Positions 1 through 64,000 of a stretch of DNA of 64,000 nt are shown here, one piece after another (the first letter of the stretch is position 1; the number at the start of each line of letters is the position of its first letter). The DNA lies in NCBI RefSeq assembly GCF_000759025.1, contig NZ_JPOS01000079.1:124001-188000 (forward strand). Direction: 5' to 3'. The translations under genes and the position numbers were made by a program. Origin of the DNA: Phaeodactylibacter xiamenensis. Lineage in GTDB: Bacteria > Bacteroidota > Bacteroidia > Chitinophagales > Saprospiraceae. Under the pieces are notes generated by a model. It had not been told where the DNA came from and ran no database searches. It was given only the letters and a program-made list of their open reading frames with translations.

Positions 1-1
1 G

Positions 2-451
2 AAGGTCAACGGCAATGCTGAATTGCTCAAAGAACGCAATAAGCATGAACCCGGCGATGAGTTTATGCTGACTATCAACCGGGGCGGTATGATTAAGGAT
101 TTAGGCGCAAAATTCTACCTCTGCGAGCGCGTGGAAGAAGAAGTGCCGGCTATTGTTGAGGAGACGATGGACGTACCGGAAAGCACCCTTGAGCTGGGCA
201 ATTACCGGGCATTCCCGAATCCGAGCTACGGACTGATCCGGGTACAGTTTGCCGCTGAGGAGGCACCGGTAAGCGTGCAAATCACAGATGTCTCCGGCAG
301 AGTGGTGTATCAGCAGCAGCTCAATCAGTTTGATGGCTATTTTGATGAGGAAATCGACCTGAGTGGCGCTACGCCCGGGAATTTATTCCTGACCATTCAG
401 CAAGATGGCAAACTCACCACTAAGCAATTACTGCTGATTAACCGGGTGTAA
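2..451 (+). CDS. C-terminal part of a T9SS type A sorting-domain protein (PDZ-like tail), 5' truncated by window edge
   Basis: Open frame runs from the window edge (KVNGNAELLKERNKHEPGDEFMLTINRGG) and ends in a T9SS type A-like domain (AFPNPSYGLIRVQF...VQITDVSGRVVYQ...GNLFLTIQQDGKLTTKQLLL). Confidence 0.75.
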   Translation, partial: KVNGNAELLKERNKHEPGDEFMLTINRGGMIKDLGAKFYLCERVEEEVPAIVEETMDVPESTLELGNYRAFPNPSYGLIRVQFAAEEAPVSVQITDVSGRVVYQQQLNQFDGYFDEEIDLSGATPGNLFLTIQQDGKLTTKQLLLINRV

Positions 452-519
452 AGAACCATCCTTGAAAAAGTGTTTTGTGCCCAGGGTGCTGATTAGTACC
501 TTGGGCACAAATCGTTTGT

Positions 520-1461
520 ATGAGTTCTTTTGACTTCGACAGCTTCGCCAACCGCCTGCGCAAAATGGACAAGCACCTGCGCAAGTGGGCGCGTAAGAAA
601 AACATCACCTGCTACCGGGTGTACGATGCTGACCTGCCGAGCTTCCCTCTGGCGGTAGACCGGTACGAGGCCTATCTTCACGTTGCGGAGTACAAAAAAG
701 ACCACGGCATGGATGAGGATTCCTACCGGTTGTGGCGGGCCGGCACCCGCCGGGCACTGAGCGAAGCCCTGGAGGTGCCCAATGCCAACATTTACTACAA
801 AGAGCGCAAGCCTCAGAAAGGCCGGGAGCAATACGAAAAGCTGAGCAAACAGCAATCAGAAATCATCGTACAGGAAAACGGGCTACTGTTCATCGTCAAT
901 CTGGCCGATTACCTGGATACCGGGCTGTTTTTGGACCACCGCCCCACCCGGGAAGCCGTCCGTGCTCAGGCCGAAGGTAAACGCGTACTCAACCTTTTTG
1001 CCTACACCGGCTCCTTTACCGTTTATGCGGCAGCGGGCGGCGCAACCGCAACCACCACCATCGACTTGTCGAATACCTATCTGGAATGGGCCAAACGAAA
1101 TCTGGAGCAGAACAACCTCACAGGGCCTCAACATGAGTACGTCCGCGCGGACGTCAAAGCCTGGCTGCAACAGCCGGTGGCGCAAATGTATGACCTCATC
1201 GTACTCGACCCGCCTACCTTTTCCAATTCCAAAGCTATGTATGACATCCTTGACACGCAGCGCGACCACCCCGAGCTCATCAACGGCTGCCTGAAGCGCC
1301 TGTCACCGGAAGGGCTGCTGTATTTCTCCACCAACTTCCGGAAGTTTAAACTGGAACCGGAAAAGTTGCACGCCAGCCGCATCAAAGACATCACCGGCGC
1401 CACCATCCCCAAGGATTTCCGCAATCCTAAGATTCACCACTGCTGGTTGTTGCAGCATTAG
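520..1461 (+). CDS. Class I SAM-dependent 23S rRNA methyltransferase, RlmK/RlmL C-terminal-like
   Basis: NRLRKMDKHLRKWARKKNITCYRVYDADLPSFPLAVDRYEAYLHVAEY resembles the RlmL C-terminal half; VLNLFAYTGSFTVYAAAGGA SAM motif; DLIVLDPPTFSNS motif. Confidence 0.85.
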   Translation: MSSFDFDSFANRLRKMDKHLRKWARKKNITCYRVYDADLPSFPLAVDRYEAYLHVAEYKKDHGMDEDSYRLWRAGTRRALSEALEVPNANIYYKERKPQKGREQYEKLSKQQSEIIVQENGLLFIVNLADYLDTGLFLDHRPTREAVRAQAEGKRVLNLFAYTGSFTVYAAAGGATATTTIDLSNTYLEWAKRNLEQNNLTGPQHEYVRADVKAWLQQPVAQMYDLIVLDPPTFSNSKAMYDILDTQRDHPELINGCLKRLSPEGLLYFSTNFRKFKLEPEKLHASRIKDITGATIPKDFRNPKIHHCWLLQH

Positions 1462-1757
1462 GACGCCGCCCGTCTGAAGCGGTCCAACAGGTAAAACAGC
1501 GCCCCAAACGGGATAAGCGGCAGCAGCCACAAAATTTGAGCACCGTTTAGCCCAAGAGCTTCCTTTAGCAGGAATAGCACGCCCATCCATACCGTAAATC
1601 CAAGGGCTACCAGCAACCGCCGTTTGCGGTCAAAGCGGAGGTCCGTCCCACACTCCGGGCAGGGCCAGGTGTCCCCCAGGCTACGGAATAGCATGCCGCT
1701 GAGGTACGCTTTGGGGCTGTATCGGTATTGGCAGTTTGGACAAGTTCTCGCATCCAT
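1458..1757 (-). CDS. Small zinc-ribbon membrane protein, hypothetical
   Basis: Likely start at MDARTCPNCQYRYSP; CxxC pairs (CPNC, CPEC) plus two hydrophobic segments. Confidence 0.6.
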   Translation of the reverse strand: MDARTCPNCQYRYSPKAYLSGMLFRSLGDTWPCPECGTDLRFDRKRRLLVALGFTVWMGVLFLLKEALGLNGAQILWLLPLIPFGALFYLLDRFRRAAS

Positions 1758-1936
1758 AATTAGTGAAATTTGATTTTTTCTGCTAGATTCCCGGAGAATA
1801 ACCGGTAAAGCCGGTAAGGTTATTTTTGAAAACAACGGTTGGGCGTTTTGGATGACCGTCTTTTCGTTTTTACCGTCTTTTTGAGGTATCCTAATGAGGG
1901 AAACCGGTAACGGTTGCAGCTGAATCCTTAGCAGCT

Positions 1937-2075
1937 ATGCTTAGTTGCAAGCCTCTGCGACCTTTGCGAATACCTTTGCGGTCTTTGCGTGACCCCCTCC
2001 ACGGCCTTTGCGACCCCCTTTGCGGCCTTTGCGTGAACCCCCTCCGTGAACCTTGCAAGCCCCCCAAGCTGTTAA
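1937..2075. repeat. Degenerate tandem repeat of CCTTTGCG(G/A)(T/C)CTTTGCGTGA(A/C)CCCC type
   Basis: Repeated ctttgcg / ctttgcgtga / accccctcc motifs upstream of the pepD start. Confidence 0.7.
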
Positions 2076-2110
2076 ATCATAAGAACAAGACAACAATAGC
2101 AAAAAATACC

Positions 2111-3565
2111 ATGAGTCAAATTCCCACCCTAAGCCTTGAGCCCAAGCCCATCTGGAAAAATTTCGAAGCCCTGAACGCTGTGCCCCGCCCTTCCAAAAAG
2201 GAAGACCGGGTCATTGCCTTCATGCGCGCCTTCGGCGAAAGCCTGAAACTGCCCACCCTGGTCGATGAACTGGGTAACGTCGTCATCAAAAAGCCCGCGA
2301 CGCCCGGCATGGAAAACCGACCCACAGTTATTCTGCAATCTCATCTCGATATGGTGCATCAAAAAAATGCCGGCACCGACTTCGACTTCAATACTGAGGG
2401 CATCCGCAGTACCATACAGGGGGAATGGGTGACCGCAGAAGGCACCACGCTGGGCGCAGACAATGGTATTGGCGTGGCTGCCATCATGGCTGTGCTGGAA
2501 GCCGATGACCTTAAGCACCCGCCCATTGAAGCCCTTTTTACCATAGATGAAGAAACAGGCATGACTGGTGCCAAGGGGCTCGATGCGAGCATGCTGGAGG
2601 GCAGCATCCTGCTCAACCTGGATTCCGAAGAAGACGACGAACTAACTATTGGCTGTGCAGGCGGCATTGACAGCAATACCCAAATGGACTACATGGAAGA
2701 AGCCCCACCCGTCAACAGTACAGCCCTGCAACTAACTGTCCGCGGGCTAAAAGGCGGCCACTCCGGTATGGATATCCACAAAGGGCGGGCGAATGCCAAT
2801 AAGCTAATGAACCGCCTGCTGTACAAAACCGGTGAACCCTATGGGCTCCGCATCGCCTCCATTGATGGCGGCAGCCTCCGCAACGCCATTCCCCGGGAGT
2901 CTGTAGCCATAGTGGTGGTTCCCAACGGGCATCTGACTGCCTTCCTGGAAGCCTTTGAAGCCCGCCGCCGGGAAATGTTAAGTGAGTTTGCCGCTATTGA
3001 GCCCGGAATGACGATTGAGCAGGCTGAAACCACCCTCCCCGAAAAGGTCATGCGGCTGGAAGACCAGGAAAAAGTCCTCGCTGCTCTTTACGCCGTCCCG
3101 AATGGCGTATGGCGCATGAGCCCCGATATTCCCAATCTGGTGGAAACTTCCAGCAGCCTGGCCAGAGTCATCGTGAAGGACGGAAGCTTTGTGACGCAGA
3201 GCCTGCAGCGCAGTTCCATTGAGTCGGGTAAGCATGATGTGGCTGCTGCCGTTCGCGCTGCCTTTGAAGCCGCTGGTGCGACAGTGGTCAACGATGGCGA
3301 CTACCCCGGTTGGGCCCCTGATGCTGATTCCAAAATCATGCGCACGATGGAAGGCCTGTACAAAGACCTCTTCGACGATGCCCCCAAGGTCTCTGCCTGT
3401 CACGCCGGCCTGGAATGCGGTATTCTCAGTCAGCACATGCCGGAGCTGGATATGATTTCCTTTGGGCCCACTATCCACCACGCCCACTCGCCCGATGAAC
3501 AGGTGCATATTGCTTCGGTGCAGAAGTTTTGGCGGTATTTGGTAGGGGCGTTGGAGCGGATTTAA
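2111..3565 (+). CDS. pepD: Aminoacyl-histidine dipeptidase (PepD-like, M20 family)
   Basis: MSQIPTLSLEPKPIWKNFEALNAVPRPSKKEDRV; LQSHLDMVHQKN, GADNGIG, FTIDEETGMTGA metal-site motifs; the upstream extension to 1937 is a repeat. Confidence 0.88.
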   Translation: MSQIPTLSLEPKPIWKNFEALNAVPRPSKKEDRVIAFMRAFGESLKLPTLVDELGNVVIKKPATPGMENRPTVILQSHLDMVHQKNAGTDFDFNTEGIRSTIQGEWVTAEGTTLGADNGIGVAAIMAVLEADDLKHPPIEALFTIDEETGMTGAKGLDASMLEGSILLNLDSEEDDELTIGCAGGIDSNTQMDYMEEAPPVNSTALQLTVRGLKGGHSGMDIHKGRANANKLMNRLLYKTGEPYGLRIASIDGGSLRNAIPRESVAIVVVPNGHLTAFLEAFEARRREMLSEFAAIEPGMTIEQAETTLPEKVMRLEDQEKVLAALYAVPNGVWRMSPDIPNLVETSSSLARVIVKDGSFVTQSLQRSSIESGKHDVAAAVRAAFEAAGATVVNDGDYPGWAPDADSKIMRTMEGLYKDLFDDAPKVSACHAGLECGILSQHMPELDMISFGPTIHHAHSPDEQVHIASVQKFWRYLVGALERI

Positions 3566-3569
3566 AGAC

Positions 3570-3595
3570 TTTAGCGAATTTTCGCTAAATTTTAT
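3570..3595 (+). terminator. Rho-independent-like terminator after pepD
   Basis: TTTAGCGAA TT TTCGCTAAA stem followed by TTTTATT. Confidence 0.55.
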
Positions 3596-3663
3596 TGCGT
3601 GTCCGGTCAAATATGCCGATATTATGCGGGTAAAATCATTACCTATAAAAAAGAGTTAGACCC

Positions 3664-5469
3664 ATGGCCGAGTACGTCAATATGGACACCCTGCGCTTTC
3701 AGCTTTATCAGGTGCACGATATGCCGCAGCTTTTTCAGTATGCCCGTTATGCGGAATACGATAAGGATGCAGTGGATATCTTTCTGGACTCCATCAAGGA
3801 TTTCTCCGATCAGGATTTATACCCTTCCTTCCGGGAAATGGATGAAGCCCCGGCGCACTTTAAGGATGGCAAAATCGTTGTGCACCCTGCTGTAGGGGAG
3901 GCGATGAAAAAAGGAGGCGAACTGGGCGTAATTGGCGCGTCCTACGATATGCAAGCCGGCGGGCTTCAACTGCCGGGCATGGCATTCCACGCAGCCTACT
4001 ACATTATGGAGGCGGCTAATAATAACATACCGGGCTACCTGGGGCTGACCGCCGGTGCTGCTCACCTCATTATTGCCTTTGGCAACGAATGGCTGAACGA
4101 AACCTTTGTGGGCAAAATGCTGGGCGGTCAGTGGGGAGGTACCATGTGCCTAACCGAGCCACAGGCAGGCAGCTCACTTTCGGATATCACCACCACCGCC
4201 TACCCTCAGGAGGATGGCACTTACCGGATCAAAGGGCAGAAAATTTTCATCTCCGGAGGGGATCATGAGCACAACGACAACTTCGTGCACCTCGTGCTGG
4301 CCCGCATCGAAGGCGCACCGGCAGGGACAAAGGGTATCTCCCTGTTTGTGGTGCCGAAAAAGCGCCCGGAAGCAGGCAACCTGGTACCCAATGACGTCAT
4401 CACGGCAGGCGATTACCAAAAAATGGGCCAAAAGGGTTACTGTACCACCCACCTGGTATTTGGAGAAAATGAAGGGTCTACCGGCTGGCTCGTAGGTGAG
4501 CCGCATAAGGGGCTGAAGTACATGTTCCAAATGATGAATGAGGCGCGGATCGCGGTAGGGCGAGGTGCGGTATCTATCGCTTCGGCTGCCTATCACGCTT
4601 CCCTGCAGTACGCACAGGAGCGCCCGCAGGGCCGCCGCCTGAAAAACGATGGCACGAAGGATGTCTCCGAAGAGCAGACGCTCATCATCAACCATCCGGA
4701 TGTACGCCGGATGCTGCTTCTGCAAAAGGCTATATACGAAGGGGCATTGAGCGTGGTTAATCAGACGGCACTGTACCATGACCTGGAAATGGTATCCGAA
4801 GGGGAAGACCATGAAAAATACTACCTCCTGCTGGAACTGCTCACGCCGATTGCCAAAACCTATCCATCTGAGAAGTGCCGGGAAGCCGTGGACAATGGGC
4901 TGCAGGTGCTGGGCGGTTACGGTTTCTGCACCGATTTCGTGTTGCAGCAATACCTGAGAGATATCCGGATTATGTCTATCTACGAAGGCACCACTGGCAT
5001 TCAGTCGCAGGACCTCCTGGGGCGAAAGGTGACGATGCAGAAAGGCAAAGCCCTGGAATACCTGGCTGCCGAAGTGCAAAAAGATATGGAAGCGGCACTG
5101 ACCTACGATGAGCTCAAGCCTTACGCTGGCATGCTGGGCCAAAAATTACAGCTGGTGCAAAAAGTACTGGGCAAGCTGATGCCTTACGCCATGAAAGGAC
5201 AGTATGAGCGCTACCTGTCCGACGCGACCCTCTTCATGCAGATGATGAGCACGGTAGTGGTAGGCTGGCAATGGCTCAAAATGGCGACTGCTGCCAAACA
5301 GGCTCTCGTCACTGGTGATGATACGTACACCACGGCTTTCTACGAAAGTAAGGTGCATACCCTTAAGTTTTTCTACAAGTACGAACTGGCGAAAGTCGAC
5401 AGCCTGGCTCAAATCCTGATGGATGAAGCGGTGCTGACGATCCTGGAAGAGAAGGAGCTGATTTGCTAG
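3664..5469 (+). CDS. Acyl-CoA dehydrogenase family protein
   Basis: GGTMCLTEPQAGSSLSDITTTA, IKGQKIFISGGDHE, ARIAVGRGAVSIASAAYHASLQYAQERPQGR, QVLGGYGFCTDFVLQQYLRDIRIMSIYEGTTGIQ are typical of the family. Confidence 0.93.
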   Translation: MAEYVNMDTLRFQLYQVHDMPQLFQYARYAEYDKDAVDIFLDSIKDFSDQDLYPSFREMDEAPAHFKDGKIVVHPAVGEAMKKGGELGVIGASYDMQAGGLQLPGMAFHAAYYIMEAANNNIPGYLGLTAGAAHLIIAFGNEWLNETFVGKMLGGQWGGTMCLTEPQAGSSLSDITTTAYPQEDGTYRIKGQKIFISGGDHEHNDNFVHLVLARIEGAPAGTKGISLFVVPKKRPEAGNLVPNDVITAGDYQKMGQKGYCTTHLVFGENEGSTGWLVGEPHKGLKYMFQMMNEARIAVGRGAVSIASAAYHASLQYAQERPQGRRLKNDGTKDVSEEQTLIINHPDVRRMLLLQKAIYEGALSVVNQTALYHDLEMVSEGEDHEKYYLLLELLTPIAKTYPSEKCREAVDNGLQVLGGYGFCTDFVLQQYLRDIRIMSIYEGTTGIQSQDLLGRKVTMQKGKALEYLAAEVQKDMEAALTYDELKPYAGMLGQKLQLVQKVLGKLMPYAMKGQYERYLSDATLFMQMMSTVVVGWQWLKMATAAKQALVTGDDTYTTAFYESKVHTLKFFYKYELAKVDSLAQILMDEAVLTILEEKELIC

Positions 5470-5490
5470 GACCGACTCTGCGCCTGTAAA

Positions 5491-5527
5491 TAAAAAACGC
5501 CCGGTGAGCCTTGTTGCTTACCGGGCG
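5491..5527 (-). terminator. Terminator for the minus-strand adhesin gene
   Basis: CGCCCGGTAAGC...GCTCACCGGGCG followed by TTTTTTA on the minus strand. Confidence 0.7.
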
Positions 5528-5550
5528 TCGTCGTTAGCAGACAGTCAAAT

Positions 5551-8500
5551 TTACCGCATCAGAACCACGTCGCCTTTGAACTGGGCGGTGGTACCGTTCT
5601 TGAAGGTCACCGTTACGTAGTACACGAAGACGCCGCTATTCATCAGGCTGCCGCGGAAGGTGCCATCCCAGCCAAACTGATCGTCATTGATGGGGAAGTT
5701 GTAAGCTTCAAAGACGGGTTCTCCCCATCGGTTGTAAACCTGGAATTCATCGACCTGCTCTACCCGGTCATCTCCCTGAACATAGAAGATGTCATTGACG
5801 CCATCCTCATTAGGAGAGAAGACATTGGGGAGGTAAACGCTTTGGCGCTGGTCCACAATGACGTTGACTTGGTCTCCCGCCATGCAGCCATTTATGTCCT
5901 GCACCATGACTGAATAGGCCGTAGTGACCAAAGGCGTAACCACCTGCTCCAGGCAATCGGGGCATTCGGTTGGGAAGCGGGGCTCCCAGATGATGGTATC
6001 GATATCTTCAGGCGCTATGTTGGTCTCAATGGCCAGGATAGCTGATGCACCGGTCTGAATGTCGATGTCTTCGCCCAAACTGACTTCCAGCTCAAGTGGC
6101 TGATTGATGAGGATAGCAGCGGTAGTTACACAACCATTCACATCCTGTACCGCAACAGAGTAGTTGCCATCATCCAGCCCGGTAAAGGTGCTGTTGTTTT
6201 GGAAAGCGCCACCGTCAAGGGCGTAAACGTAAGGCGGTGTGCCTCCTTCCGCCACTATCTGCACGGCGCCATCGGTTTCCCCAAAGCAGGAAATAGGGCT
6301 GACGTTGAGGTTGATCAGCAGGTCCTCCGGGGCAGTGAGGATTACAGAATCCACCGCTATGCAGCCATTGGCGCTGGAGACCGTCACGTAGTGGGTGCCT
6401 GCCGGCAAATTGTCCACCTCTGGCGTGTTTGCCCCGGTAGACCAGCTGTAGCTAAAGGGCGGCTCAAATTCGTTGCTGAGAATATCCACTGCAGCTATGC
6501 CATCGTCACCACCGGCGCAGCTGACCTCAAACGGGCCGTAGCTAGACGTTACATTAGCAGCAATTTCCAGCGGGGCCAGGGTGGTGGTTGTAATCACCAC
6601 GCTATCGCACCCAAACTGATTGGTTAGGATTTCGGTCACGGTCCCCACATCCTCCGGCTGGCAGGAAGCGGTATTGATCAGTGTGGTATCCGAAGGCAGC
6701 AGGGTAGTGGTGGTAATGACTAAGCTATCGCACCCATTCTGATTGGTGAACAGTTCCTGCGTAGTCCCCACATCAGCCGGGTCGCAGCTATTGGCGCTGA
6801 CCATGGTGGTGTCGCTCATTAGCAGGGTAGTGGTGGTGATGATCAGGCTATCGCACCCAAACTGATTAGACAATAAGGTCTCCTCTGTGCCTACATCGGC
6901 AGGGTCGCAACTGGACTGTGTCAGGAAAGTGGTATCACTGGGTAGCAGGCTCGTGATGGTCAAAATGAGGCTGTCACAGCCAAATTGATTCGTCAGTAAA
7001 ACTTCCTCTGTCCCTACATCAGCCGGATCGCAACTGCCTGCTTCCACCATAGTAGTGTCACTGGGCAGCAGGCTGGTAACGGTGATCACCAGACTATCGC
7101 ACCCGAACTGATTTACAAATAATTCCTGCGTGGTACCTGCCTCTGCCGGGTCGCAGGTCTCCGCTGCCACTTGCACCGTATCGCTAGGCAGGAGGGTGGT
7201 GGTGGTCACGATCAGGCTGTCGCACCCAAACTGATTGGTCAGCAGCACTTCTGCTGTGCCCACCTCAGCCGGATCACAACTGGCCGCATCGAGGAAGGTC
7301 GTGTCGCTGGGTAGTAATGTCGTTGTTGTAACCACCAGGCTGTCACACCCGAACTGATTGGTCAGCAGGACTTCGGCCGTACCCACGTCCGCCGGGTTGC
7401 AGCTGGTGGCATCCAGAAAGACGGTGTCGCTCGGCAAAAGAGTAGTGGTGGTGATGACGAGGCTGTCGCATCCGTCCTGATTGCTAAAGAGTTCCTCCGT
7501 TGTGCCTACCTCTATCGGGTCACAGGTGGTCGCATCGAGCAGCGTGGTATCGCTTTCCAGGAAAAGCGTTGTCGTTACGACGAGGCTATCGCACCCAAAC
7601 TGATTCATCAGGAGGTCTTCCGTAGTGCCAACATCCGCCGGGTCACAGGAACTGATTTCCACGAAAGTGGTATCACTGGGCAGCAGGGTAGTGGTGGTGA
7701 TAACGAGGCTGTCGCACCCGTCCTGATTGCTAAAGAGCTCCTCCGTTGTGCCCACCTCTGCCGGGTCACAGGATTCGAGCTGCACCATGACCGTATCACT
7801 GAGCAGCAGAGAGACGGTGGTTATGATGACACTATCGCAGCCATCGGTATTGGTCAGCACTTCCGTAAAAGTCCCGGTTTGCGCCGGATCGCAGTTGGTG
7901 TCACTGAGCAGGGTCGTATCCGGAATGTTGACCACAAGGGTGGAAAACAACAGGCTGTCGCAGCTATTGGAACCGATCAGGGTGTCCACATAGGTGCCTG
8001 GCATGGTTTGGAAAGCACCGCCTAGCAGCAGGCTGTCCCCCTGGCAAATTTCCAATGTCTGGTTGGCACTCGTTGGGAAATTGAGGATTACAGTGGCGCT
8101 GTCTGATAATATGTTGCTGCAACCGGCCGGAGAGCTGTCACTAAGGCTGGTCAGCACATAAGTCGCGGCTCCATCCGGCATCACCGGCAGTGAATAAGGC
8201 GAGTTGACATTCTCAACCGTATTGAGCACCCCATTGGCTTCATAGGTGAAATCGAAGGGGGCAGTACCGGCGAAGTCAAAGGTAAGCAGGGCTGTAGCCC
8301 CTTCACAAATAGCGGTATCTCCGGTTAGGGTGCCAGCTGGCAGCGCGTAAAATACTACAGGCGCACCAATGGAAACCGAAAGGCAGGGGCTACTGTAGTC
8401 GGGAGCGCCGCCCGGGGTGACATCTGTAGCTACTGCGGATACATAATAGGTCTGGCCAAAATTCATGCCCGCCTGAAAGTTGAATACCGGGCTGTCGTTT

Positions 8501-11500
8501 TCTGCAAAGATGGAACCCAGTGAAGTGCCGTTGTTGTCATGCAATACGAACAGCAGGGTGTCATTGGGGTCTAGCTGAGCATCCTGATTGAAAATCAATG
8601 TAGCGGCCTCATCCTCACAAGCGGTGACCAGATTGGTGGCCATGGAACCAGCGACCGTAGCACAATCGCAGGAGAAAGTTCCGGAAACGACCGTGGGGTT
8701 GCAGTCATTGGCATCGGTGACGGTGATACTGTAGGCGCTACCATTGGCAAGGGGCGGCGTGGTATAATCCGGTGGGGTATTATTCACAATCGTGCCATCG
8801 CTGAATTGCAACTGATAGGTGGTGCTGTCCCCACCGCTAATGCTGAAGCTCAGGGTGTAATTGGTGTTGGTGGAGTCGCAGGTAGTCATGATACCGGAAA
8901 CGGTTGGAGCTGTGTTCAGTACCACTTCGGCATTGCCGGTACCAGTCACTGTACAGCCATTCCCATCTGTTACATTCAGTAAAGTGTAACTACCAGGCAG
9001 CGTGGCATTGAAGACCGCAGTCGAGTCGTTGGTGGTCAGGGCAGGCTGTGCATCTCCGTCAATAGCCACAGTGTATGTGAAAGGCTGCTGCCCGGCAAAG
9101 TCGAGTGTTAAAGCCACCGTATCCCCGCTGCCCTGGCAGATGCTGCCATTGCCACTGATTATGCCTGAAGGCAAATCGAAGATTTCAATAGTCAGCGTAT
9201 CAGCGGCGGTACAGCCCTCGGTTGTGGTGAAGGTATAGGTCACGTCATGCAGCCCGCCACCCAGTGCAGTGGGGTCTACGTTGCCCTGAGTATCAGCAGC
9301 GCCCGACCAAACCCCTCCGGCTGGGCTGGCAGAAAGGGGCTGAAGGGTGTCATTGGCACAAAATGGCCCGGCAGTAGCGATAACAGGCGCAGGCAAGGGG
9401 CTCACGGTGATAGAAATCGTATCCGCATCAGAACAACCGGCAGCATTCTCAAAAGTATAAATAGCCTGGTAGGTACCCGGCCCGTTGGCATTGGGATCGA
9501 ATACCCCGATCGTGGAGGCATCGCCCGACCAGGTACCGCCCATTGGTGTGGCAGAAAGATTGATGGGCGCTGCATCTTCGCAAAGCGTGCCCACAGAATC
9601 AATCAGGACTACCGGCAGAGGCAGGATGTCCAGTTGCAGGGTATCGGTACCTTCACAACCTTCCGGATCGGTGTAATCGTAAATCGCCTGATAGGTGCCT
9701 GGTGTCAGTGCAGAGGGGTCAAAAATGCCCTGTGCATCCACATCGCCCGACCAGGTGCCGCCCGCAGGAGCGCCTATGAGCGTATCCGGCATAGCCCCTT
9801 CGCAGTAAGGGCCGGGGTCTTGAATACTCACCTGAAGGTCAGAGCTGATTTCGAGGTCAAGAGTAGCCACCGCAACACACCCATTGGCATCTGTGTAGGT
9901 ATAGGTTACGGTGTAGGTGCCGTTGGTCCGCCCGGATGGGTCGAAGGTGCCGCCTGGCGTAGCTTCACCCCCCCATACGCCACCGCCGGGAATACCGGTG
10001 AGGGGCACGGGTGGGCTACTGCTGCAAAATGGTCCCTGTGGCGCATCAATATAGGTGAAAGGCGGTATTGCAACTTCAATCAGGAAGTCGTCCGTAGCCG
10101 TGCAGAAATTCGCATCCGTAAAGGTGTACGTGACCAGGTGAAAGCCTGGCCCAGCCTGCTGAGGGTTAAATAGGCCGTTAGGCGCTACTTCCCCGCCCCA
10201 GGTGCCGCCCGGAGGAAAGGCTTCAAGCACTACCGGCAGATCATCCTGGCAAAATGGATCCGGCTCAACAATAGCAACTACAGGATCGGGGACAATCTCA
10301 AAAACCAGATCTTCGGTAGTTGTACATCCGTTATTGTCTGTATAGGTATAGGTAGCGGTGTGAAGGCCCGGCCCGAGGACCCCGGTGATGACTTGCCCGT
10401 TGGGTAGTGCCACACCGCCCCAGGTACCTCCAAAAGGCTGAGCCTGTAGGGTGACGACACCCTCGCTCATACAAAAAGGCCCGGGAGTAGAGAAGGTCAC
10501 CGTTGGCGGCGGCAGAATCGTTACAAAGCCAGTTTGCGTCCCTGAACATCCATTCGGACCGGTAGCAGCGTAAGTCACCTGAAAGGAGCCCACACCTAAA
10601 GCTTGGGGGTTAACCTGTCCGGAGGGTGTGGCAACACCGCCCCAGGTACCACCCGGAGGCGTGGCGGTAAGGGTAACCGGAGGCCCTTCCGGGCAAAGAG
10701 GCTGCCCGGAGTTGATGACGATCGTTGGGCCGGTTAGGACCTGAATATCGAGTGTCGCCTCATTAGGGCAGATTGCTCCGGGGGTAGAGTACGTCACCTC
10801 ATGAATACCGGGGCCATTGTTCGCGGGTACAAACAAGCCGGTACTGGTGGCATCACCGCCCCAGGTACCGCCCGGTGGGTTGGCCGTCAGTTGAAAAGGA
10901 GGGTCTTCCGGGCAAAAAGGCCCCGCTGGAAAAATAGTAGGATCAGGCCCTCCTCCCGGATCACCCGGTGCGATAGTTGCGGTACCCCCGATTTCGAGCG
11001 AAAAGCCTACATCATTACCGGTGATGTTGTCCAGAATAAGCAGGTAAGTCGTACCGGCTGTCAGGTTGACCGTATTTTCCCATTCGGCGGCACCAGTGAC
11101 CCCCCAGGAAGCCTGCGGGTTGGTCGCGATGCCAGTGGGCACAAAAGGTGGGGTATTGATGGGCCCTACGTAATTACAGGAGATTTGCTGGGACCCCGCG
11201 TTCCCCGGGCAGGCATTTGCCAGCAAGGCAAAATCATAATCCGCACCCAGATTGTTAGGCGTAAGCAGCATTTCGAAAGTTCCGGCGCTGGTCGCTTCGA
11301 AAATAAAGTAATAAGTGTCGTGTTCCCCACCGACCAGGCAGGTACCATTGGCCAGGTTATCGTTATCATTTCCAGGCCCGGCAACTGTAGGCACGTTAAT
11401 GGGTCCCGGTCCGGCGAGTGGGGCGGGAGAGCAACAGTCCAGTTGTGCTTTGAGTGGGAAGGCACCAAACAGTAGTGCACCAAAAACAAGCAAGAGTAGT

Positions 11501-11517
11501 GTTCGAGTCATGGTCAT
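5551..11517 (-). CDS. Large secreted adhesin with T9SS type B (gliding-motility CHU_C-like) C-terminus
   Basis: Signal peptide MTMTRTLLLLVFGALLFGAFPLKAQ; C-terminal YLPNVFSPNEDGVNDIFYVQG...FQVYNRWGEPVFE...GVFVYYVTVTFKNG; SprB-like repeats and two tandem arrays. Confidence 0.9.
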   Translation of the reverse strand: MTMTRTLLLLVFGALLFGAFPLKAQLDCCSPAPLAGPGPINVPTVAGPGNDNDNLANGTCLVGGEHDTYYFIFEATSAGTFEMLLTPNNLGADYDFALLANACPGNAGSQQISCNYVGPINTPPFVPTGIATNPQASWGVTGAAEWENTVNLTAGTTYLLILDNITGNDVGFSLEIGGTATIAPGDPGGGPDPTIFPAGPFCPEDPPFQLTANPPGGTWGGDATSTGLFVPANNGPGIHEVTYSTPGAICPNEATLDIQVLTGPTIVINSGQPLCPEGPPVTLTATPPGGTWGGVATPSGQVNPQALGVGSFQVTYAATGPNGCSGTQTGFVTILPPPTVTFSTPGPFCMSEGVVTLQAQPFGGTWGGVALPNGQVITGVLGPGLHTATYTYTDNNGCTTTEDLVFEIVPDPVVAIVEPDPFCQDDLPVVLEAFPPGGTWGGEVAPNGLFNPQQAGPGFHLVTYTFTDANFCTATDDFLIEVAIPPFTYIDAPQGPFCSSSPPVPLTGIPGGGVWGGEATPGGTFDPSGRTNGTYTVTYTYTDANGCVAVATLDLEISSDLQVSIQDPGPYCEGAMPDTLIGAPAGGTWSGDVDAQGIFDPSALTPGTYQAIYDYTDPEGCEGTDTLQLDILPLPVVLIDSVGTLCEDAAPINLSATPMGGTWSGDASTIGVFDPNANGPGTYQAIYTFENAAGCSDADTISITVSPLPAPVIATAGPFCANDTLQPLSASPAGGVWSGAADTQGNVDPTALGGGLHDVTYTFTTTEGCTAADTLTIEIFDLPSGIISGNGSICQGSGDTVALTLDFAGQQPFTYTVAIDGDAQPALTTNDSTAVFNATLPGSYTLLNVTDGNGCTVTGTGNAEVVLNTAPTVSGIMTTCDSTNTNYTLSFSISGGDSTTYQLQFSDGTIVNNTPPDYTTPPLANGSAYSITVTDANDCNPTVVSGTFSCDCATVAGSMATNLVTACEDEAATLIFNQDAQLDPNDTLLFVLHDNNGTSLGSIFAENDSPVFNFQAGMNFGQTYYVSAVATDVTPGGAPDYSSPCLSVSIGAPVVFYALPAGTLTGDTAICEGATALLTFDFAGTAPFDFTYEANGVLNTVENVNSPYSLPVMPDGAATYVLTSLSDSSPAGCSNILSDSATVILNFPTSANQTLEICQGDSLLLGGAFQTMPGTYVDTLIGSNSCDSLLFSTLVVNIPDTTLLSDTNCDPAQTGTFTEVLTNTDGCDSVIITTVSLLLSDTVMVQLESCDPAEVGTTEELFSNQDGCDSLVITTTTLLPSDTTFVEISSCDPADVGTTEDLLMNQFGCDSLVVTTTLFLESDTTLLDATTCDPIEVGTTEELFSNQDGCDSLVITTTTLLPSDTVFLDATSCNPADVGTAEVLLTNQFGCDSLVVTTTTLLPSDTTFLDAASCDPAEVGTAEVLLTNQFGCDSLIVTTTTLLPSDTVQVAAETCDPAEAGTTQELFVNQFGCDSLVITVTSLLPSDTTMVEAGSCDPADVGTEEVLLTNQFGCDSLILTITSLLPSDTTFLTQSSCDPADVGTEETLLSNQFGCDSLIITTTTLLMSDTTMVSANSCDPADVGTTQELFTNQNGCDSLVITTTTLLPSDTTLINTASCQPEDVGTVTEILTNQFGCDSVVITTTTLAPLEIAANVTSSYGPFEVSCAGGDDGIAAVDILSNEFEPPFSYSWSTGANTPEVDNLPAGTHYVTVSSANGCIAVDSVILTAPEDLLINLNVSPISCFGETDGAVQIVAEGGTPPYVYALDGGAFQNNSTFTGLDDGNYSVAVQDVNGCVTTAAILINQPLELEVSLGEDIDIQTGASAILAIETNIAPEDIDTIIWEPRFPTECPDCLEQVVTPLVTTAYSVMVQDINGCMAGDQVNVIVDQRQSVYLPNVFSPNEDGVNDIFYVQGDDRVEQVDEFQVYNRWGEPVFEAYNFPINDDQFGWDGTFRGSLMNSGVFVYYVTVTFKNGTTAQFKGDVVLMR
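6577..7925 (-). repeat. 11 tandem units of 41 aa (123 bp): SDTT(x)...SCDPADVGT(x)E(x)L(x)NQFGCDSL(x)(x)TTTTLLP
   Basis: Counted 11 SDT...CDP units in the translation; the DNA motif ctatcgcaccca recurs at ~123-bp spacing (for example 6604, 6727, 6850). Confidence 0.9.
9170..10950 (-). repeat. 8 Ig-like repeats with GGTWGG / GGTWSG core
   Basis: Cores PGGTWGGDATSTG, PGGTWGGVATPSG, FGGTWGGVALPNG, PGGTWGGEVAPNG, GGGVWGGEATPGG, AGGTWSGDVDAQG, MGGTWSGDASTIG, AGGVWSGAADTQG. Confidence 0.85.
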
Positions 11518-11759
11518 CTTGGTTCCTGATCAATAAAAAGCGTGATCCGCAGCTGCGAGTAGCAGTAGCGGAATTTCATGTTTTGGTCTTTAAGGAAAAG
11601 AATGGTTGGGGATCCAGGTGCGTGTGTAGCAAAAGTAAGGCAAGCGTCGTCATTTTCCATTCTTCTTGCTGTAATAATTGTGTATTGTTTTATCCTTTAC
11701 TGTTTTCTATTGATTTAACCAATAAGGTTATTTCTTTTTCATTGCCGTACACTTTTATT

Positions 11760-12833
11760 TCACGGGAAGTTCTTTGAAAATTGGAAAGAAAGATTCATAG
11801 CATGCCTGACATAAAATCGGACAGCCCTCAGTCCAATCTGAAACACGGACAAGCTATCGATTCGGTCTTTACGGCAGAATTTACCCAACTGGGCTGAGGT
11901 TCGGGCATCAAACTCGAACAAGATACAGATGATGAAAGCCAGGCTAGCCACGATCAAGAGATTGAACAAGGTTTGAGGCTCTTCAATCCTGGTTTTATGA
12001 ATGTGGAATCCGCGAGATTTGATATCGCCGAAAAAGGTTTCAATGTGATACCTCTTTCGGTAATATGTTTCGGCTTGCGGGCCATATTCCAAGCTGGTCA
12101 ACAGATACAAAGGTCGGTCATATCGGGTCCGGTCATGCCAGAACAAGACATTGACTGGCCCAAACCCTTGCTTAGTCACATACATTTGGGGCAGGAACAA
12201 GCTTTTTTGACCGATACTTGCGGCCAAATGGCCAAAAGCCGAAGCATTCTCCATGTCCGGATGATCGGCTACCAAAGTATCCTTCGCCGTTTTTAGCACG
12301 TACTCCCAACCGTGAGCCAAACAAGACTGTTGCAACTCGCAGCCGTCGAATTCGGCATCTCCCAGCAGGAAAATCCGGCAATCCTGTTCCAGGATACTGT
12401 CCATAAGCATCGCCACTTGACCGATAATGGCCACGTGCATGTGTTCCGGGAAATGGCCTTTGGGAGCTTTACGAACTACCCAACAAATGGGAATGGCTCG
12501 CCTGCGCCAGATTACACTGACCATCAGCGCCATGCAGTCTTTGCCCACACAGGAGCCATCGATGGCCAGAACTAACTCTCCAGCCTTGCTCAGAGAGTGG
12601 AGAATCGGAAGAAGGTAGGGTATAAAGTGTACCGTGACATCGGTCCACTTATTTTGCAACCAACGCTTGGCCTTCTTGACCCGACTTTCCAGGTCAGTGG
12701 GGTCTTCCATATGGCGGCCCAACTCTGATAAAGATGCCCGGCCACCTTTGATTAAGGCACCTAATAAACCAGATAAGACGGTTAATCGACGCAAGGCGTT
12801 GCCTTGTGGAACCTCAGATTGATGCTTTATCAA
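11760..12833 (-). CDS. IS4-family-like DDE transposase
   Basis: LVLAIDGSCVGKD, LLGDAEFDG and YYRKRYHIETFFGDIKSRGFHIHKTR (Y-R-E-K-type signature); lies between matched TIRs. Confidence 0.88.
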   Translation of the reverse strand: MIKHQSEVPQGNALRRLTVLSGLLGALIKGGRASLSELGRHMEDPTDLESRVKKAKRWLQNKWTDVTVHFIPYLLPILHSLSKAGELVLAIDGSCVGKDCMALMVSVIWRRRAIPICWVVRKAPKGHFPEHMHVAIIGQVAMLMDSILEQDCRIFLLGDAEFDGCELQQSCLAHGWEYVLKTAKDTLVADHPDMENASAFGHLAASIGQKSLFLPQMYVTKQGFGPVNVLFWHDRTRYDRPLYLLTSLEYGPQAETYYRKRYHIETFFGDIKSRGFHIHKTRIEEPQTLFNLLIVASLAFIICILFEFDARTSAQLGKFCRKDRIDSLSVFQIGLRAVRFYVRHAMNLSFQFSKNFP

Positions 12834-12868
12834 CCATTTTTTAGATCTTTGCAGAACGGCATTTTGAA

Positions 12869-12908
12869 AGGGTTTTCTGCAAAGATTTTTAAAATCTCAG
12901 AAAACCCT
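12869..12908. promoter_or_regulatory. Long palindrome inside the IS, upstream of the transposase
   Basis: AGGGTTTTCTG caa AGATTTT t AAAATCT CAGAAAACCCT, near perfect. Confidence 0.6.
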
Positions 12909-13037
12909 TATTTTTTCTGTCTCTCTTTCCAAACTTTCAATGAACTTTTTGCCGAGCTAAAAGTGTACGGCAATGAAATTTCTTTAATCTGTGGATCAAT
13001 GATTTGCGAAAAAGTAGAAAAAAAGACGGTCTAAAGG

Positions 13038-13070
13038 TTTGCTTTTGTCTTCGGGATTAGAGTATATTTG
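13038..13070 (+). promoter_or_regulatory. Possible Bacteroidota promoter for the tRNA-Gly cluster
   Basis: TTTG (13038-13041), 21-nt gap, TATATTTG (TAnnTTTG, 13063-13070), about 40 nt before the first tRNA. Confidence 0.55.
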
Positions 13071-13109
13071 CATCGCTCTTAGAAAAAAGGGTATTTGAAA
13101 TATTAATAA

Positions 13110-13185
13110 GCGGATGTAGCTCAGCTGGTAGAGCGCAACCTTGCCAAGGTTGAGGTCGCGGGTTCGAATCTCGTCATCCGCTCCA
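13110..13185 (+). tRNA. tRNA-Gly(GCC)
   Basis: GCGGATG/CATCCGC acceptor stem, CAACC-TTGCCAA-GGTTG anticodon arm, GCGGG-TTCGAAT-CTCGT T arm, U73, encoded CCA. Confidence 0.95.
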
Positions 13186-13231
13186 CTAAAAGTGGAGCAA
13201 AGTGTTGCTTCACTCATTTGAAAATAAGTAA

Positions 13232-13418
13232 GCGGATGGAGCGTCCCGATAACTATCGGGACTAAGGTTGAAGTCCGGCGGGGCCCCGACAAGCTTTGCT
13301 TCGTCGGGGATGCAGACAGGCAAAGCCTCGTCTGCATTCGAACTTGCCCTGACAAAACCTTTTCGTCAGGGTCTCGCTTGTCCGACGTAGCCTTGGCGAA
13401 GTAGGATCATCCGCTCCA
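13232..13418 (+). other. tRNA-Gly-derived remnant with hairpin insertions, copy 1 (187 nt)
   Basis: Starts gcggatg and ends catccgctcca; the interior holds palindromes GTCCCGATAACTATCGGGAC, CCCCGACaagctttgcttcGTCGGGG, ATGCAGACaggcaaagcctcGTCTGCAT, CCCTGACaaaaccttttcGTCAGGG. Confidence 0.8.
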
Positions 13419-13491
13419 CGAAGTGAAGCAAAATGTTGCTTCACGACAATTGAAATAAAATTAGTAAGCTCTAATATTTTAGGGCAAATAA

Positions 13492-13621
13492 GCGGATGTA
13501 GCTCAGCTGGTAGAGCGCAACCTTGCCAAGGTTGAGGTTCGGCGGGTCCCGACGAAGCACAGCTTGTCGGGATGCAGACAGGCAAAGCCTGGTCTGCATT
13601 CGAATCTCGTCATCCGCTCCA
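13492..13621 (+). other. tRNA-Gly(GCC)-like gene interrupted in the T arm by two hairpins (130 nt)
   Basis: Intact acceptor, D and anticodon arms; between GCGGG and TTCGAAT lie TCCCGACgaagcacagcttGTCGGGA and TGCAGACaggcaaagcctgGTCTGCA. Confidence 0.85.
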
Positions 13622-13688
13622 AATTGATGGAGCAAAAAAGTTGCTCTTTTGTACTGAAAAATAAGATTAGCTTTAGCAAAGCAAATAA

Positions 13689-13764
13689 GCGGATGTAGCT
13701 CAGCTGGTAGAGCGCAACCTTGCCAAGGTTGAGGTCGCGGGTTCGAATCTCGTCATCCGCTCCA
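13689..13764 (+). tRNA. tRNA-Gly(GCC), second intact copy
   Basis: Same sequence as 13110-13185. Confidence 0.95.
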
Positions 13765-13810
13765 CTAAAAGTGGAGCAAAGTGTTGCTTCACTCATTTGA
13801 AAATAAGTAA

Positions 13811-13997
13811 GCGGATGGAGCGTCCCGATAACTATCGGGACTAAGGTTGAAGTCCGGCGGGGCCCCGACAAGCTTTGCTTCGTCGGGGATGCAGACAGGC
13901 AAAGCCTCGTCTGCATTCGAACTTGCCCTGACAAAACCTTTTCGTCAGGGTCTCGCTTGTCCGACGTAGCCTTGGCGAAGTAGGATCATCCGCTCCA
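13811..13997 (+). other. tRNA-Gly-derived remnant with hairpin insertions, copy 2 (187 nt)
   Basis: Same as 13232-13418 by eye. Confidence 0.8.
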
Positions 13998-14040
13998 AAT
14001 TGGAGCAAAGCAGTTGCTTCACTCATTTGAAAGGAACTAA

Positions 14041-14187
14041 GCAGATGTGGCTTCCCGGTAAAACAGAGGTAGATCATCCCTGTGCAACCGGGATTAAGTT
14101 TGAGATCGCGGGTCCCGACGAATCACAGCTTGTCGGGGATGCAGACAGGCAAAGCCTCGTCTGCATTCGAATCTCGTCATCCGCTCA
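14041..14187 (+). other. Third, more diverged tRNA-Gly-derived remnant with hairpin insertions
   Basis: gcagatgtggcttcccgg... followed by gcgggTCCCGACgaatcacagcttGTCGGGgATGCAGACaggcaaagcctcGTCTGCATtcgaatctcgtcatccgctca. Confidence 0.75.
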
Positions 14188-14189
14188 AA

Positions 14190-14218
14190 AGCCTTCTGTA
14201 CGCAGAAGGCTTTTTTTG
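14190..14218 (+). terminator. Rho-independent terminator after the tRNA-Gly cluster
   Basis: AGCCTTCTG tac GCAGAAGGCT TTTTTTG. Confidence 0.85.
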
Positions 14219-14326
14219 TTTGCCGGTAGCCCCTATTTTGGCTATCTTGTGAGCGCTAGTAAGCATACCACTCAACGGAGTGGAGCTTTACTTTAGCCAT
14301 ACCTTTTTATTGGATGTACCCAATTT

Positions 14327-14651
14327 GCCCGGATGGTGGAATTGGTAGACACGCAGGACTTAAAGCAATTTGAGTGCGCCGGCGGAAACGCCGGATGTAG
14401 AACTTCTCAAATTCGGGGAAGCCTTCTCCTTTATCGGAATGGTAATCCCGAGCCAAGTCCCGGCCTAGCCGGGGAAGGTGTAGAGACTTGACGGGAAGCG
14501 CCTAAGTACGGACAATCGTCGGTATACGGTGAAGAGAAAGTCCAGGTCACAAATCCTGACATTGATCGTCAGGGGCAGCGAAAGCTGTAGCTGGTAAGAA
14601 AATCCTGTGGCCATTGCGGCCGTGCGGGTTCAAGCCCCGCTCCGGGTACCA
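14327..14651 (+). tRNA. tRNA-Leu(UAA), split gene: exon 1 14327-14361, exon 2 14599-14651
   Basis: Joined exons GCCCGGATGGTGGAATTGGTAGACACGCAGGACTT + AAAATCCTGTGGCCATTGCGGCCGTGCGGGTTCAAGCCCCGCTCCGGGTACCA closely match bacterial tRNA-Leu(UAA). Confidence 0.93.
14362..14598 (+). ncRNA. Group I intron (IC3/cyanobacterial tRNA-Leu-like), ~237 nt, ORF-less
   Basis: Inserted after U34; ends in G; P-like CTCAAATTCGGGGAAGCC, Q-like GGTAATCCCGAGCCAAGTCC, R-like AAGGTGTAGAGACTTGACGGGAAGCGCC, S-like GAAGAGAAAGTCC, P9-like GCAGCGAAAGCTGT. Confidence 0.92.
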
Positions 14652-14689
14652 CAGGGTACTAACTATAGTACCCATTGAAACGCTGACGA

Positions 14690-14720
14690 AGCCCTGTATT
14701 CCTGGAATGCAGGGCTTTTT
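14690..14720 (+). terminator. Rho-independent terminator after tRNA-Leu
   Basis: AGCCCTG tattcctggaatg CAGGGCT TTTT. Confidence 0.8.
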
Positions 14721-14854
14721 AGCGTTTGATGCCCATCCTTACGCAGCTGGGCGAACGGGACGACGACCTTAATGCCGACTTGTTTACAGTCTCTTTTGAT
14801 ACCTACAATCAGATGATTGATGCCTTTACGTTTTTGATATATCCACCAAAGGGC

Positions 14855-17749
14855 CTAATATTCCAAAATAAACTTCGACAAATTCTGCCCCTTCTCCAGG
14901 TCCAGTTTTTTGCGCAGGCGGTAGCGGGCCACCTCCACGCCCCGCTGTGAGATGCTCAGCAGGTTGGCAATCTCTTTGGTGTTGAGGTTGAGCCGCAGCA
15001 GGGTGCAAAGCTTTTGCTCGTTGGGCGAGAGGTCGGGGTAGGCCTGTTGCAGGCGGGAGAGGAAATCACCGTGTACTTTATCAAAGTGAAACTCGAATTG
15101 CTCCCAGTCTTCCTGCAGCTTAAGGTTGGTGTCAATTTCCTTTACTATGCGCTCCAGGGCTTGCTTGGCCTCGGCCCAGCGGCCGTTTTCCTTCAGCGAC
15201 TGTAGTTCTTGTTTGATGGAGTCAATAAATTCATTTTTGACCACCAGGTTCATGGTGGAGGCAGCGAGCAGGTTGCTGACGTGCTGCAATTCGGTCCGAA
15301 CCTTTTCCCGTTGCAGCTGGTCTACGGCGTGCTGTTTTTCTGCCTCAATTTGTGTGAGTTTTTGCTGCTCTTTCCGCAATTCCAGCTGTTGTTGTTGTTC
15401 CAGCCGGTGGGCTTTGCGCTGATAGCGCTTGCGCTGCAGGTTGAAAAGCGTAACCAGGGCGGCGATGCCCAGCAGCAAATACAGGAGCTGAGCTACTTTA
15501 CTCAGATAAAACGGGGGCGTGACGGTGACTTGAACGGGCTGGCTTGTGATGGTCGCCCCCAGATTGCTACGGGCCTGTGCACGGAAAGTGTAAGTGCCGG
15601 GCTTCAGGTTGGTGTACTCTTTGCTCGTGGTGCCCGTCCAGGGGCTGAAGCGCTCATCGAAGCCTTCAAGAATATACCGGTATTTGGTGTCGTTCAGGTT
15701 GGAAAACTGGAAAGCTTCGATGCTGAATTTTATGATTTTTGTGCCGGGCCCCACTTGAATTTCAGCAGGGGCACCAGGCGCTGGCGCGAAGGGGTTCAGT
15801 GCATACAATTCCTGATCTTTGGAGGTGCTGTACACTTGCCGGGCGACTATCGGCTGTTGTACGGTGGGCTGGTCTTCGGCGGCGGGCATGTAGTGCACAA
15901 ACCCATCATTGGCAGAAAACAAGATGCCCTGCCGGATATGCACGGAGGCATGCAGCAGGTCGTTGTTCAGGTGGTAACGCAACTGGTAAAGCGAAGAAGG
16001 CTGGTATTGATAATTGTCCTGGCTGACTTTCTCATAAAAGCCCACACTGTTGTCGCAGAGCAGGTGGATGTTGTTCTTTTGGTCTTGGGCAACCAAATAA
16101 ACGGGCTGTTGCTCTGGCCCTTCTGAAAAAAGCTCGGTTGCCGAAATACGGGCGTTTTCAGGGTCGAGGTGGTACAGTCCTATAGAGGTGGCCAGGAAAA
16201 GCTCGTCTTCCACTTCCGACAGGGCAATTTGCTCGCCGCTCAGCTCCAGCGAATCTGCGGAGATGGGCGTGGCGGCCACCGATGTCAAATCCGGCGATAA
16301 GGATAAGCGGTAGAGCCCCTTGTAGTATTGGCTGACCCAAATGCGGCCCTCCCGGTCTTCCTCAAAAAAGCGGCTCGATAAATTGAACCCCTTCAGCGGA
16401 TGGGCCAGCGATAGCACTTGCTGAGGGCCGATTTTGAAAAGATAAAGCCCGAAGTAGCCACCCCCTATGGCATAGCCCGGTTGCGATCGCAGTGGCTTTA
16501 CGCCCCAAATGCCATCCGTAGCGGCGACCTGCCGGGCTTGCCCGTTTTCCAGCAAGAACAGCCCCCGGTGGTGGCCTGCGTACAGCCGTCCCCCAACTTC
16601 GGAAATGCCATAGGACGGCCCTTCAGTGCCGCTCAGGAACCGGCTCTTTTTTGCCCCTTTGGGAAGAAAGTAAATTCCACTGGAAGAGGTGAAATAAGCG
16701 CCTTCATTGGTCTCATAGCCTTCGTACCCGCTGCCCTGCAGACCGATATTCTTGCCGATCAGCCGCATAGGCGAATTGATATGGATCAGGGCAATGCCGT
16801 TTTGAAGCCCCACCCATAAATTCCCTTCGTAGTCCTGATAACTGCGCAGGCAGGCGTTGGTCGCCAGGCCGGCATCAACCGTGATGTGCTCCAGTACCTG
16901 AGTCTGTGGATTGAATAAAAACAGACCTGCTGTTTGGGTGGCAATGGCCATCCGGCGGTCGGAAAGCTGCAGCACGTGATTCACATAGGTGCCTTCCAGG
17001 GCTTTCTCTAGGGTAGGGTAGGGCTGTTCCATTTTCATTGGGGTCCGGTACTCCATCTGCCCGGAATTGTAAAACAACAGATAACCCTGCTCGTGTGCAA
17101 TCATGCCCGTGAGTACCCCACCGAGCGCTTCAAACCCATAGACCGGGTTCAGCCCGTTACTGCCCACTTCGAACAGCACGCCCTTTTGGGTTTGGGCGAA
17201 GAGCTTGTTGTTAACCTCAAAGCACCGCTCCAGCCCATCTTCGTGGTCCAGCACCCGGATTTCCCTGCCATCATAAACGTAAATCCCCTGAAAGGTGCAG
17301 AAATATGTTTTGCCACCGATCAGAAAAACATCCCAGACTTCATCAAATTCAGCGTGGGGCTCCGGAACAGCCGCCGCGAGCGACCGGTACTGCCAGTCGC
17401 CTTCGAAATACCCAAAGTCTCCCTGCGCCCCCACATAAAGGCGATCATGGTCTTCGTCGAAGGCTAGCGAACGGTTTTTCTTTCCGTTTTTGAAATTGTA
17501 ACGCCCCCATTCCCTGCCATTAAATGAGAGGACACAGAGGTTGTTGGCTACAAAGAGCCGCATGTCCCGGTTTTGTGCAAAGTCGATATTCTGAATCCCG
17601 GCTTTGTAGTCTGAAGGGTAGAAATTCTGAATAGGATAGATGCCCTGAAGCGGTTGAGCCACCAAAACAACAACTGAACACAGGAAAAAGTAACAGATGA
17701 ATGCCTGGTGAGTAATGTGGTGGAGGTTGTGCAGGTTTTGATTAGGCAT
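14855..17749 (-). CDS. Membrane-bound transcriptional regulator: two-component-regulator propeller + Y_Y_Y domain + TM + coiled coil + LuxR-type HTH
   Basis: Propeller-like repeats (DYEGNLWVGLQNGIALI, DREGRIWVSQYYKGLYRL); FRAQARSNLGATITSQPVQVTVTPPFYLSKVAQLLYLLLGIAAL; C-terminal LSPNEQKLCTLLRLNLNTKEIANLLSISQRGVEVARYRLRKKL. Confidence 0.9.
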   Translation of the reverse strand: MPNQNLHNLHHITHQAFICYFFLCSVVVLVAQPLQGIYPIQNFYPSDYKAGIQNIDFAQNRDMRLFVANNLCVLSFNGREWGRYNFKNGKKNRSLAFDEDHDRLYVGAQGDFGYFEGDWQYRSLAAAVPEPHAEFDEVWDVFLIGGKTYFCTFQGIYVYDGREIRVLDHEDGLERCFEVNNKLFAQTQKGVLFEVGSNGLNPVYGFEALGGVLTGMIAHEQGYLLFYNSGQMEYRTPMKMEQPYPTLEKALEGTYVNHVLQLSDRRMAIATQTAGLFLFNPQTQVLEHITVDAGLATNACLRSYQDYEGNLWVGLQNGIALIHINSPMRLIGKNIGLQGSGYEGYETNEGAYFTSSSGIYFLPKGAKKSRFLSGTEGPSYGISEVGGRLYAGHHRGLFLLENGQARQVAATDGIWGVKPLRSQPGYAIGGGYFGLYLFKIGPQQVLSLAHPLKGFNLSSRFFEEDREGRIWVSQYYKGLYRLSLSPDLTSVAATPISADSLELSGEQIALSEVEDELFLATSIGLYHLDPENARISATELFSEGPEQQPVYLVAQDQKNNIHLLCDNSVGFYEKVSQDNYQYQPSSLYQLRYHLNNDLLHASVHIRQGILFSANDGFVHYMPAAEDQPTVQQPIVARQVYSTSKDQELYALNPFAPAPGAPAEIQVGPGTKIIKFSIEAFQFSNLNDTKYRYILEGFDERFSPWTGTTSKEYTNLKPGTYTFRAQARSNLGATITSQPVQVTVTPPFYLSKVAQLLYLLLGIAALVTLFNLQRKRYQRKAHRLEQQQQLELRKEQQKLTQIEAEKQHAVDQLQREKVRTELQHVSNLLAASTMNLVVKNEFIDSIKQELQSLKENGRWAEAKQALERIVKEIDTNLKLQEDWEQFEFHFDKVHGDFLSRLQQAYPDLSPNEQKLCTLLRLNLNTKEIANLLSISQRGVEVARYRLRKKLDLEKGQNLSKFILEY

Positions 17750-17966
17750 AAAGATTTGTTATTCAGGAATTTAATTTTGTTATTGTGTAAGTTTGTAGCG
17801 ATAAAATTATAAAAAGTGAAAGAAATGATGAGTTAAGTTTTTTAAGCTGGAGGTTAAAATACTATTTTTTTGGGTTAACATAGCACTGGTTTTTAGCGTG
17901 GCGCTCAGGTTGTCTTTATACTGTGCATACTGCCTGAAGCTCCATTTGCCCTAACTGATTAAATCC

Positions 17967-20900
17967 TTGTTTATGTTAAAAAGATGCTTGACCTTATTAT
18001 TAATGCCGCTCCTGGCGCTCCAATTGCTCGGGCAGGCAGACGACGTTAGAGTCGTGCAAAGCGATCAGGGCATGAAACTGGTCGTTAATGGTTCCGACTT
18101 CATGGTGAATGGTATGAACTGGGACTACATCCCTATCGGGACCAATACCGTGAATGCTGGGTTCTGGGAAAAACCGGATGACATTATTAAGGCGGGGCTG
18201 GACGCAGAGATGTCGCTCCTGAAGAATATGAACGTCAACGTGATCCGGCAGTACACCGGCGTGCCCGCCCGGTGGATTCAGTATATTTATGAAAATTATG
18301 GCATTTACACCATGCTCAACCACTCTTTTGGCCGGTATGGGCTTACGTTGGATGGTGTCTGGACGCCGGTTACGCTCTACGATAGCCCGAGAACGCAGGA
18401 ATTCCTGATGAATGAAGTCACTCAACTGGTGGAAGAATATAAAAATACGCCAGGGCTTCTGCTGTACCTGCTGGGTAATGAAAACAACTACGGCCTCTTC
18501 TGGCAGGGAGCCGAAACGGAAGACTTTCCCGATGATCAGGCAAGAATTGATTTTATAGGCGAATCCCGCGGACGTCCCATGTACAAGTTGATGAACGAAG
18601 CGGCCAAAGCCATGAAAGCCATCGACTCCTCCCACCCGGTAGCCATTTGTAATGGTGATGTGCTCTTTATCGACATCATTGCCGAGGAGTGTAAAGACGT
18701 GGACATCTACGGAACAAACACCTACCGGGGTGAGTCCTTCGGTGATATGTTCCAGGTGGTGCAGGACAAGCTGAACAAGCCTATCCTGTTCACCGAGTTC
18801 GGAGCAGATGCTTTCAACGCCATAGAAATGGCCGAAGACCAAAAGATGCAGGCCCATTTTATGGTAGAAAACTGGAAAGAGATATATGCGAATGCTGCGG
18901 GTGTCGGAGGCGTAGGCAATTCTATCGGTGGTTTTACCTTCCAGTTTAGTGATGGCTGGTGGAAATTTGGATTTGATGACCGGGAAAATGCAGACCTGCA
19001 CGACAACAACGCTTCCTGGTCAAACGGCGGATATTACATCGACTATCGGGAAGGCCAGAATAACATGAACGAAGAGTGGTTTGGTATTTGCGCCAAAGGC
19101 CCTACCAACGAGCGCGGTTTGTACACGCTTTACCCAAGAGCCGCTTACTATGCCCTGAAGGAAGCGCATCAGCTAAATCCTTACACTGAAGGCACCACGG
19201 TAGCTTCAATTTATGCTTATTTTGACAACATCCAGCTCATGGATGCCGTGCTCAGAGCGCGGGGCGATAAGGCGGCCTTAGGCAACAACCAAAAACTCAG
19301 CTTGAGCAGTTTCAGGGCTGAACTTGAGACCTTCAATACTGGTGGTACGCTGCTCACAACTCCCGATGCGCCAGATGCAGCGATTCAAAACGACCCGAAC
19401 CTCACGACTTATCCGGATGAATTGGGCTTCGACCATATGCAGTCCTTCTTCTTTGGTGTGGAGGCTAATCCCACTTCAAATCTTAGGGCTACTGCCAATT
19501 TTAACCTGGTTGGCAATGTCGCGGATAACCCAATTGATGAAATTTTCTATGAAAATATCGTACGCGACCGTACCGGGAACAGAAGTGACGGCAATTTAAG
19601 ATTGTACAACGCTGAAGTAGACTGGACCGGAAAGGACTTTGATGCCAGAGCCTTTTACCGGACCGGCCATTATCACTGGCAGTATGAGGGCGACTTCTTT
19701 GGGCTTTACCCGGAAGCCAATTATGGCCCTAACCTGGATATTTACAATGGTGAAATTCTGGGTATGGAAATTGACGGCAAAAATGAATTCAGTGGGCTGA
19801 ATGTGGCTTTCGGCCCTCAGTTGTGGTGGGGCGCCAACCCGGCAGTTCTGGTGAAATACGGCCGTGAAATCAAGCATTTTAAAGTCACAGGGGTCTTCCA
19901 CGAAGATATTGACGATGCCCCCGAATTCGTGACTTCTATTGCCGTGCCCCTGCCTAAAACCCGAAGAGCAACCCTTCATGTAGAACGGGAATTAGGCCCT
20001 CTGGATATCGAACTAGGTGGTATCTGGGGCGGTTCTCCACTGAACGGGCGAAGCTTTCAGATCGTTCAGGGCGAACCGGGACGATATGAGGTATTCGAGG
20101 ATCAGATTAACCCTTCTGATAACTGGGGCGGCAAAGCCAAGGTTAAGTTTTCAAAAGGGGCATTCAACTGGTATGCGCAGGGCTCTGTAATGGGGCTTGT
20201 CGCCAATGGAGGTTTTGATGCCACCCGCACCTTCACCGGCTGGAGGCTCAAGGACAGCGGCAGCGGCAATATGAACAATTTCCTGACGGGCTTTACCTAC
20301 CTGATCGGTAACTTCCAGATTGCACCTAATTTTATGTGGCAGAAGCCTTTGGTTGATCCTATCCCCGGTGATGTCAGCGGGCCAGGGCGGCTCAGGAATA
20401 TCCTGGACGACCCCTTTGCAGTCAGAGACGGTAACCGGGAAACCATTGCAGGAGAGCTGCTGATCACGTTCGACCCTACGCCAGGTACCTGGATGTACGA
20501 TTGGGACAGTGACCGTTCGGAAGATGCCAAGTTCGCGATGAGCGCTGGCTTCGTTTACCGCCACCTGCCCACTTCTATGGATGCAGCTATTGGCTTCCTG
20601 GGTAATCGTACTTCCTTCGCGTTTCCCGGCGCGGCACCTGCACAGGACCTTTGGGAATCCAATATCCGGATGGTCTCGAAAGTCAATCCGGACCTGGGGC
20701 TCATCGCCAACATCCTGTTCGGAACAGCTCAGGCTAACGGGGACAGCGACCGGCTGCTTGAACGCTACGCTATGGACCTGCGGGCCATCTACAAGAAGTA
20801 CAAGTTCGTTTCCCAGTTCAAAGTCAATGACTGGGGTCCCTTCGATTACCACCGGGACTTCAACCTTACCTATCCGCTGCAATTGATGGTGGACATATCC

Positions 20901-21113
20901 ACTACGCTGGGCAAACCAGACTGGTACATACTGCCGGGCACTCAGCTGGGCGTACGCTGGACGTGGCGTAGCCTCAACGAGTTCTCTCCCCGCTACCTGC
21001 CCAACCTGACGGCTTCTGAGTTTGCGGAAGAGCCGACCATCAGCCCGGTAGGTTTTGAGAACGGGACCGAATGGGAATTCAGAACTTACCTCCACGTCAA
21101 CATTGGCAAATAA
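17967..21113 (+). CDS. Secreted clan GH-A TIM-barrel glycoside hydrolase (GH2/GH72-like) fused to a putative outer-membrane beta-barrel
   Basis: Signal peptide; NVNVIRQYTG, LLYLLGNENNYGLFW (acid/base Glu) and PILFTEFGADAF (nucleophile Glu) motifs; the C-terminal ~550 aa has alternating amphipathic strands and ends YLHVNIGK. Confidence 0.75.
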   Translation: MFMLKRCLTLLLMPLLALQLLGQADDVRVVQSDQGMKLVVNGSDFMVNGMNWDYIPIGTNTVNAGFWEKPDDIIKAGLDAEMSLLKNMNVNVIRQYTGVPARWIQYIYENYGIYTMLNHSFGRYGLTLDGVWTPVTLYDSPRTQEFLMNEVTQLVEEYKNTPGLLLYLLGNENNYGLFWQGAETEDFPDDQARIDFIGESRGRPMYKLMNEAAKAMKAIDSSHPVAICNGDVLFIDIIAEECKDVDIYGTNTYRGESFGDMFQVVQDKLNKPILFTEFGADAFNAIEMAEDQKMQAHFMVENWKEIYANAAGVGGVGNSIGGFTFQFSDGWWKFGFDDRENADLHDNNASWSNGGYYIDYREGQNNMNEEWFGICAKGPTNERGLYTLYPRAAYYALKEAHQLNPYTEGTTVASIYAYFDNIQLMDAVLRARGDKAALGNNQKLSLSSFRAELETFNTGGTLLTTPDAPDAAIQNDPNLTTYPDELGFDHMQSFFFGVEANPTSNLRATANFNLVGNVADNPIDEIFYENIVRDRTGNRSDGNLRLYNAEVDWTGKDFDARAFYRTGHYHWQYEGDFFGLYPEANYGPNLDIYNGEILGMEIDGKNEFSGLNVAFGPQLWWGANPAVLVKYGREIKHFKVTGVFHEDIDDAPEFVTSIAVPLPKTRRATLHVERELGPLDIELGGIWGGSPLNGRSFQIVQGEPGRYEVFEDQINPSDNWGGKAKVKFSKGAFNWYAQGSVMGLVANGGFDATRTFTGWRLKDSGSGNMNNFLTGFTYLIGNFQIAPNFMWQKPLVDPIPGDVSGPGRLRNILDDPFAVRDGNRETIAGELLITFDPTPGTWMYDWDSDRSEDAKFAMSAGFVYRHLPTSMDAAIGFLGNRTSFAFPGAAPAQDLWESNIRMVSKVNPDLGLIANILFGTAQANGDSDRLLERYAMDLRAIYKKYKFVSQFKVNDWGPFDYHRDFNLTYPLQLMVDISTTLGKPDWYILPGTQLGVRWTWRSLNEFSPRYLPNLTASEFAEEPTISPVGFENGTEWEFRTYLHVNIGK

Positions 21114-21137
21114 CTGCCATTTTGAAAAAATAAAGCC

Positions 21138-23537
21138 ATGAAGAATATAGTCATGAAACTTAATATCCTACTTTTATTTGGGCTGGTGCTGGTCCTTAGC
21201 AATTGCACAAGAGACCTCTCCGAAGAGGCAAAACCTGCTACTTTCCCAGCTAACGGGGATGTATACATTGACGGGTTTAGCCCGGGCCTGGAATACCTGC
21301 CCTTCGGTGACTCTTACTTTGAAGCGTTTTCCGTAGACGAGCAGACCGTATACGAAGGCGAATCCGCCATGCGATTTGACGTGCCTAATGTCGGGGACCC
21401 GGACGGAGCTTATGCCGGCGCTATATTCCCGGACTACGGCGGGCGTGACCTTTCCGGTTTCGATGCCCTCACGTTCTGGGCGAAAGCCAGTCAGGCCGCT
21501 AACATCAATGAAATTGGTTTTGGACAAGACTTTGCAGAAAATAAGTATGAGGTCACCCTCCTTAACCTGGAGCTGACCACCAACTGGCGTCAGTACACCA
21601 TCGCCATTCCCGATCCTTCCAAGCTGACGGAGGTCGATGGCTTGTTTTGGTACTCGGAAGGCCCGGAAGACGGCGTAGGCTATTCCTTCTGGATAGATGA
21701 GTTGAAATTCGAAAAGACCGGGAAAGTAGCCCAGCTCCGGCCCGCTATTTTTGAAGGCACAGAAGCTGCGGTTCAGACTTTTGTAGGGGTATCCACTAGT
21801 GTTGCCGGCCTGCAGCAAACCGTCAATTTGGGCAATGGCAGAGACCAAACCATTGCGGTCGCACCCAGTTACTTTGAATTCACGTCTTCTGACCCCGGCG
21901 TAGCCACGGTTGATGCTGCAGGCAATATCCTGGGCATAAGCCCGGGCGAAGCAGTCATCACCGCCACTTTAAATGGAGTGGAAGCAGCGGGTTCTGCCAC
22001 CGTGACCGTCACAGGCGAGTTTAACGGCGCTCCTACGCCTACTCAGGACCCCGCTGATGTCATTTCCATCTTTTCGGATGCGTATACCAATGAACCGGTA
22101 GACTATTATAACGGTTACTGGGCTCCCTTCCAGACCACTCAGGGGCAAGATGATATCAATATTGCCGGTGATAATATTATTTTCTACCGAGAGCTGAATT
22201 TCGTGGGCATACAGTTTCTGGACGATGCCCCAACGATCGATGCCTCCTCCATGACCCATCTCCACATCGACATTCAGCCCAGAGAGCCGGTGGAGCCAGG
22301 TGACTATCTGAACATACAGGTTGCTGACGTTGGCCCGGACAATACATTCGGTACCGGTGATGATTCTTCCGGCGAAATTTCAATTCCTGGTTCCAGTCTG
22401 ACCGAGGGGGAATGGTATAGCCTTGATGTGCCGTTTTCGGATTTGGGAGGGCTGACTGGCCGGTCTAATTTAGCGCAGGTCATCTTCGTTTCTGACGCCA
22501 CTATATCCAGTATCTACGTGGATAATGTCTACTTTTATAATGACGGAGGATCAGGTGGCCCTACTGGTCCAACCATGGCTGCTCCGGCACCAACAGCGGG
22601 TGCTGCGGATGTGATTTCCATCTTTAGCGATGCCTATACGAATATCAATTCCAACCTGAACCCGGACTGGGGGCAGGGCACTCAGGTTTCCCAGGTGAGC
22701 ATTGAGGGCAACAACACCCTACTCTACACCGGGCTGAATTTCCAGGGGCTGGAATTAGAGAGCAGCACCGATGTAAGCGAAATGGAATTCCTGCACATTG
22801 ATTACTGGACGGAAAATTCTTCTGCTCTGAACGCTTTCCTGATCAGCACCGGGCCTACTGAAACGGCGAGTGCATTGCCCGTGCCTACATCCGGATGGGC
22901 CAGCGTGGACATTCCGCTGGGTGATTTCTCACCTGTGGACCTGGCAGATATTATTCAAATGAAGTTTGATGGCAACGGCGATATCTATCTGGATAATATC
23001 TACTTCTACAAATCCTCAGGTGGCGGAGGAGATGAGCCGACTACGGCTGCACCAACGCCAACCCAGGATGCCGCAAATGTGATTTCCATGTTTAGCAATG
23101 CCTACACCAACGTAGGGGTGGATACCTGGAGGACAGACTGGTCGTCCGCGACACTGGAAGATGTTCAGGTGGCGGGCAACGATGTGAAGTTGTACACGGC
23201 CCTCGACTTTGTCGGCATTGAAACCACCGGTGGAAATCTAATTGATGCTTCTTCCATGACGCATTTCCATGTAGATGTATGGACACCGAACATGACCACC
23301 TTCCGGATCAAACTGGTGGACTTTGGTGCCGATGGTGGCTTTGATGGAGGAGACGACAGCGAGTTTGAGTTAATCTTCGACAATCTCGCTCAGGGGCAAT
23401 GGGTGTCCTATGATATCCCACTTTCGGACTTTGAGGGTCTGACCAGTACAACAAATCTGGCGCAGCTCATCTTCTCCGGACTACCCGCTGGCGGTGGAAC
23501 TCTTTATGTCGACAATGTCTATTACTATCAGCAGTAG
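21138..23537 (+). CDS. Lipoprotein with carbohydrate-binding-like repeats and a Big-like domain; putative surface glycan-binding protein
   Basis: Lipobox LVLVLSNC; Big-like VAVAPSYFEFTSSDPGVATVDAAGNILGISPGEAVITATLNG; three repeats starting (A/P)PTPTQD/AADVIS(I/M)FS(D/N)AYTN and ending IYVDNVYFY. Confidence 0.8.
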   Translation: MKNIVMKLNILLLFGLVLVLSNCTRDLSEEAKPATFPANGDVYIDGFSPGLEYLPFGDSYFEAFSVDEQTVYEGESAMRFDVPNVGDPDGAYAGAIFPDYGGRDLSGFDALTFWAKASQAANINEIGFGQDFAENKYEVTLLNLELTTNWRQYTIAIPDPSKLTEVDGLFWYSEGPEDGVGYSFWIDELKFEKTGKVAQLRPAIFEGTEAAVQTFVGVSTSVAGLQQTVNLGNGRDQTIAVAPSYFEFTSSDPGVATVDAAGNILGISPGEAVITATLNGVEAAGSATVTVTGEFNGAPTPTQDPADVISIFSDAYTNEPVDYYNGYWAPFQTTQGQDDINIAGDNIIFYRELNFVGIQFLDDAPTIDASSMTHLHIDIQPREPVEPGDYLNIQVADVGPDNTFGTGDDSSGEISIPGSSLTEGEWYSLDVPFSDLGGLTGRSNLAQVIFVSDATISSIYVDNVYFYNDGGSGGPTGPTMAAPAPTAGAADVISIFSDAYTNINSNLNPDWGQGTQVSQVSIEGNNTLLYTGLNFQGLELESSTDVSEMEFLHIDYWTENSSALNAFLISTGPTETASALPVPTSGWASVDIPLGDFSPVDLADIIQMKFDGNGDIYLDNIYFYKSSGGGGDEPTTAAPTPTQDAANVISMFSNAYTNVGVDTWRTDWSSATLEDVQVAGNDVKLYTALDFVGIETTGGNLIDASSMTHFHVDVWTPNMTTFRIKLVDFGADGGFDGGDDSEFELIFDNLAQGQWVSYDIPLSDFEGLTSTTNLAQLIFSGLPAGGGTLYVDNVYYYQQ

Positions 23538-23567
23538 TCATTGCAAATGCTAACCAATTAAAAAGAA

Positions 23568-24425
23568 ATGAAAATGCAGACACCAATTTATAAAACCCGC
23601 AGGCCTGCTATCAGCATCCTTTTTGCATTGGCCCTGGGGCTTTGGTTCACGGCTTGTGAAAACAGCGAAACTCAAACGGTGGTCACCTTCACCGACCTGG
23701 CCTTCGAGGACAATTTTGATACAGACGGCCCGGTTGACGAATCCTCCTGGAATTATGAGCTTGGAAATGGCGTAAACAACGGCCTGCCTGTAGGCTGGGG
23801 CAACAATGAGTTGCAGTACTACACCGACCGCCCGGAAAACATCAAAGTCGAAGGGGGGATGCTGCACATTACTGCGCTCCGGGAAAGCTTTGAGGGCGCT
23901 GCTTTTACCTCCGCTCGTATTACGACTAAAGGTAAAGTGGAACAACGCTACGGCCGCATCGAAGCCCGCATGCAGTTGCCCTGGGGGCAGGGGCTGTGGC
24001 CGGCATTCTGGATGCTGGGCAGCAATATCGATGAAGTCGGCTGGCCGCAGTGTGGCGAAATCGATATCATGGAATACCGCGGACAGGACCCCTCAACCCT
24101 AATTGGCAGCGTACATGGCCCAGGCTACTCCGCCGGAGATGCGGTAAGCAAAGAGTACGTCCTGCCTCAGGACCGGTTTGATACAGGCTTCCATATTTTT
24201 GGTATTGAGTGGGGTCCGGAGTACATCAATTACTATGTGGATGATGTGCTGTACAATCAGATCACCCCCGAGGATGTAGATGGCGAATGGGTCTTTGACC
24301 AGCCGTTTTACATCATCCTGAACCTTGCAGTGGGCGGCAACTTTGTCGGAGCAGTAGGCCCTGATACCGTTTTTCCGCAAACCCTGCTTGTGGACTATGT
24401 CCGGGTCTACAACGGGCCTAACTAA
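23568..24425 (+). CDS. GH16 family beta-glucanase (laminarinase-like), lipoprotein
   Basis: Lipobox-like FTAC; WNYELGNG...GWGNNELQYYTDRPENIKVEGGMLHITA; catalytic motif GEIDIMEYRG. Confidence 0.93.
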   Translation: MKMQTPIYKTRRPAISILFALALGLWFTACENSETQTVVTFTDLAFEDNFDTDGPVDESSWNYELGNGVNNGLPVGWGNNELQYYTDRPENIKVEGGMLHITALRESFEGAAFTSARITTKGKVEQRYGRIEARMQLPWGQGLWPAFWMLGSNIDEVGWPQCGEIDIMEYRGQDPSTLIGSVHGPGYSAGDAVSKEYVLPQDRFDTGFHIFGIEWGPEYINYYVDDVLYNQITPEDVDGEWVFDQPFYIILNLAVGGNFVGAVGPDTVFPQTLLVDYVRVYNGPN

Positions 24426-24455
24426 AGACATCAATTAACATTTGCTAAAAATAAA

Positions 24456-27400
24456 GTGTCAACTTTTATGGGTGACCACCAAACCGCTGCTTCCGTTGAT
24501 ATCCAACGGGTGAACATCAATGGCGAACCTTACTTCAAAATTTCTAACAGCGATGCCATGCGGCCCTTCTTCATGAGCATCGTCAGCGACTCCAATCACT
24601 GGCTTTTTATTGCCAGCAACGGAGGGCTGACGGCAGGCCGGAAAAACTCAGAATACGCGCTGTTCCCTTACTACACCGATGACAAAATCACGGAATCGGT
24701 CGAAGTAACGGGCAGTAAAGCGCTGTTCCGGGTGGACCAAAATGGCAATTCGGTGCTTTGGGAGCCGTTCTCTGTTCGGCAGGAAGGGCAGTACAAGCTG
24801 AGCCGCAACCTCTACAAAAATGTATACGGCAATAAAGTACGCTTTGAGGAGGTGAATCACGATCTGGGCCTCACATTCCAGTATGAATGGAGCTCCAGTG
24901 ACCGCTTTGGCTTTGTACGCCGCTCCGCCCTGATCAACCACAACGAAGCAGCGGTTTCGGTCCACCTGCTGGATGGCATTCAGAATATCCTGCCCTACGG
25001 GGTCAACAGTGAGCTGCAAATGCGCTCCAGCAACCTCGTAGATGCCTACAAAAAGAGCGAGTTGGAAAAAGATGCCGGGCTGGGTATCTATGCCCTCAGC
25101 GCCATCATCGTGGACCGGGCGGAGCCCAGCGAGGCCCTCAAAGCTAATATCGCCTGGTCTTGTGGGCTGGAGTCGCCTACCTACCTGCTGACTTCCCGCC
25201 AACTTGATGCCTTCCGGAAGGGAAAGCCGCTTCAGGAGGAAGTCGATATGCGGGCGGAGAAAGGCGCCTATTTCGTTAGTAAGGAGATGGAGCTGCCCGC
25301 CAAAGGCACCCAGGAGTGGTTGATCATGGCCGATGTCAACAAAAATCATGCGGACATTGCCCGTATTATGCATGAAATTCAGACCAGCCCGAACCTGGCC
25401 ACTGAGATTGAGGAGGACATCCGCAAAGGTACGGACCGGCTTATCGCATTGGATGCTCAGGCCGATGGGCTGCAAATGACGGCGGATGAATTCCGGGATG
25501 CCCGCCACTTCTCCAACGTGCTGTTCAACATCATGCGTGGCGGTATCTTCGATCATCACTACCAGATTGAGAAAGCAGACCTGAGCCTCTACCTGGCGAA
25601 AGCCAACAGGACTGTCTTCAAGGCGGCTCAGCCGATGCTTTCTGAACTGCCGGATACCTTTCCACTCAGCGAGCTGCGCAAGGCCGCTCAAGCTACAGGC
25701 AATACCCATCTACTCCGCCTTTGCCTGGAGTACATGCCCCTGAAGTTCAGCCGCCGTCACGGTGACCCCAGCCGCCCCTGGAACAAATTCTCCATCAATA
25801 CCCGCAGTGAGGTAGATGGCTCGAAGATACTGGACTATGAGGGCAACTGGCGGGACATCTTCCAAAACTGGGAAGCCCTGGCGCATTCTTACCCGCGCTT
25901 CGTGGAGAGCATGGTGCACAAATTCCTCAATGCCACCACCTTCGATGGTTACAATCCCTACCGGGTGACCAAGGATGGCTTCGACTGGGAAACCATCGAG
26001 CCCGATGATGCCTGGTCCTACATCGGTTACTGGGGCGACCATCAGATCATCTACCTGCTGAAGCTGCTGGAATTCTGGGAAAAGCAGTCGCCGGGCGACC
26101 TGCAGCACTACTTTAGCGAAGACCTCTTCGTTTACGCGAATGTGCCCTACAAAATCAAGCCCTTCGAGAAAATCTTGGAAGACTCCAAGGATACCATAGA
26201 GTTTGATCATGAAGCAGATGAGTCAATCCGGCAGAAAAGAGATCAGATTGGGGCCGATGGGGCACTGCTGGCGGATCAGAGCGGGCAAATCTATCAGGTG
26301 AACTTCATTGAAAAAATGTTAGCGGCCCTGCTTGCCAAAATGTCCAACTTCATTCCCGAAGGAGGCATTTGGATGAACACCCAGCGCCCGGAGTGGAATG
26401 ATGCCAATAATGCATTAGTAGGTAACGGGGTGTCAATGGTGACGCTTTACTACATGCGTCGTTTCCTACAGTTTTTTGATGACCTGTTCGCCCAGTCAGA
26501 AGCCCAGTCAGTCAGTGTATCGGCTGAGTTGCTGGACTGCTTCGAAGGGATTGCCAAAGCGCTGGACTCGAATGAAAAACTGTTATCCGGCACCTTCAGC
26601 GATAAAGACCGGATGACCGTGCTACAGGGGCTTGGTCAGGCTGCGAGCCGTTACCGGGCTAAGATATACGATCACGGTTTCTCCGGGCAAAAGCACGAGC
26701 TGAAGCTGGAAGACCTCAAAACGTTTGTTCGCCTCAGCATACGTTACCTGGACCACTCTGTAAAGGCAAATGAGCGAAAGGATGGGCTTTATCATGCTTA
26801 CAACCTCATGGCCGTGGAAGAAGATGGTGGCGTGTCCATCGAATACCTTGATGAAATGCTCGAAGGGCAGGTGGCGGTGCTCAGTGCCGGTTCCTTGTCC
26901 TCAGCGGAGGCGCTTCGGGTGTTGGATGCACTGAAAAACAGTGCCCTCTTCCGACCGGATCAGTACAGCTATATTTTGTACCCCAATAAGGACCTTGGGC
27001 GTTTTATGGCCAAAAACAACATTCCCGCCAAAATGGTGGGCGAGTCCAAACTTCTCCAAAAGCTGGTCGCGGATGGCAATGCCCAAATCCTCTATCAGGA
27101 TGTAAAAGGCGCTTACCACTTCAATGGCAATTTCAAAAACGCCAACGATCTAAAAGTGGCGCTGGATGCCCTGGCGGATACTCAGTACGCTGCATTGGCA
27201 GAAGCCGAGCGCAAGTCTGTGCTTCAGACCTTCGAAAAAGTCTTTAACCACAAAGCCTTCACCGGTCGGTCGGGCACCTTCTTCGGGTACGAAGGGTTGG
27301 GCTCCATCTACTGGCATATGGTTTCCAAGCTGCAGCTGGCCGTACAGGAATGCTGCCTGAAGGCCATCCGTGAGGGGGCAAGCCAGGAAGTGGTTGGCCG

Positions 27401-27911
27401 TTTGCTGGAGCATTACTACGAAATTAATGAGGGCATAGGCGTACACAAATCGCCGGACCTCTACGGGGCTTTTCCTACGGACCCGTACTCGCATACACCG
27501 GCGGGTAAAGGTGCACAGCAGCCGGGTATGACCGGGCAGGTGAAGGAAGATATCCTGAGCCGCTTTGGTGAACTGGGTGTCTTTTTTGAAAAGGGGCAAT
27601 TGCATTTCGACCCCTGTCTGCTCCGTAAGGAAGAGTTCCTGCAGCGGCCACGCACTTTTACCTTCCGCGATGTGGCAGGAGAGGAGCAACAGGCAGAGCT
27701 GGGCGAAGGTACGCTGGCTTTCACCATCTGTCAGGTGCCGGTGCTCTATCAATTGAGAGATGCAGCCGGGATTATGGTGGTCGGCAGTGATGGTACTGTT
27801 CATGCCTCAGAGGAAACCGCTTTAAGCCCTGATTTGAGTAAGGAAGTGTTCGAACGAAGCGGTAAGGTTGCCCGGATTGTCGTGTCGCTGAACCCTAAAG
27901 ATTTGAAATAG
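24456..27911 (+). CDS. GH94/GH149/GH161-like phosphorylase, putative beta-1,3-glucan phosphorylase
   Basis: 1151 aa without signal peptide; MRPFFMSIVSDSNHWLFIASNGGLTAGRKNSEYALFPYYTDDKI and late YGAFPTDPYSHTPAGKGAQQPGMTGQVKEDI resemble this superfamily; genomic context. Confidence 0.7.
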   Translation: MSTFMGDHQTAASVDIQRVNINGEPYFKISNSDAMRPFFMSIVSDSNHWLFIASNGGLTAGRKNSEYALFPYYTDDKITESVEVTGSKALFRVDQNGNSVLWEPFSVRQEGQYKLSRNLYKNVYGNKVRFEEVNHDLGLTFQYEWSSSDRFGFVRRSALINHNEAAVSVHLLDGIQNILPYGVNSELQMRSSNLVDAYKKSELEKDAGLGIYALSAIIVDRAEPSEALKANIAWSCGLESPTYLLTSRQLDAFRKGKPLQEEVDMRAEKGAYFVSKEMELPAKGTQEWLIMADVNKNHADIARIMHEIQTSPNLATEIEEDIRKGTDRLIALDAQADGLQMTADEFRDARHFSNVLFNIMRGGIFDHHYQIEKADLSLYLAKANRTVFKAAQPMLSELPDTFPLSELRKAAQATGNTHLLRLCLEYMPLKFSRRHGDPSRPWNKFSINTRSEVDGSKILDYEGNWRDIFQNWEALAHSYPRFVESMVHKFLNATTFDGYNPYRVTKDGFDWETIEPDDAWSYIGYWGDHQIIYLLKLLEFWEKQSPGDLQHYFSEDLFVYANVPYKIKPFEKILEDSKDTIEFDHEADESIRQKRDQIGADGALLADQSGQIYQVNFIEKMLAALLAKMSNFIPEGGIWMNTQRPEWNDANNALVGNGVSMVTLYYMRRFLQFFDDLFAQSEAQSVSVSAELLDCFEGIAKALDSNEKLLSGTFSDKDRMTVLQGLGQAASRYRAKIYDHGFSGQKHELKLEDLKTFVRLSIRYLDHSVKANERKDGLYHAYNLMAVEEDGGVSIEYLDEMLEGQVAVLSAGSLSSAEALRVLDALKNSALFRPDQYSYILYPNKDLGRFMAKNNIPAKMVGESKLLQKLVADGNAQILYQDVKGAYHFNGNFKNANDLKVALDALADTQYAALAEAERKSVLQTFEKVFNHKAFTGRSGTFFGYEGLGSIYWHMVSKLQLAVQECCLKAIREGASQEVVGRLLEHYYEINEGIGVHKSPDLYGAFPTDPYSHTPAGKGAQQPGMTGQVKEDILSRFGELGVFFEKGQLHFDPCLLRKEEFLQRPRTFTFRDVAGEEQQAELGEGTLAFTICQVPVLYQLRDAAGIMVVGSDGTVHASEETALSPDLSKEVFERSGKVARIVVSLNPKDLK

Positions 27912-27913
27912 CT

Positions 27914-29233
27914 ATGCGGAAATCAAAAAACCATCCCTTGAGTACTTTGATGCTGTCCATACTGCTGGGTGTAGCTGTGGTTATTTTCCTGGCCATTGGC
28001 TGCAGCCCATCTGCAGAAAAGGCAACGGTAACGCCAACTGAAAAACCAAATGAAGTGACCGCTGCTGACATCCTTGGCGACCCGGCTTACCGGGCTATTT
28101 CCTACGGAGGCTACCGTGCCAACAGCCGGGAGGGACAGCCTACCGTCGCTCAGCTGAAGGAGGACATGCTTTTGCTACAGGCTATGGGCATCAAGTTACT
28201 AAGGACCTATAACACCCATCTGGCGCAAGCCTCCAATCTGCTGGTCGCCATCCGCGAGCTGAAAAGCGAAGATCCTGGCTTCGAGATGTACGTTATGCTG
28301 GGCGCCTGGATCAACTGCAAAGGTGCTTTTACCGCTAATCCGGACCACAGTGCCGAAGATGCAGAAGCCAACGCTGCCGAAATCGGGCGTGCAGTGGAAA
28401 TGGCGAAAGCCTACCCTGATATCGTCAAAGTTATTGCGGTGGGCAACGAAGCTATGGTGAAATGGGCCGCCAGCTATTTTGTACAGCCGGGGGTGATCCT
28501 CAAATGGGTCAACCACCTGAAGGGGCTGAAAGCTAATGGCGAACTGCCCGAAAGCCTCTGGATTACCAGTTCAGACAATTTTGCGTCCTGGGGCGGTGGC
28601 GGTGCAGAGTATCATGTAGAGGACCTGGAGCAGTTGCTGCGGGCAGTAGACTTTGTATCCCTGCACACTTACCCTATGCACGACACCCACTACAATCCGG
28701 ACTTTTGGGGGGTAACGGAAGCCGAAGCTGAGCTGCCCAAAGCCGAACAGATTGAAGCCGCAATGGAGCGTGCTTTGGAATACGCGCAGCAGCAATACGC
28801 ACAAACTGCAGCCTACATCAGCGGGCTGGGCATTGAAAAGCCCATCCATATTGGGGAGACGGGCTGGGCGACCGCTTCCAACAGCTTCTACGGACCAGGC
28901 GGCTCGAAAGCGACCGATGAGTATAAGTCTGCCATCTACCACAAGCGCATGCGGGAGTGGACCGACGAAGATGGCATCAGCTGCTTTTACTTTGAGGCGT
29001 TTGATGAAAACTGGAAAGACGCTGGAAACCCGGGCGGCTCCGAGAACCACTTTGGGCTCTTCACGATCGATGGCAAAGCCAAGTATGCCCTTTGGGACCT
29101 GGTGGATGCCGGGGTGTTTAAAGGTTTAGGGCGCGGCGGCCAGCCTGTAGCCAAAACTATGGATGGGGACGAAGCGGCACTTCTGGAATCCGTGGAGGTA
29201 CCTCCTTTGATGGAAGAAGCGCCTGACCATTAG
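27914..29233 (+). CDS. GH17 family glucanase-like lipoprotein
   Basis: Lipobox LAIGC; YRAISYGGYRANSREGQPT; VIAVGNEAMVKW and IHIGETGWAT catalytic motifs. Confidence 0.85.
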   Translation: MRKSKNHPLSTLMLSILLGVAVVIFLAIGCSPSAEKATVTPTEKPNEVTAADILGDPAYRAISYGGYRANSREGQPTVAQLKEDMLLLQAMGIKLLRTYNTHLAQASNLLVAIRELKSEDPGFEMYVMLGAWINCKGAFTANPDHSAEDAEANAAEIGRAVEMAKAYPDIVKVIAVGNEAMVKWAASYFVQPGVILKWVNHLKGLKANGELPESLWITSSDNFASWGGGGAEYHVEDLEQLLRAVDFVSLHTYPMHDTHYNPDFWGVTEAEAELPKAEQIEAAMERALEYAQQQYAQTAAYISGLGIEKPIHIGETGWATASNSFYGPGGSKATDEYKSAIYHKRMREWTDEDGISCFYFEAFDENWKDAGNPGGSENHFGLFTIDGKAKYALWDLVDAGVFKGLGRGGQPVAKTMDGDEAALLESVEVPPLMEEAPDH

Positions 29234-29263
29234 AACCATAAAACAGCTTTTGAGCTAAAACCT

Positions 29264-30751
29264 ATGACAAAATCTATTCACATATCCTCCTGTCTGATGG
29301 TCTTGATGATGCTTGCCGCCTGTCAATCCAGGGAACCACTACCGGTGGAAGTCTACGAAACCTCTGCCGGTGGCCATCAGCTTACGCCCTTGTCGGATTT
29401 CGCCCAGGCTGAAAATCCCATCGTGGTAAAGCTGCTGCCTGAGGAAACCTATCAGACAATCACGGGCTTTGGCGGCTCTTTTACCGAAGCATCCGCTTAC
29501 CTGCTCAATCAGCTCAGCGCTGGGAACCGCAGCAAAATTATTAATGCTTACTTCGGAACGGAAGGCGCAAAGTACTCCCTCACCCGTACGCACATGAACT
29601 CCTGCGACTTCTCCCTGGGGCATTATTCCTATGCCCCGGTGGAAGGCGATACCGCCCTGCAGCATTTTACCATAAAAGAAGACCGCGAAGACATCATCCC
29701 CATGATCAAGGATGCAATGGCTGTCTCGGAAGAGGGCTTCAAAATCATCTCCTCGCCCTGGACAGCCCCGCCCTGGATGAAAGACAACAACGACTGGATG
29801 GGGGGCAAGCTGCAGCCCCAATACTATGATACATGGGCGCTGTTTTTCTCCAAATACCTGGACGCTTATCAGGCAGAGGGCATTGATATCTGGGCATTTA
29901 CGGTGGAGAACGAGCCACTGGGCAATGATAGTAACTGGGAGAGCATGCACTTCAGCCCGGAGGAGATGACGGCCTTTGTGCAAAACCACCTCGGCCCCCG
30001 CTTAGAGGCGGACGGGCATAGTGCAAAAATCCTTGGCTACGATCAGAACCGGGAACACCTCAAAGAATGGGTGGATGACATGTACCAAAATGAAGCCACT
30101 TCCAAATATTTTGACGGTACAGCAATTCACTGGTACGCCAGTACCTATGAGGTTTTTCCGGAGGAATTGCAGTATGCTCACAAAAAAGCACCCGGGAAGC
30201 ACCTCATTCAGACCGAAGCTTGCGTGGATGCGGAAGTGCCCAAATGGAAAAACGACGACTGGTACTGGTCTCAGGAAGCCACCGACTGGGGCTGGGACTG
30301 GGCACCGGAAGACCAAAAGCACCTGCACCCGAAGTACGTGCCGGTCTACCGTTATGCCCGCGATATCATTGGCTGCCTGAACAACTGGGTAGATGGCTGG
30401 GTGGACTGGAATATGGTGCTCAACCGGCAGGGCGGCCCCAACTGGTTCAAGAACTGGTGTGTGGCCCCGGTTATCGTTGACCCCGAACAAGACGAGGTCT
30501 ACTTTACGCCCATTTACCATACCATGGCGCATTTTAGCAAATTTATTCGCCCCGGCGCTACCCGCATCGGATTTGAAAACCCGGATGATGAAATGATGGT
30601 GACAGCCGCCAGGAACCCGGATGGATCTGTCGCTGTCGTCGTTTTCAATCCCACCGAACAAGAGAAAATTCTGGCCATAGAACTGAGCGGGCAGTCCGCC
30701 CAACTATCCATCAGCAAGCAAGCGATTCAGACCATAGTCATCAAACCATAA
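29264..30751 (+). CDS. GH30 family (glucosylceramidase / beta-1,6-glucanase-like) lipoprotein
   Basis: Lipobox MLAAC; YQTITGFGGSFTEASAYLLNQLS; SSPWTAPPWMKDN; FTVENEPL; HLIQTEACVD. Confidence 0.92.
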   Translation: MTKSIHISSCLMVLMMLAACQSREPLPVEVYETSAGGHQLTPLSDFAQAENPIVVKLLPEETYQTITGFGGSFTEASAYLLNQLSAGNRSKIINAYFGTEGAKYSLTRTHMNSCDFSLGHYSYAPVEGDTALQHFTIKEDREDIIPMIKDAMAVSEEGFKIISSPWTAPPWMKDNNDWMGGKLQPQYYDTWALFFSKYLDAYQAEGIDIWAFTVENEPLGNDSNWESMHFSPEEMTAFVQNHLGPRLEADGHSAKILGYDQNREHLKEWVDDMYQNEATSKYFDGTAIHWYASTYEVFPEELQYAHKKAPGKHLIQTEACVDAEVPKWKNDDWYWSQEATDWGWDWAPEDQKHLHPKYVPVYRYARDIIGCLNNWVDGWVDWNMVLNRQGGPNWFKNWCVAPVIVDPEQDEVYFTPIYHTMAHFSKFIRPGATRIGFENPDDEMMVTAARNPDGSVAVVVFNPTEQEKILAIELSGQSAQLSISKQAIQTIVIKP

Positions 30752-30763
30752 ATAAAACCAGCG

Positions 30764-33163
30764 ATGAGTACTACAGCTAAACATACAGTGCCCTTTGGGC
30801 AGAAGGTCGCCTTCGGGCTTGGCATGCTCGCCAATCAAATGTTCCCGGCCGTACTGGGGATTTTCATGGTGGTCCTGGTACAAAACCTGGGCTTTCCGGG
30901 TTGGATGTGGGGGGTAATTTATTTCTTTCCCAGGATTTTTGATTCCTTCACGGACCCGATTATGGGCTTCATTTCGGACAACACGAAATCCAAATGGGGG
31001 CGGCGCAGGCAGTATGTGATGGCCGGTGCGATTATCATGGGGGTCGCGTTTGTAGCCATGTGGCAGCTCTACAAAACAGACCCGGCAACCGGGGAATTGG
31101 TGTCCCTCAACTACAACTTCACCTACTTCATGATCTGGTCTTTTGTTTTCTACCTGGGACTGACCATTTTCAGTGTGCCCTACGTAGCTATGGGGTATGA
31201 GATGAGTGACGATTTCCATGAGCGCACCAACATTATGGCTACTGCGCAGTGGATTGGGCAGTGGGCCTGGGTAATTGCGCCCTGGTTTTGGGTCATCATG
31301 TATGATAATGGCCCGGATGGGTGGTTCCCGGACGCAGAAACAGCTACCCGAACCCTTGCCCTTTGGGTGGGCATCATTTTGATGTTCGTTGCCATGATGC
31401 CGGCCATCTTCATTAAAAGTGAATCCACTCTGGAGAAGGATTATTCTCCGATGACACTCAAAAATATTGGCGGGAGTTTCAATGAGATCATTCTCGGTTT
31501 TAAGGAAGCGCTGAAGATCAAGCCGTTCCGGAAGCTTTGTATTTCCACCTTCTTCATTTTCAATGCGTTCAATACCGTAGCTACCTTTACTTTCTTCATC
31601 ATCGTATACCACTTGTTCAACGGGGATGCGGATGCTGCGAATGCGGGGTTCTGGCCCACACTTTTCGGTAGCCTGGGCGCGATTTCCACCACCTTTATTG
31701 TTATTCCGATTGTGGCCTGGCTATCGCGCAAAATAGGTAAGAAGCAAGCTTTTATTTTGTCGCAGGGTATTTCAATTATCGGGTATGTGATGCTGTGGTT
31801 CCTTTTGGTGCCGGGCAAGCCTTACCTGTTTATTTTTGCGCTGCCCTTCTTTTCCTTTGGTATCGGTAGCCTGTTCACCCTGATGATGTCCATGACTTCG
31901 GATGTGATTGACCTGGACGAGTTGAATACTGGCAAGCGGCGGGAAGGTATTTTCGGTGCCATTTACTGGTGGATGGTGAAGTTTGGTTTTGCCATTGCCG
32001 GTGGTTTGAGTGGGGTGATTTTGTCCATCGTAGGATTTCAGGAAGGCATTCCGGGTACAGATCAGCCTGAGGCCATTACCGGGCTGCGGATATTTTTCTC
32101 CGGACTGCCTATTGCAGGAACCCTGATTGCGATGTGGGTCATGCGCGATTACGATGTAACGGAGGAAAAAGCACTGGAAGTCCGTGCGGCGATTGACCGT
32201 AAAAAAATGGCGAAAGGAAGCTCCTCCGCTTATATGCCCGGCAAGTTGCTGGCCCTTAAAGAGGGCTTGCTTCTCAATGGGGTAGTCGGATTAGACTTTG
32301 CCGGAAAATCCACTGGTGAAATCCGCGCCCTCTTTACGGAAAAGCTCAATAGCCACCTGCACGGGCTATGCTTCAGCCCTTATGTGGAAGGTCAGGCTGC
32401 CGGTGACATCCTGTCAAAAGAACAGATTCGGCGCCGTATGGAAATCATTATGCCGCATACCGAATGGATCCGCTCATTCTCTTGTACAGAAGGCAATGAA
32501 CTGATCCCCCGAATTGCCCATGAGAAAGGCCTGAAGACAATGGTGGGGGCCTGGATCAGCGCAGACAAAGCACGGAATGAAGCCGAGATCAACGCCCTGG
32601 TAAGGCTGGCCAAAGAAGGCCTGGTGGATATAGCAGCTGTTGGTAATGAAGTGCTGCTGCGCAATGAGCTTTCGGAGCAGGAAATCATTGGTTACATTGA
32701 GCGGGTGAAGGCGCAGCTTCCAGAAGGCATACCGGTGGGCTATGTGGATGCCTACTATCAGTTCCTGGAGCGCCCTGAACTGGTTAATGCCTGTGATATT
32801 CTCCCGATCAACTGCTACCCATTCTGGGAAGGAGCAGACAGTAGCCACGCGTTGTTGTTCCTGCAGCAGATGTACACATTGGCGGCAGAAGCCGGCAGAG
32901 GCAAAAAAGTGATTGTTGCCGAAACCGGATGGCCGAGTGCGGGGCAGAGCGTGGAAGCGGCACAGCCTTCTGCTGAAAACGCTATGAAGTACTTCATCAA
33001 TGCCCAGGACTGGGCAAAAGCCAACGGTATTGAAATGTTTTACTTCTCCTCCTTCGATGAGTCCTGGAAAGTGGTCCACGAAGGCGAGGTGGGTACCCGC
33101 TGGGGGCTTTGGGACAAGCACGAACAGCCCAAGTTTGCTTCACAAAACGTAAAAACCAACTAA
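30764..33163 (+). CDS. MFS (GPH-type) sugar transporter fused to a C-terminal GH17 domain
   Basis: N-terminal ~475 aa polytopic (FDSFTDPIMGFISDNTKSKWGRRRQYV); C-terminal ~310 aa (from about 32234) is GH17 with AAVGNEVLLRN and VIVAETGWPSAGQ; one uninterrupted frame. Confidence 0.88.
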   Translation: MSTTAKHTVPFGQKVAFGLGMLANQMFPAVLGIFMVVLVQNLGFPGWMWGVIYFFPRIFDSFTDPIMGFISDNTKSKWGRRRQYVMAGAIIMGVAFVAMWQLYKTDPATGELVSLNYNFTYFMIWSFVFYLGLTIFSVPYVAMGYEMSDDFHERTNIMATAQWIGQWAWVIAPWFWVIMYDNGPDGWFPDAETATRTLALWVGIILMFVAMMPAIFIKSESTLEKDYSPMTLKNIGGSFNEIILGFKEALKIKPFRKLCISTFFIFNAFNTVATFTFFIIVYHLFNGDADAANAGFWPTLFGSLGAISTTFIVIPIVAWLSRKIGKKQAFILSQGISIIGYVMLWFLLVPGKPYLFIFALPFFSFGIGSLFTLMMSMTSDVIDLDELNTGKRREGIFGAIYWWMVKFGFAIAGGLSGVILSIVGFQEGIPGTDQPEAITGLRIFFSGLPIAGTLIAMWVMRDYDVTEEKALEVRAAIDRKKMAKGSSSAYMPGKLLALKEGLLLNGVVGLDFAGKSTGEIRALFTEKLNSHLHGLCFSPYVEGQAAGDILSKEQIRRRMEIIMPHTEWIRSFSCTEGNELIPRIAHEKGLKTMVGAWISADKARNEAEINALVRLAKEGLVDIAAVGNEVLLRNELSEQEIIGYIERVKAQLPEGIPVGYVDAYYQFLERPELVNACDILPINCYPFWEGADSSHALLFLQQMYTLAAEAGRGKKVIVAETGWPSAGQSVEAAQPSAENAMKYFINAQDWAKANGIEMFYFSSFDESWKVVHEGEVGTRWGLWDKHEQPKFASQNVKTN

Positions 33164-33167
33164 CAAT

Positions 33168-34055
33168 ATGTCACTACGGGTAGAACGACTGGATGGTCTG
33201 AAAGGCTTCGATTATTCCGGCAAAGACGCGGATGATTTCCGGCAGCTTTTTCAAAATGTGCTGGGCAGTGGCCTGCATGGCTTATGCTACAGTGCCTACG
33301 ATGAAGGTCAAAAACCGGGCGCTATTCTGACCAAAGCGCAGATCAGAAGGCGTATGGGGATCATTGCGCCCTACATCAAATGGGTGCGGAGCTTCTCCTG
33401 CGTGGAGGGCAATGAACTGGTGGCTGAGGTAGCCCGCGAGATGGGCATCAAAACCCTGGTCGGTGCCTGGCTGGGCGATGACAAAGACCTGAATGAGCAG
33501 GAAATAGAGGGGCTGATCCGTCAGGCAAAAGCCGGCTACGTGGATATTGCTGCTGTAGGCAATGAGGTGATGTACCGGGGCGACCTGACCGAAGGAGAAC
33601 TGCTGGAGTACATCGCGCGGGTACGGGAAGCCCTGCCCGGGGATATCCCGGTAGGCTATGTGGATGCTTATTATGAGTTCAGCGCCCGGCCACAGATTAC
33701 CGCTGCCTGTGATGTCATTCTGGCCAACTGCTACCCTTACTGGGAGGGTTGCCACATTGACTATAGCCTGATGCATGCTAAGCAAATGTACTACCAAGCT
33801 TTGCACGCCGGGCAGGGCAAAAAGGTGATCATTACAGAAACCGGCTGGCCTAGTCAGGGCACCGCACTCAATGATGCAGAGCCTGCTCACCACAATGCGC
33901 TGCGCTACTTCCTCAATATTCAGCAGTGGGCCCGGCAGGACAATATCGAGGTCTTCTACTTCTCCTCTTTCGATGAATCCTGGAAGGTAGGCGCAGAAGG
34001 GGATGTTGGGGCCTACTGGGGCCTTTGGGACAAGCATGAACAGCTGAAATTTTAA
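33168..34055 (+). CDS. GH17 family protein, no signal peptide (paralog of the fused GH17 domain)
   Basis: GFDYSGKDADDFRQLFQNVLGSGLHGLCYSAYDEGQ; AAVGNEVMYRG; VIITETGWPSQG. Confidence 0.88.
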   Translation: MSLRVERLDGLKGFDYSGKDADDFRQLFQNVLGSGLHGLCYSAYDEGQKPGAILTKAQIRRRMGIIAPYIKWVRSFSCVEGNELVAEVAREMGIKTLVGAWLGDDKDLNEQEIEGLIRQAKAGYVDIAAVGNEVMYRGDLTEGELLEYIARVREALPGDIPVGYVDAYYEFSARPQITAACDVILANCYPYWEGCHIDYSLMHAKQMYYQALHAGQGKKVIITETGWPSQGTALNDAEPAHHNALRYFLNIQQWARQDNIEVFYFSSFDESWKVGAEGDVGAYWGLWDKHEQLKF

Positions 34056-34061
34056 AAATTA

Positions 34062-34994
34062 ATGGAGCACAACAACCATTTGCCTTTTCCGTACGGCCGG
34101 GCGATTTGCTACTCTGGTTTTCGGGAAGGGCAACACCCTGGTGGTGAATACCCAACCTATGAGCAGGTCCGGGAAGACTTACTGATATTGCAAGGGCACT
34201 GGAAGTACCTGCGGCTTTACGATTGCGACCCGCATGGAGAGACCGTATTGCAGGTCATCCAACAGGAAAAGCTGGACTTCAAAGTCATGCAGGGCGCCTA
34301 CATCGAAGCCGAAATGAACAACTACGGCTGCCCCTGGGGCGGCGGGGTGTATGCGGAGGAACAGCTGGAGGCTAACAAAGCCAAAAACGACGCGCAGATT
34401 AACAAGCTCATCGAATGGGCCAATGCCTACCCCGACATCATCTGCTGCACCTCAGCCGGGAATGAAGCTTGTGTGGACTGGACCGACCATTACGTTCCGG
34501 TGGGGCGGGTTATTGCTTTTGTTCGCCGCCTCAAGGCTGCTACCCAGCAGCCCGTCACTTTTTGTGAAAACTATGTACCCTGGATGCACAAGCTGCGCCC
34601 GCTGGTTCAGGAGGTCGACTTCATCTCTATCCATACTTATCCGGTATGGGAGTATAAGCACATCCACGAATCCCTGGAATATACCAAAGAAAACTACTAC
34701 GGTGTTGCAGACCTTTACCCGGATACGCCGGTCGTTATCACCGAAGCCGGCTGGACGACCCGTTCCAACGGTCAGGGCATCGACCCCGGCCACGTCAATG
34801 AAGGCCTGCAAAAGACCTACTACGACGACCTTATGGACTGGACGGATACCGAAGAAATCCTCACCTTCGTCTTCGAAGCCTTCGACGAGCCCTGGAAAGG
34901 CTCACCAGACCCCAATGAGCCGGAAAAGCATTGGGGGCTGTTCCGGGTGGACCGGTCGCCTAAATCGGTGGTAGCCGGCTTGGTGAAAAAATAG
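34062..34994 (+). CDS. GH17 family protein, no signal peptide
   Basis: FPYGRAICYSGFREGQHPGGEYPTYEQVREDLLIL; CTSAGNEACVDW; VVITEAGWTTRSNGQG; EAFDEPWKGSPDPNEPEKHWGLFRVDR. Confidence 0.88.
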   Translation: MEHNNHLPFPYGRAICYSGFREGQHPGGEYPTYEQVREDLLILQGHWKYLRLYDCDPHGETVLQVIQQEKLDFKVMQGAYIEAEMNNYGCPWGGGVYAEEQLEANKAKNDAQINKLIEWANAYPDIICCTSAGNEACVDWTDHYVPVGRVIAFVRRLKAATQQPVTFCENYVPWMHKLRPLVQEVDFISIHTYPVWEYKHIHESLEYTKENYYGVADLYPDTPVVITEAGWTTRSNGQGIDPGHVNEGLQKTYYDDLMDWTDTEEILTFVFEAFDEPWKGSPDPNEPEKHWGLFRVDRSPKSVVAGLVKK

Positions 34995-35226
34995 TAGAAG
35001 CCGGCACACTATTTTTGACGGTAAGAAAAAACACTTCAGTTTCTTTTGGAGAATTAAGCTATTTAATATATATTCGATATAAAGTTGCGTATTAGTGGCT
35101 TTAAGAAAGCAATAAACCTGTCTCTTTTATACCCCTTACCGATAATCGATTAAGCTGCTCCTGCAGGCAAACCTATTGGGCATGCACTCACCATTTAGGT
35201 AATTTAAGTAAAAAGTAATAAACAAT

Positions 35227-36246
35227 ATGCACAATCTAAACCTTGGTTTGGGAGGTTCCCTCCTGTACGTACCTATCATTTTGTTCTTTCTGGCGGGCTA
35301 CCAAAACACCTTGCATGCCCAGGCACCAGATGGCTTCACCTATCAGGCGGTCATTCGGGACGCGGAGGGCGCTCTGCTAGCAAATAGCCCGGTCGGGCTC
35401 CGGTTCAACATCCTTGCAGCGTGCAACGAGAGTAATATAGAGTATCAGGAAATCCATACCACGACTACCGATGAAAACGGCGTAGCTACTGTGGTCATAG
35501 GGGAAGGCGCTCAAACTGCCGGTGACTTCAGCGCCATAGACTGGTCTGCCGCCGATTTTTGCCTGAAAGAAGAAATTGACCCGGCGGGTTCAAGCGGCAA
35601 TTATACGCTATCGGCTACCACCCCGCTTAAATCGGTCCCTTTTTCCTACTTTTCATCCACCTCGGCACAGGCTATGGTAGCGGAGGAAGCCAACACCCTT
35701 GAGGCTGACTACTTAAGCCGGCTGCTGCCTATTGGCATGGTTACCCCCTTTGCCGGCTCTTCTGCCCCCGATGGCTGGCTGCTATGCGACGGGAGCGCAT
35801 TGCAGCAAAGCGAGTACCCTGATTTATACGCCGTCATCGGTAACAGTTATGGTGGTTCAGGCAATACCTTCAATCTGCCCGATTTGCGGGGAAGGGCACC
35901 TTTCGGCTACCACGCTCAGCAGGATACCTTCAGTACGCTCGGCAGCACCGGTGGAACAGTGGAACATACCCTTACCGTGGAGGAAATGCCTGAGCATATG
36001 CATACCGGGGAGACGGATAATGATGGTGAACACGAACACAGAGGAAATAATGTAGCACAGGTAGAGGACGGGACTGGCTCGTTTGTGACCGATGATCACG
36101 AGAACAACAACCCCGGATCAATAATACATAGTCAGAATAGTGCTCACCAGCATAATTTTACCACGGATCCGACCGGCGGCAACGAGCCCCACCCCAATAT
36201 GCCCCCCTTCCAGGTGCTGAATTACATAATCAAGGCCAGATATTAA
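35227..36246 (+). CDS. Secreted phage-tail-collar domain protein
   Basis: LPIGMVTPFAGSSAPDGWLLCDGSALQQSEYPDLYAVIGNSYGGSGNTFNLPDLRGRAPFGYH; N-terminal signal-like segment. Confidence 0.85.
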   Translation: MHNLNLGLGGSLLYVPIILFFLAGYQNTLHAQAPDGFTYQAVIRDAEGALLANSPVGLRFNILAACNESNIEYQEIHTTTTDENGVATVVIGEGAQTAGDFSAIDWSAADFCLKEEIDPAGSSGNYTLSATTPLKSVPFSYFSSTSAQAMVAEEANTLEADYLSRLLPIGMVTPFAGSSAPDGWLLCDGSALQQSEYPDLYAVIGNSYGGSGNTFNLPDLRGRAPFGYHAQQDTFSTLGSTGGTVEHTLTVEEMPEHMHTGETDNDGEHEHRGNNVAQVEDGTGSFVTDDHENNNPGSIIHSQNSAHQHNFTTDPTGGNEPHPNMPPFQVLNYIIKARY

Positions 36247-36355
36247 ATAGCATCCTGCAGAGTTCAGGGCAGGGGGGCGTCCCTTTTTGCAAAGCAAGGC
36301 CAGGGAAACGACCTCGTTGAAAACGAATTCTGAATCTCCTAACTCTACCCCGAAT

Positions 36356-39300
36356 ATGCACACGATTAAATACCTCATGGCAGCCGCAGTTGCCCTGTTT
36401 CTGTTCCATCCCTTTGCTGCTGCACAGCGTACGCTTTCCTCTGGCGGCAGCGGAGGTACGAACCCCGCTGTCGGTTCTTTTCGCTCTGGTATTGGCGGGC
36501 ACCAACCTGCCGGCACCTTAGCAGGGAATAACGGCAGCGCCTTCCGGGGTCTTCCGGTGCCCGCTGAAATCTCTAACGCGCCCAAGGCGGCTGTAGGGCT
36601 GAGCGCAGCCCAAAACGAAAGCGATGCCTATGTTGAAGTAAGGTGGGTACTGCCGAATACTTGTTTCCTTGACCCCGGTCAGCCCGGCCAGCCTGCTCCG
36701 GAAGGGGTCTATGTGGAAGTTATAGCGATGGGCGACGAATCCGTCGTTGATCAGGGAGCGGAAGTGATTTACGCAGAATTGATTCAACAGGATGTGGTGA
36801 ATGTTGTCCGGAATAGTATGCGGCATTTCGTAGGGCCGGGGCATACCGTCGTGTACAAATTAAATACCTATTTAGTAGGGCCAGGCCATGAAATTACGGC
36901 CTGCAGCAACCTGGAAGCCACAGGGCAGACTTTACCCTATCAGGCCATTGAAGCCCTGCAAGCCACCGATGAGGAAAGCCTGCACGAAATAAAACTGAGC
37001 TGGGAGAGCCATTCTGACCTGCCGAATGAGTTCATCATTCACCGTACAGACGAGGCAGGCCGGGAAGTGGTGGCAGGGACACTCCGAGATTTTGCTGCTC
37101 AGGAAACCGTATTCACATTTACGGACAGCTTTGTGCCACAGGACAGCAACAGCATACAAAATGGAGAAATCTATACTTACCGCATCACGGCCTATAGCGA
37201 GCGCTTCGATAAAACCTACAACAATCCGGAGGCGGTTGACGATGGTGAAACAGTGCCCATAGCGTTCAATGCACTAAGCCAACCGCAGGACACCCTCATC
37301 GCTTTGTCGTGGGCAGATATTCGGGACTACGCCACCCGCATTGCGCTTTTTCGCAATGATCAAGCTGTAATCGAACAGGATTTATCCGATAATCCCGCCA
37401 ATGAATACACCGATTTCTTTCCCGTTTTCGGCCAGTTCAATACCTATCGCCTGCAAGCCTATCAGGAAGACGAGCTATTGGTGGAAGTAGAAGCCAGAGA
37501 TACCCTGCCGCCCTTCGGTTATATCGCTGGTGCGGTACGAACGCCGCTCGGAGTGGGCCTGAAAGGCGTGGAAATTACAGCCACGGCTACTATCCGGGGG
37601 CAGGCTTATACCTATTCAGACACCACTGACGATCAGGGTTTATACCAGCTTGATGCCCTGTACTTCCGGGATTCCGCCACCTTCACCGTGCGCGCGGTGG
37701 CTGACGGGCAGATGATTGGCGAAGAGCCGGTCGGAATGAGTCGGGCAAAATACCGGTATGAAAAAGTCAATTTCGGCTTTAGCACAGAATTGCCCGAACT
37801 GGCTGACGACAGCCTGCGCCTGATCAACCCGGGGCTGCAAGCCGGCCTCGATGAACTTGCCCAGGCAGGCGAATGCGCTTCCAGCCGGGACACGGTCTAC
37901 TTCCAATTGTACCGGGAGGGGCAACTGGTCGACTTCGGCCGCAAGCTCGACGCACTGTCAGATGATACGGTCTACCCATTGAAGGACCGCACGGGGCAGG
38001 GCCGGTACAATTACCTGTATGAAGTTCGGGCCTACCTTTACCGCAACGATTCTGCTTTAGTCGTACGCTACAATCTGGGGAATAACACCTTCCCGGAAGT
38101 GACGCCGGTGGCCGGGCTGCAGGGCGGTATAGAGCGGGGCGTTGTCCGGCTGGACTGGTCCAACCCTTCCGCCAACATCACCGGTTTCCGGGTATACCGG
38201 GACATGGAGCTGGTTGAGGAGCTGCCATCTACCGCGACCAGCTTCCTGGATTTTTACGGCTTCCCGGGCGAAACCCATCAGTACGAAGTGACTGCTTACC
38301 GCAAAACCGGCAGCCGGCTTTCTGAATCGGAACCGGAGGACGTGGAGATGGATTTCCCTCCCTTACCAGTCCCACAAAGCCTTGGAGTTGAAGATAAACC
38401 CGGATATGCCTATATCGATTGGAATGACCAAACCGATCCCCCCCTGGAGGATCAGTTTTTTACAGGGTATAAAGTTTTTAGAAACGATTACGAGATTGGC
38501 ACCATTCTGAAGGGAGATACTACCCGGTTTACTGACCTGACCGTGCTGCCTTTCAAATCTGTATCCTATCGCATTGCAGCCTTTTTGCAACGGCCGGATA
38601 CAACAATCCTTGGAGAAGCGGTAACCTCTGGCCCCATTGGAGGGACAAGCGATGTATTTACCTCAGATGCCTATGATTTTAATTATTCACCCTCAACTCG
38701 AAAGGCAATCCTCACCCTCAATCCTGACTTTTCCAGCAGCGATTTTACCAATGCAGATGGCTTCATTTTTCGTGTTAATTTGGAGTATCATGATACCATT
38801 CGGATTGGTGAGCCAGCGTCGGTTTACCATTTCAATGGCGAAGCGAATAACTTTACAGGAGTCGTCGTTAGAGTGCGGCCCTTTAAAGAACAGGCGGAAG
38901 GCATAGTTAGCGGGCCTTTAGATGAGTTAGTATTCAGTGGCGCTCTGCCGGTGGATAATGATGATCTCGAAGCCCCTTCCAATTTCCAGGCCTCCGAGCA
39001 CCTCGCTTCCCACGTTGTACTGACCTGGGACTACCCGGTTTTCAAACTGTCTGATTTTGTCATTTATAAGGATGGTGAGGTGGTGGATACCCTGCCCACT
39101 GTTGCGAGAGCCTTCTATGACCAGGAAGCCATACCTGGACAATCGACCTCTTACGCTATTCAGGCCATTTACCAGTCATCCGGGGCAATTTCTACTTCAG
39201 TAAAGGTTGGTGATCAGGGCAAGCGGTTGCATGGATACCGGGTCAAAGGAAGAATCCTGCCCGAAACGCTTCCCAGCCTCGCCCTGGACAGTACGCGGGT

Positions 39301-42300
39301 AGAGCTGATCAGTGACGGGCGGGTGCTGGCCCGGGGCTGGACCAACGATGCAGGGGCATTTGTTTTACCGGCGATTGCCCCCACTATGATGGGCAATGAT
39401 AATGAAGTACGAATCAGAACAGAAGGGCGCAGCCTCCACCTGGTGGCTGATGCCTTGCCTTTTGATAAAAACGAATTGGAGAGCGGGGATGTATTCCTCA
39501 CCTTCCGGGATCAGTTTCAAGCGGCCGCCTATCCGGACTTCCCGCAACCTAACCGGATTGCCAGAGTGATTAATGCGGTAGCGGAAGATGGCCCTCGCGG
39601 GGAAGCCGTCCTGTTAAGCTGGCAGGCTACCCCCGGGCGTTTGGATGGTTTTGAGGTATACCGCAATACCACGCTGCTGGCCCGGATGCCCAAACGGGGC
39701 AGTACCCTGTATCTCGCTGATTCTACCGGGGTTGGAGGGATTGACTACGATTATTCCATTACGCCATACGCTATTGTCGAAGGCCGGAAGCTCCTCGGAG
39801 CGAGTGTAGTCCTGCCCAAGGTTTTTCCACGCCTGGCAGCAGTAGACTACCTCACTGCTACACCTAATCTGACGGGGTTCAATACGATCTCATTACAGTG
39901 GAGCCACCCCACGGCAGAAGCCGACCTTTTCCGATTGATCCGCAATGGCGTGGTTATAGGAGAGCTCAGTGGCCATGCAGCTATGGAGTGGGTAGACAGT
40001 ACCGGTATCCCCGGGCAGCTATACAGCTACGAGCTGGAAGCGGTGCGCAGGGTCAATGGCAGCGAGCTGGGCCGCTCTCCTTTGCGCAGTGTGCAGGTCA
40101 GGTTTCCGGGAGTCGTTGCGCCCCATCTGGAAGCCGTGCCTGATCCGGATCGGAATGGCGTGCTGCTCAGCTGGTCTTACGAAGGCAGGCATGTTTCCGG
40201 TTTTCAGCTGTTTCGCAGCGGTGAGCTCATCGGTCAATTCGCACCGGACAGCCTCGAGGTGCTGGATCAGGGCGGATTTCCCGGGGCTTCCACGAGCTAC
40301 GAACTGGTAGCCTTGCTGGAACGCAACGGGCAGCTGTACCCATCATTGCCCGAAGAAGTGGAGGTGGTGTTTCCTGTACTGCACGAGGTGGATCAGGCCC
40401 AGCTTGAAGCGGATGAAAGCCTGGGGCTGGCCCGGCTGAAGCTGCCCTATGCCTACGAAGCGATTGATGCTGTGGAGTTGCAAATCAGGAGCCTGGACGC
40501 AGGTGGGACGCTTTATGAGGAAACGCTAAGTGTCAATTATGAGGAAATTGGCCATGATACCGTGACCGTTGAACTCCCGAATGGCTGGCCGGGGCGAGAA
40601 TTTGAAGTGAAGCTGCGGGCGCTTGCCACCCGGCAGGGCGTGGACTTTTTTTCCGAAGGTACAGTACGTTCCCTGGATTATTACCCTGATCCCCCCATGG
40701 GTACGGCGCTGGAGGCCAGTGACGATGAATTCGAAAACCGCGTGGAGCTCACCTGGCAGCTCCCCTTTGAGGCGAACGTTGACAAACAGCGAATTTTGCG
40801 GGGCTCAGATATTGTGGCGACCCTACCCGCCGGGCAGCGTACTTTTTCGGACGTTATAAACGGAGATTTCGGAGGGCCTTTTCTGTATACGGTATTATCC
40901 ATCCGGGAGGCGCATGGCCAAATCTTCCGGTCCGGCGAGATCAACAATGACCATGGCTCCTGTTTGCTTACCGGGGCGAATGAAAATCTGCTCACGGAGG
41001 TAACGGCTTCAGACGGCACCTTCAAATCGCGGACCCTCATCAACTGGTCGGCGGCTTCAACCGATACCCTGCAGGGGTACCGGGTATACCGCGACGATGA
41101 ACCACTGGCTACATTGAACCCCACCAACACCTTTTATAACGATACCGAAGGCGTGCCCGGACAGGAGTACGTATACCGGGTGGAAGCCATCGGAGACAGC
41201 GGAGAAGCAGCCCAATCCAAAGCGGACCGGGGCCACCGGCAGAGCGAAGGGCGCATTGCCGGTCGGGTGCAGACTGCCATTGGCGGAGCACCTGTGGCGG
41301 GGGCTGAGATTACTGCAGTTGGCATAATTGGCGGAGAGGAATATCGCTACGAAGCGGTATCCGGGCCGGATGGCAAGTATAGCATTGAAGGGGTTTTTTA
41401 TGGAGAAGAAACAGCGGCTTACACCGTCAGCGTTTCGTACCAAGACCATGAATTCATAAATAATAACAAAGAGGTGGAATTTACACCTCAAATCTGGTCT
41501 TTCAATAATATCACGTTTTTCGACAATACTGCCTACGTCGTCGAAGGAAGGGCACTGTACGCGGGTACAGACATCGCTATCCCTGGTGCAACGGTAATGC
41601 GGAAGTACCATTTTACACCCAATACTCAGGTTTCACCGGAACTTGAGCTCGAAGAAGTCATGACGGATAAAAATGGCCGGTATAGTTTCAATGTACAGCC
41701 GGACCTGGAAGGCTTACAACGAATTGAAATCCTAATCTCGGAAACTAGTCAGTTTTTGGATGGGTCAGATACGCTCCTGATCCGCCACGATTTTGAGGCA
41801 ACCACACAGGCAGAATTTGCAAACCTCAGCGCTTTACCAACGGTAACGGAACTCAATTTTGAGGACAGGATTACTTATGACTTCGACATCGCAGTTACCA
41901 CAGTCTGCGGTGGGCCTCCCACCGATTTCGGACGGTACGAGATAGAAGTCAACCGGCCGCAGGGTGGTTTTTTCCGTACCGCGCTCACGAATGCAAATGG
42001 CCAATTAACCTTATCCTTGCCGCCGGTTAATGGGCTCCAAATCAGTGTCCGAGAGGTTGAACCCAAAGTCGCCGGCAATTTGCTGGTCCGGGACTACCTG
42101 CGGCCCCGGCCTGCCACAGCCGATATCCTGGCCTTACACCAGCAGTACGACGCATCTGGAGGGGCGCTTAATTTGGACAGCCTTGCCCGTATAGAATTGG
42201 TTTATCACAAGCCGGCGGGGATACAGCTCCTGACGCCGTTCGGGACACTCGCCTGCGGAGACCCGGACCGGCCGCGAGTCATAATGCAGGGCGAAGAGTA

Positions 42301-45300
42301 TACCGTTCAATTTGCGGTAAGCCAAACCCACCGTGGCCAGGAGTGCCCGGTGACGGAAGGCTATTTAGTGATCAACAATTCAGCAGCTGAAGTACAAACA
42401 CAAACGATTGAACTAGACGAAAACGGGCAGTTTCTTCCGTATGCTTTTACAGGAGGGTTCCCAAATTTAGTTGCTCCTCACCTGAAAGGAGTACGTATTA
42501 GTTACTTTTCGCCGACCGGAGACTTGTTGGCAGAACGGCGCCTGAGTGTGCTGGTTACCGGAACCGATCAGCTTCCGGGAAATGATATTATTGTTGAGCT
42601 GAACGATGATCAGTTCAAATTACCGGTATTGGTACTTAGAGATCCGCCCGGTGATCATAGTTACTCCTACATAGAAGAAGGAGAAACCGTGTCTGTGTCC
42701 TACGTAGATTATGATAACAACTCTTACTTAGGAAGTGCATTTACCAATCAGGGATTTACTGCGTTAGGGCTTGGGTTCTTTGCCAACGGAGAGGTGGGAG
42801 GGACCGTAACAGATAGTGATCAGACGGTATATTCCATGGAGTTTACGACACGGGAAAGAATTTCCACCTCTGCCGACCCCAGATTTGTCGGAAGAGACGC
42901 AGATGTACTCGTTGGAGTCGGTATGTCCACTCAGTATGGAATCGGGCAACAGATTCTTTTGGCAGAGGAGGATTGTGCGGTGGAGAAGAGAGAAATACTC
43001 AGTATTGCTCCTAATGGAATAAGAACGGATTGGCTGTATACCGTTGAGCAGATCGAGGCATTAATTGAAGAGCGGGAACGGCAGATACAAGAGGTGGAAG
43101 CAGGTCTTTTGCAACTCGCAGTAGACGGGGTTGAGCTGAGCACAGAGAGCACCATTGTCCGCTTAGAGACTGAGCGCAACAATTGGGAGAACGTTTTGGA
43201 CTACCACGGGCGCAAGTCAGTTCCTTACAATCAACTGTGTGCCATGACACTTGATGGGGACCTGATGTATGATGAGTTGAAAAGGGAGGGCAGAATAAAT
43301 GAGTGCGGAAAAGATATATTTGGGTTTGATATCAGTTGCCTGGCGGATGATGATTTTGATGGGCTGGACAAAGCAGACATTCAGGAAAGGGTTAATAATG
43401 CCAAAGAAGAGCAGGAGTCATTTTGCTCAATGATTGGAAACGGCCAGGGAGCTGACTTCGTGCCGAATGAAACGGTCATTTTCGACAATAGCCTCAAGGA
43501 TGCCTACACCAGGGCCTCCAGTATAATGGGCTATTGGCTGGACTCCTTATATCTGGAGGTAGACGAAATCGAGGATAGAATATCTGATGTACAGGCCGGC
43601 ATAGGCCTTTTTGAAGAAGTGGAGAACACTACCTTCTCGGGAGGTATTGAAATTGAAAAACAAAGTGTGGTAAGGCGTTTTTCGAGCTCGGAGGAGATGC
43701 ACGAACAGGAAGCGTACTTCCAGATTTCCGGTGGTTTTTTAGGTTCGAGGGAGCTGACCTTAAGTACCGGGTTTGGTGTTATCGTAGGTACAACAAATCT
43801 CACCACCGAGAACCGTATCGGTTTGGCCAACGGGGGGCGTTTCAGATGGGGGCACTCTTACTATACGGATACCACCATACAAACCATCACCGGTTACGTG
43901 CTTTCTGATGACGACCCTGGCGACCAGTTCAGCGTAACTGCCATCAAAGCCCGCACGCCTGGCCACTCTCCCTACTTCCAGCTCCTGGGTGGCCGCTCCT
44001 CCTGCCCACCCGAAGAGGGGGCTATTCAGCGCGATCAGGTGGACCTGGCACTCTACGATCCGGAAACTCAGAGTACGTTTGATTTCCTTGAGCAACGCAA
44101 TCTGGCGCCGGACGATGGGGCGGTATTTTATTTGCAAATGACCAACCTCAATCCATTTGGAGAGGCCCGGGATGTGAGCCTGTACGTAGATGGCCTTTCG
44201 AATCCTAATGGTGCCATCATTAATCTCAATGGGGATGAAGTCGGAACCAGCTCCGAAGATGGAGTGGTGTTTAACACCCTCGCTGCTGACAATCCCATAA
44301 TCGTTCCCATTGTTATGGAACGCTCCATTGACCGGTATCAATTTGATAGTATTGGCATCATCCTCCGCCCCAGTTGCATTGATGGAGACCCCGTCCTTGA
44401 TGCCCTGCGCGACACCGTCTACATCAGTACGTACTTCGATCACCCCTGCAGCGATGTCACCATCACCTCACCCGGCAACGATTGGGTCATCAACGCCCGT
44501 AACCCTTTGGATGAGAACAGCCGGGAACAGCTGGAAATCAAAATTCAGGATTATGAAGTAGAAAATACAGCCTTGCGAAGCATAGAATTGCAATACCGGC
44601 CGATCGGTACCGGAGCCAGCTGGCAAAGGATAGCCCCGGAGGATTTGGCAGGCGGCATCAACCCCATCCCGGCAGATACCCTGCTGGCGTATAATGCGGC
44701 TAACTTTGGGCCCGGGGAGCCTGCCGCCTATTATTTCATTTGGGATATTACCGAAAACAACACCTACTTTGACGGTATCTACGAAGTCAGAGCCATCAGC
44801 AATTGCGGCACCGATGGCCGGATTTTCTCCAATATCATCCGCGGGCGCATTGCCCGGCAGGTGGACCGGCTATTTGGAGTCACCGAACCCGCTGATGAGC
44901 GCCTGCAGATCGGTGATGAAATCAGCATCCGCTTCAATCAGGATATCGGATGTGGTGAGCTGGACTCCCTGCAAATGATTTTGCGCAGCCTGACAACCGG
45001 CGACACGCTGGAAGCTGAACTCATTTGCTTCAATAACGACAATACCTTGTTGATTGACCCTGCCCTTCCCATACAAGATTTGGACGGGCAGGAGCTACAG
45101 GTTCAGATCAGGAATGTGCGCGACCCCTTTGGCAATACCTACGAAGGGGATTTTGAATGGTCCTTCGAAGTTATTGGCCGGGATGTTTTCGTGCTGCCGG
45201 CGGAGCAGGAGCTCTCCCTTTACCAAAGCCAGCGGGGTGCCGCTGCCTTCAATCTTTTCACCACCGTGAATGCAAGCGTGGACTTCCAGGTACAGGGGCT

Positions 45301-47851
45301 AGCCGATTATCCGTGGCTGAGCACAGCTACACCAAGTGGTACTGCCCCATCCGGGGTAGCCACGCCATTGGTATTCGAGGTGGATGCGGGAATGCTACCC
45401 GTAGGCGATACCGTGGCAACCCTTACTGTGGCTTCCCAATCCGGGCTTTCCATACAGGGGTCGCAGGATGTTAAGTTGAAAGTTAATGTGTTCCGGGAGC
45501 CGCCCTATTGGAACCTTGACCCCAGCCAGTATAGCAGCACGCAAACGGTGATTGCCAACTACAGCTTCAGCGGACCGGAAGAGGTATCGACGGATTCACT
45601 CGACCTTATTTCCGTTTGGATGGATAACGAAATCCGGGGCATCGGGCAATTACGAGAGATACTCCCGGGCGAATACGCGGCGGTGATTGCGGTTTACGGC
45701 AATGCAGAAGATGCCGGCCGGCCACTGCAGTTCCGGGTATGGGACGCGGATCCGGGCATAGAGTATAATGCTTACCCCGGTATTTACGAAGCCAAACCCG
45801 TATTTGGAGAAGGGAGCACTATCGGCACCTTTGCCGAGCCAGAGTTATTGCTAATTGACCCTGCAAAAAACCGGGCGCGCTACATCCCGGTGAATGGGGC
45901 GGGCGATGGCGGCGGTGGCTACACCTGGCTGTCCTTCAATTCCGAAGAGCCGGACAATAGTGTCAACGCTGTGCTTCGGGAGTTGCAAGCTCCCCAGGAT
46001 GGCGATATTCTCAAAACCCGCGACCAATCGGCCGGCTACGTCGAGGGGCTGGGCTGGTTCAGCCTGAACGGCTTGGATACCATACAGCCGGAGGACGGCT
46101 ACCTCCTTTACCTGAATGGCCCCGATGATACCCTGCGCGTTACGGGCAGAGACGCGGCCTATTCTATCATTGAGCTGGATAATGGCTGGAATCTGATCGG
46201 CTTTCCGCTGCAGCAGGAGATGGGGATTAATGAAGCCCTTCAGATCACGCCAAGTGATGCCGGTGAAGAAATCAAGACGGTGCCTCAAGCCCCTGGATTG
46301 AACAATCAGTTTGCCATGTACGATGCCAGCGCGGGAATGTGGCTGGCATCAAACAATATGCAGTACCTACGGCCCAATTATGCTTACCAGCTTAAGGCGA
46401 ATGATATGGCCTTTCTGGATTATCCGGGAGCAACCGATGGCTTGCAGGGTGGAACAGGGCTGCGCCAAGCTCAACCCTTACCCAAAGCCAATCCGGCCGA
46501 CCCCTCCACCTGGAAGGTGGACCCCAGCCAGTATCCTTCCAGCATGGTGCTGACGGCTACTGTTCACTTTGACAGTATAGTATCCATTGATCCACAGGAC
46601 CGTGTGGCGGCCTTTATAAACGGAGTCTGCCGAGGAACCGCCCAGTTGGGAGAAATTACTGCACTTGACCAGTTCATGGTAGCGATGCTAATCTACGGCA
46701 GTGCCGGTGATGAAGAAATCGAACTCTTGCTCTACGACGCCAGCGCGGACCGGGTCTATCGCTGCACCGATACCTTCGAATTTATTCCGGATGGAATCGC
46801 TGGCAGCTTTGGGCAGCCATTGTCGCTTTACAATTCCCCGGCGGGCGTCTGGTTTGAAACCCGGGAAGGCTACTGCGCAGCCGATACCACTGCCGGAGCT
46901 GAAATCACCTGGTGGAGTGGACTGGAGCCTCCATTGACTTTTACCTGGAGCAACGGGCAGGAGGGAGCAGCGTTGACCGGAGTTTCACCCGGTATTTACC
47001 ACATCACCCTTACGGATGGCCTGGGGCTTTCGCTAACCGATAGCGTCACTATAGGACTCAGGCCGGAAGGTGTACCGGTTCCGGAAATCGGATACCCCCA
47101 GGGGACAGCGATTTGCCTGGGGGCACCGGCAAGTGTGGAGGCTTACCACGCTATGGCGGACGCTACGGTGCACTGGAACAGTACTACCGAAGGATTTTCA
47201 ACCGGTGTAACCTGGGCTCAAGACAGCCTTAATAGTCACTGGTCCGGTACTGCGGTAGCGATGTTGCATGGTTGTCCTTCAGATAGTGTTGCCTTTTATA
47301 TTGAAGTGGTTCAGCCTTCCGCTACCTTTAGCCGTATTACTGATTCTGTAGCGCTGACCGGTCATCCGGTGGTGTTCAGCGCAGACACACTGGCTGCAGA
47401 CTGGCATTACGAATGGGACTTTGGAGATGGTACTACTGCCACCGGGCCAGTGGTCCAGCATACTTACCCGGTGCCGGGCAATTATATAAGCGAGCTCCGG
47501 GTGCAGGATGCCCTCGACTGTACGCATCGGTCTGCTCAGTGGGTGGAGGTTCAGGCCCCCACAGCACAAGAGTTGGTCCCTAGCGGCCCTATGCCCAAAA
47601 TCATCGTGATGCCTAACCCATTTGATGAGGTGTTGACGATCACCTTGCAAGCTCCGAAGGCAGACACCTATCATTTGGACATTCGCAACTATCAGGGGCA
47701 GCTGCTTTGGGAGGGGCACTGGCAGGGACAGGGGCAACAGCAGTGGAGGTTACCGCTGCAAGTCCCGAATGGCTATTACCTGGTTCGGATGATTACTGGC
47801 GCAGGGCATACCGTTACCCTGCCTGTTTTGAAGCAAAATCAGCACCACTAA
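36356..47851 (+). CDS. Giant secreted multi-domain protein (~3831 aa; FnIII-like and carboxypeptidase-regulatory-like domains, PKD, T9SS type A-like C-terminus)
   Basis: Likely start MHTIKYLMAAAVALFLFHPFAAAQ; repeated FnIII-like units (V.L.W..P......F.VYR); PKD YEWDFGDGTTATGPVVQHTYPVPGNY; C-term VMPNPFDEVLTITLQ...GYYLVRMITG. Confidence 0.85.
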   Translation: MHTIKYLMAAAVALFLFHPFAAAQRTLSSGGSGGTNPAVGSFRSGIGGHQPAGTLAGNNGSAFRGLPVPAEISNAPKAAVGLSAAQNESDAYVEVRWVLPNTCFLDPGQPGQPAPEGVYVEVIAMGDESVVDQGAEVIYAELIQQDVVNVVRNSMRHFVGPGHTVVYKLNTYLVGPGHEITACSNLEATGQTLPYQAIEALQATDEESLHEIKLSWESHSDLPNEFIIHRTDEAGREVVAGTLRDFAAQETVFTFTDSFVPQDSNSIQNGEIYTYRITAYSERFDKTYNNPEAVDDGETVPIAFNALSQPQDTLIALSWADIRDYATRIALFRNDQAVIEQDLSDNPANEYTDFFPVFGQFNTYRLQAYQEDELLVEVEARDTLPPFGYIAGAVRTPLGVGLKGVEITATATIRGQAYTYSDTTDDQGLYQLDALYFRDSATFTVRAVADGQMIGEEPVGMSRAKYRYEKVNFGFSTELPELADDSLRLINPGLQAGLDELAQAGECASSRDTVYFQLYREGQLVDFGRKLDALSDDTVYPLKDRTGQGRYNYLYEVRAYLYRNDSALVVRYNLGNNTFPEVTPVAGLQGGIERGVVRLDWSNPSANITGFRVYRDMELVEELPSTATSFLDFYGFPGETHQYEVTAYRKTGSRLSESEPEDVEMDFPPLPVPQSLGVEDKPGYAYIDWNDQTDPPLEDQFFTGYKVFRNDYEIGTILKGDTTRFTDLTVLPFKSVSYRIAAFLQRPDTTILGEAVTSGPIGGTSDVFTSDAYDFNYSPSTRKAILTLNPDFSSSDFTNADGFIFRVNLEYHDTIRIGEPASVYHFNGEANNFTGVVVRVRPFKEQAEGIVSGPLDELVFSGALPVDNDDLEAPSNFQASEHLASHVVLTWDYPVFKLSDFVIYKDGEVVDTLPTVARAFYDQEAIPGQSTSYAIQAIYQSSGAISTSVKVGDQGKRLHGYRVKGRILPETLPSLALDSTRVELISDGRVLARGWTNDAGAFVLPAIAPTMMGNDNEVRIRTEGRSLHLVADALPFDKNELESGDVFLTFRDQFQAAAYPDFPQPNRIARVINAVAEDGPRGEAVLLSWQATPGRLDGFEVYRNTTLLARMPKRGSTLYLADSTGVGGIDYDYSITPYAIVEGRKLLGASVVLPKVFPRLAAVDYLTATPNLTGFNTISLQWSHPTAEADLFRLIRNGVVIGELSGHAAMEWVDSTGIPGQLYSYELEAVRRVNGSELGRSPLRSVQVRFPGVVAPHLEAVPDPDRNGVLLSWSYEGRHVSGFQLFRSGELIGQFAPDSLEVLDQGGFPGASTSYELVALLERNGQLYPSLPEEVEVVFPVLHEVDQAQLEADESLGLARLKLPYAYEAIDAVELQIRSLDAGGTLYEETLSVNYEEIGHDTVTVELPNGWPGREFEVKLRALATRQGVDFFSEGTVRSLDYYPDPPMGTALEASDDEFENRVELTWQLPFEANVDKQRILRGSDIVATLPAGQRTFSDVINGDFGGPFLYTVLSIREAHGQIFRSGEINNDHGSCLLTGANENLLTEVTASDGTFKSRTLINWSAASTDTLQGYRVYRDDEPLATLNPTNTFYNDTEGVPGQEYVYRVEAIGDSGEAAQSKADRGHRQSEGRIAGRVQTAIGGAPVAGAEITAVGIIGGEEYRYEAVSGPDGKYSIEGVFYGEETAAYTVSVSYQDHEFINNNKEVEFTPQIWSFNNITFFDNTAYVVEGRALYAGTDIAIPGATVMRKYHFTPNTQVSPELELEEVMTDKNGRYSFNVQPDLEGLQRIEILISETSQFLDGSDTLLIRHDFEATTQAEFANLSALPTVTELNFEDRITYDFDIAVTTVCGGPPTDFGRYEIEVNRPQGGFFRTALTNANGQLTLSLPPVNGLQISVREVEPKVAGNLLVRDYLRPRPATADILALHQQYDASGGALNLDSLARIELVYHKPAGIQLLTPFGTLACGDPDRPRVIMQGEEYTVQFAVSQTHRGQECPVTEGYLVINNSAAEVQTQTIELDENGQFLPYAFTGGFPNLVAPHLKGVRISYFSPTGDLLAERRLSVLVTGTDQLPGNDIIVELNDDQFKLPVLVLRDPPGDHSYSYIEEGETVSVSYVDYDNNSYLGSAFTNQGFTALGLGFFANGEVGGTVTDSDQTVYSMEFTTRERISTSADPRFVGRDADVLVGVGMSTQYGIGQQILLAEEDCAVEKREILSIAPNGIRTDWLYTVEQIEALIEERERQIQEVEAGLLQLAVDGVELSTESTIVRLETERNNWENVLDYHGRKSVPYNQLCAMTLDGDLMYDELKREGRINECGKDIFGFDISCLADDDFDGLDKADIQERVNNAKEEQESFCSMIGNGQGADFVPNETVIFDNSLKDAYTRASSIMGYWLDSLYLEVDEIEDRISDVQAGIGLFEEVENTTFSGGIEIEKQSVVRRFSSSEEMHEQEAYFQISGGFLGSRELTLSTGFGVIVGTTNLTTENRIGLANGGRFRWGHSYYTDTTIQTITGYVLSDDDPGDQFSVTAIKARTPGHSPYFQLLGGRSSCPPEEGAIQRDQVDLALYDPETQSTFDFLEQRNLAPDDGAVFYLQMTNLNPFGEARDVSLYVDGLSNPNGAIINLNGDEVGTSSEDGVVFNTLAADNPIIVPIVMERSIDRYQFDSIGIILRPSCIDGDPVLDALRDTVYISTYFDHPCSDVTITSPGNDWVINARNPLDENSREQLEIKIQDYEVENTALRSIELQYRPIGTGASWQRIAPEDLAGGINPIPADTLLAYNAANFGPGEPAAYYFIWDITENNTYFDGIYEVRAISNCGTDGRIFSNIIRGRIARQVDRLFGVTEPADERLQIGDEISIRFNQDIGCGELDSLQMILRSLTTGDTLEAELICFNNDNTLLIDPALPIQDLDGQELQVQIRNVRDPFGNTYEGDFEWSFEVIGRDVFVLPAEQELSLYQSQRGAAAFNLFTTVNASVDFQVQGLADYPWLSTATPSGTAPSGVATPLVFEVDAGMLPVGDTVATLTVASQSGLSIQGSQDVKLKVNVFREPPYWNLDPSQYSSTQTVIANYSFSGPEEVSTDSLDLISVWMDNEIRGIGQLREILPGEYAAVIAVYGNAEDAGRPLQFRVWDADPGIEYNAYPGIYEAKPVFGEGSTIGTFAEPELLLIDPAKNRARYIPVNGAGDGGGGYTWLSFNSEEPDNSVNAVLRELQAPQDGDILKTRDQSAGYVEGLGWFSLNGLDTIQPEDGYLLYLNGPDDTLRVTGRDAAYSIIELDNGWNLIGFPLQQEMGINEALQITPSDAGEEIKTVPQAPGLNNQFAMYDASAGMWLASNNMQYLRPNYAYQLKANDMAFLDYPGATDGLQGGTGLRQAQPLPKANPADPSTWKVDPSQYPSSMVLTATVHFDSIVSIDPQDRVAAFINGVCRGTAQLGEITALDQFMVAMLIYGSAGDEEIELLLYDASADRVYRCTDTFEFIPDGIAGSFGQPLSLYNSPAGVWFETREGYCAADTTAGAEITWWSGLEPPLTFTWSNGQEGAALTGVSPGIYHITLTDGLGLSLTDSVTIGLRPEGVPVPEIGYPQGTAICLGAPASVEAYHAMADATVHWNSTTEGFSTGVTWAQDSLNSHWSGTAVAMLHGCPSDSVAFYIEVVQPSATFSRITDSVALTGHPVVFSADTLAADWHYEWDFGDGTTATGPVVQHTYPVPGNYISELRVQDALDCTHRSAQWVEVQAPTAQELVPSGPMPKIIVMPNPFDEVLTITLQAPKADTYHLDIRNYQGQLLWEGHWQGQGQQQWRLPLQVPNGYYLVRMITGAGHTVTLPVLKQNQHH

Positions 47852-47869
47852 ACCCAAACGCTCCATCTC

Positions 47870-50800
47870 ATGAAAATGGCTACACAACTTACCGGGCTTT
47901 TTATTGGCCTCTTTTTTGCCGGATTGCTGCCACTCTCGGCGCAGGATACAGCCGATCGCCAGGATCCTGGCACATGGCAGGTAACTCCCGCTGCTTACCC
48001 ACAGGATATGCTTCTGACGGGCGTCCTGGAAATAGAGGGCATAGAGTCAACGGATACCAACGATATTGTTGCGGTATTCTGGGAGCAAAGCAATAGGATA
48101 CGCGGTGTCGCCCAGCCCGTTTATGTACCCGGAATTGACCGCTATCTGCTTTCCATGTTTATTTACTCCGGAGAAAGCCCGCATCCCCCAGCGGATTCTT
48201 TGACATTTCAGGTATATGATGCCAGTTTGGATAAGGTCTTACCAGCAAAAACCAAGGTGGCCTTTGAAGCAGACGGTCTGATTGGCAGCTTCGGCAATCC
48301 TTTCCATATTGCTTCCATTAATCTGCAGCTTGCGATAAGCGCCGGCCCTGTCCTTTGCCTGGCGGATACGCTGGGATGGGCAAAAGTTAATATTTCGGGA
48401 GGAGACCCGCCTTATTCCCTTGACTGGAGCACAGGTGCTACCGTTGACAGCATCTACCATCTGGAAGCAGGCACTTATTCCCTTACCGTCACAGAAGGCA
48501 ATGGTTTTAGCCGTGAAGCGCAGGCGGTAGTGGAAAATCTGGAACAGGAAATACCAGCTCCGGTAATTTCGGCGGCTCCTGCTGATACTTTATGTGAAGG
48601 GCAATCGGTTTTCCTATTCGCCAGTGCCGATGGCGCACCCGCCGCGGATATTTACTGGTACAATGTAACGGGCAATATCGTGGAAGTCGGCAGTTTTATA
48701 GGCGTTACTGAACTGACATCTACTACCGTTTTTTCGGCGGAGACCAATCTTCGCAACTGCCTTTCTGAACAAACAGAGCAAGCTCTCTTTGCTCATCCCG
48801 CTCCCAATGCTTCGTTTATCTTAAATGACAACGACCTTGCCATTCAGGATACCTTGGTCCTGTTACCGGAGGAAGTGGTGCAGGAATATGATTACAAATG
48901 GATAATGGGGGACGGAGTTATTGGAGATGACGCTCCTTATCGGCATGTCTATCAGCAAGCGGGATTGTATGAGGTCCTGCTGGAAGTCACCACCGATGCC
49001 GGTTGTACGGCTACCTCCTCGGCATTGGTAGAAGTGGATGAGCTCAGCTTTGATCTTTTGGTCGACATCACAGCTCCCCTTTGCCAAACAGATACCACGG
49101 GCTTCATCACGGTACAGGCCGTAAATGGCATCCCGCCCTATCTCTACAGTTGGAATACCGGAGCGGACAGCCGCCGGATTGAGCACCTGTCGCCAGGCGA
49201 ATATATTGTCACGGTGACTGATCAGACTGGCACCGCCTTTTCCGATACCATCTCGCTGCAGCCTGAACAATGGGTCGTTGCGCCCGCGGTTTTGGGTGGC
49301 GGCACTTACTGTGAGGGGGCCACCGTTTCATTAACTACTCAGGAAAGCCTGATGGGTGGGCTGACCTGGTGGTACGCTGACTCTACTGGCCAGGTGCCTT
49401 TTTATGTAGGGAATACGATGACGCTGAATGGCGTTGCAGATACCGTTACTTTTTGGGCTGAAGCACGCTTGAACAATTGTGCTTCTGAGGCCAGAACACC
49501 CGCGCAGGTTTTCGTTGATGCGCCCGATGCCGGATTCATGGCTTCCGCATTAGTCAATGCTCCTGAGGATTCCATCTTTTTTACTGCGGGTGTGGTGGAT
49601 ACTACATATAGTTACGAATGGGACTTTGGAGATGGGGCAATTGCTCAGGGGCCTTCTGTGGCTCATGCCTTCGGTGCTGCCGGGGTATTCGAAGTGGAAC
49701 TCAGTGTGGTCACCGCTCAGGGTTGTACCGCAAGCGAAGTGCAATTGATAAATATTGCAGAAAGTAGTTTTCGCATTGTGCCGGTGGTAAGCGACGCAGA
49801 TTGTCCTGACAGCCCTACCGGCAGTGCCAGTTTGATATTGGAGGGTGGCCAGCCTCCTTACCGGTATCAATGGAGTAATGGCGCTTCCGGGCCGGAGGCG
49901 ACAGGCCTGCTGCCCGGGGTGTATACGGTATCTGTTACGGAAAGTTTACCTTTTGAAACCCATCCCTTGCTGCCATCTTTCACTTCGGGGGATGCTATTC
50001 TCACGGATATAGACAATGATGGTGTTATGAATGTTATGGCCGGAGGGGACAGCCTGTGGCAGTCTCATCCGGAAAATTTCCACATGGAAGCTGTTGCTGT
50101 GCCTTTGAGTAACATCACTCATCTAAGCGCTATTCCGGCTCATGAGTCGGATACCCTTCTTTTTGCAGCCGATAGCAGCGGGCTTCGCTTATCTGCTTTG
50201 CGCTATGCTGCTGATACCTTTGCCGTGGAAGTTCTTGATGCTGCCGGCAGTGAAGTGGAAGCACTCCTGGCTGCTGATATGGATGGAGACGAGGATACCG
50301 ATGTGGTAGCATTCTGGGGCGGTCAAGTCCGATGGTTCCGGCAGGGCGCTGGGAATTGGCAAAGCCAGGTGATTGGTGCGCCGGGCGGCAATACAGGACA
50401 GCTTGCGCTGGCAGACAACGGAGCGGACGGCCTGGCTGACTTGGTGGTTGGTGGTACGTGGGGACTGACCGCCTACCTTCAAACAGCTCCGGGGGATTTT
50501 TCTGCCAATTTGCTGACGGATGCATCGGTACAAGGGCTTTGGGCGTCAGACGGTTCTGTTTTGGTTCTTCAATCGGATGGTCAGGTCGCCCGCTACAGCC
50601 TGGATACCGGAACATCTGAAATACTATTCACTGCACCCACTGCCGCAAAGGGGGTGTGGGGCCTGGATATGGCGGGAAATGGCCAGGAGGATATACTGCT
50701 GGATTTAGGTACGAATGGGACGCTTTGGTACGAATCGTTGCCGAGCGGCTATCTGCAACGCGGACCGGTCGGTCCTGACGCTTCAGGGAAGATTCATTCG

Positions 50801-53800
50801 GTAGGAGATATTAATGGCGACCAACTCCCTGATTTGCTGACCGGTGCGCTGCAATGGGAAGAGAACCGAAGTGGCCAGGGCAGCACGGCGTCCACGGAGT
50901 TCATCGTGGGTGCAACAGCTGATAATTTACCCCTACCAGTCATTGCGGGCGGCGGCGGGTATTGCGCCGGCTCCAATGTGGTTCTTTCTGCGGTAGCACC
51001 AGGCAGCGAGGCGCGTTTGAACTGGTACAGAGACTCAGCTGATCTCACCCCGTTCCATACAGGCAATACCCTGGTGTTGTATGGCGTGACAGAACCGCAA
51101 TCATTGTGGGTTGAGGCGGGATATGGTGCATGCACATCTCCGGGGCGAACGAACACGCAGATTACAGTAGAAACACCATTGACTACCTTTCACCTTTCAG
51201 CAACGGGTGCCTTCCCTGGAGAGGTTTTAACGGCTGCTCCTGATACCATGCAGACCGGTTATTCCTATCACTGGGATTGGGGCGGCCTGGGGACAGCCAG
51301 TCAGGTAGAAAGTAGCTTCCAGTTTGATCAACCTGGAGTTTATGAAGTGGCCCTCACAGTTATAAGCCCCCTGGGGTGTGAAGCTTCGGCAAGCCGGACC
51401 GTTGTCATTTGGGGCAGTACCGTAAGCCTGGAAGCCGACGTTGTGCCTGCTGCGTGCAATTCCAATACGGGTATTGTACATCTGCAGGTTGAAGGAGGCA
51501 TGCCTCCATATACGTTAGCCTGGAGCAATGGGCTAACCGGGCTTTTGGCCGATAGTCTCCTAGCTGGTCAATATACCGTCACGGCTACGGATGCGGTGGG
51601 CGCTACGGCACAACTCATTTTGGAGGTGCCTGAAGCTCCTTCGGCCTTGCCAGTTCCGATGGTCTCGGGAGGGGGCACACACTGTCAGGATGAGCAGGTT
51701 ACCTTATCCGCTTTTACTGAAGCAACGGCGGCCAATATTTGGTGGTATAGTGGCCCGGATGACCTGACCCCGGTTTATGTGGGCGATCAGCTTACCCTTT
51801 TGGGCCTGAATTTGGATATGGAGTTATGGGCTGAAGCCCGTCTCGATGGGTGTGTGAGCGAACGGGTGCCGGTAACAGTTGAAGTAGCCGAAGTGAACCC
51901 GGTGATCACGGTTTCGGATTACTCCGCCCAGCCCGGAGAGGCGTTGACTTTTGAGGCCCCTGCAGGACTGGATTATGAATGGGCGTTCGGTGATGGGGAG
52001 CATGCCTTTGGGCCTGGCCCACACCTCCATGCCTATGAGCTGCCAGGAAGTTACCAAGTCTGGTTACGGGCAACGAATCCCGCAGGCTGTGTATCAGAAG
52101 TAACGGTCACAGTACAGGTATGGGCAGGAAACCTGGCTTTAGACCTTCAAGCTCAGCCTGCTACCTGTCAGGGGGCTGATGATGGCCAGGCACAGGTGCA
52201 GGTAGTGGGGGGCACACCTCCTTACAGCATTCAATGGTCAGAGGGTAGCACAGGGCCCTTTCTGAATGATGTAAGTGCAGGCGTTTATACCGTAACGGTA
52301 ACGGATGCTGATGGTTACGACAGGGCTGCCCAAGTCAGCATCCATGCAGGCTCTTCACCAGTAGCCCCCGATGTGATTATTAATGCCGGTAGCTTTATCT
52401 GTGCGGGCGAAGATGCCTGGGCTGTCGCTTATCAAACAGAAGGCGACGAAGAAGTAGACTACTTTTGGTACCCCACTGCTGTTGGTGATGAACCGGTATA
52501 CGTGGGGGAGACCCTGTTTTTGTTGGATGTAGAAGAAAGCCAGACTTACTATGTGGAGGCGCGTACAGCATCAGGTTGTTCCTCTTCCCGAACGCCGGTG
52601 CCTATACAGGTCATCCGGCCCAATGCAACTTTTACCACTGATTTTGAAGTGGTTTATGTTAATCAGCCGATTACATTCACAGCATTAAATCTTCAACTGG
52701 GGCAGACTTTTGTTTACGATTGGGGCGATAACACACCGGATGGCACCTTGTCAAACATGCAGCACACCTATTCCGAACCGGGCATTTATGAGGTTTCACT
52801 TACTGCGCTAGCTGTACAATCGGGGTGCACTGACGTACAGACCAAACGCATACAGGTGCTTGGTAGCTCAAATGCCGGAAGCGCACAAAGCGTATTGCAG
52901 GCGTTGCCTCTCTCGGAACCGGCTACCTGCCCAAACAGTGCTTCTGGTACACTATCGGCAGCCGCCATCGGCGGACTTCCTCCGTACACTTACGCCTGGA
53001 GTAACGGCAGTGCAGAAGCTTACCAGGTTGGAGTGTTGCCTGATTCGTACACTTTAACTGTTACAGATAGTCAGGGCGCCGAGGCTTTTGGGAGTACTGT
53101 AGTGGGGGCAGATGATGCGCTGGAGCCGCCCCAGTTAACCGTACTGGGCGCTCAGCCTGTTTGTCCGAGCACCCCGGTAGTTATTTCAGCTAATGGAATA
53201 CGGCCCGGAGCTACGGTATTCTGGTATGATAGCCCAATAGGCGGGGACCTGTTGGGACAGGGGCCTGTATTGGAGGCTATGGCGGGAGGCCTACCCGGCA
53301 CCATTTATGCTGAAACCAGCCTGGGCGGGTGCACTTCTCTCCGTACACCCATAGATGTAACATTTGAAATGCCAACTGCAGCTTTTTCGGTTATTCCGGC
53401 TGCGCCTTCGGTTGGGCAGGTGGTCAATATTCAGGCTTCCGAGCCCTCTGCCGCTTCCTTCTCCTGGGAATTGGGCGATGGTACTTCTGCTCAGGGTTCG
53501 GCGGTCCAGCATACTTACAATGAACCTGGCACGTACCAGGTGATCCTGACTGTCATTAGTGCCGGAGGTTGTGAAGTGGAGTCGCAAGCGTTTGTCGTGG
53601 TAAGCGGAGCCCATTCCGGAGGATTGTCGCTGGATTTGGAAATGGACCGCCCGATTTGCGCGGAAGACGCTACAGGTGGGCTTTCCGCTGTAGTCTCTGG
53701 CGGTACGCCTCCTTTTAACTATACCTGGAATACGGGAGCAGCAAACGGTACTTTAACCGGGCTGCTGCCTGGTTATTATGCTGTTACGGTTTCAGATAGC

Positions 53801-56800
53801 GAAGGCAGGACTGGTGAGGCAGCAGCGGAGCTAGCGCCTGTGGTACCTGCATTGTCAGCGCCTGTAATCGGACAAACTACAGCCACTGTCTGTGAAAGTG
53901 AAAGCGCGTGGATCTCCGCTACGGGAGGCCCCGCAGGAGCACAATATCAATGGTTGCAGGGAGGAAATGTCGTTTATACAGGCAGTTATTTATTACTTCC
54001 AGCAGTATCAGTGCCGCAATCTTATGAAGTACGCACAGTATATGAAGGCTGTGTGTCAGAAGAAAGCACAACCGCTGCGGTAGGCATTGATGCTGCGAAT
54101 GCTGCTTTTTCACTTTCTTCGGTTGTTCTTACAGCAGGTGATGTACTTGTGGTGGAAGCCGAGGGACCGGTCAGTGATGAGTATACCTGGGCTTTTGGGG
54201 ATGGAGAGACCGCTAGCGGGCCTTCCAACGGGCATATCTATACGTCGCCGGGTTTATATCAGGTGGAACTAACGGCTCAGACTCCGGGCGGTTGTAACGC
54301 TATGCAATCGCAATGGGTGGAAGTGTTGAGCAATCAGGGGGTCAGCCTTCAGGTCGCCATAGCCGCCGAAGCTCCGTCTTGTCCGGATGTGCCAGATGGT
54401 TCACTGACAGCCCTGGCAACAGGGGGCGAACCTCCTTATAACTTTAGCTGGAGCCATGGCGCATCTGATTCCTTGACGGAAGAGCTGTTGCCAGGTTTTT
54501 ATGGAGTAACTGTAACTGATGCGGAAGGGCAGGAGGTCACAGCTGATTATCAGCTGGAAAGCGCTGTGGGGGATTTGCCACCACCCATTGTGAACGCTCC
54601 CGCGCAGGCTTGTATGGGCAGTCCTGTTACACTGGTGGGAGTGCCTTCCTCGCCCGGAGCTACCGTGCTGTGGTATCCTACACCTACGGGAGGTTCCCCT
54701 GTTTATGCAGGCGCTGCCTATACCTTGCCTGCTACTGCTTCAGGATGGTACGCTGGCTCCGCTGTTGGCGGTTGTGTTTCAGAGGAGCGGACTGAAGCTG
54801 TCCTGGACCCGTTGGCTGTTTCTGCTACCTTTACCACAGATCCGATAAATGTGCTGCCTGGTTCGGCTATATCTTTCATTCCGGATACTTTAGGTTCGGA
54901 ATGGAACTATGACTGGACGTTTGGTGATGGGGGCAGCTCCTTTGATCAGGCACCGGTACATATCTATTCTTCCTCCGGTACGTTCCTGGCCACACTAACA
55001 GTAACAAGCCCTGAGGGATGCTCGGCGACCTTTTCCCGAAGCTTGGCAGTGGGGAATGGCCAGGCACTTGCGGTAACTTTTGAGTCCGTTTCTCCCTTCT
55101 GCGCAGAAGATGAAGACGGAGAAGTACAGGCGTTGGTAACAGGAGGCCTTGCTCCTCACACTTACAATTGGGCACATGGCCCAACCTCCGGCATAATTAG
55201 CGGTTTGTCCTCCGGTACCTACAACCTTACTGTTACAGACGCTGCAGGGAATACAGCAAACGGTGAAATCGTGCTGGAAAGCACTGTGCCGGCATTGCCT
55301 GCTCCGGTTGCCCTGACCGGGCAGGATACGTTATGTGCCGGAGAACTTGCTTTGATGTACGCTTACGACCCGGATGGGGTGGCGAGCAATTTCCTGTGGT
55401 ATAGTAGTGCTAGCGGTAATGGTTTGTTAGGCTCGGGCGCAGCTTACAGTCAACACGGGCTGAATGGCACCAGCCAGACCTTTTATGTAGAATCAGTGAG
55501 CAATGGCTGTCAAAGTCAGGAGCGCTCGGCGGTGACGTTGTACCAACAGGACCTATCCGCTGGCTTTCAGGTAAGCAGCCCGGTTGCTGCGACAGGGGAA
55601 TCGGTAGAGTTTCAGCCAGACTGGGTGGGGACAGGCTATACCTATCAGTGGTCATTTGGTGATGGTCAGGTAGCAGAGCAAGTGGCACCCGTTCATGCAT
55701 ACCAGGTACCTGGTATGTATTCGGTTGGATTGACGGTCAGCTCTCCGCAGGGGTGTACGGCTTCTGCGGTGCAGCCCAATGCAGTAAGCGTAGCCCCTGC
55801 CGGGCAGTTGAGCTTAGCCGTAGCTCTGCAACGGCCCGAGTGTGAAAGTGACAGCACCGGAGCCATCACTATAACAGAAGTCGTCAGCGGCACCCCTCCC
55901 TTCACCGTCAATTGGTCTAACGGGAGTACCGGAATGACTGCCGAGGGGCTGGCAGCAGGGGCATACGGGCTTACCCTGACTGATGCTGATGGGCTATCGC
56001 TGCAACGGCAACTGCAACTAAATCCATTGTTTAATACCCCACCTGAACCTGTCATTACGGTGCCTGGCGGTACTCCTTTATGTGCTTCGGAAAGTACGCT
56101 GTTCACGGCGACCACAGGGCAGGTTGTAGATCAGTATTGGTGGTATAATGAAGATAGCACCCTGATAGGAACGGGTAGCAACATTGCCCTCGCGCCTGAT
56201 GATACAGATTCTCTGTCCATATTTGTTCAGGCCAGCCGGGGCAGCTGTTTCTCGCCTTCTGCTTTTCTCAGCCTGGAAGTGCAGTCTCCGGAAGCTGATT
56301 TTAGTATTGAAGGTAATCTTACAGCTCAGGAAGCAGTAGTCTTTTTACCTGTGGCTAATGACCATGCCAGCTACAATTGGGATTTCGGGGATGGGCAGTT
56401 AACGGATTTAACCTCGCCAACGCATACCTTCCTGCTCCCAGGCGTTTATACCGTAGTTTTGGAAGTGTCAACTACTGAGGGTTGTACAGCCCAGCATTCT
56501 CAAGTCCTGACGATAGCTGCCCCACCTCAATTGACACTGGCTTTGTCTGTTGAACCAACACTTTGTGCATCTGGCACCACAGGAGCAATTCATGCTACGG
56601 CGCAGGGCGGTGTGCCACCCTTCACCTACGCCTGGAGCAATGGAGCAACGACTGCTTTTATTGAAGGGTTGCCTACAGGAGATTACAGCCTTACTGTTAC
56701 GGATGCTAACGGGCTGTCTGATAGCATTTCCGGTACCGTTACAAGTCTGGATACTCCTCCTCCGGCTCCTGAGATCCTGGCGAATGGTGGGGGCGTAATC

Positions 56801-57577
56801 TGCCGGGGTGAGCCTGCTTACTTCTCGGGTACGGTGCCCGGTTACCCTCAGGCTGCTGTAGAATGGTACGGCAGCCTCTCAGACGACACCCCCTTTGCTA
56901 CCGGTCCGGTGTGGGTAAGCCCGGGCTTTGAAACAGATGAGGTGATTTACACCCGAAGCAGGATAGCAGGCTGTACATCTGCATTAGTGCAGTATCCTAT
57001 CGAAGTGCAGGCACCGGAAGCTGTCTTCACGGTGAACCCCGGCCTGGATTTAGAGGAGGGTGACCTGGTACAGTTTTTGCCAACAGAGGTTTGTGGCAAT
57101 TGCAGTTACTTCTGGGAGTTTGGTGATAATGGATGGAGCACAGACCCGGCTCCTTACTACTTTTACAACCTGCCCGGTACCTTCGATGTGTCGCTGGAAG
57201 TGACGGATTCAGCCGGCTGTGTGGGGTATCAAATGGAAGAAAGCCTGGTTTCCGTTTCTGTTTGGGATGGGGTTGGAGGGGGACTGGACGAGCGTGGCAC
57301 GCCACTCGTAGGTAGCAGAGATATTGATGGGCGGGTATTCCCCAATCCTTTCCGGAGTTTTATTAATGCGACATTAAAGGTAGAGCAGCCTGGCCTGTAT
57401 CAGCTTGAATTGCTGGATGCCTACGGAAAGCAGTTGCTGAGGCGGGAGCTGATTCTCAGCGAGCAAGTGGAAAATATCCGGTTTAATCTAAATGGAGTAT
57501 CACTACCGGCGGGATTGTACTACTTGCGGCTTCAAGGGCAATACGGAGGCGCCGTGGTTAAATTGATCAGACAATAA
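47870..57577 (+). CDS. Giant secreted adhesin (3235 aa): SprB-like / Ig-like / PKD tri-modules, T9SS type A-like C-terminus
   Basis: 11 GG(x)PPY(x)(x)(x)WS(x)G SprB-like motifs, 11 PKD-like Y(x)(W)(x)FGDG motifs; C-term VFPNPFRSFINATLKVEQPGLYQLELLDAYGKQL...LPAGLYYLRLQG. Confidence 0.9.
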   Translation: MKMATQLTGLFIGLFFAGLLPLSAQDTADRQDPGTWQVTPAAYPQDMLLTGVLEIEGIESTDTNDIVAVFWEQSNRIRGVAQPVYVPGIDRYLLSMFIYSGESPHPPADSLTFQVYDASLDKVLPAKTKVAFEADGLIGSFGNPFHIASINLQLAISAGPVLCLADTLGWAKVNISGGDPPYSLDWSTGATVDSIYHLEAGTYSLTVTEGNGFSREAQAVVENLEQEIPAPVISAAPADTLCEGQSVFLFASADGAPAADIYWYNVTGNIVEVGSFIGVTELTSTTVFSAETNLRNCLSEQTEQALFAHPAPNASFILNDNDLAIQDTLVLLPEEVVQEYDYKWIMGDGVIGDDAPYRHVYQQAGLYEVLLEVTTDAGCTATSSALVEVDELSFDLLVDITAPLCQTDTTGFITVQAVNGIPPYLYSWNTGADSRRIEHLSPGEYIVTVTDQTGTAFSDTISLQPEQWVVAPAVLGGGTYCEGATVSLTTQESLMGGLTWWYADSTGQVPFYVGNTMTLNGVADTVTFWAEARLNNCASEARTPAQVFVDAPDAGFMASALVNAPEDSIFFTAGVVDTTYSYEWDFGDGAIAQGPSVAHAFGAAGVFEVELSVVTAQGCTASEVQLINIAESSFRIVPVVSDADCPDSPTGSASLILEGGQPPYRYQWSNGASGPEATGLLPGVYTVSVTESLPFETHPLLPSFTSGDAILTDIDNDGVMNVMAGGDSLWQSHPENFHMEAVAVPLSNITHLSAIPAHESDTLLFAADSSGLRLSALRYAADTFAVEVLDAAGSEVEALLAADMDGDEDTDVVAFWGGQVRWFRQGAGNWQSQVIGAPGGNTGQLALADNGADGLADLVVGGTWGLTAYLQTAPGDFSANLLTDASVQGLWASDGSVLVLQSDGQVARYSLDTGTSEILFTAPTAAKGVWGLDMAGNGQEDILLDLGTNGTLWYESLPSGYLQRGPVGPDASGKIHSVGDINGDQLPDLLTGALQWEENRSGQGSTASTEFIVGATADNLPLPVIAGGGGYCAGSNVVLSAVAPGSEARLNWYRDSADLTPFHTGNTLVLYGVTEPQSLWVEAGYGACTSPGRTNTQITVETPLTTFHLSATGAFPGEVLTAAPDTMQTGYSYHWDWGGLGTASQVESSFQFDQPGVYEVALTVISPLGCEASASRTVVIWGSTVSLEADVVPAACNSNTGIVHLQVEGGMPPYTLAWSNGLTGLLADSLLAGQYTVTATDAVGATAQLILEVPEAPSALPVPMVSGGGTHCQDEQVTLSAFTEATAANIWWYSGPDDLTPVYVGDQLTLLGLNLDMELWAEARLDGCVSERVPVTVEVAEVNPVITVSDYSAQPGEALTFEAPAGLDYEWAFGDGEHAFGPGPHLHAYELPGSYQVWLRATNPAGCVSEVTVTVQVWAGNLALDLQAQPATCQGADDGQAQVQVVGGTPPYSIQWSEGSTGPFLNDVSAGVYTVTVTDADGYDRAAQVSIHAGSSPVAPDVIINAGSFICAGEDAWAVAYQTEGDEEVDYFWYPTAVGDEPVYVGETLFLLDVEESQTYYVEARTASGCSSSRTPVPIQVIRPNATFTTDFEVVYVNQPITFTALNLQLGQTFVYDWGDNTPDGTLSNMQHTYSEPGIYEVSLTALAVQSGCTDVQTKRIQVLGSSNAGSAQSVLQALPLSEPATCPNSASGTLSAAAIGGLPPYTYAWSNGSAEAYQVGVLPDSYTLTVTDSQGAEAFGSTVVGADDALEPPQLTVLGAQPVCPSTPVVISANGIRPGATVFWYDSPIGGDLLGQGPVLEAMAGGLPGTIYAETSLGGCTSLRTPIDVTFEMPTAAFSVIPAAPSVGQVVNIQASEPSAASFSWELGDGTSAQGSAVQHTYNEPGTYQVILTVISAGGCEVESQAFVVVSGAHSGGLSLDLEMDRPICAEDATGGLSAVVSGGTPPFNYTWNTGAANGTLTGLLPGYYAVTVSDSEGRTGEAAAELAPVVPALSAPVIGQTTATVCESESAWISATGGPAGAQYQWLQGGNVVYTGSYLLLPAVSVPQSYEVRTVYEGCVSEESTTAAVGIDAANAAFSLSSVVLTAGDVLVVEAEGPVSDEYTWAFGDGETASGPSNGHIYTSPGLYQVELTAQTPGGCNAMQSQWVEVLSNQGVSLQVAIAAEAPSCPDVPDGSLTALATGGEPPYNFSWSHGASDSLTEELLPGFYGVTVTDAEGQEVTADYQLESAVGDLPPPIVNAPAQACMGSPVTLVGVPSSPGATVLWYPTPTGGSPVYAGAAYTLPATASGWYAGSAVGGCVSEERTEAVLDPLAVSATFTTDPINVLPGSAISFIPDTLGSEWNYDWTFGDGGSSFDQAPVHIYSSSGTFLATLTVTSPEGCSATFSRSLAVGNGQALAVTFESVSPFCAEDEDGEVQALVTGGLAPHTYNWAHGPTSGIISGLSSGTYNLTVTDAAGNTANGEIVLESTVPALPAPVALTGQDTLCAGELALMYAYDPDGVASNFLWYSSASGNGLLGSGAAYSQHGLNGTSQTFYVESVSNGCQSQERSAVTLYQQDLSAGFQVSSPVAATGESVEFQPDWVGTGYTYQWSFGDGQVAEQVAPVHAYQVPGMYSVGLTVSSPQGCTASAVQPNAVSVAPAGQLSLAVALQRPECESDSTGAITITEVVSGTPPFTVNWSNGSTGMTAEGLAAGAYGLTLTDADGLSLQRQLQLNPLFNTPPEPVITVPGGTPLCASESTLFTATTGQVVDQYWWYNEDSTLIGTGSNIALAPDDTDSLSIFVQASRGSCFSPSAFLSLEVQSPEADFSIEGNLTAQEAVVFLPVANDHASYNWDFGDGQLTDLTSPTHTFLLPGVYTVVLEVSTTEGCTAQHSQVLTIAAPPQLTLALSVEPTLCASGTTGAIHATAQGGVPPFTYAWSNGATTAFIEGLPTGDYSLTVTDANGLSDSISGTVTSLDTPPPAPEILANGGGVICRGEPAYFSGTVPGYPQAAVEWYGSLSDDTPFATGPVWVSPGFETDEVIYTRSRIAGCTSALVQYPIEVQAPEAVFTVNPGLDLEEGDLVQFLPTEVCGNCSYFWEFGDNGWSTDPAPYYFYNLPGTFDVSLEVTDSAGCVGYQMEESLVSVSVWDGVGGGLDERGTPLVGSRDIDGRVFPNPFRSFINATLKVEQPGLYQLELLDAYGKQLLRRELILSEQVENIRFNLNGVSLPAGLYYLRLQGQYGGAVVKLIRQ

Positions 57578-57581
57578 AAAT

Positions 57582-58277
57582 ATGAAAGCAATGGTAACCA
57601 ATAGATTAGTGGGTTTACTCCTGCTGTTCGCCCTTGGCTGCGCAGCCTGTAATCCGGAAGGCGATAACCCAGGTGGTAATGCTGAAATCGAACTGCAAAT
57701 TGGAGGGACAGATGTTTATGAGGATACGCTGAAGTTTGGTCACGGTGCCACACTTCAAATCCCTTTTCGCATCCTGGGCAGTGAGGGCAGTACAGAATTG
57801 TCAATGTCAAGGCTCGAAGGCGGTTTGGTAATGTACGATGGGCAGGTACTGAATAACACAACCGTTGTGTTAGATTGGAGTGAGGGAGATGTTATTTTCC
57901 GCCCTTTGGAAGCCGGCGTGCACTCGTTTTTTTTAGAAGCCCGGGCGGCTTCCGGTTCTTCAAGTACTGCGGTAATCGAGATTATAGCTATGGAAAATCA
58001 ACGGCCGCAGGTCAGAGTGACTGCTGCGTGGGTTGCGGAGGCATCGCCGTACCACGTCCGCATCGATGCAGGAGAAAGCCTGGATACAGATGCGGATTGG
58101 GGTGGAAGTGTGATCGCTTACGAGTTTGACCTGATCGGGTTTTATAAAACAGTTACCTCAAGAAGTTTGCTGGATTATATTTACCCCAAACCAGGTCGTT
58201 ACCAAATCAGTGTGCGGGTGCAGGATAATGATGAAGCATGGTCTGATCCTGTTGTGATTGATGTGGAGGTGGAGTAG
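57582..58277 (+). CDS. Lipoprotein with PKD-like domain, hypothetical
   Basis: Lipobox-like LGCAAC; C-terminal LLDYIYPKPGRYQISVRVQDNDEAWSDP. Confidence 0.75.
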   Translation: MKAMVTNRLVGLLLLFALGCAACNPEGDNPGGNAEIELQIGGTDVYEDTLKFGHGATLQIPFRILGSEGSTELSMSRLEGGLVMYDGQVLNNTTVVLDWSEGDVIFRPLEAGVHSFFLEARAASGSSSTAVIEIIAMENQRPQVRVTAAWVAEASPYHVRIDAGESLDTDADWGGSVIAYEFDLIGFYKTVTSRSLLDYIYPKPGRYQISVRVQDNDEAWSDPVVIDVEVE

Positions 58278-58316
58278 AGCACACTGCCCTGCAGATGCTT
58301 CACTAGTTTGGAGGAA

Positions 58317-58745
58317 GTCCAGGTAGGCTATGTTGACGCTTACTTTGAATTTTGGGCCCATCCACAGATTACCGCTGCATGTGATGTCATTCTAGCCAAC
58401 TGCTACCCTTACTGGGGAAGCTGTCATATTGATTACAGCCTTATGCATGCCAAGCAGATGTATTATCAGGCCTTGCACGCCGGGCAGGGCAAGAAAGTGA
58501 TAATTACCGAAACCGGTTGGCCCAGTCAGGGCACGGCACTCAATGATGCAGCGCCTGCTCACCACAATGCGCTGCGCTACTTCCTCAATATTCAGCAGTG
58601 GGCCCGGCAGGACAATATCGAGGTCTTCTACTTCTCTCCTTCGACGAGCCCTGGAAAGGCTCACCGGACCCCAATGAGCCGGAGAAACATTGGGGCTTGT
58701 TCCGGGTGGATCGGTCGCCTAAGCTCGTGGTGCAAGGTCTGCTGA
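58317..58745 (+). pseudogene. Chimeric GH17 remnant (5' part like 33168-34055, 3' part like the end of 34062-34994)
   Basis: VGYVDAYFEFWAHPQITAACDVILANCYPYWGSCHIDYSLMHAKQMYYQALHAGQGKKVIITETGWPSQG..., then a frame change at ~58637-58645 into cttcgacgagccctggaaaggctcaccggaccccaatgagccggagaaacattgggg. Confidence 0.9.
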
Positions 58746-58777
58746 CTGGCCGATGAAAAAGGGGCTGGTCTGGCCCT

Positions 58778-60439
58778 TTGAAATCGAACACACGGCAAAA
58801 GCACAGGTTGGAAAAGTTAATGACCAGAATAAAACTATCGAAAACCTTTTTGCTGATTGCCTTCCTGGTAGCTTGTACACTGGGGGTCGGGGTGTTTTAT
58901 ATTTTACCTTCCTGGGTGGAGCACAAAATTCAGCAGGCTGCCGGGAACAGTCAGGTTGCCCTTTCCTATGACAAAATGGAAGTCAGCATCATTCGGCGGC
59001 AGGTGTCCTGTTTTGGTATGGAGGTGAAGGGCGATTTGCAGACCGCATCGGGGCGATGGGCCTTTCAGTATCAGGTCAAAGCCCTGCATGTCCGCCAAAT
59101 CCGATGGCTGAAATTGATTCATTCCACTTTTCATGTTTCGGAGGTGAAATGGGAGGCTCCACAGATAAACTTGGAAAGGGACACTTCCGGCAAGGTCAGG
59201 GCAGATACGACTTCCGGGCAATCTGGCAAACAATTCCGCTTTGAAATCGGCCGGCTTTACGCACAAAACGGGCAGTTTATTTACACCAATTCCCAGGACA
59301 CCACCGCCCGCGCAACCATAGATACCTTTTCGCTAGCAATTGGTGGGATCGCTTATCAGTCAGGGGAGGGACTTTCGTCAAAGGTGGCTGACTACCTCTC
59401 CTTCAACCTCCGGAGCTGTAAAATGCCGGACCGGGCGTTTTTGCACCAAATTTCCCTGTAGCAGCTCTCAGGGGATAGCCGGGACAGCACCCTCAAGCTC
59501 AAAGCCCTATCTGTTCAATCTTTGCATGGCGCCAATGATTTTGCCCGGCAAATGGACTACCGGAAGGGGCGCTACGCGCTGCAATTGCCGGCGCTACAGG
59601 TGGAAGGGCTGGGCTATAAAGCACTACTGCGAGACAGCCTCCACGCCCACTCCCTTACGCTGGAATCTCCTCAGCTGCGCGTGGTGATGGACAAGCGGGT
59701 GCCCCATGATTCTACCCGTCAGAAGTCTTTGCCGCATAACCGGCTGTCAGACTTGGGCAGGAGCGTGAGGATTAATAAAATCCTGCTACGCAGAGCGGAT
59801 ATTCAATATGCAGAGCTTTACGCCGGCCAGGAGGAACTTGGAACAGTAGATTTTAAAGATTTGAACGCTGATATCCATACAGTTGGGAACGATGCAGATC
59901 TAAGTCCTATAACCCTTGAACTAGAATGCTCCTTTTACGGAGAAGCGCCTCTTTATTTATCAGCACAGTTCCCCATCAATGACCCCGGCGCGCCCTTTCG
60001 GTACAATGCCCGGCTGGAACAGTTCCCGTTGCCCAGAGCGAATGCCATTCTGGCGGAGGCAGCAGGCTTTCGTTTTAAAAGCGGTATGGTCGATGAGCTT
60101 ACCCTGAACGCTGTGGCTAATGCACAGCAGGTAGAAGGAGAAATGCGGTTTTTTTATAAAGACTTGGATATCCAGTACCTGGACAGCGACTCCAAACTGG
60201 TGAAAAAAATACTAAATGGGGTGGTGGAAGGGTTAGCATTCCCTCAGGAAAACCTGGCGGGCGGCAAGCACCGTTTGGGAAAAATCCATGCTGACCGTGA
60301 CGACAGCCGCTCTGTTTTTCATTATCTATGGCGGTCTGCTTTGTCGGGCATCAAATCTACCATACTGCTCAACCTGGTTTTGCCCGAGGCGTTAAAACAT
60401 ACTAAGGTTGAGCCGGAGGAGGACGGCTTGAGGCACTAG
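58778..60439 (+). pseudogene. AsmA/DUF748-like protein interrupted by an in-frame TAG (59459-59461)
   Basis: ORFs 58778-59461 and 59522-60439 share the same frame; sequence between reads ...FLHQISL*QLSGDSRDSTLKLKALSVQSLHGAND... Confidence 0.7.
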
Positions 60440-60507
60440 TGTTTGCGCGCTATATTCCACCTCAGTTTTTTGTCTTATCTTCAGCGGGCAACCAATACGA
60501 TGCCTAA

Positions 60508-62340
60508 ATGCTACGATTCAGAACCATAGTGCTTGCTGCCCTGATCAGCTTCCTGGCTGCTGCCAGTGTTTTTGCACAAACCAAGCCTGTATTCAAGGAT
60601 GGCGAAGCTCAGATTGTACCCGCCTTCGAAAATGCAGACGAATGGATACGCCACGACCTCTGGGTGGAAACCACCTTCGACACCGATGGCGATGATAAGC
60701 CGGACCGCATGCATGTCGCTGTGACCCGCCCAAAGCAAACGGAAACGGAAGGGCTGAAACTGCCCGTCGTTTATGTATCCAGTCCTTATTTTGCCGGTGT
60801 AGCGCCAGATGTGGAGGGCTTGTTCTGGAATGTACGGCATGAGCTGGGGGAGATAGGCCCGGAGCGGGCACACCCTGAGGTGGAAATGCGTGTGGACCGC
60901 CCCATTATCTCCAACTCCCATATCCGTACCTGGGTGCCGAGGGGGTATATTGTGGTGCACTCTTCCTCTCCGGGCACAGGCTTGTCACAGGGGGCGCCCA
61001 CAGTTGGGGGCGACAATGAGTCTTTAGCGCCCAAAGCAGTCATCGACTGGCTCAATGGACGGGTAAAAGGTTACACTACGCCCGATGGCGATGAAGAAGT
61101 GGAAGCCTACTGGTCGACCGGCAAAGTAGGCATGACCGGGACTTCCTACAATGGGACCCTCCCTCTGGCCGCTGCCACCACCGGCGTGGATGGGTTAGAG
61201 GCCATCATTCCCATTGCGCCCAATACCTCTTACTACCATTACTACCGCAGCAACGGGCTGGTGCGTTCTCCGGGGGGCTACCTGGGCGAAGATATAGACG
61301 TGCTCTATGATTTCATCCACAGCGGCAATCCGGAGAAGCGGGCCTATAATAACGCCACCGTGCGCGATCAGGAAATGAAAGCAGGCATGGACCGTCAAAC
61401 CGGGGATTACAATGACTTTTGGGCGGGCCGCGACTACCTCAATGATATGGAGCCGATGAAAGCGGCCCTATTGATGTCGCATGGCTTCAACGACTGGAAT
61501 GTCATGCCGGAGCATAGCTATCGCATTTATAAAGCAGCCAAAGAGAAAGGGCTGCCTGCGCAGATTTACTACCATCAGGCCGGGCACGGCGGCCCACCAC
61601 CCATGCGGATCATGAACCGTTGGTTTACCCGCTACCTGCATGGCGTTGACAATGGGGTAGAGGACGACCCCGTAGCCTGGATTGTCAGAGAGGAGGATGA
61701 AAACAGCAACCCCACGCCCTACGAGGATTATCCGAATCCGGCAGCGGAAGCGGTTACTTTTTACCTGAAGGGTGGCGCACCGGGGCAGGGGGCACTGCAA
61801 CTACAGCCCGCCAAAAAGCCCGGGCAGGAAACGCTGACCGATAACTTCTCCTTTGATGGCAGAGCCCTTGCACAAGCCGAGTACACTAACCACCGGCTGA
61901 TGTACGTCACGCCGGAGCTGAAAGAAGACCTGCACCTTTCCGGAGTCCCCCGCGTGACCATCCGCCTGTCGAGCAGCAAGCCCGCAGCGAACTTGTCCGT
62001 ATGGCTGGTCTCCCTGCCCTGGGAGGAAGGCCGCCGCACCAAAATCACCGACAACATCATCACCCGCGGCTGGGCAGACCCGCAGAACCACGCCTCCATT
62101 CGCGAAAGCGAGCCCCTGAACCCCGGGCGGTACTATACCGTTTCCTTTGATCTTCAACCGGATGATCAGGTTATTCCCGCTGGTCAACAGATTGGGTTGA
62201 TGATTTTCTCCTCCGACCGGGATTTTACGCTTTGGCCAGACCCGGGTACCGAGCTGACCGTAGACCTGGAAAAGACGAAGCTGGTGCTACCGGTTGTGGG
62301 CGGCGAAGCGCAGGTTAGAAAGGGAATGGGGGAGGAGTAA
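60508..62340 (+). CDS. Xaa-Pro dipeptidyl-peptidase / CocE-NonD S15-type hydrolase
   Basis: GKVGMTGTSYNGTLPLAAATTGVDGLEAIIPIAPNTSYYHYYRSNGLVRSPGG; LMSHGFNDWNVMPEHS; signal peptide. Confidence 0.9.
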   Translation: MLRFRTIVLAALISFLAAASVFAQTKPVFKDGEAQIVPAFENADEWIRHDLWVETTFDTDGDDKPDRMHVAVTRPKQTETEGLKLPVVYVSSPYFAGVAPDVEGLFWNVRHELGEIGPERAHPEVEMRVDRPIISNSHIRTWVPRGYIVVHSSSPGTGLSQGAPTVGGDNESLAPKAVIDWLNGRVKGYTTPDGDEEVEAYWSTGKVGMTGTSYNGTLPLAAATTGVDGLEAIIPIAPNTSYYHYYRSNGLVRSPGGYLGEDIDVLYDFIHSGNPEKRAYNNATVRDQEMKAGMDRQTGDYNDFWAGRDYLNDMEPMKAALLMSHGFNDWNVMPEHSYRIYKAAKEKGLPAQIYYHQAGHGGPPPMRIMNRWFTRYLHGVDNGVEDDPVAWIVREEDENSNPTPYEDYPNPAAEAVTFYLKGGAPGQGALQLQPAKKPGQETLTDNFSFDGRALAQAEYTNHRLMYVTPELKEDLHLSGVPRVTIRLSSSKPAANLSVWLVSLPWEEGRRTKITDNIITRGWADPQNHASIRESEPLNPGRYYTVSFDLQPDDQVIPAGQQIGLMIFSSDRDFTLWPDPGTELTVDLEKTKLVLPVVGGEAQVRKGMGEE

Positions 62341-62423
62341 CTTTGGCAGCTTCCTGAAAAGCGTTGACCATTTATTTTGCAATGTCCGAAAAGGGTTGTT
62401 GAAACCACGCATTATTTGTTATT

Positions 62424-62462
62424 GATCGTGAAAAAAGCTGGGCACTTAATGATCGTGAAAAA
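62424..62462. promoter_or_regulatory. Two direct repeats GATCGTGAAAAA upstream of the TA-like pair
   Basis: gatcgtgaaaaa at 62424-62435 and 62451-62462 (27-bp spacing). Confidence 0.5.
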
Positions 62463-62493
62463 CGTTTTATTTTTGGATTAAAAAATACCACAG

Positions 62494-62730
62494 ATGACCA
62501 TTACCATTCAGACAGCCGACAAAGAAGCTTTAGCGAAGGTGCTGAATTTACTTAAGACTTTAGGTATTAATAGTGTGAATGTTCAGCTTGAGCCCTCAAC
62601 AGCATCGGAGAGTTACATTAAGGGAGATAAAAGCATTGACCCTACCTCTTTATTTGGTATATGGAGTAAACACCCCAAGACTTTAGAGCAGGTTCGTGCC
62701 ACTGCATGGGACAGAAAATTTGAGCAGTAA
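62494..62730 (+). CDS. Putative antitoxin of a VapBC-like module
   Basis: 78-aa ORF overlapping by 1 nt the start of a PIN-domain ORF; ends FGIWSKHPKTLEQVRATAWDRKFEQ. Confidence 0.7.
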   Translation: MTITIQTADKEALAKVLNLLKTLGINSVNVQLEPSTASESYIKGDKSIDPTSLFGIWSKHPKTLEQVRATAWDRKFEQ

Positions 62731-63041
62731 TGATGGTTTTGTGTGATACTAATATTTTTATACATGCTTTCAATGGTAACTCTGTTACTATTGAAGAACT
62801 AAACAAGATCGGGCTTTCAAATATCATACTCTCTGCGGTCACAGTTATGGAGCTATACCAGGGTATGGGTAACAAAGCCGAGCTGGATCAGATGAAAAAG
62901 CGAATTAATTTCTATGATAAACTTCAAATAGATAAAGCGACTTCTATCATGGCATCAGGGTTTATCGAAGATTATAGGCTTAGCCATGGTCTGCTTATAC
63001 CGGATGCCATAATTGGTGCAACTGCAATAAGGCGGCTGTAG
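62730..63041 (+). CDS. PIN-domain VapC-like toxin, apparently C-terminally truncated
   Basis: LCDTNIFIHAF, VTVMELYQGM, LLIPDAIIGATA acidic motifs; stops right after the last motif inside a hairpin. Confidence 0.8.
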   Translation: MMVLCDTNIFIHAFNGNSVTIEELNKIGLSNIILSAVTVMELYQGMGNKAELDQMKKRINFYDKLQIDKATSIMASGFIEDYRLSHGLLIPDAIIGATAIRRL

Positions 63042-63058
63042 CTCACCCACAGCCGCCT
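63030..63058 (-). terminator. 10-bp stem hairpin between convergent genes
   Basis: AGGCGGCTGT agctcaccc ACAGCCGCCT. Confidence 0.6.
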
Positions 63059-63067
63059 GATACATTC

Positions 63068-64000
63068 CTACAACTCCGAAGCCTCCTCTTCCTGAATTTG
63101 CTCAATCAGATAGCGAAGGCTGTTCATTTCCTTTTCTTCCAGGTCTACGCGGAACTGCACGCCCTCGCGGGTGGCCCCGGCACGCACGTCTTCAATGCGC
63201 CTGAGGTCATCATCCCATTTGGACAGGGCTACAGGTGTTCCGATGGCTGTGAAGATTTGCTCCATCATCACCTCGCCCATAGCATCGGCGACCGTGCCTG
63301 TCAGGCCGGTGTCGCCACTTTCCACCTGCTTCAGTAAATCAGGATTGCTGGCAAGATACAACAGCCCATCCTGAATTAAAATCTGCCCTTCGATGTCGAT
63401 GCTTTGCGATTGCCCGGTGGAGTCAGCTGGTGCGCCTTTCCTGAACTTCAGGAAGCGGAACCGACGGTCGGATAACTGGTCAAGGCTGCCTTCCGCCGCC
63501 GCAGCATTCAGGTTATTGAGGAAACGGGCTTCGTCTTTGAGTTTGGCAGCAAAAATGATGTTAAGCTCATCGTAGGCGGCAAGCATGATGTCCCCATCAA
63601 GCTCGTCAATCAGGCCTTCCACATCAAAACCGAATGCAGCCAGGCTTTCTTCTGCCATGCCTTTGGTGTACTTCTCGATCAGCAGTTGGTTCAGACCGGT
63701 GATGTCGAAAGCAGCGGTGAGCATAAACATGGGCGTACCAGCGGGCGCTAAGGTGGCGAAATCGGTTTTTACTTCGTCCTTAAAGAGCATGCTGAGGTCA
63801 TTTTTAATTTGCCCCTGCAGGTCGAGGGCCACTTCACTGTTCACATAGCCTTTCTCGAAAGTCAGGGTATGTGCTATGTGCTGCCCCTGCAGGTCTTCCT
63901 CGCTGTAGTTGAGCAGGGCGCCTCCGGATTTGATTCTTTCAGAGCGCAGGATGAAGTCGCTGGACAGCCAGTTCAGCAGGTCATAATCGCCATTCAGGTG
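63068..64000 (-). CDS. DUF4836-like protein, N-terminus beyond window edge
   Basis: The reading frame stays open upstream of the annotated Met to the edge (LNGDYDLLNWLSSDFILRSERIKSGGALLNYSEEDLQGQHIAHTLTFEKGYVNSEVALDLQG). Confidence 0.7.
   Translation of the reverse strand, partial: HLNGDYDLLNWLSSDFILRSERIKSGGALLNYSEEDLQGQHIAHTLTFEKGYVNSEVALDLQGQIKNDLSMLFKDEVKTDFATLAPAGTPMFMLTAAFDITGLNQLLIEKYTKGMAEESLAAFGFDVEGLIDELDGDIMLAAYDELNIIFAAKLKDEARFLNNLNAAAAEGSLDQLSDRRFRFLKFRKGAPADSTGQSQSIDIEGQILIQDGLLYLASNPDLLKQVESGDTGLTGTVADAMGEVMMEQIFTAIGTPVALSKWDDDLRRIEDVRAGATREGVQFRVDLEEKEMNSLRYLIEQIQEEEASEL

Follow-up and report, generated by a model that had tools for sequence, protein, structure and literature searches.

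The window analysed in this study is a stretch of 64,000 nt (C79:124001-188000) of the 7.87-Mb draft genome of Phaeodactylibacter xiamenensis (164 contigs), and the locus described below lies within a 292-kb contig. Six tRNA-Gly units stand there in tandem and share one terminator-like hairpin (Table 1), which is conserved in the congeners G200 and G201 and in genome G098. The original prediction of two intact and four hairpin-bearing tRNA-Gly copies was confirmed in number, but the four represent only three distinct ones, copies 2 and 5 being identical, and the GCGGATG acceptor start that it assigned to them is GCAGATG in copy 6. In detail, positions 13105-13404 and 13684-13983 match with 100% identity over 300 bp, and the local copy number is in part the product of plain tandem duplication. 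Covariance scoring, proposed with the prediction as a check, recognised the two intact genes equally well; among the hairpin-bearing copies only copy 3 scored in Rfam, where it still counts as a tRNA despite ~52 extra nt in its T-loop, and copies 2, 5 and 6 received no tRNA call from either ARAGORN or Rfam. A DDE transposase gene lies immediately upstream of the array, and a tRNA-Leu(UAA) gene split by a group I intron is located on its other side. The intron (E 1.8e-11, slightly under the gathering score) is present at the syntenic locus of G201 (L223, read by eye) and absent from that of G200 (L219), so that it is polymorphic within the genus.

Table 1. Features of the tRNA-Gly array and its flanks, in window positions.
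Feature	Position	Strand	Basis or remark
DDE transposase (PF01609)	11760-12833	-	
Array of six tandem tRNA-Gly units	13110-14186	+	
tRNA-Gly(GCC) copy 1, intact	13110-13182	+	ARAGORN; Rfam 69.8 bits
Copy 2, remnant of a tRNA-Gly that keeps its acceptor ends and carries five hairpins	13231-13412	+	sequence, folding
Hairpin GTCCCGATAACTATCGGGAC in place of D arm and 5' half of anticodon arm, copy 2 (a type present three times in the genome, each time in an extra tRNA copy)	13243-13262	+	
T-loop hairpin 1, CCCCGAC AAGC ttt GCTT c GTCGGGG, copy 2	13284-13309	+	
T-loop hairpin 2, ATGCAGAC AGGC aaa GCCT c GTCTGCAT	13310-13337	+	reads into T-loop TTCGAA
CTTG + hairpin 3 (CCCTGAC...GTCAGGG)	13343-13371	+	insertion 3' of TTCGAA
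CTTG + hairpin 4 (TCCGACGTAGCCTTGGCGAAGTAGGA)	13377-13406	+	insertion 3' of TCTCG
Hairpin 4 itself, TCCGACGTAGCC TT GGCGAAGTAGGA	13381-13406	+	
Copy 3, complete tRNA-Gly with double hairpin between G53 and T54 of T-loop	13492-13618	+	Rfam 40 bits
Copy 3 double hairpin, TCCCGAC...GTCGGGA + TGCAGAC...GTCTGCA	13547-13598	+	z ~ -7
tRNA-Gly(GCC) copy 4, intact	13689-13761	+	ARAGORN; Rfam 69.8 bits
Copy 5, repeats copy 2 in tandem at 579-bp spacing	13810-13991	+	repeat comparison
Copy 6, hairpin in place of D and anticodon arms, double hairpin in T-loop	14041-14186	+	
Copy 6 hairpin TCCCGGT...ACCGGGA	14053-14093	+	
Copy 6 T-loop double hairpin	14113-14165	+	
Terminator-like hairpin AAAAGCCTTCTG/CAGAAGGCTTTT + T run, single, end of array	14187-14214	+	
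tRNA-Leu(UAA), split by group I intron	14330-14655	+	
Group I intron	14352-14568	+	RF00028, 48.5 bits

The hairpins of the array are located at the tRNA loops (D, anticodon and T) and, as had been predicted, follow one design, with an outer stem ending in GAC/GTC, a 3-5 bp inner stem, a short loop and usually one bulged base. Their folding z-scores ranged from -4.3 to -7.0 for single modules and from -4.9 to -6.0 for whole copies, and 0 of 200 dinucleotide shuffles folded as well. All hairpins listed in the prediction proved real, and the inventory was extended by the fourth hairpin of copy 2 and by those on the D/anticodon side of copies 2 and 6. Hairpins 3 and 4 are each preceded by CTTG, a prefix that hairpins 1 and 2 do not carry, and the outer stem of the TCCCGGT...ACCGGGA hairpin in copy 6 is common to an extra tRNA-Asn copy (L051, at the anticodon site) and to a D-loop hairpin of G200. 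Generic terminators were considered and rejected as an identity of these hairpins, which have no T runs and lie within the tRNA body; the only terminator-like hairpin is that at the end of the array.

Pattern searches of the whole genome, likewise proposed with the prediction, showed that the hairpins recur, and do so nearly only in extra tRNA copies. All three genome copies of TCCCGATnnnnATCGGGA are found in such copies, two in the tRNA-Gly array and one in tRNA-Asn, and each of the four genome copies of TGCAGACn(8-16)GTCTGCA lies in the array. Of the seven matches to CCCGACn(8-18)GTCGGG, four belong to the array and a fifth to the T-loop of a 3' tRNA-Glu copy, making five in tRNA copies (Gly, Glu); the other two fall in a coding-like stretch and an unrelated repeat. 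Further tRNA types carry palindromes in place of their arms: CCCGTACGGG stands for the anticodon arm in three tRNA-Met copies and for the T arm in a tRNA-Met 3' piece, and TCCCGGTAAACCGGGA substitutes the anticodon-arm positions up to 34 in a tRNA-Asn copy.

Several other tRNA-related loci were observed in the same genome. At L335 (tRNA-Leu(UAG)) and L063 (tRNA-Arg(UCU)), short 3' tRNA fragments lie downstream of the intact gene, that of L335 with a TCCCGGT...ACCGGGA hairpin just before it; a GIY-YIG nuclease motif was not seen at either locus. L047 (~1314-2060; G000:C10:184.3-185.1 kb) contains a tandem run of five tRNA-like units, each ~151 bp long, which ARAGORN did not accept; under the tRNA model four of them score 28.6-29.9 bits, and an insert in the T-loop is present in the last. 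L049 (~1457-1561; G000:C105) is a 105-nt tRNA-like gene scoring 52.4 bits, enlarged in the anticodon region and close to the end of a small contig. At L014 (~1450-1700; G000:C92), CCGACGTAGTTTAGAACGTAGTCGG hairpin units are repeated and flanked by GCCGGGCG-type repeats, unrelated to tRNA.

The T-loop hairpin pair is also found at the orthologous tRNA-Gly locus of congeners G200 and G201, and in congener tRNA-Glu copies (G199/L068 and G200/L067). G200 (L219) shares hairpin 3, CTTG prefix included; hairpin 4 and its prefix are absent there and the site is continuous (TCTCG^TCATCCGC), apparently an empty site. In G098, tandem 52-bp units are composed of the tRNA-Gly 5' end and a hairpin, and both hairpin number and truncation differ between copies and congeners. 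The occurrence of one hairpin type in a tRNA-Glu copy of this genome and, among congeners, at the orthologous loci of tRNA-Gly and tRNA-Glu bears out the structure-conserved family of mini-elements that had been proposed from the array alone.

An automated comparison with intact tRNAs in Saprospiraceae and other Bacteroidota yielded ~69 distinct hairpin inserts, spread over the spare copies of many kinds of tRNA and including a few weak cases; the genomes are mostly drafts or MAGs, in which the copy number of identical tandem repeats may be wrong. Most of the 69 inserts fold better than at least 97 of 100 shuffles. The insertion site is conserved per tRNA type, and the hairpin sequence varies between genomes with its pairing retained. 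In detail, the site is q28^36 for tRNA-Asn in several genera, and is occupied by other hairpin sequences in one Thermodesulfobacteriota MAG and another MAG; it is q38^51 for tRNA-Asp, the D-loop for tRNA-Arg and others, and G53^T54 of the T-loop for Gly, Glu, Val, Leu and Met tRNAs, and in tRNA-Val a hairpin also stands in place of the entire anticodon arm. A strict T-loop scan gave six hits that were real and two that arose by chance. For the tRNA-Asn site, eight sequences hand-trimmed to a 7-bp stem showed pairing in 96% of cells and a covariation of 0.536 vs. 0.120 when shuffled, with 0 of 500 shuffles as high. Consistently with the predicted family, identical tRNA positions thus hold different, still palindromic hairpins in other genera.

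A 28-bp cassette, CCTGTCTAACTGGCGTTAGCCAGGTAGA, is identical in the tRNA-Val and tRNA-Leu T-loops of different genera, appears with two mismatches in a tRNA-Met T-loop, and occupies many non-tRNA sites in one genus with constant borders. The identity of the cassette across these sites and its constant borders indicate discrete hairpin units that can move. Many TCCCGAT...ATCGGGA matches in other genera (those of G003 and most of those in G211 and G201) also lie outside tRNAs, and therefore the restriction of the hairpins to tRNAs is not universal.

The extra tRNA copies were further compared with small genes for SLX1/UPF0213-like GIY-YIG nucleases, beside which they usually lie and whose association with tRNA genes is strong. 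The hairpin-bearing tRNA-Glu copy of this genome closes a series of two intact tRNA-Glu genes, a 101-aa GIY-YIG gene and the 3' tRNA-Glu copy with its double hairpin; an intact GIY-YIG gene followed by a tRNA-Met fragment lies ~9 kb from the tRNA-Met array, and broken GIY-YIG pieces remain at tRNA-Ser and tRNA-Asn loci. One GIY-YIG protein encoded here shares 90% and 78% identity with proteins of Phaeodactylibacter genomes (family Saprospiraceae). Among the tRNA loci scanned in this genome, with counts compiled by hand, a GIY-YIG gene or remnant was present at 4/7 loci with tRNA fragments vs. 0/22 without (Fisher p 0.0015). In a family-wide sample, 64 of 70 GIY-YIG genes adjoin, or are close to, a tRNA or a piece of one on the same strand, a figure that is valid for this subfamily and not for all GIY-YIG proteins, the 70 loci being the best-scoring hits. 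An intact same-strand tRNA lies within 250 bp of 47 of the 70 genes (36 upstream, 11 downstream) and within 1 kb of six more, 11 of the remaining 17 have tRNA fragments near, mostly beside the gene, and 0 of the 70 have an opposite-strand tRNA only. Adjacency by chance was estimated at ~0.1%, well under 1%, from ~40 tRNA genes in 7.9 Mb. GIY-YIG genes distant from tRNAs are present in this genome (G000) as well.

The GIY-YIG tree, built on few columns and with many open forks, groups by tRNA amino acid, with 30 label changes vs. 59.4 when shuffled (0/200), and its hosts are mostly of different genera. Tandem units of tRNA piece, terminator and GIY-YIG gene are found in many genomes, with ~300-500 bp between the tRNA pieces and GIY-YIG as the sole gene. 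The proteins, of ~85-100 aa, score well above the cut-off for the GIY-YIG domain (PF01541), with Y4, Y6, Y17, G19, R27, H31 and E63 invariant in alignments, and are predicted to be a single GIY-YIG domain with C-terminal helices; no DNA-binding region was seen outside the catalytic domain, at this length and in the predicted model. Their nearest solved relatives in both sequence and fold are UPF0213 and SLX1. A phage origin was considered and rejected, as the GIY-YIG genes had no match in a phage collection and none was confirmed in viral contigs. No GIY-YIG ORF or remnant was found in or near the tRNA-Gly array (13.1-14.2 kb) or at the congener tRNA-Gly genes; in G201, a GIY-YIG pair lies behind the tRNA-Leu gene that neighbours the tRNA-Gly locus.

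Taken together, the spare tRNA copies, hairpins and nuclease gene have the look of traces left by a so far undescribed selfish element dwelling in tRNA genes. With moderate confidence, we regard the tRNA-Gly array as one case of a Bacteroidota-wide pattern that would arise by a route of GIY-YIG nuclease, duplication and hairpin cassette. Small free-standing SLX1-like GIY-YIG genes, each lineage observed with one tRNA type, would inhabit and cut tRNA genes. Breaks in or near the tRNA gene would be repaired via recombination between tRNA copies, and may thereby have left the tRNA pieces that are observed duplicated in tandem, with or without the nuclease gene; for phage SegB, such tandem duplication has been shown experimentally (PMC13096335). 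A redundant copy, free to change, would then take up mobile hairpin cassettes at the loops of the cloverleaf, the cassettes being positioned at G53^T54 of the T-loop, around 34/35 of the anticodon, or in the D-loop. Hairpins that ruin the copy as a tRNA, as a cutting target and as a recombination repeat would be retained, so that the palindrome would persist as its sequence turns over. The DNA cut would be that of the tRNA gene, perhaps as an extruded cruciform, which would match the SLX1-like fold. In the tRNA-Gly array the nuclease gene has presumably been lost, and the nuclease step there is inferred from kindred loci.

A bolder form of this explanation is possible but tentative, namely that the genes constitute a new class of minimal selfish elements in Bacteroidota, each an SLX1-like GIY-YIG nuclease devoted to one tRNA gene, which would cut structured tRNA DNA at the loops and have its own copy protected by hairpins. 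The cassettes would then sit exactly at the loops that are cut, making the redundant copy uncuttable and non-recombining, and selection would act on the hairpin structure, leaving the sequence free to turn over.

Four points tell against the route by nuclease, duplication and cassette. The tRNA-Gly array and the orthologous tRNA-Gly genes have no GIY-YIG gene; the proteins, at ~85-100 aa, are without the DNA-binding part of known homing enzymes, which leaves target recognition unexplained; the working tRNA would also be a target unless recognition reaches beyond the tRNA; and since cassettes lie away from tRNAs in some genera, GIY-YIG need not be what moves them. Its main rival, which we consider rather doubtful, is passive decay, in which tandem duplicates are redundant, REP-like palindromes land in these non-essential copies, and GIY-YIG has no causal part. 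In its favour, tandem duplication is evident, palindromes ending in (T)CCC...GGG(A) are dispersed outside tRNAs in some relatives, and the tRNA-Gly array has no GIY-YIG gene. However, of the three hairpin types of this genome, two are confined to tRNA copies and one lies mostly in them, and random landing is not expected to concentrate hairpins in ~1 kb of 7.87 Mb. Passive decay is further opposed by the loop positions, fixed per tRNA type across genera, and by the coincidence of tRNA-fragment loci with GIY-YIG loci.

That the hairpin copies are functional structured RNAs under structural selection, such as tRNA mimics or decoys for tRNA-cutting nucleases or RNase P, is unlikely in our judgement, although pairing is retained through sequence change, copy 3 fits the tRNA model with its hairpins protruding from the T-loop, and the one terminator common to the array makes co-transcription of the copies likely. 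Many copies are without an acceptor stem, they are often mere 5' or 3' fragments, and truncation and hairpin number are variable between copies and congeners. We consider it very unlikely that the loci are remnants of tyrosine recombinase islands attached at the 3' ends of tRNAs. Islands of this kind typically leave 3' tRNA fragments downstream of a gene, but 5' fragments occur here too, the ~300-500-bp unit holds GIY-YIG only and is too small for an integrase, and the hairpins would be left unexplained. An assembly artefact of a repetitive short-read locus is hardly credible. A 579-bp repeat with 100% identity over 300 bp is poorly resolved by short reads, and the genome is a draft of 164 contigs; however, the array lies inside a 292-kb contig, separately assembled congener genomes show these hairpin modules at matching tRNA sites, and the one-contig relative G062 has the same architecture.

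If the route by nuclease, duplication and cassette is true, a small parasite would be widespread on the tRNA genes of a large bacterial phylum, its footprints, such as hairpin-split tRNA copies and spurious ORFs over tRNAs, having formerly been mistaken for noise; it would also account for tRNA calls that fail or come out oversized in these genomes. It would provide a tractable system in which to ask how a minimal nuclease is maintained at an essential gene, how palindromic mini-elements choose their sites, and whether structure-specific nucleases read a cloverleaf in DNA.

Among published systems, a keyword search of one open-access library found no description of chromosomal tRNA-linked GIY-YIG genes with hairpin-replaced tRNA copies, and a report available by subscription only is possible. 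Phage SegB and other free-standing GIY-YIG homing endonucleases resemble the present system in having a GIY-YIG gene in tRNA gene regions (PMC13096335 and PMC2988022), and SegB also in the tandem amplification of tRNA and nuclease units; for SegB, microhomology is reported that the nuclease gene shares at its 3' end with the tRNA (PMC13096335). Unlike SegB, the genes studied here are chromosomal genes of Bacteroidota, encode ~85-100 aa with the catalytic domain only, and form tRNA-type-specific lineages, and hairpin-replaced tRNA copies are not mentioned for SegB in the available part of its description. Of the features of SegB-type elements, a GIY-YIG domain with its active site and linkage to tRNAs were found, whereas a separate DNA-binding region, and presence of the gene in the array, were not. 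The UPF0213 and SLX1 proteins are similar as the nearest solved relatives by sequence and fold; SLX1 differs in working with SLX4 on branched DNA in eukaryotes, and the deposited entries for UPF0213 are annotated as hypothetical proteins.

Rickettsia palindromic elements are palindromic repeats within genes, mainly protein genes, and are larger than the hairpins described here. We know of no tie between them and tRNA copies or GIY-YIG. REP elements are GTAG- or CGTC-tagged palindromes linked to RAYT (PMC3733652, in which RPE is also named). Like the present hairpins, they are imperfect palindromes of 20-40 bp, often paired, sometimes in genes and in some cases with bulged stems (PMC3733652), and the CTTG ahead of hairpins 3 and 4 resembles their short tag; the unpaired GTAG/CGTC tag by which REPs are defined in PMC3733652 was found at none of the array hairpins. 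REPs are dispersed in moderate to high copy number, whereas the present hairpin types occur 3, 4 and 7 times in the 7.87-Mb genome, with few occurrences outside tRNA copies. A cognate RAYT/REP pair was rejected, the three Y1_Tnp genes of the genome being on other contigs and flanked by different palindromes. Mitochondrial DHE/RHE elements are similar in being single or double hairpins that behave as discrete insertable units, diverge between taxa and are also found in structural RNA genes (PMC2800124). They are mitochondrial and mostly intergenic, whereas the present hairpins are bacterial and sit at the loops of redundant tRNA copies beside a nuclease gene. As a whole, the combination is somewhat like SegB-type homing joined with DHE- or REP-type hairpins, yet it misses defining features of each.

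Follow-up and report, generated by a model that had tools for sequence, protein, structure and literature searches.

An interrupted tRNA-Leu(UAA) gene in Phaeodactylibacter

The window analyzed here, a stretch of 64,000 nucleotides from a 7.87-Mb Phaeodactylibacter genome, carries a tRNA-Leu(UAA) gene (14327–14651, +) that a 237-nt group I intron interrupts in the anticodon loop, after U34 (Table 1). The gene was recovered by ARAGORN with introns allowed; without introns, the program reported no tRNA at these positions and only two tRNA-Gly genes in the whole window. The intron starts with AAAGCAAUUUGAG and ends with GGUAAG. The insertion has a precise empty counterpart: in a congener (G002), tRNA-Leu(UAA) is uninterrupted and identical to the joined exons of the window at 88/88 bases, and the adjoining stretches of its contig align to window positions 13986–14364 and 14599–14723. 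This empty site lies on a 209-kb contig with the window's neighboring genes in the same order, in an assembly that is 61% complete. Because of it, the intron boundaries are fixed independently of any intron model. An earlier, sequence-only reading of this DNA had proposed that the exons join into a canonical tRNA-Leu(UAA) around an ORF-less insert of about 237 nt that follows U34 and ends in G. These points hold: the 88-nt joined product folds as tRNA-Leu(UAA), the ARAGORN boundaries agree with the empty site, the final G is invariant in related introns, and no ORF of at least 100 aa lies within the 237 nt. The Bacteroidota-like character noted in that reading is likewise borne out, the host being of the same genus as Phaeodactylibacter luteus KCTC 42180 (G005).

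Table 1. Features of the tRNA-Leu(UAA) locus in window coordinates
Feature	Position	Strand	Basis
tRNA-Gly(GCC), conserved upstream neighbor	13110–13185	+	ARAGORN; same neighbor in relatives
tRNA-Gly(GCC), second intact copy	13689–13764	+	ARAGORN
5' exon of tRNA-Leu(UAA), ending at U34	14327–14361	+	ARAGORN; equals positions 1–35 of the uninterrupted gene of G002
P1: exon ACUU (14358–14361) / guide GAGU (14372–14375), U.G at 5' splice site	14358–14375	+	99% paired, 24 introns
Group I intron, 237 nt, ORF-less, last base G (omega-G)	14362–14598	+	RF00028, E 8.3e-11; covariation; empty site
P10, possible: AUUU with exon-2 AAAU	AUUU at about 14368–14371	+	Read from sequence
P2 hairpin, CCGGCG-GAAA-CGCCGG	14379–14394	+	Both-side changes in 6/6 pairs
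P3 5' strand, partner 14493–14498	14403–14408	+	5/6 pairs covary; 100% paired
P4 (14413–14418/14446–14451); P5 (14421–14423/14441–14443)	within 14413–14479	+	24-intron covariation count
P6 (14452–14454/14477–14479); P6a (14459–14464/14468–14473)	within 14413–14479	+	24-intron covariation count
P7 5' strand GACUU, partner AAGUC 14538–14542	14485–14489	+	100% paired; fifth pair covaries UA/AU/GC
P3 3' strand (14493–14498); P8 (14499–14502/14528–14531)	14493–14531	+	P8 100% paired; 3/4 pairs covary
P9.0 (14546–14548/14593–14595); P9 (14555–14560/14568–14573); P9a (14575–14579/14584–14588)	14546–14595	+	24-intron covariation count
3' exon of tRNA-Leu(UAA), encoded CCA included	14599–14651	+	ARAGORN; 53/53 identical to G002

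Most relatives keep the order tRNA-Gly(GCC)–tRNA-Leu(UAA) alongside the intron; their genomes were independently assembled and include that of P. luteus. Since this order is conserved in many independent genomes, cyanobacterial contamination and misassembly, both raised by the sequence-only reading, are excluded. The stretch preceding the split gene (13105–14190) is a tRNA-Gly(GCC) array in which 300 nt are exactly duplicated (13105–13404 equals 13684–13983) and in which the T arm of tRNA-Gly-like copies is interrupted by palindromes (for example 13492–13618, with a 66-nt insert, and 14040–14185). The palindrome TGCAGACAGGC...GCCTCGTCTGCA has four copies in the genome, all within this array; it is present at the same locus in G002 and in a further congener, G003, and absent there in P. 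luteus. Extra tRNA-Leu 3'-half fragments with an insert between tRNA positions 65 and 66 occur in G003 (G003:C493; L200:6711–6787 and L200:7096–7222) and closely resemble the tRNA-Gly copies that are interrupted in the window. A DDE transposase (DDE_Tnp_1, E 8.9e-10) lies at 11760–12833 (−), about 0.3 kb upstream of the array.

Group I identity and the predicted splicing pathway

The insert matches the Rfam model Intron_gpI (RF00028) over the full model (1–253) with a score of 48.5 bits (E 8.3e-11), 1.5 bits lower than the curated gathering score of 50; falling under that threshold, it is missing from a default Rfam scan. We wrote the fold from the window sequence and evaluated it on an alignment of 24 introns of the same tRNA-Leu site from related genomes. 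The 57 named pairs are paired in 95.4% of 1358 cells, as against 80.8% in shuffled alignments and at most 46.6% with the partners slid, and changes on both sides are seen in 33 of the 57. The covariation score is 0.471 versus 0.180 for shuffled alignments (0/500 shuffles reach 0.471) and at most 0.118 with slid partners; the fold energy lies 3.5 standard deviations below that of shuffled sequences (z −3.5). The group I identity first proposed from the letters is upheld by a covarying P1–P9 fold, together with a model match that is significant though under the curated threshold.

P3, P7 and P8 are paired in all 24 introns, and P7 crosses P3, a pseudoknot that creates the G-binding site; covariation backs this core. 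The 5' splice site likewise has U.G in 24/24 introns. P1 hardly varies, which fits the requirement that it match the anticodon loop. At P9.0 the window intron differs from the family consensus, with GGUC in place of GACC: the pairing there is GUC/GGU (G.U, U.G, C-G) versus the usual ACC/GGU, with one Watson–Crick pair left.

We found no second tRNA-Leu(UAA) in the same genome, where the best pattern-match region holds Leu(CAG) and Leu(CAA), and our tuned model detected a single group I intron there. Therefore, by the decoding rules, UUA codons probably depend on the split gene, and splicing would be expected to be needed. We infer that the intron is spliced in the cell. The precursor would fold with exon ACUU paired to intron GAGU as P1; a guanosine held in P7 would cut after U34; the freed exon would then attack after the terminal G, and the exons would join as tRNA-Leu(UAA), with end processing to follow.

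Presence, absence and mosaicism among congeners

The flanking acyl-CoA dehydrogenase places the congeners at 99% (G002), 87% (G003), 75% (P. luteus) and 52% (G032) identity to the window. G003, P. luteus and G032 carry the intron. As the nearest congener alone lacks it, the comparison suggests that the presence of the intron changed recently, by loss or replacement in G002; gain by transfer was weighed against loss on six congeners only, and their separation is not firm. The window intron is itself composite: P3–P5 is identical to P. luteus at 53/53 positions and to G003 at 40/64, and P7–P8 matches G003 at 66/68 positions and P. luteus at 45/68. The simplest reading is that it is a mosaic of the introns of two congeners, which points to recombination among the introns of the genus.

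Distribution and mobility in Saprospiraceae and other Bacteroidota

The earlier suspicion that such introns are uncommon in Bacteroidota did not hold up. Intron_gpI matches are found in 75 of 398 family genomes (taken as Saprospiraceae from named members), and also in further Bacteroidota families and classes, where 23S rRNA is a host as well. The host genes in the family are tRNA-Leu(UAA), at two sites, tRNA-fMet, tRNA-Gln(CUG), tRNA-Arg(UCU) and tmRNA. The exons allowed 84 of the 104 loci read to be assigned, with 34 at Leu(UAA)-U34, 8 at Leu(UAA)-U33, 27 in fMet, 12 in Gln(CUG) and 3 in Arg(UCU); several further loci are tmRNA introns. The distribution is patchy: of 298 family genomes sampled, 204 gave a match to an uninterrupted Leu(UAA) gene. 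Named members recovered by the genome scan are mostly Saprospiraceae, with one each from Cyclobacteriaceae, Flavobacteriales, Gammaproteobacteria and planctomycetes (MAG).

Several ARAGORN calls were revised in this survey. Labels of 'Leu(CAA)' or 'Met' on genes beginning CGC were rejected, these being initiator tRNA-fMet; some genes labelled 'Leu(TAA)' proved to have their intron after position 33; and calls of 'tRNA-Gly with intron' proved to be adjacent tRNA genes merged by the program. In the genus g7 (L016, L075, L082, L084, L088, L098, L101, L102), the tRNA-Leu(UAA) intron lies one base earlier, after U33 as in fMet, which indicates a second insertion event.

The window intron encodes no homing endonuclease, and longer relatives encode endonuclease-like proteins. 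The fMet introns code for PDDEXK_5 proteins (159.9 bits) whose nearest PDB chain is 2ost_A (E 1.7e-57), which we take to be I-Ssp6803I, the homing endonuclease of the cyanobacterial tRNA-fMet intron. The ~720-nt Leu introns and the ~690-nt Gln introns encode HNH-like proteins that score 19.1 and 18.8 bits, under the Pfam cut-off of 21.4. Eight Leu(UAA) introns with an insertion near the 5' end (L019, L053, L064, L069, L077, L092, L099, L100) start with the motif GTTCTTTG(A); the motif resembles an rRNA boxA antitermination site and is followed by an HNH-like ORF in the ~720-nt forms. The tRNA introns of Saprospiraceae have very probably been gained, lost and recombined repeatedly, and endonuclease genes in some relatives would drive homing. 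For the ORF-less copy of the window, movement or change probably comes about through recombination across the conserved exons, or else through an endonuclease supplied elsewhere.

Phage and plasmid relatives

A core-motif scan of viral contigs yielded 20 contigs (L133–L152), most of which have an intron of the same kind splitting tRNA genes (Ala, Arg, Leu(UAA), Met and others). Some of these introns carry HNH-like ORFs, and three of the contigs have such an intron in apparent protein genes; a 2014 review knows phage introns from protein genes only (PMC3984707). No cyanobacterium was returned by the scan of genome contigs for the intron, and no cyanobacterial intron of useful length by the phage and plasmid searches. 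In the core tree (86 rows, 146 columns, of low resolution, with provisional reference sequences for Anabaena, plastid and Azoarcus), the Leu-U34, Leu-U33 and fMet introns of Saprospiraceae and the phage tRNA introns are poorly resolved among one another. The mixing of the Bacteroidota cores with those of phage tRNA introns, and not with the cyanobacterial cores, is a lead from this tree and not a result. Global identities to other intron classes, computed with gaps, came out too high because the gaps were cheap, and these values were discarded.

Introns at the same gene also occur on plasmids. In NZ_CP139688.1 (L153:2488–2788), a complete tRNA-Leu(UAA) beside aac(3)-IId is split at the U34 site by a 215-nt group I intron. 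Near-identical loci are found in 1280 plasmid records (935 of these are predicted to be conjugative) and in 635 of the 5426 complete E. coli genomes; among the records listed, the locus either has no annotation or is covered by a hypothetical protein. A predicted conjugative plasmid of Bradyrhizobium sp. ISRA443 (L154:1501–1759) carries tRNA-Leu(UAA) with a 204-nt group I intron, and this locus aligns to that of the window with 71.6% identity over 98% of the query.

Competing histories

The sequence-only reading had offered horizontal transfer or deep retention as histories of the intron. A simple transfer from cyanobacteria and an unbroken deep retention both fit poorly, because the intron is present and absent in sister species, is a mosaic in the window, and has a core that mixes with those of phage tRNA introns. 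Under deep retention, an ancestral tRNA-Leu(UAA) intron predating the split of Cyanobacteria and Bacteroidota would have been kept by a minority and otherwise lost. The U34 site and a similar core, both shared with the cyanobacterial and plastid intron, speak for it, as does the tRNA-Gly(GCC)–tRNA-Leu(UAA) order with the intron in many Saprospiraceae, a Cyclobacteriaceae genome and a Flavobacteriales genome; moreover, a clade of Bacteroidota Leu-U34 introns only is not rejected (p-AU 0.121 and 0.187). However, the uninterrupted gene in most sampled relatives would require very many losses, and the mosaicism within the genus also speaks against unbroken descent. The phylogeny with cyanobacterial introns leans the same way: the provisional Anabaena and plastid rows form a group with a pair of phage protein-gene introns, separate from the remaining 82 rows (97/88), and placing them in one clade with all other Leu-U34 introns is weakly rejected (p-AU 0.0245, or 0.0509 when Anabaena is the only one added) on 146 columns with these provisional references. 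We therefore regard deep retention as unlikely.

A recent transfer from cyanobacteria or a plastid, for example that of a diatom host, into the Phaeodactylibacter lineage could draw on the resemblance in site and core, and on the name of the genus, which refers to a diatom. Yet the nearest relatives of the window intron are other Bacteroidota introns and not the provisional Anabaena or plastid ones, the intron is widespread in Saprospiraceae and other Bacteroidota, and the exons are ordinary Saprospiraceae sequence, as the congener's uninterrupted gene attests, which makes such a transfer very improbable. It is likewise very improbable that the locus is a dead insertion or an artefact, whether a broken tRNA or a chimeric contig: the Rfam score slightly under threshold and the degenerate tRNA-Gly array close upstream would suit it, but the same arrangement recurs in independent assemblies, P. 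luteus included, compensatory changes run throughout the fold, and the exons are intact in what is the only Leu(UAA) copy found.

We thus consider it very probable, from comparative sequence evidence, that the window holds a functional intron of the known tRNA kind in a lineage marked by intron gain, loss and recombination; we call it IC3-like, a label judged from the compact core and motif resemblance only. More tentatively, and at somewhat less than even chances, U34 of tRNA-Leu(UAA) may be a repeatedly colonized landing site, with introns circulating among Bacteroidota tRNA genes, phage tRNA genes and conjugative plasmids. If so, the site shared by Cyanobacteria and Bacteroidota would be no proof of common intron ancestry, and the usual argument for intron antiquity from position only would be weakened.

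Comparison with known systems

Bacterial tRNA group I introns have been placed in Cyanobacteria and in alpha- and beta-Proteobacteria (review PMC4033280, which cites Paquin et al. 1997 for the Anabaena tRNA-Leu(UAA) intron). The kind of intron is thus known, and Bacteroidota are not listed as a host phylum in PMC4033280 or PMC3984707; our search of literature on group I introns, tRNA-Leu and Bacteroidetes/Bacteroidota, mostly in open-access coverage, found no report of the window intron. More interesting is that tRNA introns recur within a single Bacteroidota family and have relatives in phages and on plasmids. With introns in at least four tRNA species and tmRNA, sister species with and without the intron, and both endonuclease-bearing and ORF-less forms, the Saprospiraceae are a natural system in which tRNA introns can be followed as they are gained, lost and transferred, and they bear on a long-standing question, namely whether the tRNA-Leu intron is an ancient element or a mobile one.

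Among the systems already described, the tmRNA T-loop group I introns also occur in Saprospiraceae, those at position 8 being reported from this family only (PMC11915505), but they differ from the window intron in gene and site and form a distinct clade (100/99). The Azoarcus tRNA-Ile(CAU) intron and other proteobacterial tRNA introns are similarly compact and share the motif GGUGUAGAGACUNGACGG; they reside in another tRNA, and the provisional Azoarcus row joins the Arg(UCU) introns from a different class of Bacteroidota (96/97). The cyanobacterial tRNA-fMet intron with I-Ssp6803I has its counterpart in the Saprospiraceae fMet introns, which likewise encode PDDEXK_5 proteins matching 2ost_A, whereas the window intron lies in tRNA-Leu and has no ORF. 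Finally, the cyanobacterial and plastid tRNA-Leu(UAA) intron shares with the window intron the gene, the U34 site, the P1–P9 plan, the splice-site U.G, the terminal G and, in its short forms, the lack of an ORF. The differences are the host phylum, the separation of the two in the core tree, and the core motif, which is GUGUAGAGACUUGACGG in the window versus GUGCAGAGACUCGACGG in Anabaena.

Follow-up and report, generated by a model that had tools for sequence, protein, structure and literature searches.

A GPH-type transporter fused to a GH17 domain in a predicted laminarin cluster of Phaeodactylibacter xiamenensis

Main

Bacteria that feed on laminarin, one of the main carbon stores of the sea, repeatedly carry a fusion of importer and enzyme. 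Such a fusion is encoded at 30764–33163 (+) of the stretch of Phaeodactylibacter xiamenensis DNA analysed here (the window; 64,000 nt, 124–188 kb of its contig), directly before a gene for a related, free-standing GH17 enzyme. The locus raises the question of why one GH17 domain should be tethered to a transporter and the other left free, and what the tethered domain does to incoming sugars.

Results

One gene encodes a transporter and a complete GH17 domain

The fusion gene is a single intact reading frame that runs from ATG to stop with no internal stops and encodes 799 amino acids. Residues 1–460 (30764–32143, +) form a GPH/MelB-like MFS domain with 12 helices, residues 461–515 (32144–32308, +) a predicted cytoplasmic helix (467–484) and a linker of low confidence (AlphaFold2 pLDDT < 50 at 484–489 and 501–503), and residues 516–799 (32309–33160, +) a GH17 domain, here called type F. 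Pfam assigned MFS_2 to residues 17–467 (E = 5.5e-67; PF13347, 226.6 bits against a cut-off of 27) and Glyco_hydro_17 to residues 700–791 (E = 4.6e-14), and the narrower profile TIGR00792 scored 171.7 bits, under its cut-off of 231. In phmmer searches of the PDB, the N-terminal part matched MelB (4M64, E = 3.4e-9) and the C-terminal part the GH17 enzyme RmBgt17A (4WTP, E = 7.8e-32). In an AlphaFold2 model (mean pLDDT 82.5, pTM 0.60) for which 44 fused sequences were used, 12 transmembrane helices are followed by helix 467–484, the poorly ordered linker and the barrel of the GH17 domain; the best Foldseek match of the transporter was MelB (TMt 0.83), and the barrel matched RmBgt17A (4WTR/4WTP, TMt 0.86/0.85), while the mutual placement of the two domains is of low confidence, given the pTM and the low-pLDDT linker. 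The acid/base Glu629 (VGNEV; codon 32648–32650, +) aligns with Glu133 of MlGH17B and Glu99 of RmBgt17A; neither it nor the nucleophile Glu720 (ETGWP; codon 32921–32923, +) varies in any of 100 fused GH17 domains. The profile match, the barrel fold and the two catalytic residues place the tail in GH17, and we confirm the proposal of the initial annotation that a GPH-type transporter continues in frame into a complete GH17 domain within one protein.

The fusion is authentic and widespread

We sampled 199 genomes of the same family and 395 genomes across the phylum and scanned GTDB contigs. Full-length fusions occurred in about 20 of the 199 family genomes, the closest being 82% identical and aligned over residues 4–795, and full-length homologues came from many independent assemblies. 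Further fusions were found in the phylum-wide set, and nearly all of the best 80 GTDB loci were fused, although the ranking puts full-length matches at the top and so skews that list towards fused forms; these loci belong to Saprospiraceae, Flavobacteriaceae, Cyclobacteriaceae and others, and to Burkholderiales MAGs (Rubrivivax, Rhodoferax and related genera). Because about 100 distinct homologues, Bacteroidota-wide and in Burkholderiales MAGs, carry the same fusion, a frameshift, an assembly or sequencing error and chance are ruled out, and the prospect, raised at the outset, that homologues are always encoded separately falls away. A plasmid search gave no DNA match and, by protein, matches to the transporter part only.

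The initial annotation also took such fusions to be rare, which does not hold: they are common in Bacteroidota laminarin clusters, are present in Burkholderiales MAGs and have been published (PMC6246565, PMC10108472). The architecture has been known since 2018, when FbGH17B (FORMB_24740) of Formosa was described in the available text of Unfried et al. 2018 (PMC6246565) as a single gene whose product joins an MFS transporter to a glucose-releasing GH17 domain (exo-activity), of a kind common among marine Flavobacteriia. The available text of Sidhu et al. 2023 (PMC10108472) places at least one GH17–MFS fusion in most variant-1 laminarin PULs and includes PULs of SAR92 and other Gammaproteobacteria. 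The fusion in the window, likewise a single reading frame with MFS before GH17, is a further case with added evolutionary detail.

The fusion lies in a glucan-degrading cluster

Seven genes on the same strand form the cluster: GH16 (23568–24425, +; Pfam), a GH149 beta-1,3-glucan phosphorylase (24456–27911, +; NF058639, 1807.5 bits against a cut-off of 1150), GH17 (27914–29233, +; Pfam) located where the gene order of PMC13188888 has the periplasmic laminarinase GH17A, GH30 (29264–30751, +; Pfam), the fusion, a stand-alone MlGH17B-like GH17 of type S (33168–34055, +) that begins 4 bases past the fusion stop, and a stand-alone GH17 of type C (34062–34994, +) whose Pfam score of 26.8 bits is just under the 28.2-bit cut-off. 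The order GH17A, GH30, MFS–GH17 (starts at 27914, 29264 and 30764) matches that published for FbGH17B-type fusions. The type S protein is 57% identical to the fused domain, in keeping with the paralogy first proposed. Judged by eye, the GH16, GH17A-position and GH30 (SCLMVLMMLAAC) proteins have lipoprotein-like signals and the GH149, S and C proteins no signal peptide, a pattern suggesting that cutting and debranching take place outside the inner membrane and that processing then follows inside.

The 64,000-nt window contains no TonB plug domain, so the cluster lacks the SusC/SusD mark of a PUL; on the contig, plug domains come closest near 66 kb and 257 kb, and laminarin must enter via a receptor encoded elsewhere. 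SusCD genes at 17967–23537 were considered and ruled out, that interval encoding one GH2-like and one Big_2 protein. A candidate sensor for the cluster is a regulator-propeller/Y_Y_Y protein encoded divergently from it (14855–17749, −). Downstream, a protein that looks secreted and has a PF07484 (phage tail collar) domain (35227–36246) separates the cluster from two adjacent giant reading frames (36287–47851 and 47870–57577; 3854 and 3235 aa) with the look of secreted repeat proteins. A relic at 58308–58745, about 24 kb beyond the intact GH17 genes in the downstream direction, joins a type S piece (like 33646–33985, 88% DNA identity) to a type C piece (like 34879–34963, 93% DNA identity); it is a duplicate that is truncated and has an internal deletion.

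Tethered and free GH17 domains form two blocks

A tree of 270 GH17 domains, comprising fused F (100), stand-alone S (126 and one fused exception, L050) and the third gene, C, set C apart and resolved F and S as two blocks within the rest. A careful 60-row tree needed the minimum number of F/S changes, with L050 nested in S; the F/S root is uncertain because the outgroup is far, and on far-outgroup rooting a small F group adjoins S. Neither of two genome samples, nor 20 further regions chosen within them for GH17 or MFS matches, yielded an unfused F-type GH17. Stand-alone domains in the added regions were S or C. The exceptions are two distant relatives, L194 (257 bits for F, 240 for S) and L202 (153 for F, 141 for S), both far under typical members. 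An S-type domain was fused once among the domains sampled (L050/L159, genome G239), by separate origin or tail replacement.

The gene after the fusion is S in 86 of 86 Bacteroidota loci with room downstream. All ten fusion loci without a downstream S are from Burkholderiales, and seven of them carry S upstream of the fusion. In these seven MAG loci (L112, L120, L124, L132, L135, L140 and L143) two stand-alone GH17 genes lie upstream, not downstream, and Leu stands where the S proteins would otherwise show the transglycosylation tyrosine.

Cleft residues favour hydrolysis by the tethered domain

Cleft residues were compared in the MlGH17B numbering of PMC11005184, with a one-residue offset past position 137. 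The S protein of the window equals MlGH17B, a stand-alone transglycosylase of Muricauda lutaonensis (PMC11005184, PMC13188888), at all but one (Ser275) of 22 cleft positions. Both catalytic Glu residues are invariant in F and in S, and nearly the whole cleft is conserved in F. Two positions separate the groups: Pro50 (subsite −3) is Pro in 126 of 126 S versus 8 of 100 F, and the Tyr136 position, a +1/+2 platform (PMC11005184), is Tyr in 108 of 126 S versus 3 of 100 F, counts that are not independent events because F and S represent one deep split. F domains carry Leu (61), Met (16), His (9), Gln (8), Phe (3) or Tyr (3) at the latter position; the six with Tyr or Phe count against the hydrolytic reading, and the fused S-type domain L050 keeps the tyrosine. 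New here is this group-wide pattern across F and S, the prior paper having noted Met in FbGH17B only (PMC11005184). That paper is inconsistent on FbGH17B, its conclusion stating that three residues are not conserved and its discussion that only the tyrosine differs; our F-group data side with the latter.

The leading alternative is a tethered transglycosylase that enlarges or branches incoming oligosaccharides so that none leave, for storage or trapping. The closest solved structure is that of a transferase, RmBgt17A; FbGH17B is 53% identical to MlGH17B; and the Trp and Glu also relevant to transfer are invariant in F. In the fusion, however, Trp688 and Glu689 are present but Leu632 (codon 32657–32659, +) occupies the transglycosylation site (Tyr136 of MlGH17B, Tyr102 of RmBgt17A), where 97 of 100 F domains lack the platform tyrosine, and Tyr102Ala is cited in the available text of PMC11005184 as abolishing transglycosylation in RmBgt17A. 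The adjoining S gene already has the full transferase signature, and glucose release is reported for FbGH17B in the available description. We consider a tethered transglycosylase unlikely, at roughly one chance in six. Loss of Tyr136 in 97 of 100 F domains, together with glucose release by FbGH17B, makes hydrolysis the most likely activity of F.

In GPH transporters such as LacS, an EIIA-like domain sits at the C-terminus. The GH17 domain occupies the same position, and relatives without the domain exist, so that it might be mainly a sugar-sensing or regulatory appendage with little catalytic flux. Against this stand the two catalytic Glu residues, invariant in 100 of 100 F domains, the conservation of nearly the whole cleft and the catalytic activity described for FbGH17B; we regard a regulatory role as improbable. 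A literature search turned up no LacS-like precedents.

The GH17 domain is predicted to be cytoplasmic

With helix boundaries taken from the AlphaFold2 model, loops on the side of the N and C termini hold 29 Lys and Arg residues versus 2 on the opposite side, and the same count in 44 homologues gave 23–32 versus 1–4, the bias being present in 44 of 44. This charge distribution makes it very likely that the GH17 domain lies on the cytoplasmic side of the membrane, and the cytoplasmic C-terminus presumed in the initial annotation is borne out by the predicted topology, in which 12 helices and both termini inside agree with GPH/MFS_2 membership. A periplasmic GH17 handing freshly cut sugars to the transporter would suit the coupling of hydrolysis and uptake described in the literature available, where the side is not fixed, but the even helix number, the absence of a thirteenth transmembrane helix from the model and the strong positive-inside bias in all 44 homologues make it highly improbable.

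Discussion

Evolutionary history of the tail

The MFS tree needs 14 changes between fused and unfused states. Most members of its first transporter type are fused; the unfused ones are scattered among them, and any GH17 gene seen beside these is of type S. The second type is nearly always unfused. Because the fused GH17 domains form one block and the neighbours of unfused type-1 transporters are S, repeated independent fusion is disfavoured as the main story, loss of the F tail fits the scatter better than repeated gain, and the scattered unfused type-1 transporters read as repeated tail loss. The S-type fusion and the attachment of F to a type-2 transporter in one genus (L056, L057) are exceptions to this history. 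The fusion in the window shares 82% identity with its counterparts in other genera of the family but 68% with that of the sole sampled genome of its own genus (G098), a pattern that suggests horizontal movement or loss of paralogues. Since some relatives of the fusion lack the GH17 domain and presumably still import, the tether seems useful but dispensable. We tentatively propose, at slightly less than even odds, that F, found only as a transporter tail and acting in hydrolysis at the exit, and soluble S, with its transglycosylase site, are an ancient division-of-labour pair in which tethering is functionally specific to F and has spread as a module, reaching another transporter type and Burkholderiales among others.

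Proposed mechanism

We favour, with a probability of about 0.7, the interpretation that the fusion is an inner-membrane GPH/MFS_2 importer of laminari-oligosaccharides with a cytoplasmic GH17 beta-1,3-glucanase tail. Surface and periplasmic lipoproteins (GH16, the GH17A-like enzyme and GH30) would cut and debranch laminarin, and the MFS domain, probably a cation symporter, would import the oligosaccharides. The tethered F domain would trim them hydrolytically near the exit, keeping inside substrate low and passing on short products; soluble S would probably rearrange or branch oligosaccharides, and GH149 would phosphorolyse linear chains. Seen directly here are the intact fusion, its conservation, the catalytic residues, the C-in charge pattern, the absence by eye of signal peptides and the gene cluster. 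The glucose-releasing exo-activity (from FbGH17B) and transglycosylation (from MlGH17B) are carried over from homologues, and we infer the transporter substrate as well as any kinetic link between transport and hydrolysis; our literature search found no test of such coupling. The original proposal that beta-glucan oligosaccharides are processed on entry remains the most likely role, given a GH17 domain predicted to be cytoplasmic, the GH149, GH30 and GH16 genes of the laminarin cluster and glucose release by FbGH17B. The F/S split and its residue signature make it testable why one GH17 is tethered and the other free, and whether uptake gains speed from hydrolysis at the exit.

Comparison with known systems

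FbGH17B of Formosa sp. Hel1_33_131 likewise combines, in the published description available, an N-terminal 12-helix MFS domain and a C-terminal GH17 in one gene placed behind those for GH17A and GH30 within a laminarin cluster. The locus in the window differs in having no TonB receptor nearby, and the fusion has Leu where FbGH17B, known to us by description rather than aligned sequence, has Met (Tyr136 site; PMC11005184). Variant-1 laminarin PULs, described for Bacteroidota and Gammaproteobacteria in the available text of PMC10108472, resemble the present cluster in combining GH149, GH30 and GH17 with the fusion; the fusion here is from Saprospiraceae (Phaeodactylibacter), and the Burkholderiales copies add a further lineage, none being reported in that text. 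MlGH17B has a cleft like that of the type S neighbour, including Tyr136, Trp191, Glu192 and Pro50; it is stand-alone and transglycosylating, whereas the fused domain lacks its tyrosine and proline. RmBgt17A of Rhizomucor miehei (PDB 4WTP) shares the GH17 fold (28–29% identity, TMt about 0.85) but is fungal, unfused and a transferase with Tyr102. MelB (PDB 4M64, 9OLD) shares the MFS fold and the GPH family with the transporter half; unlike the fusion, it carries no enzyme domain, and its substrate is a disaccharide.
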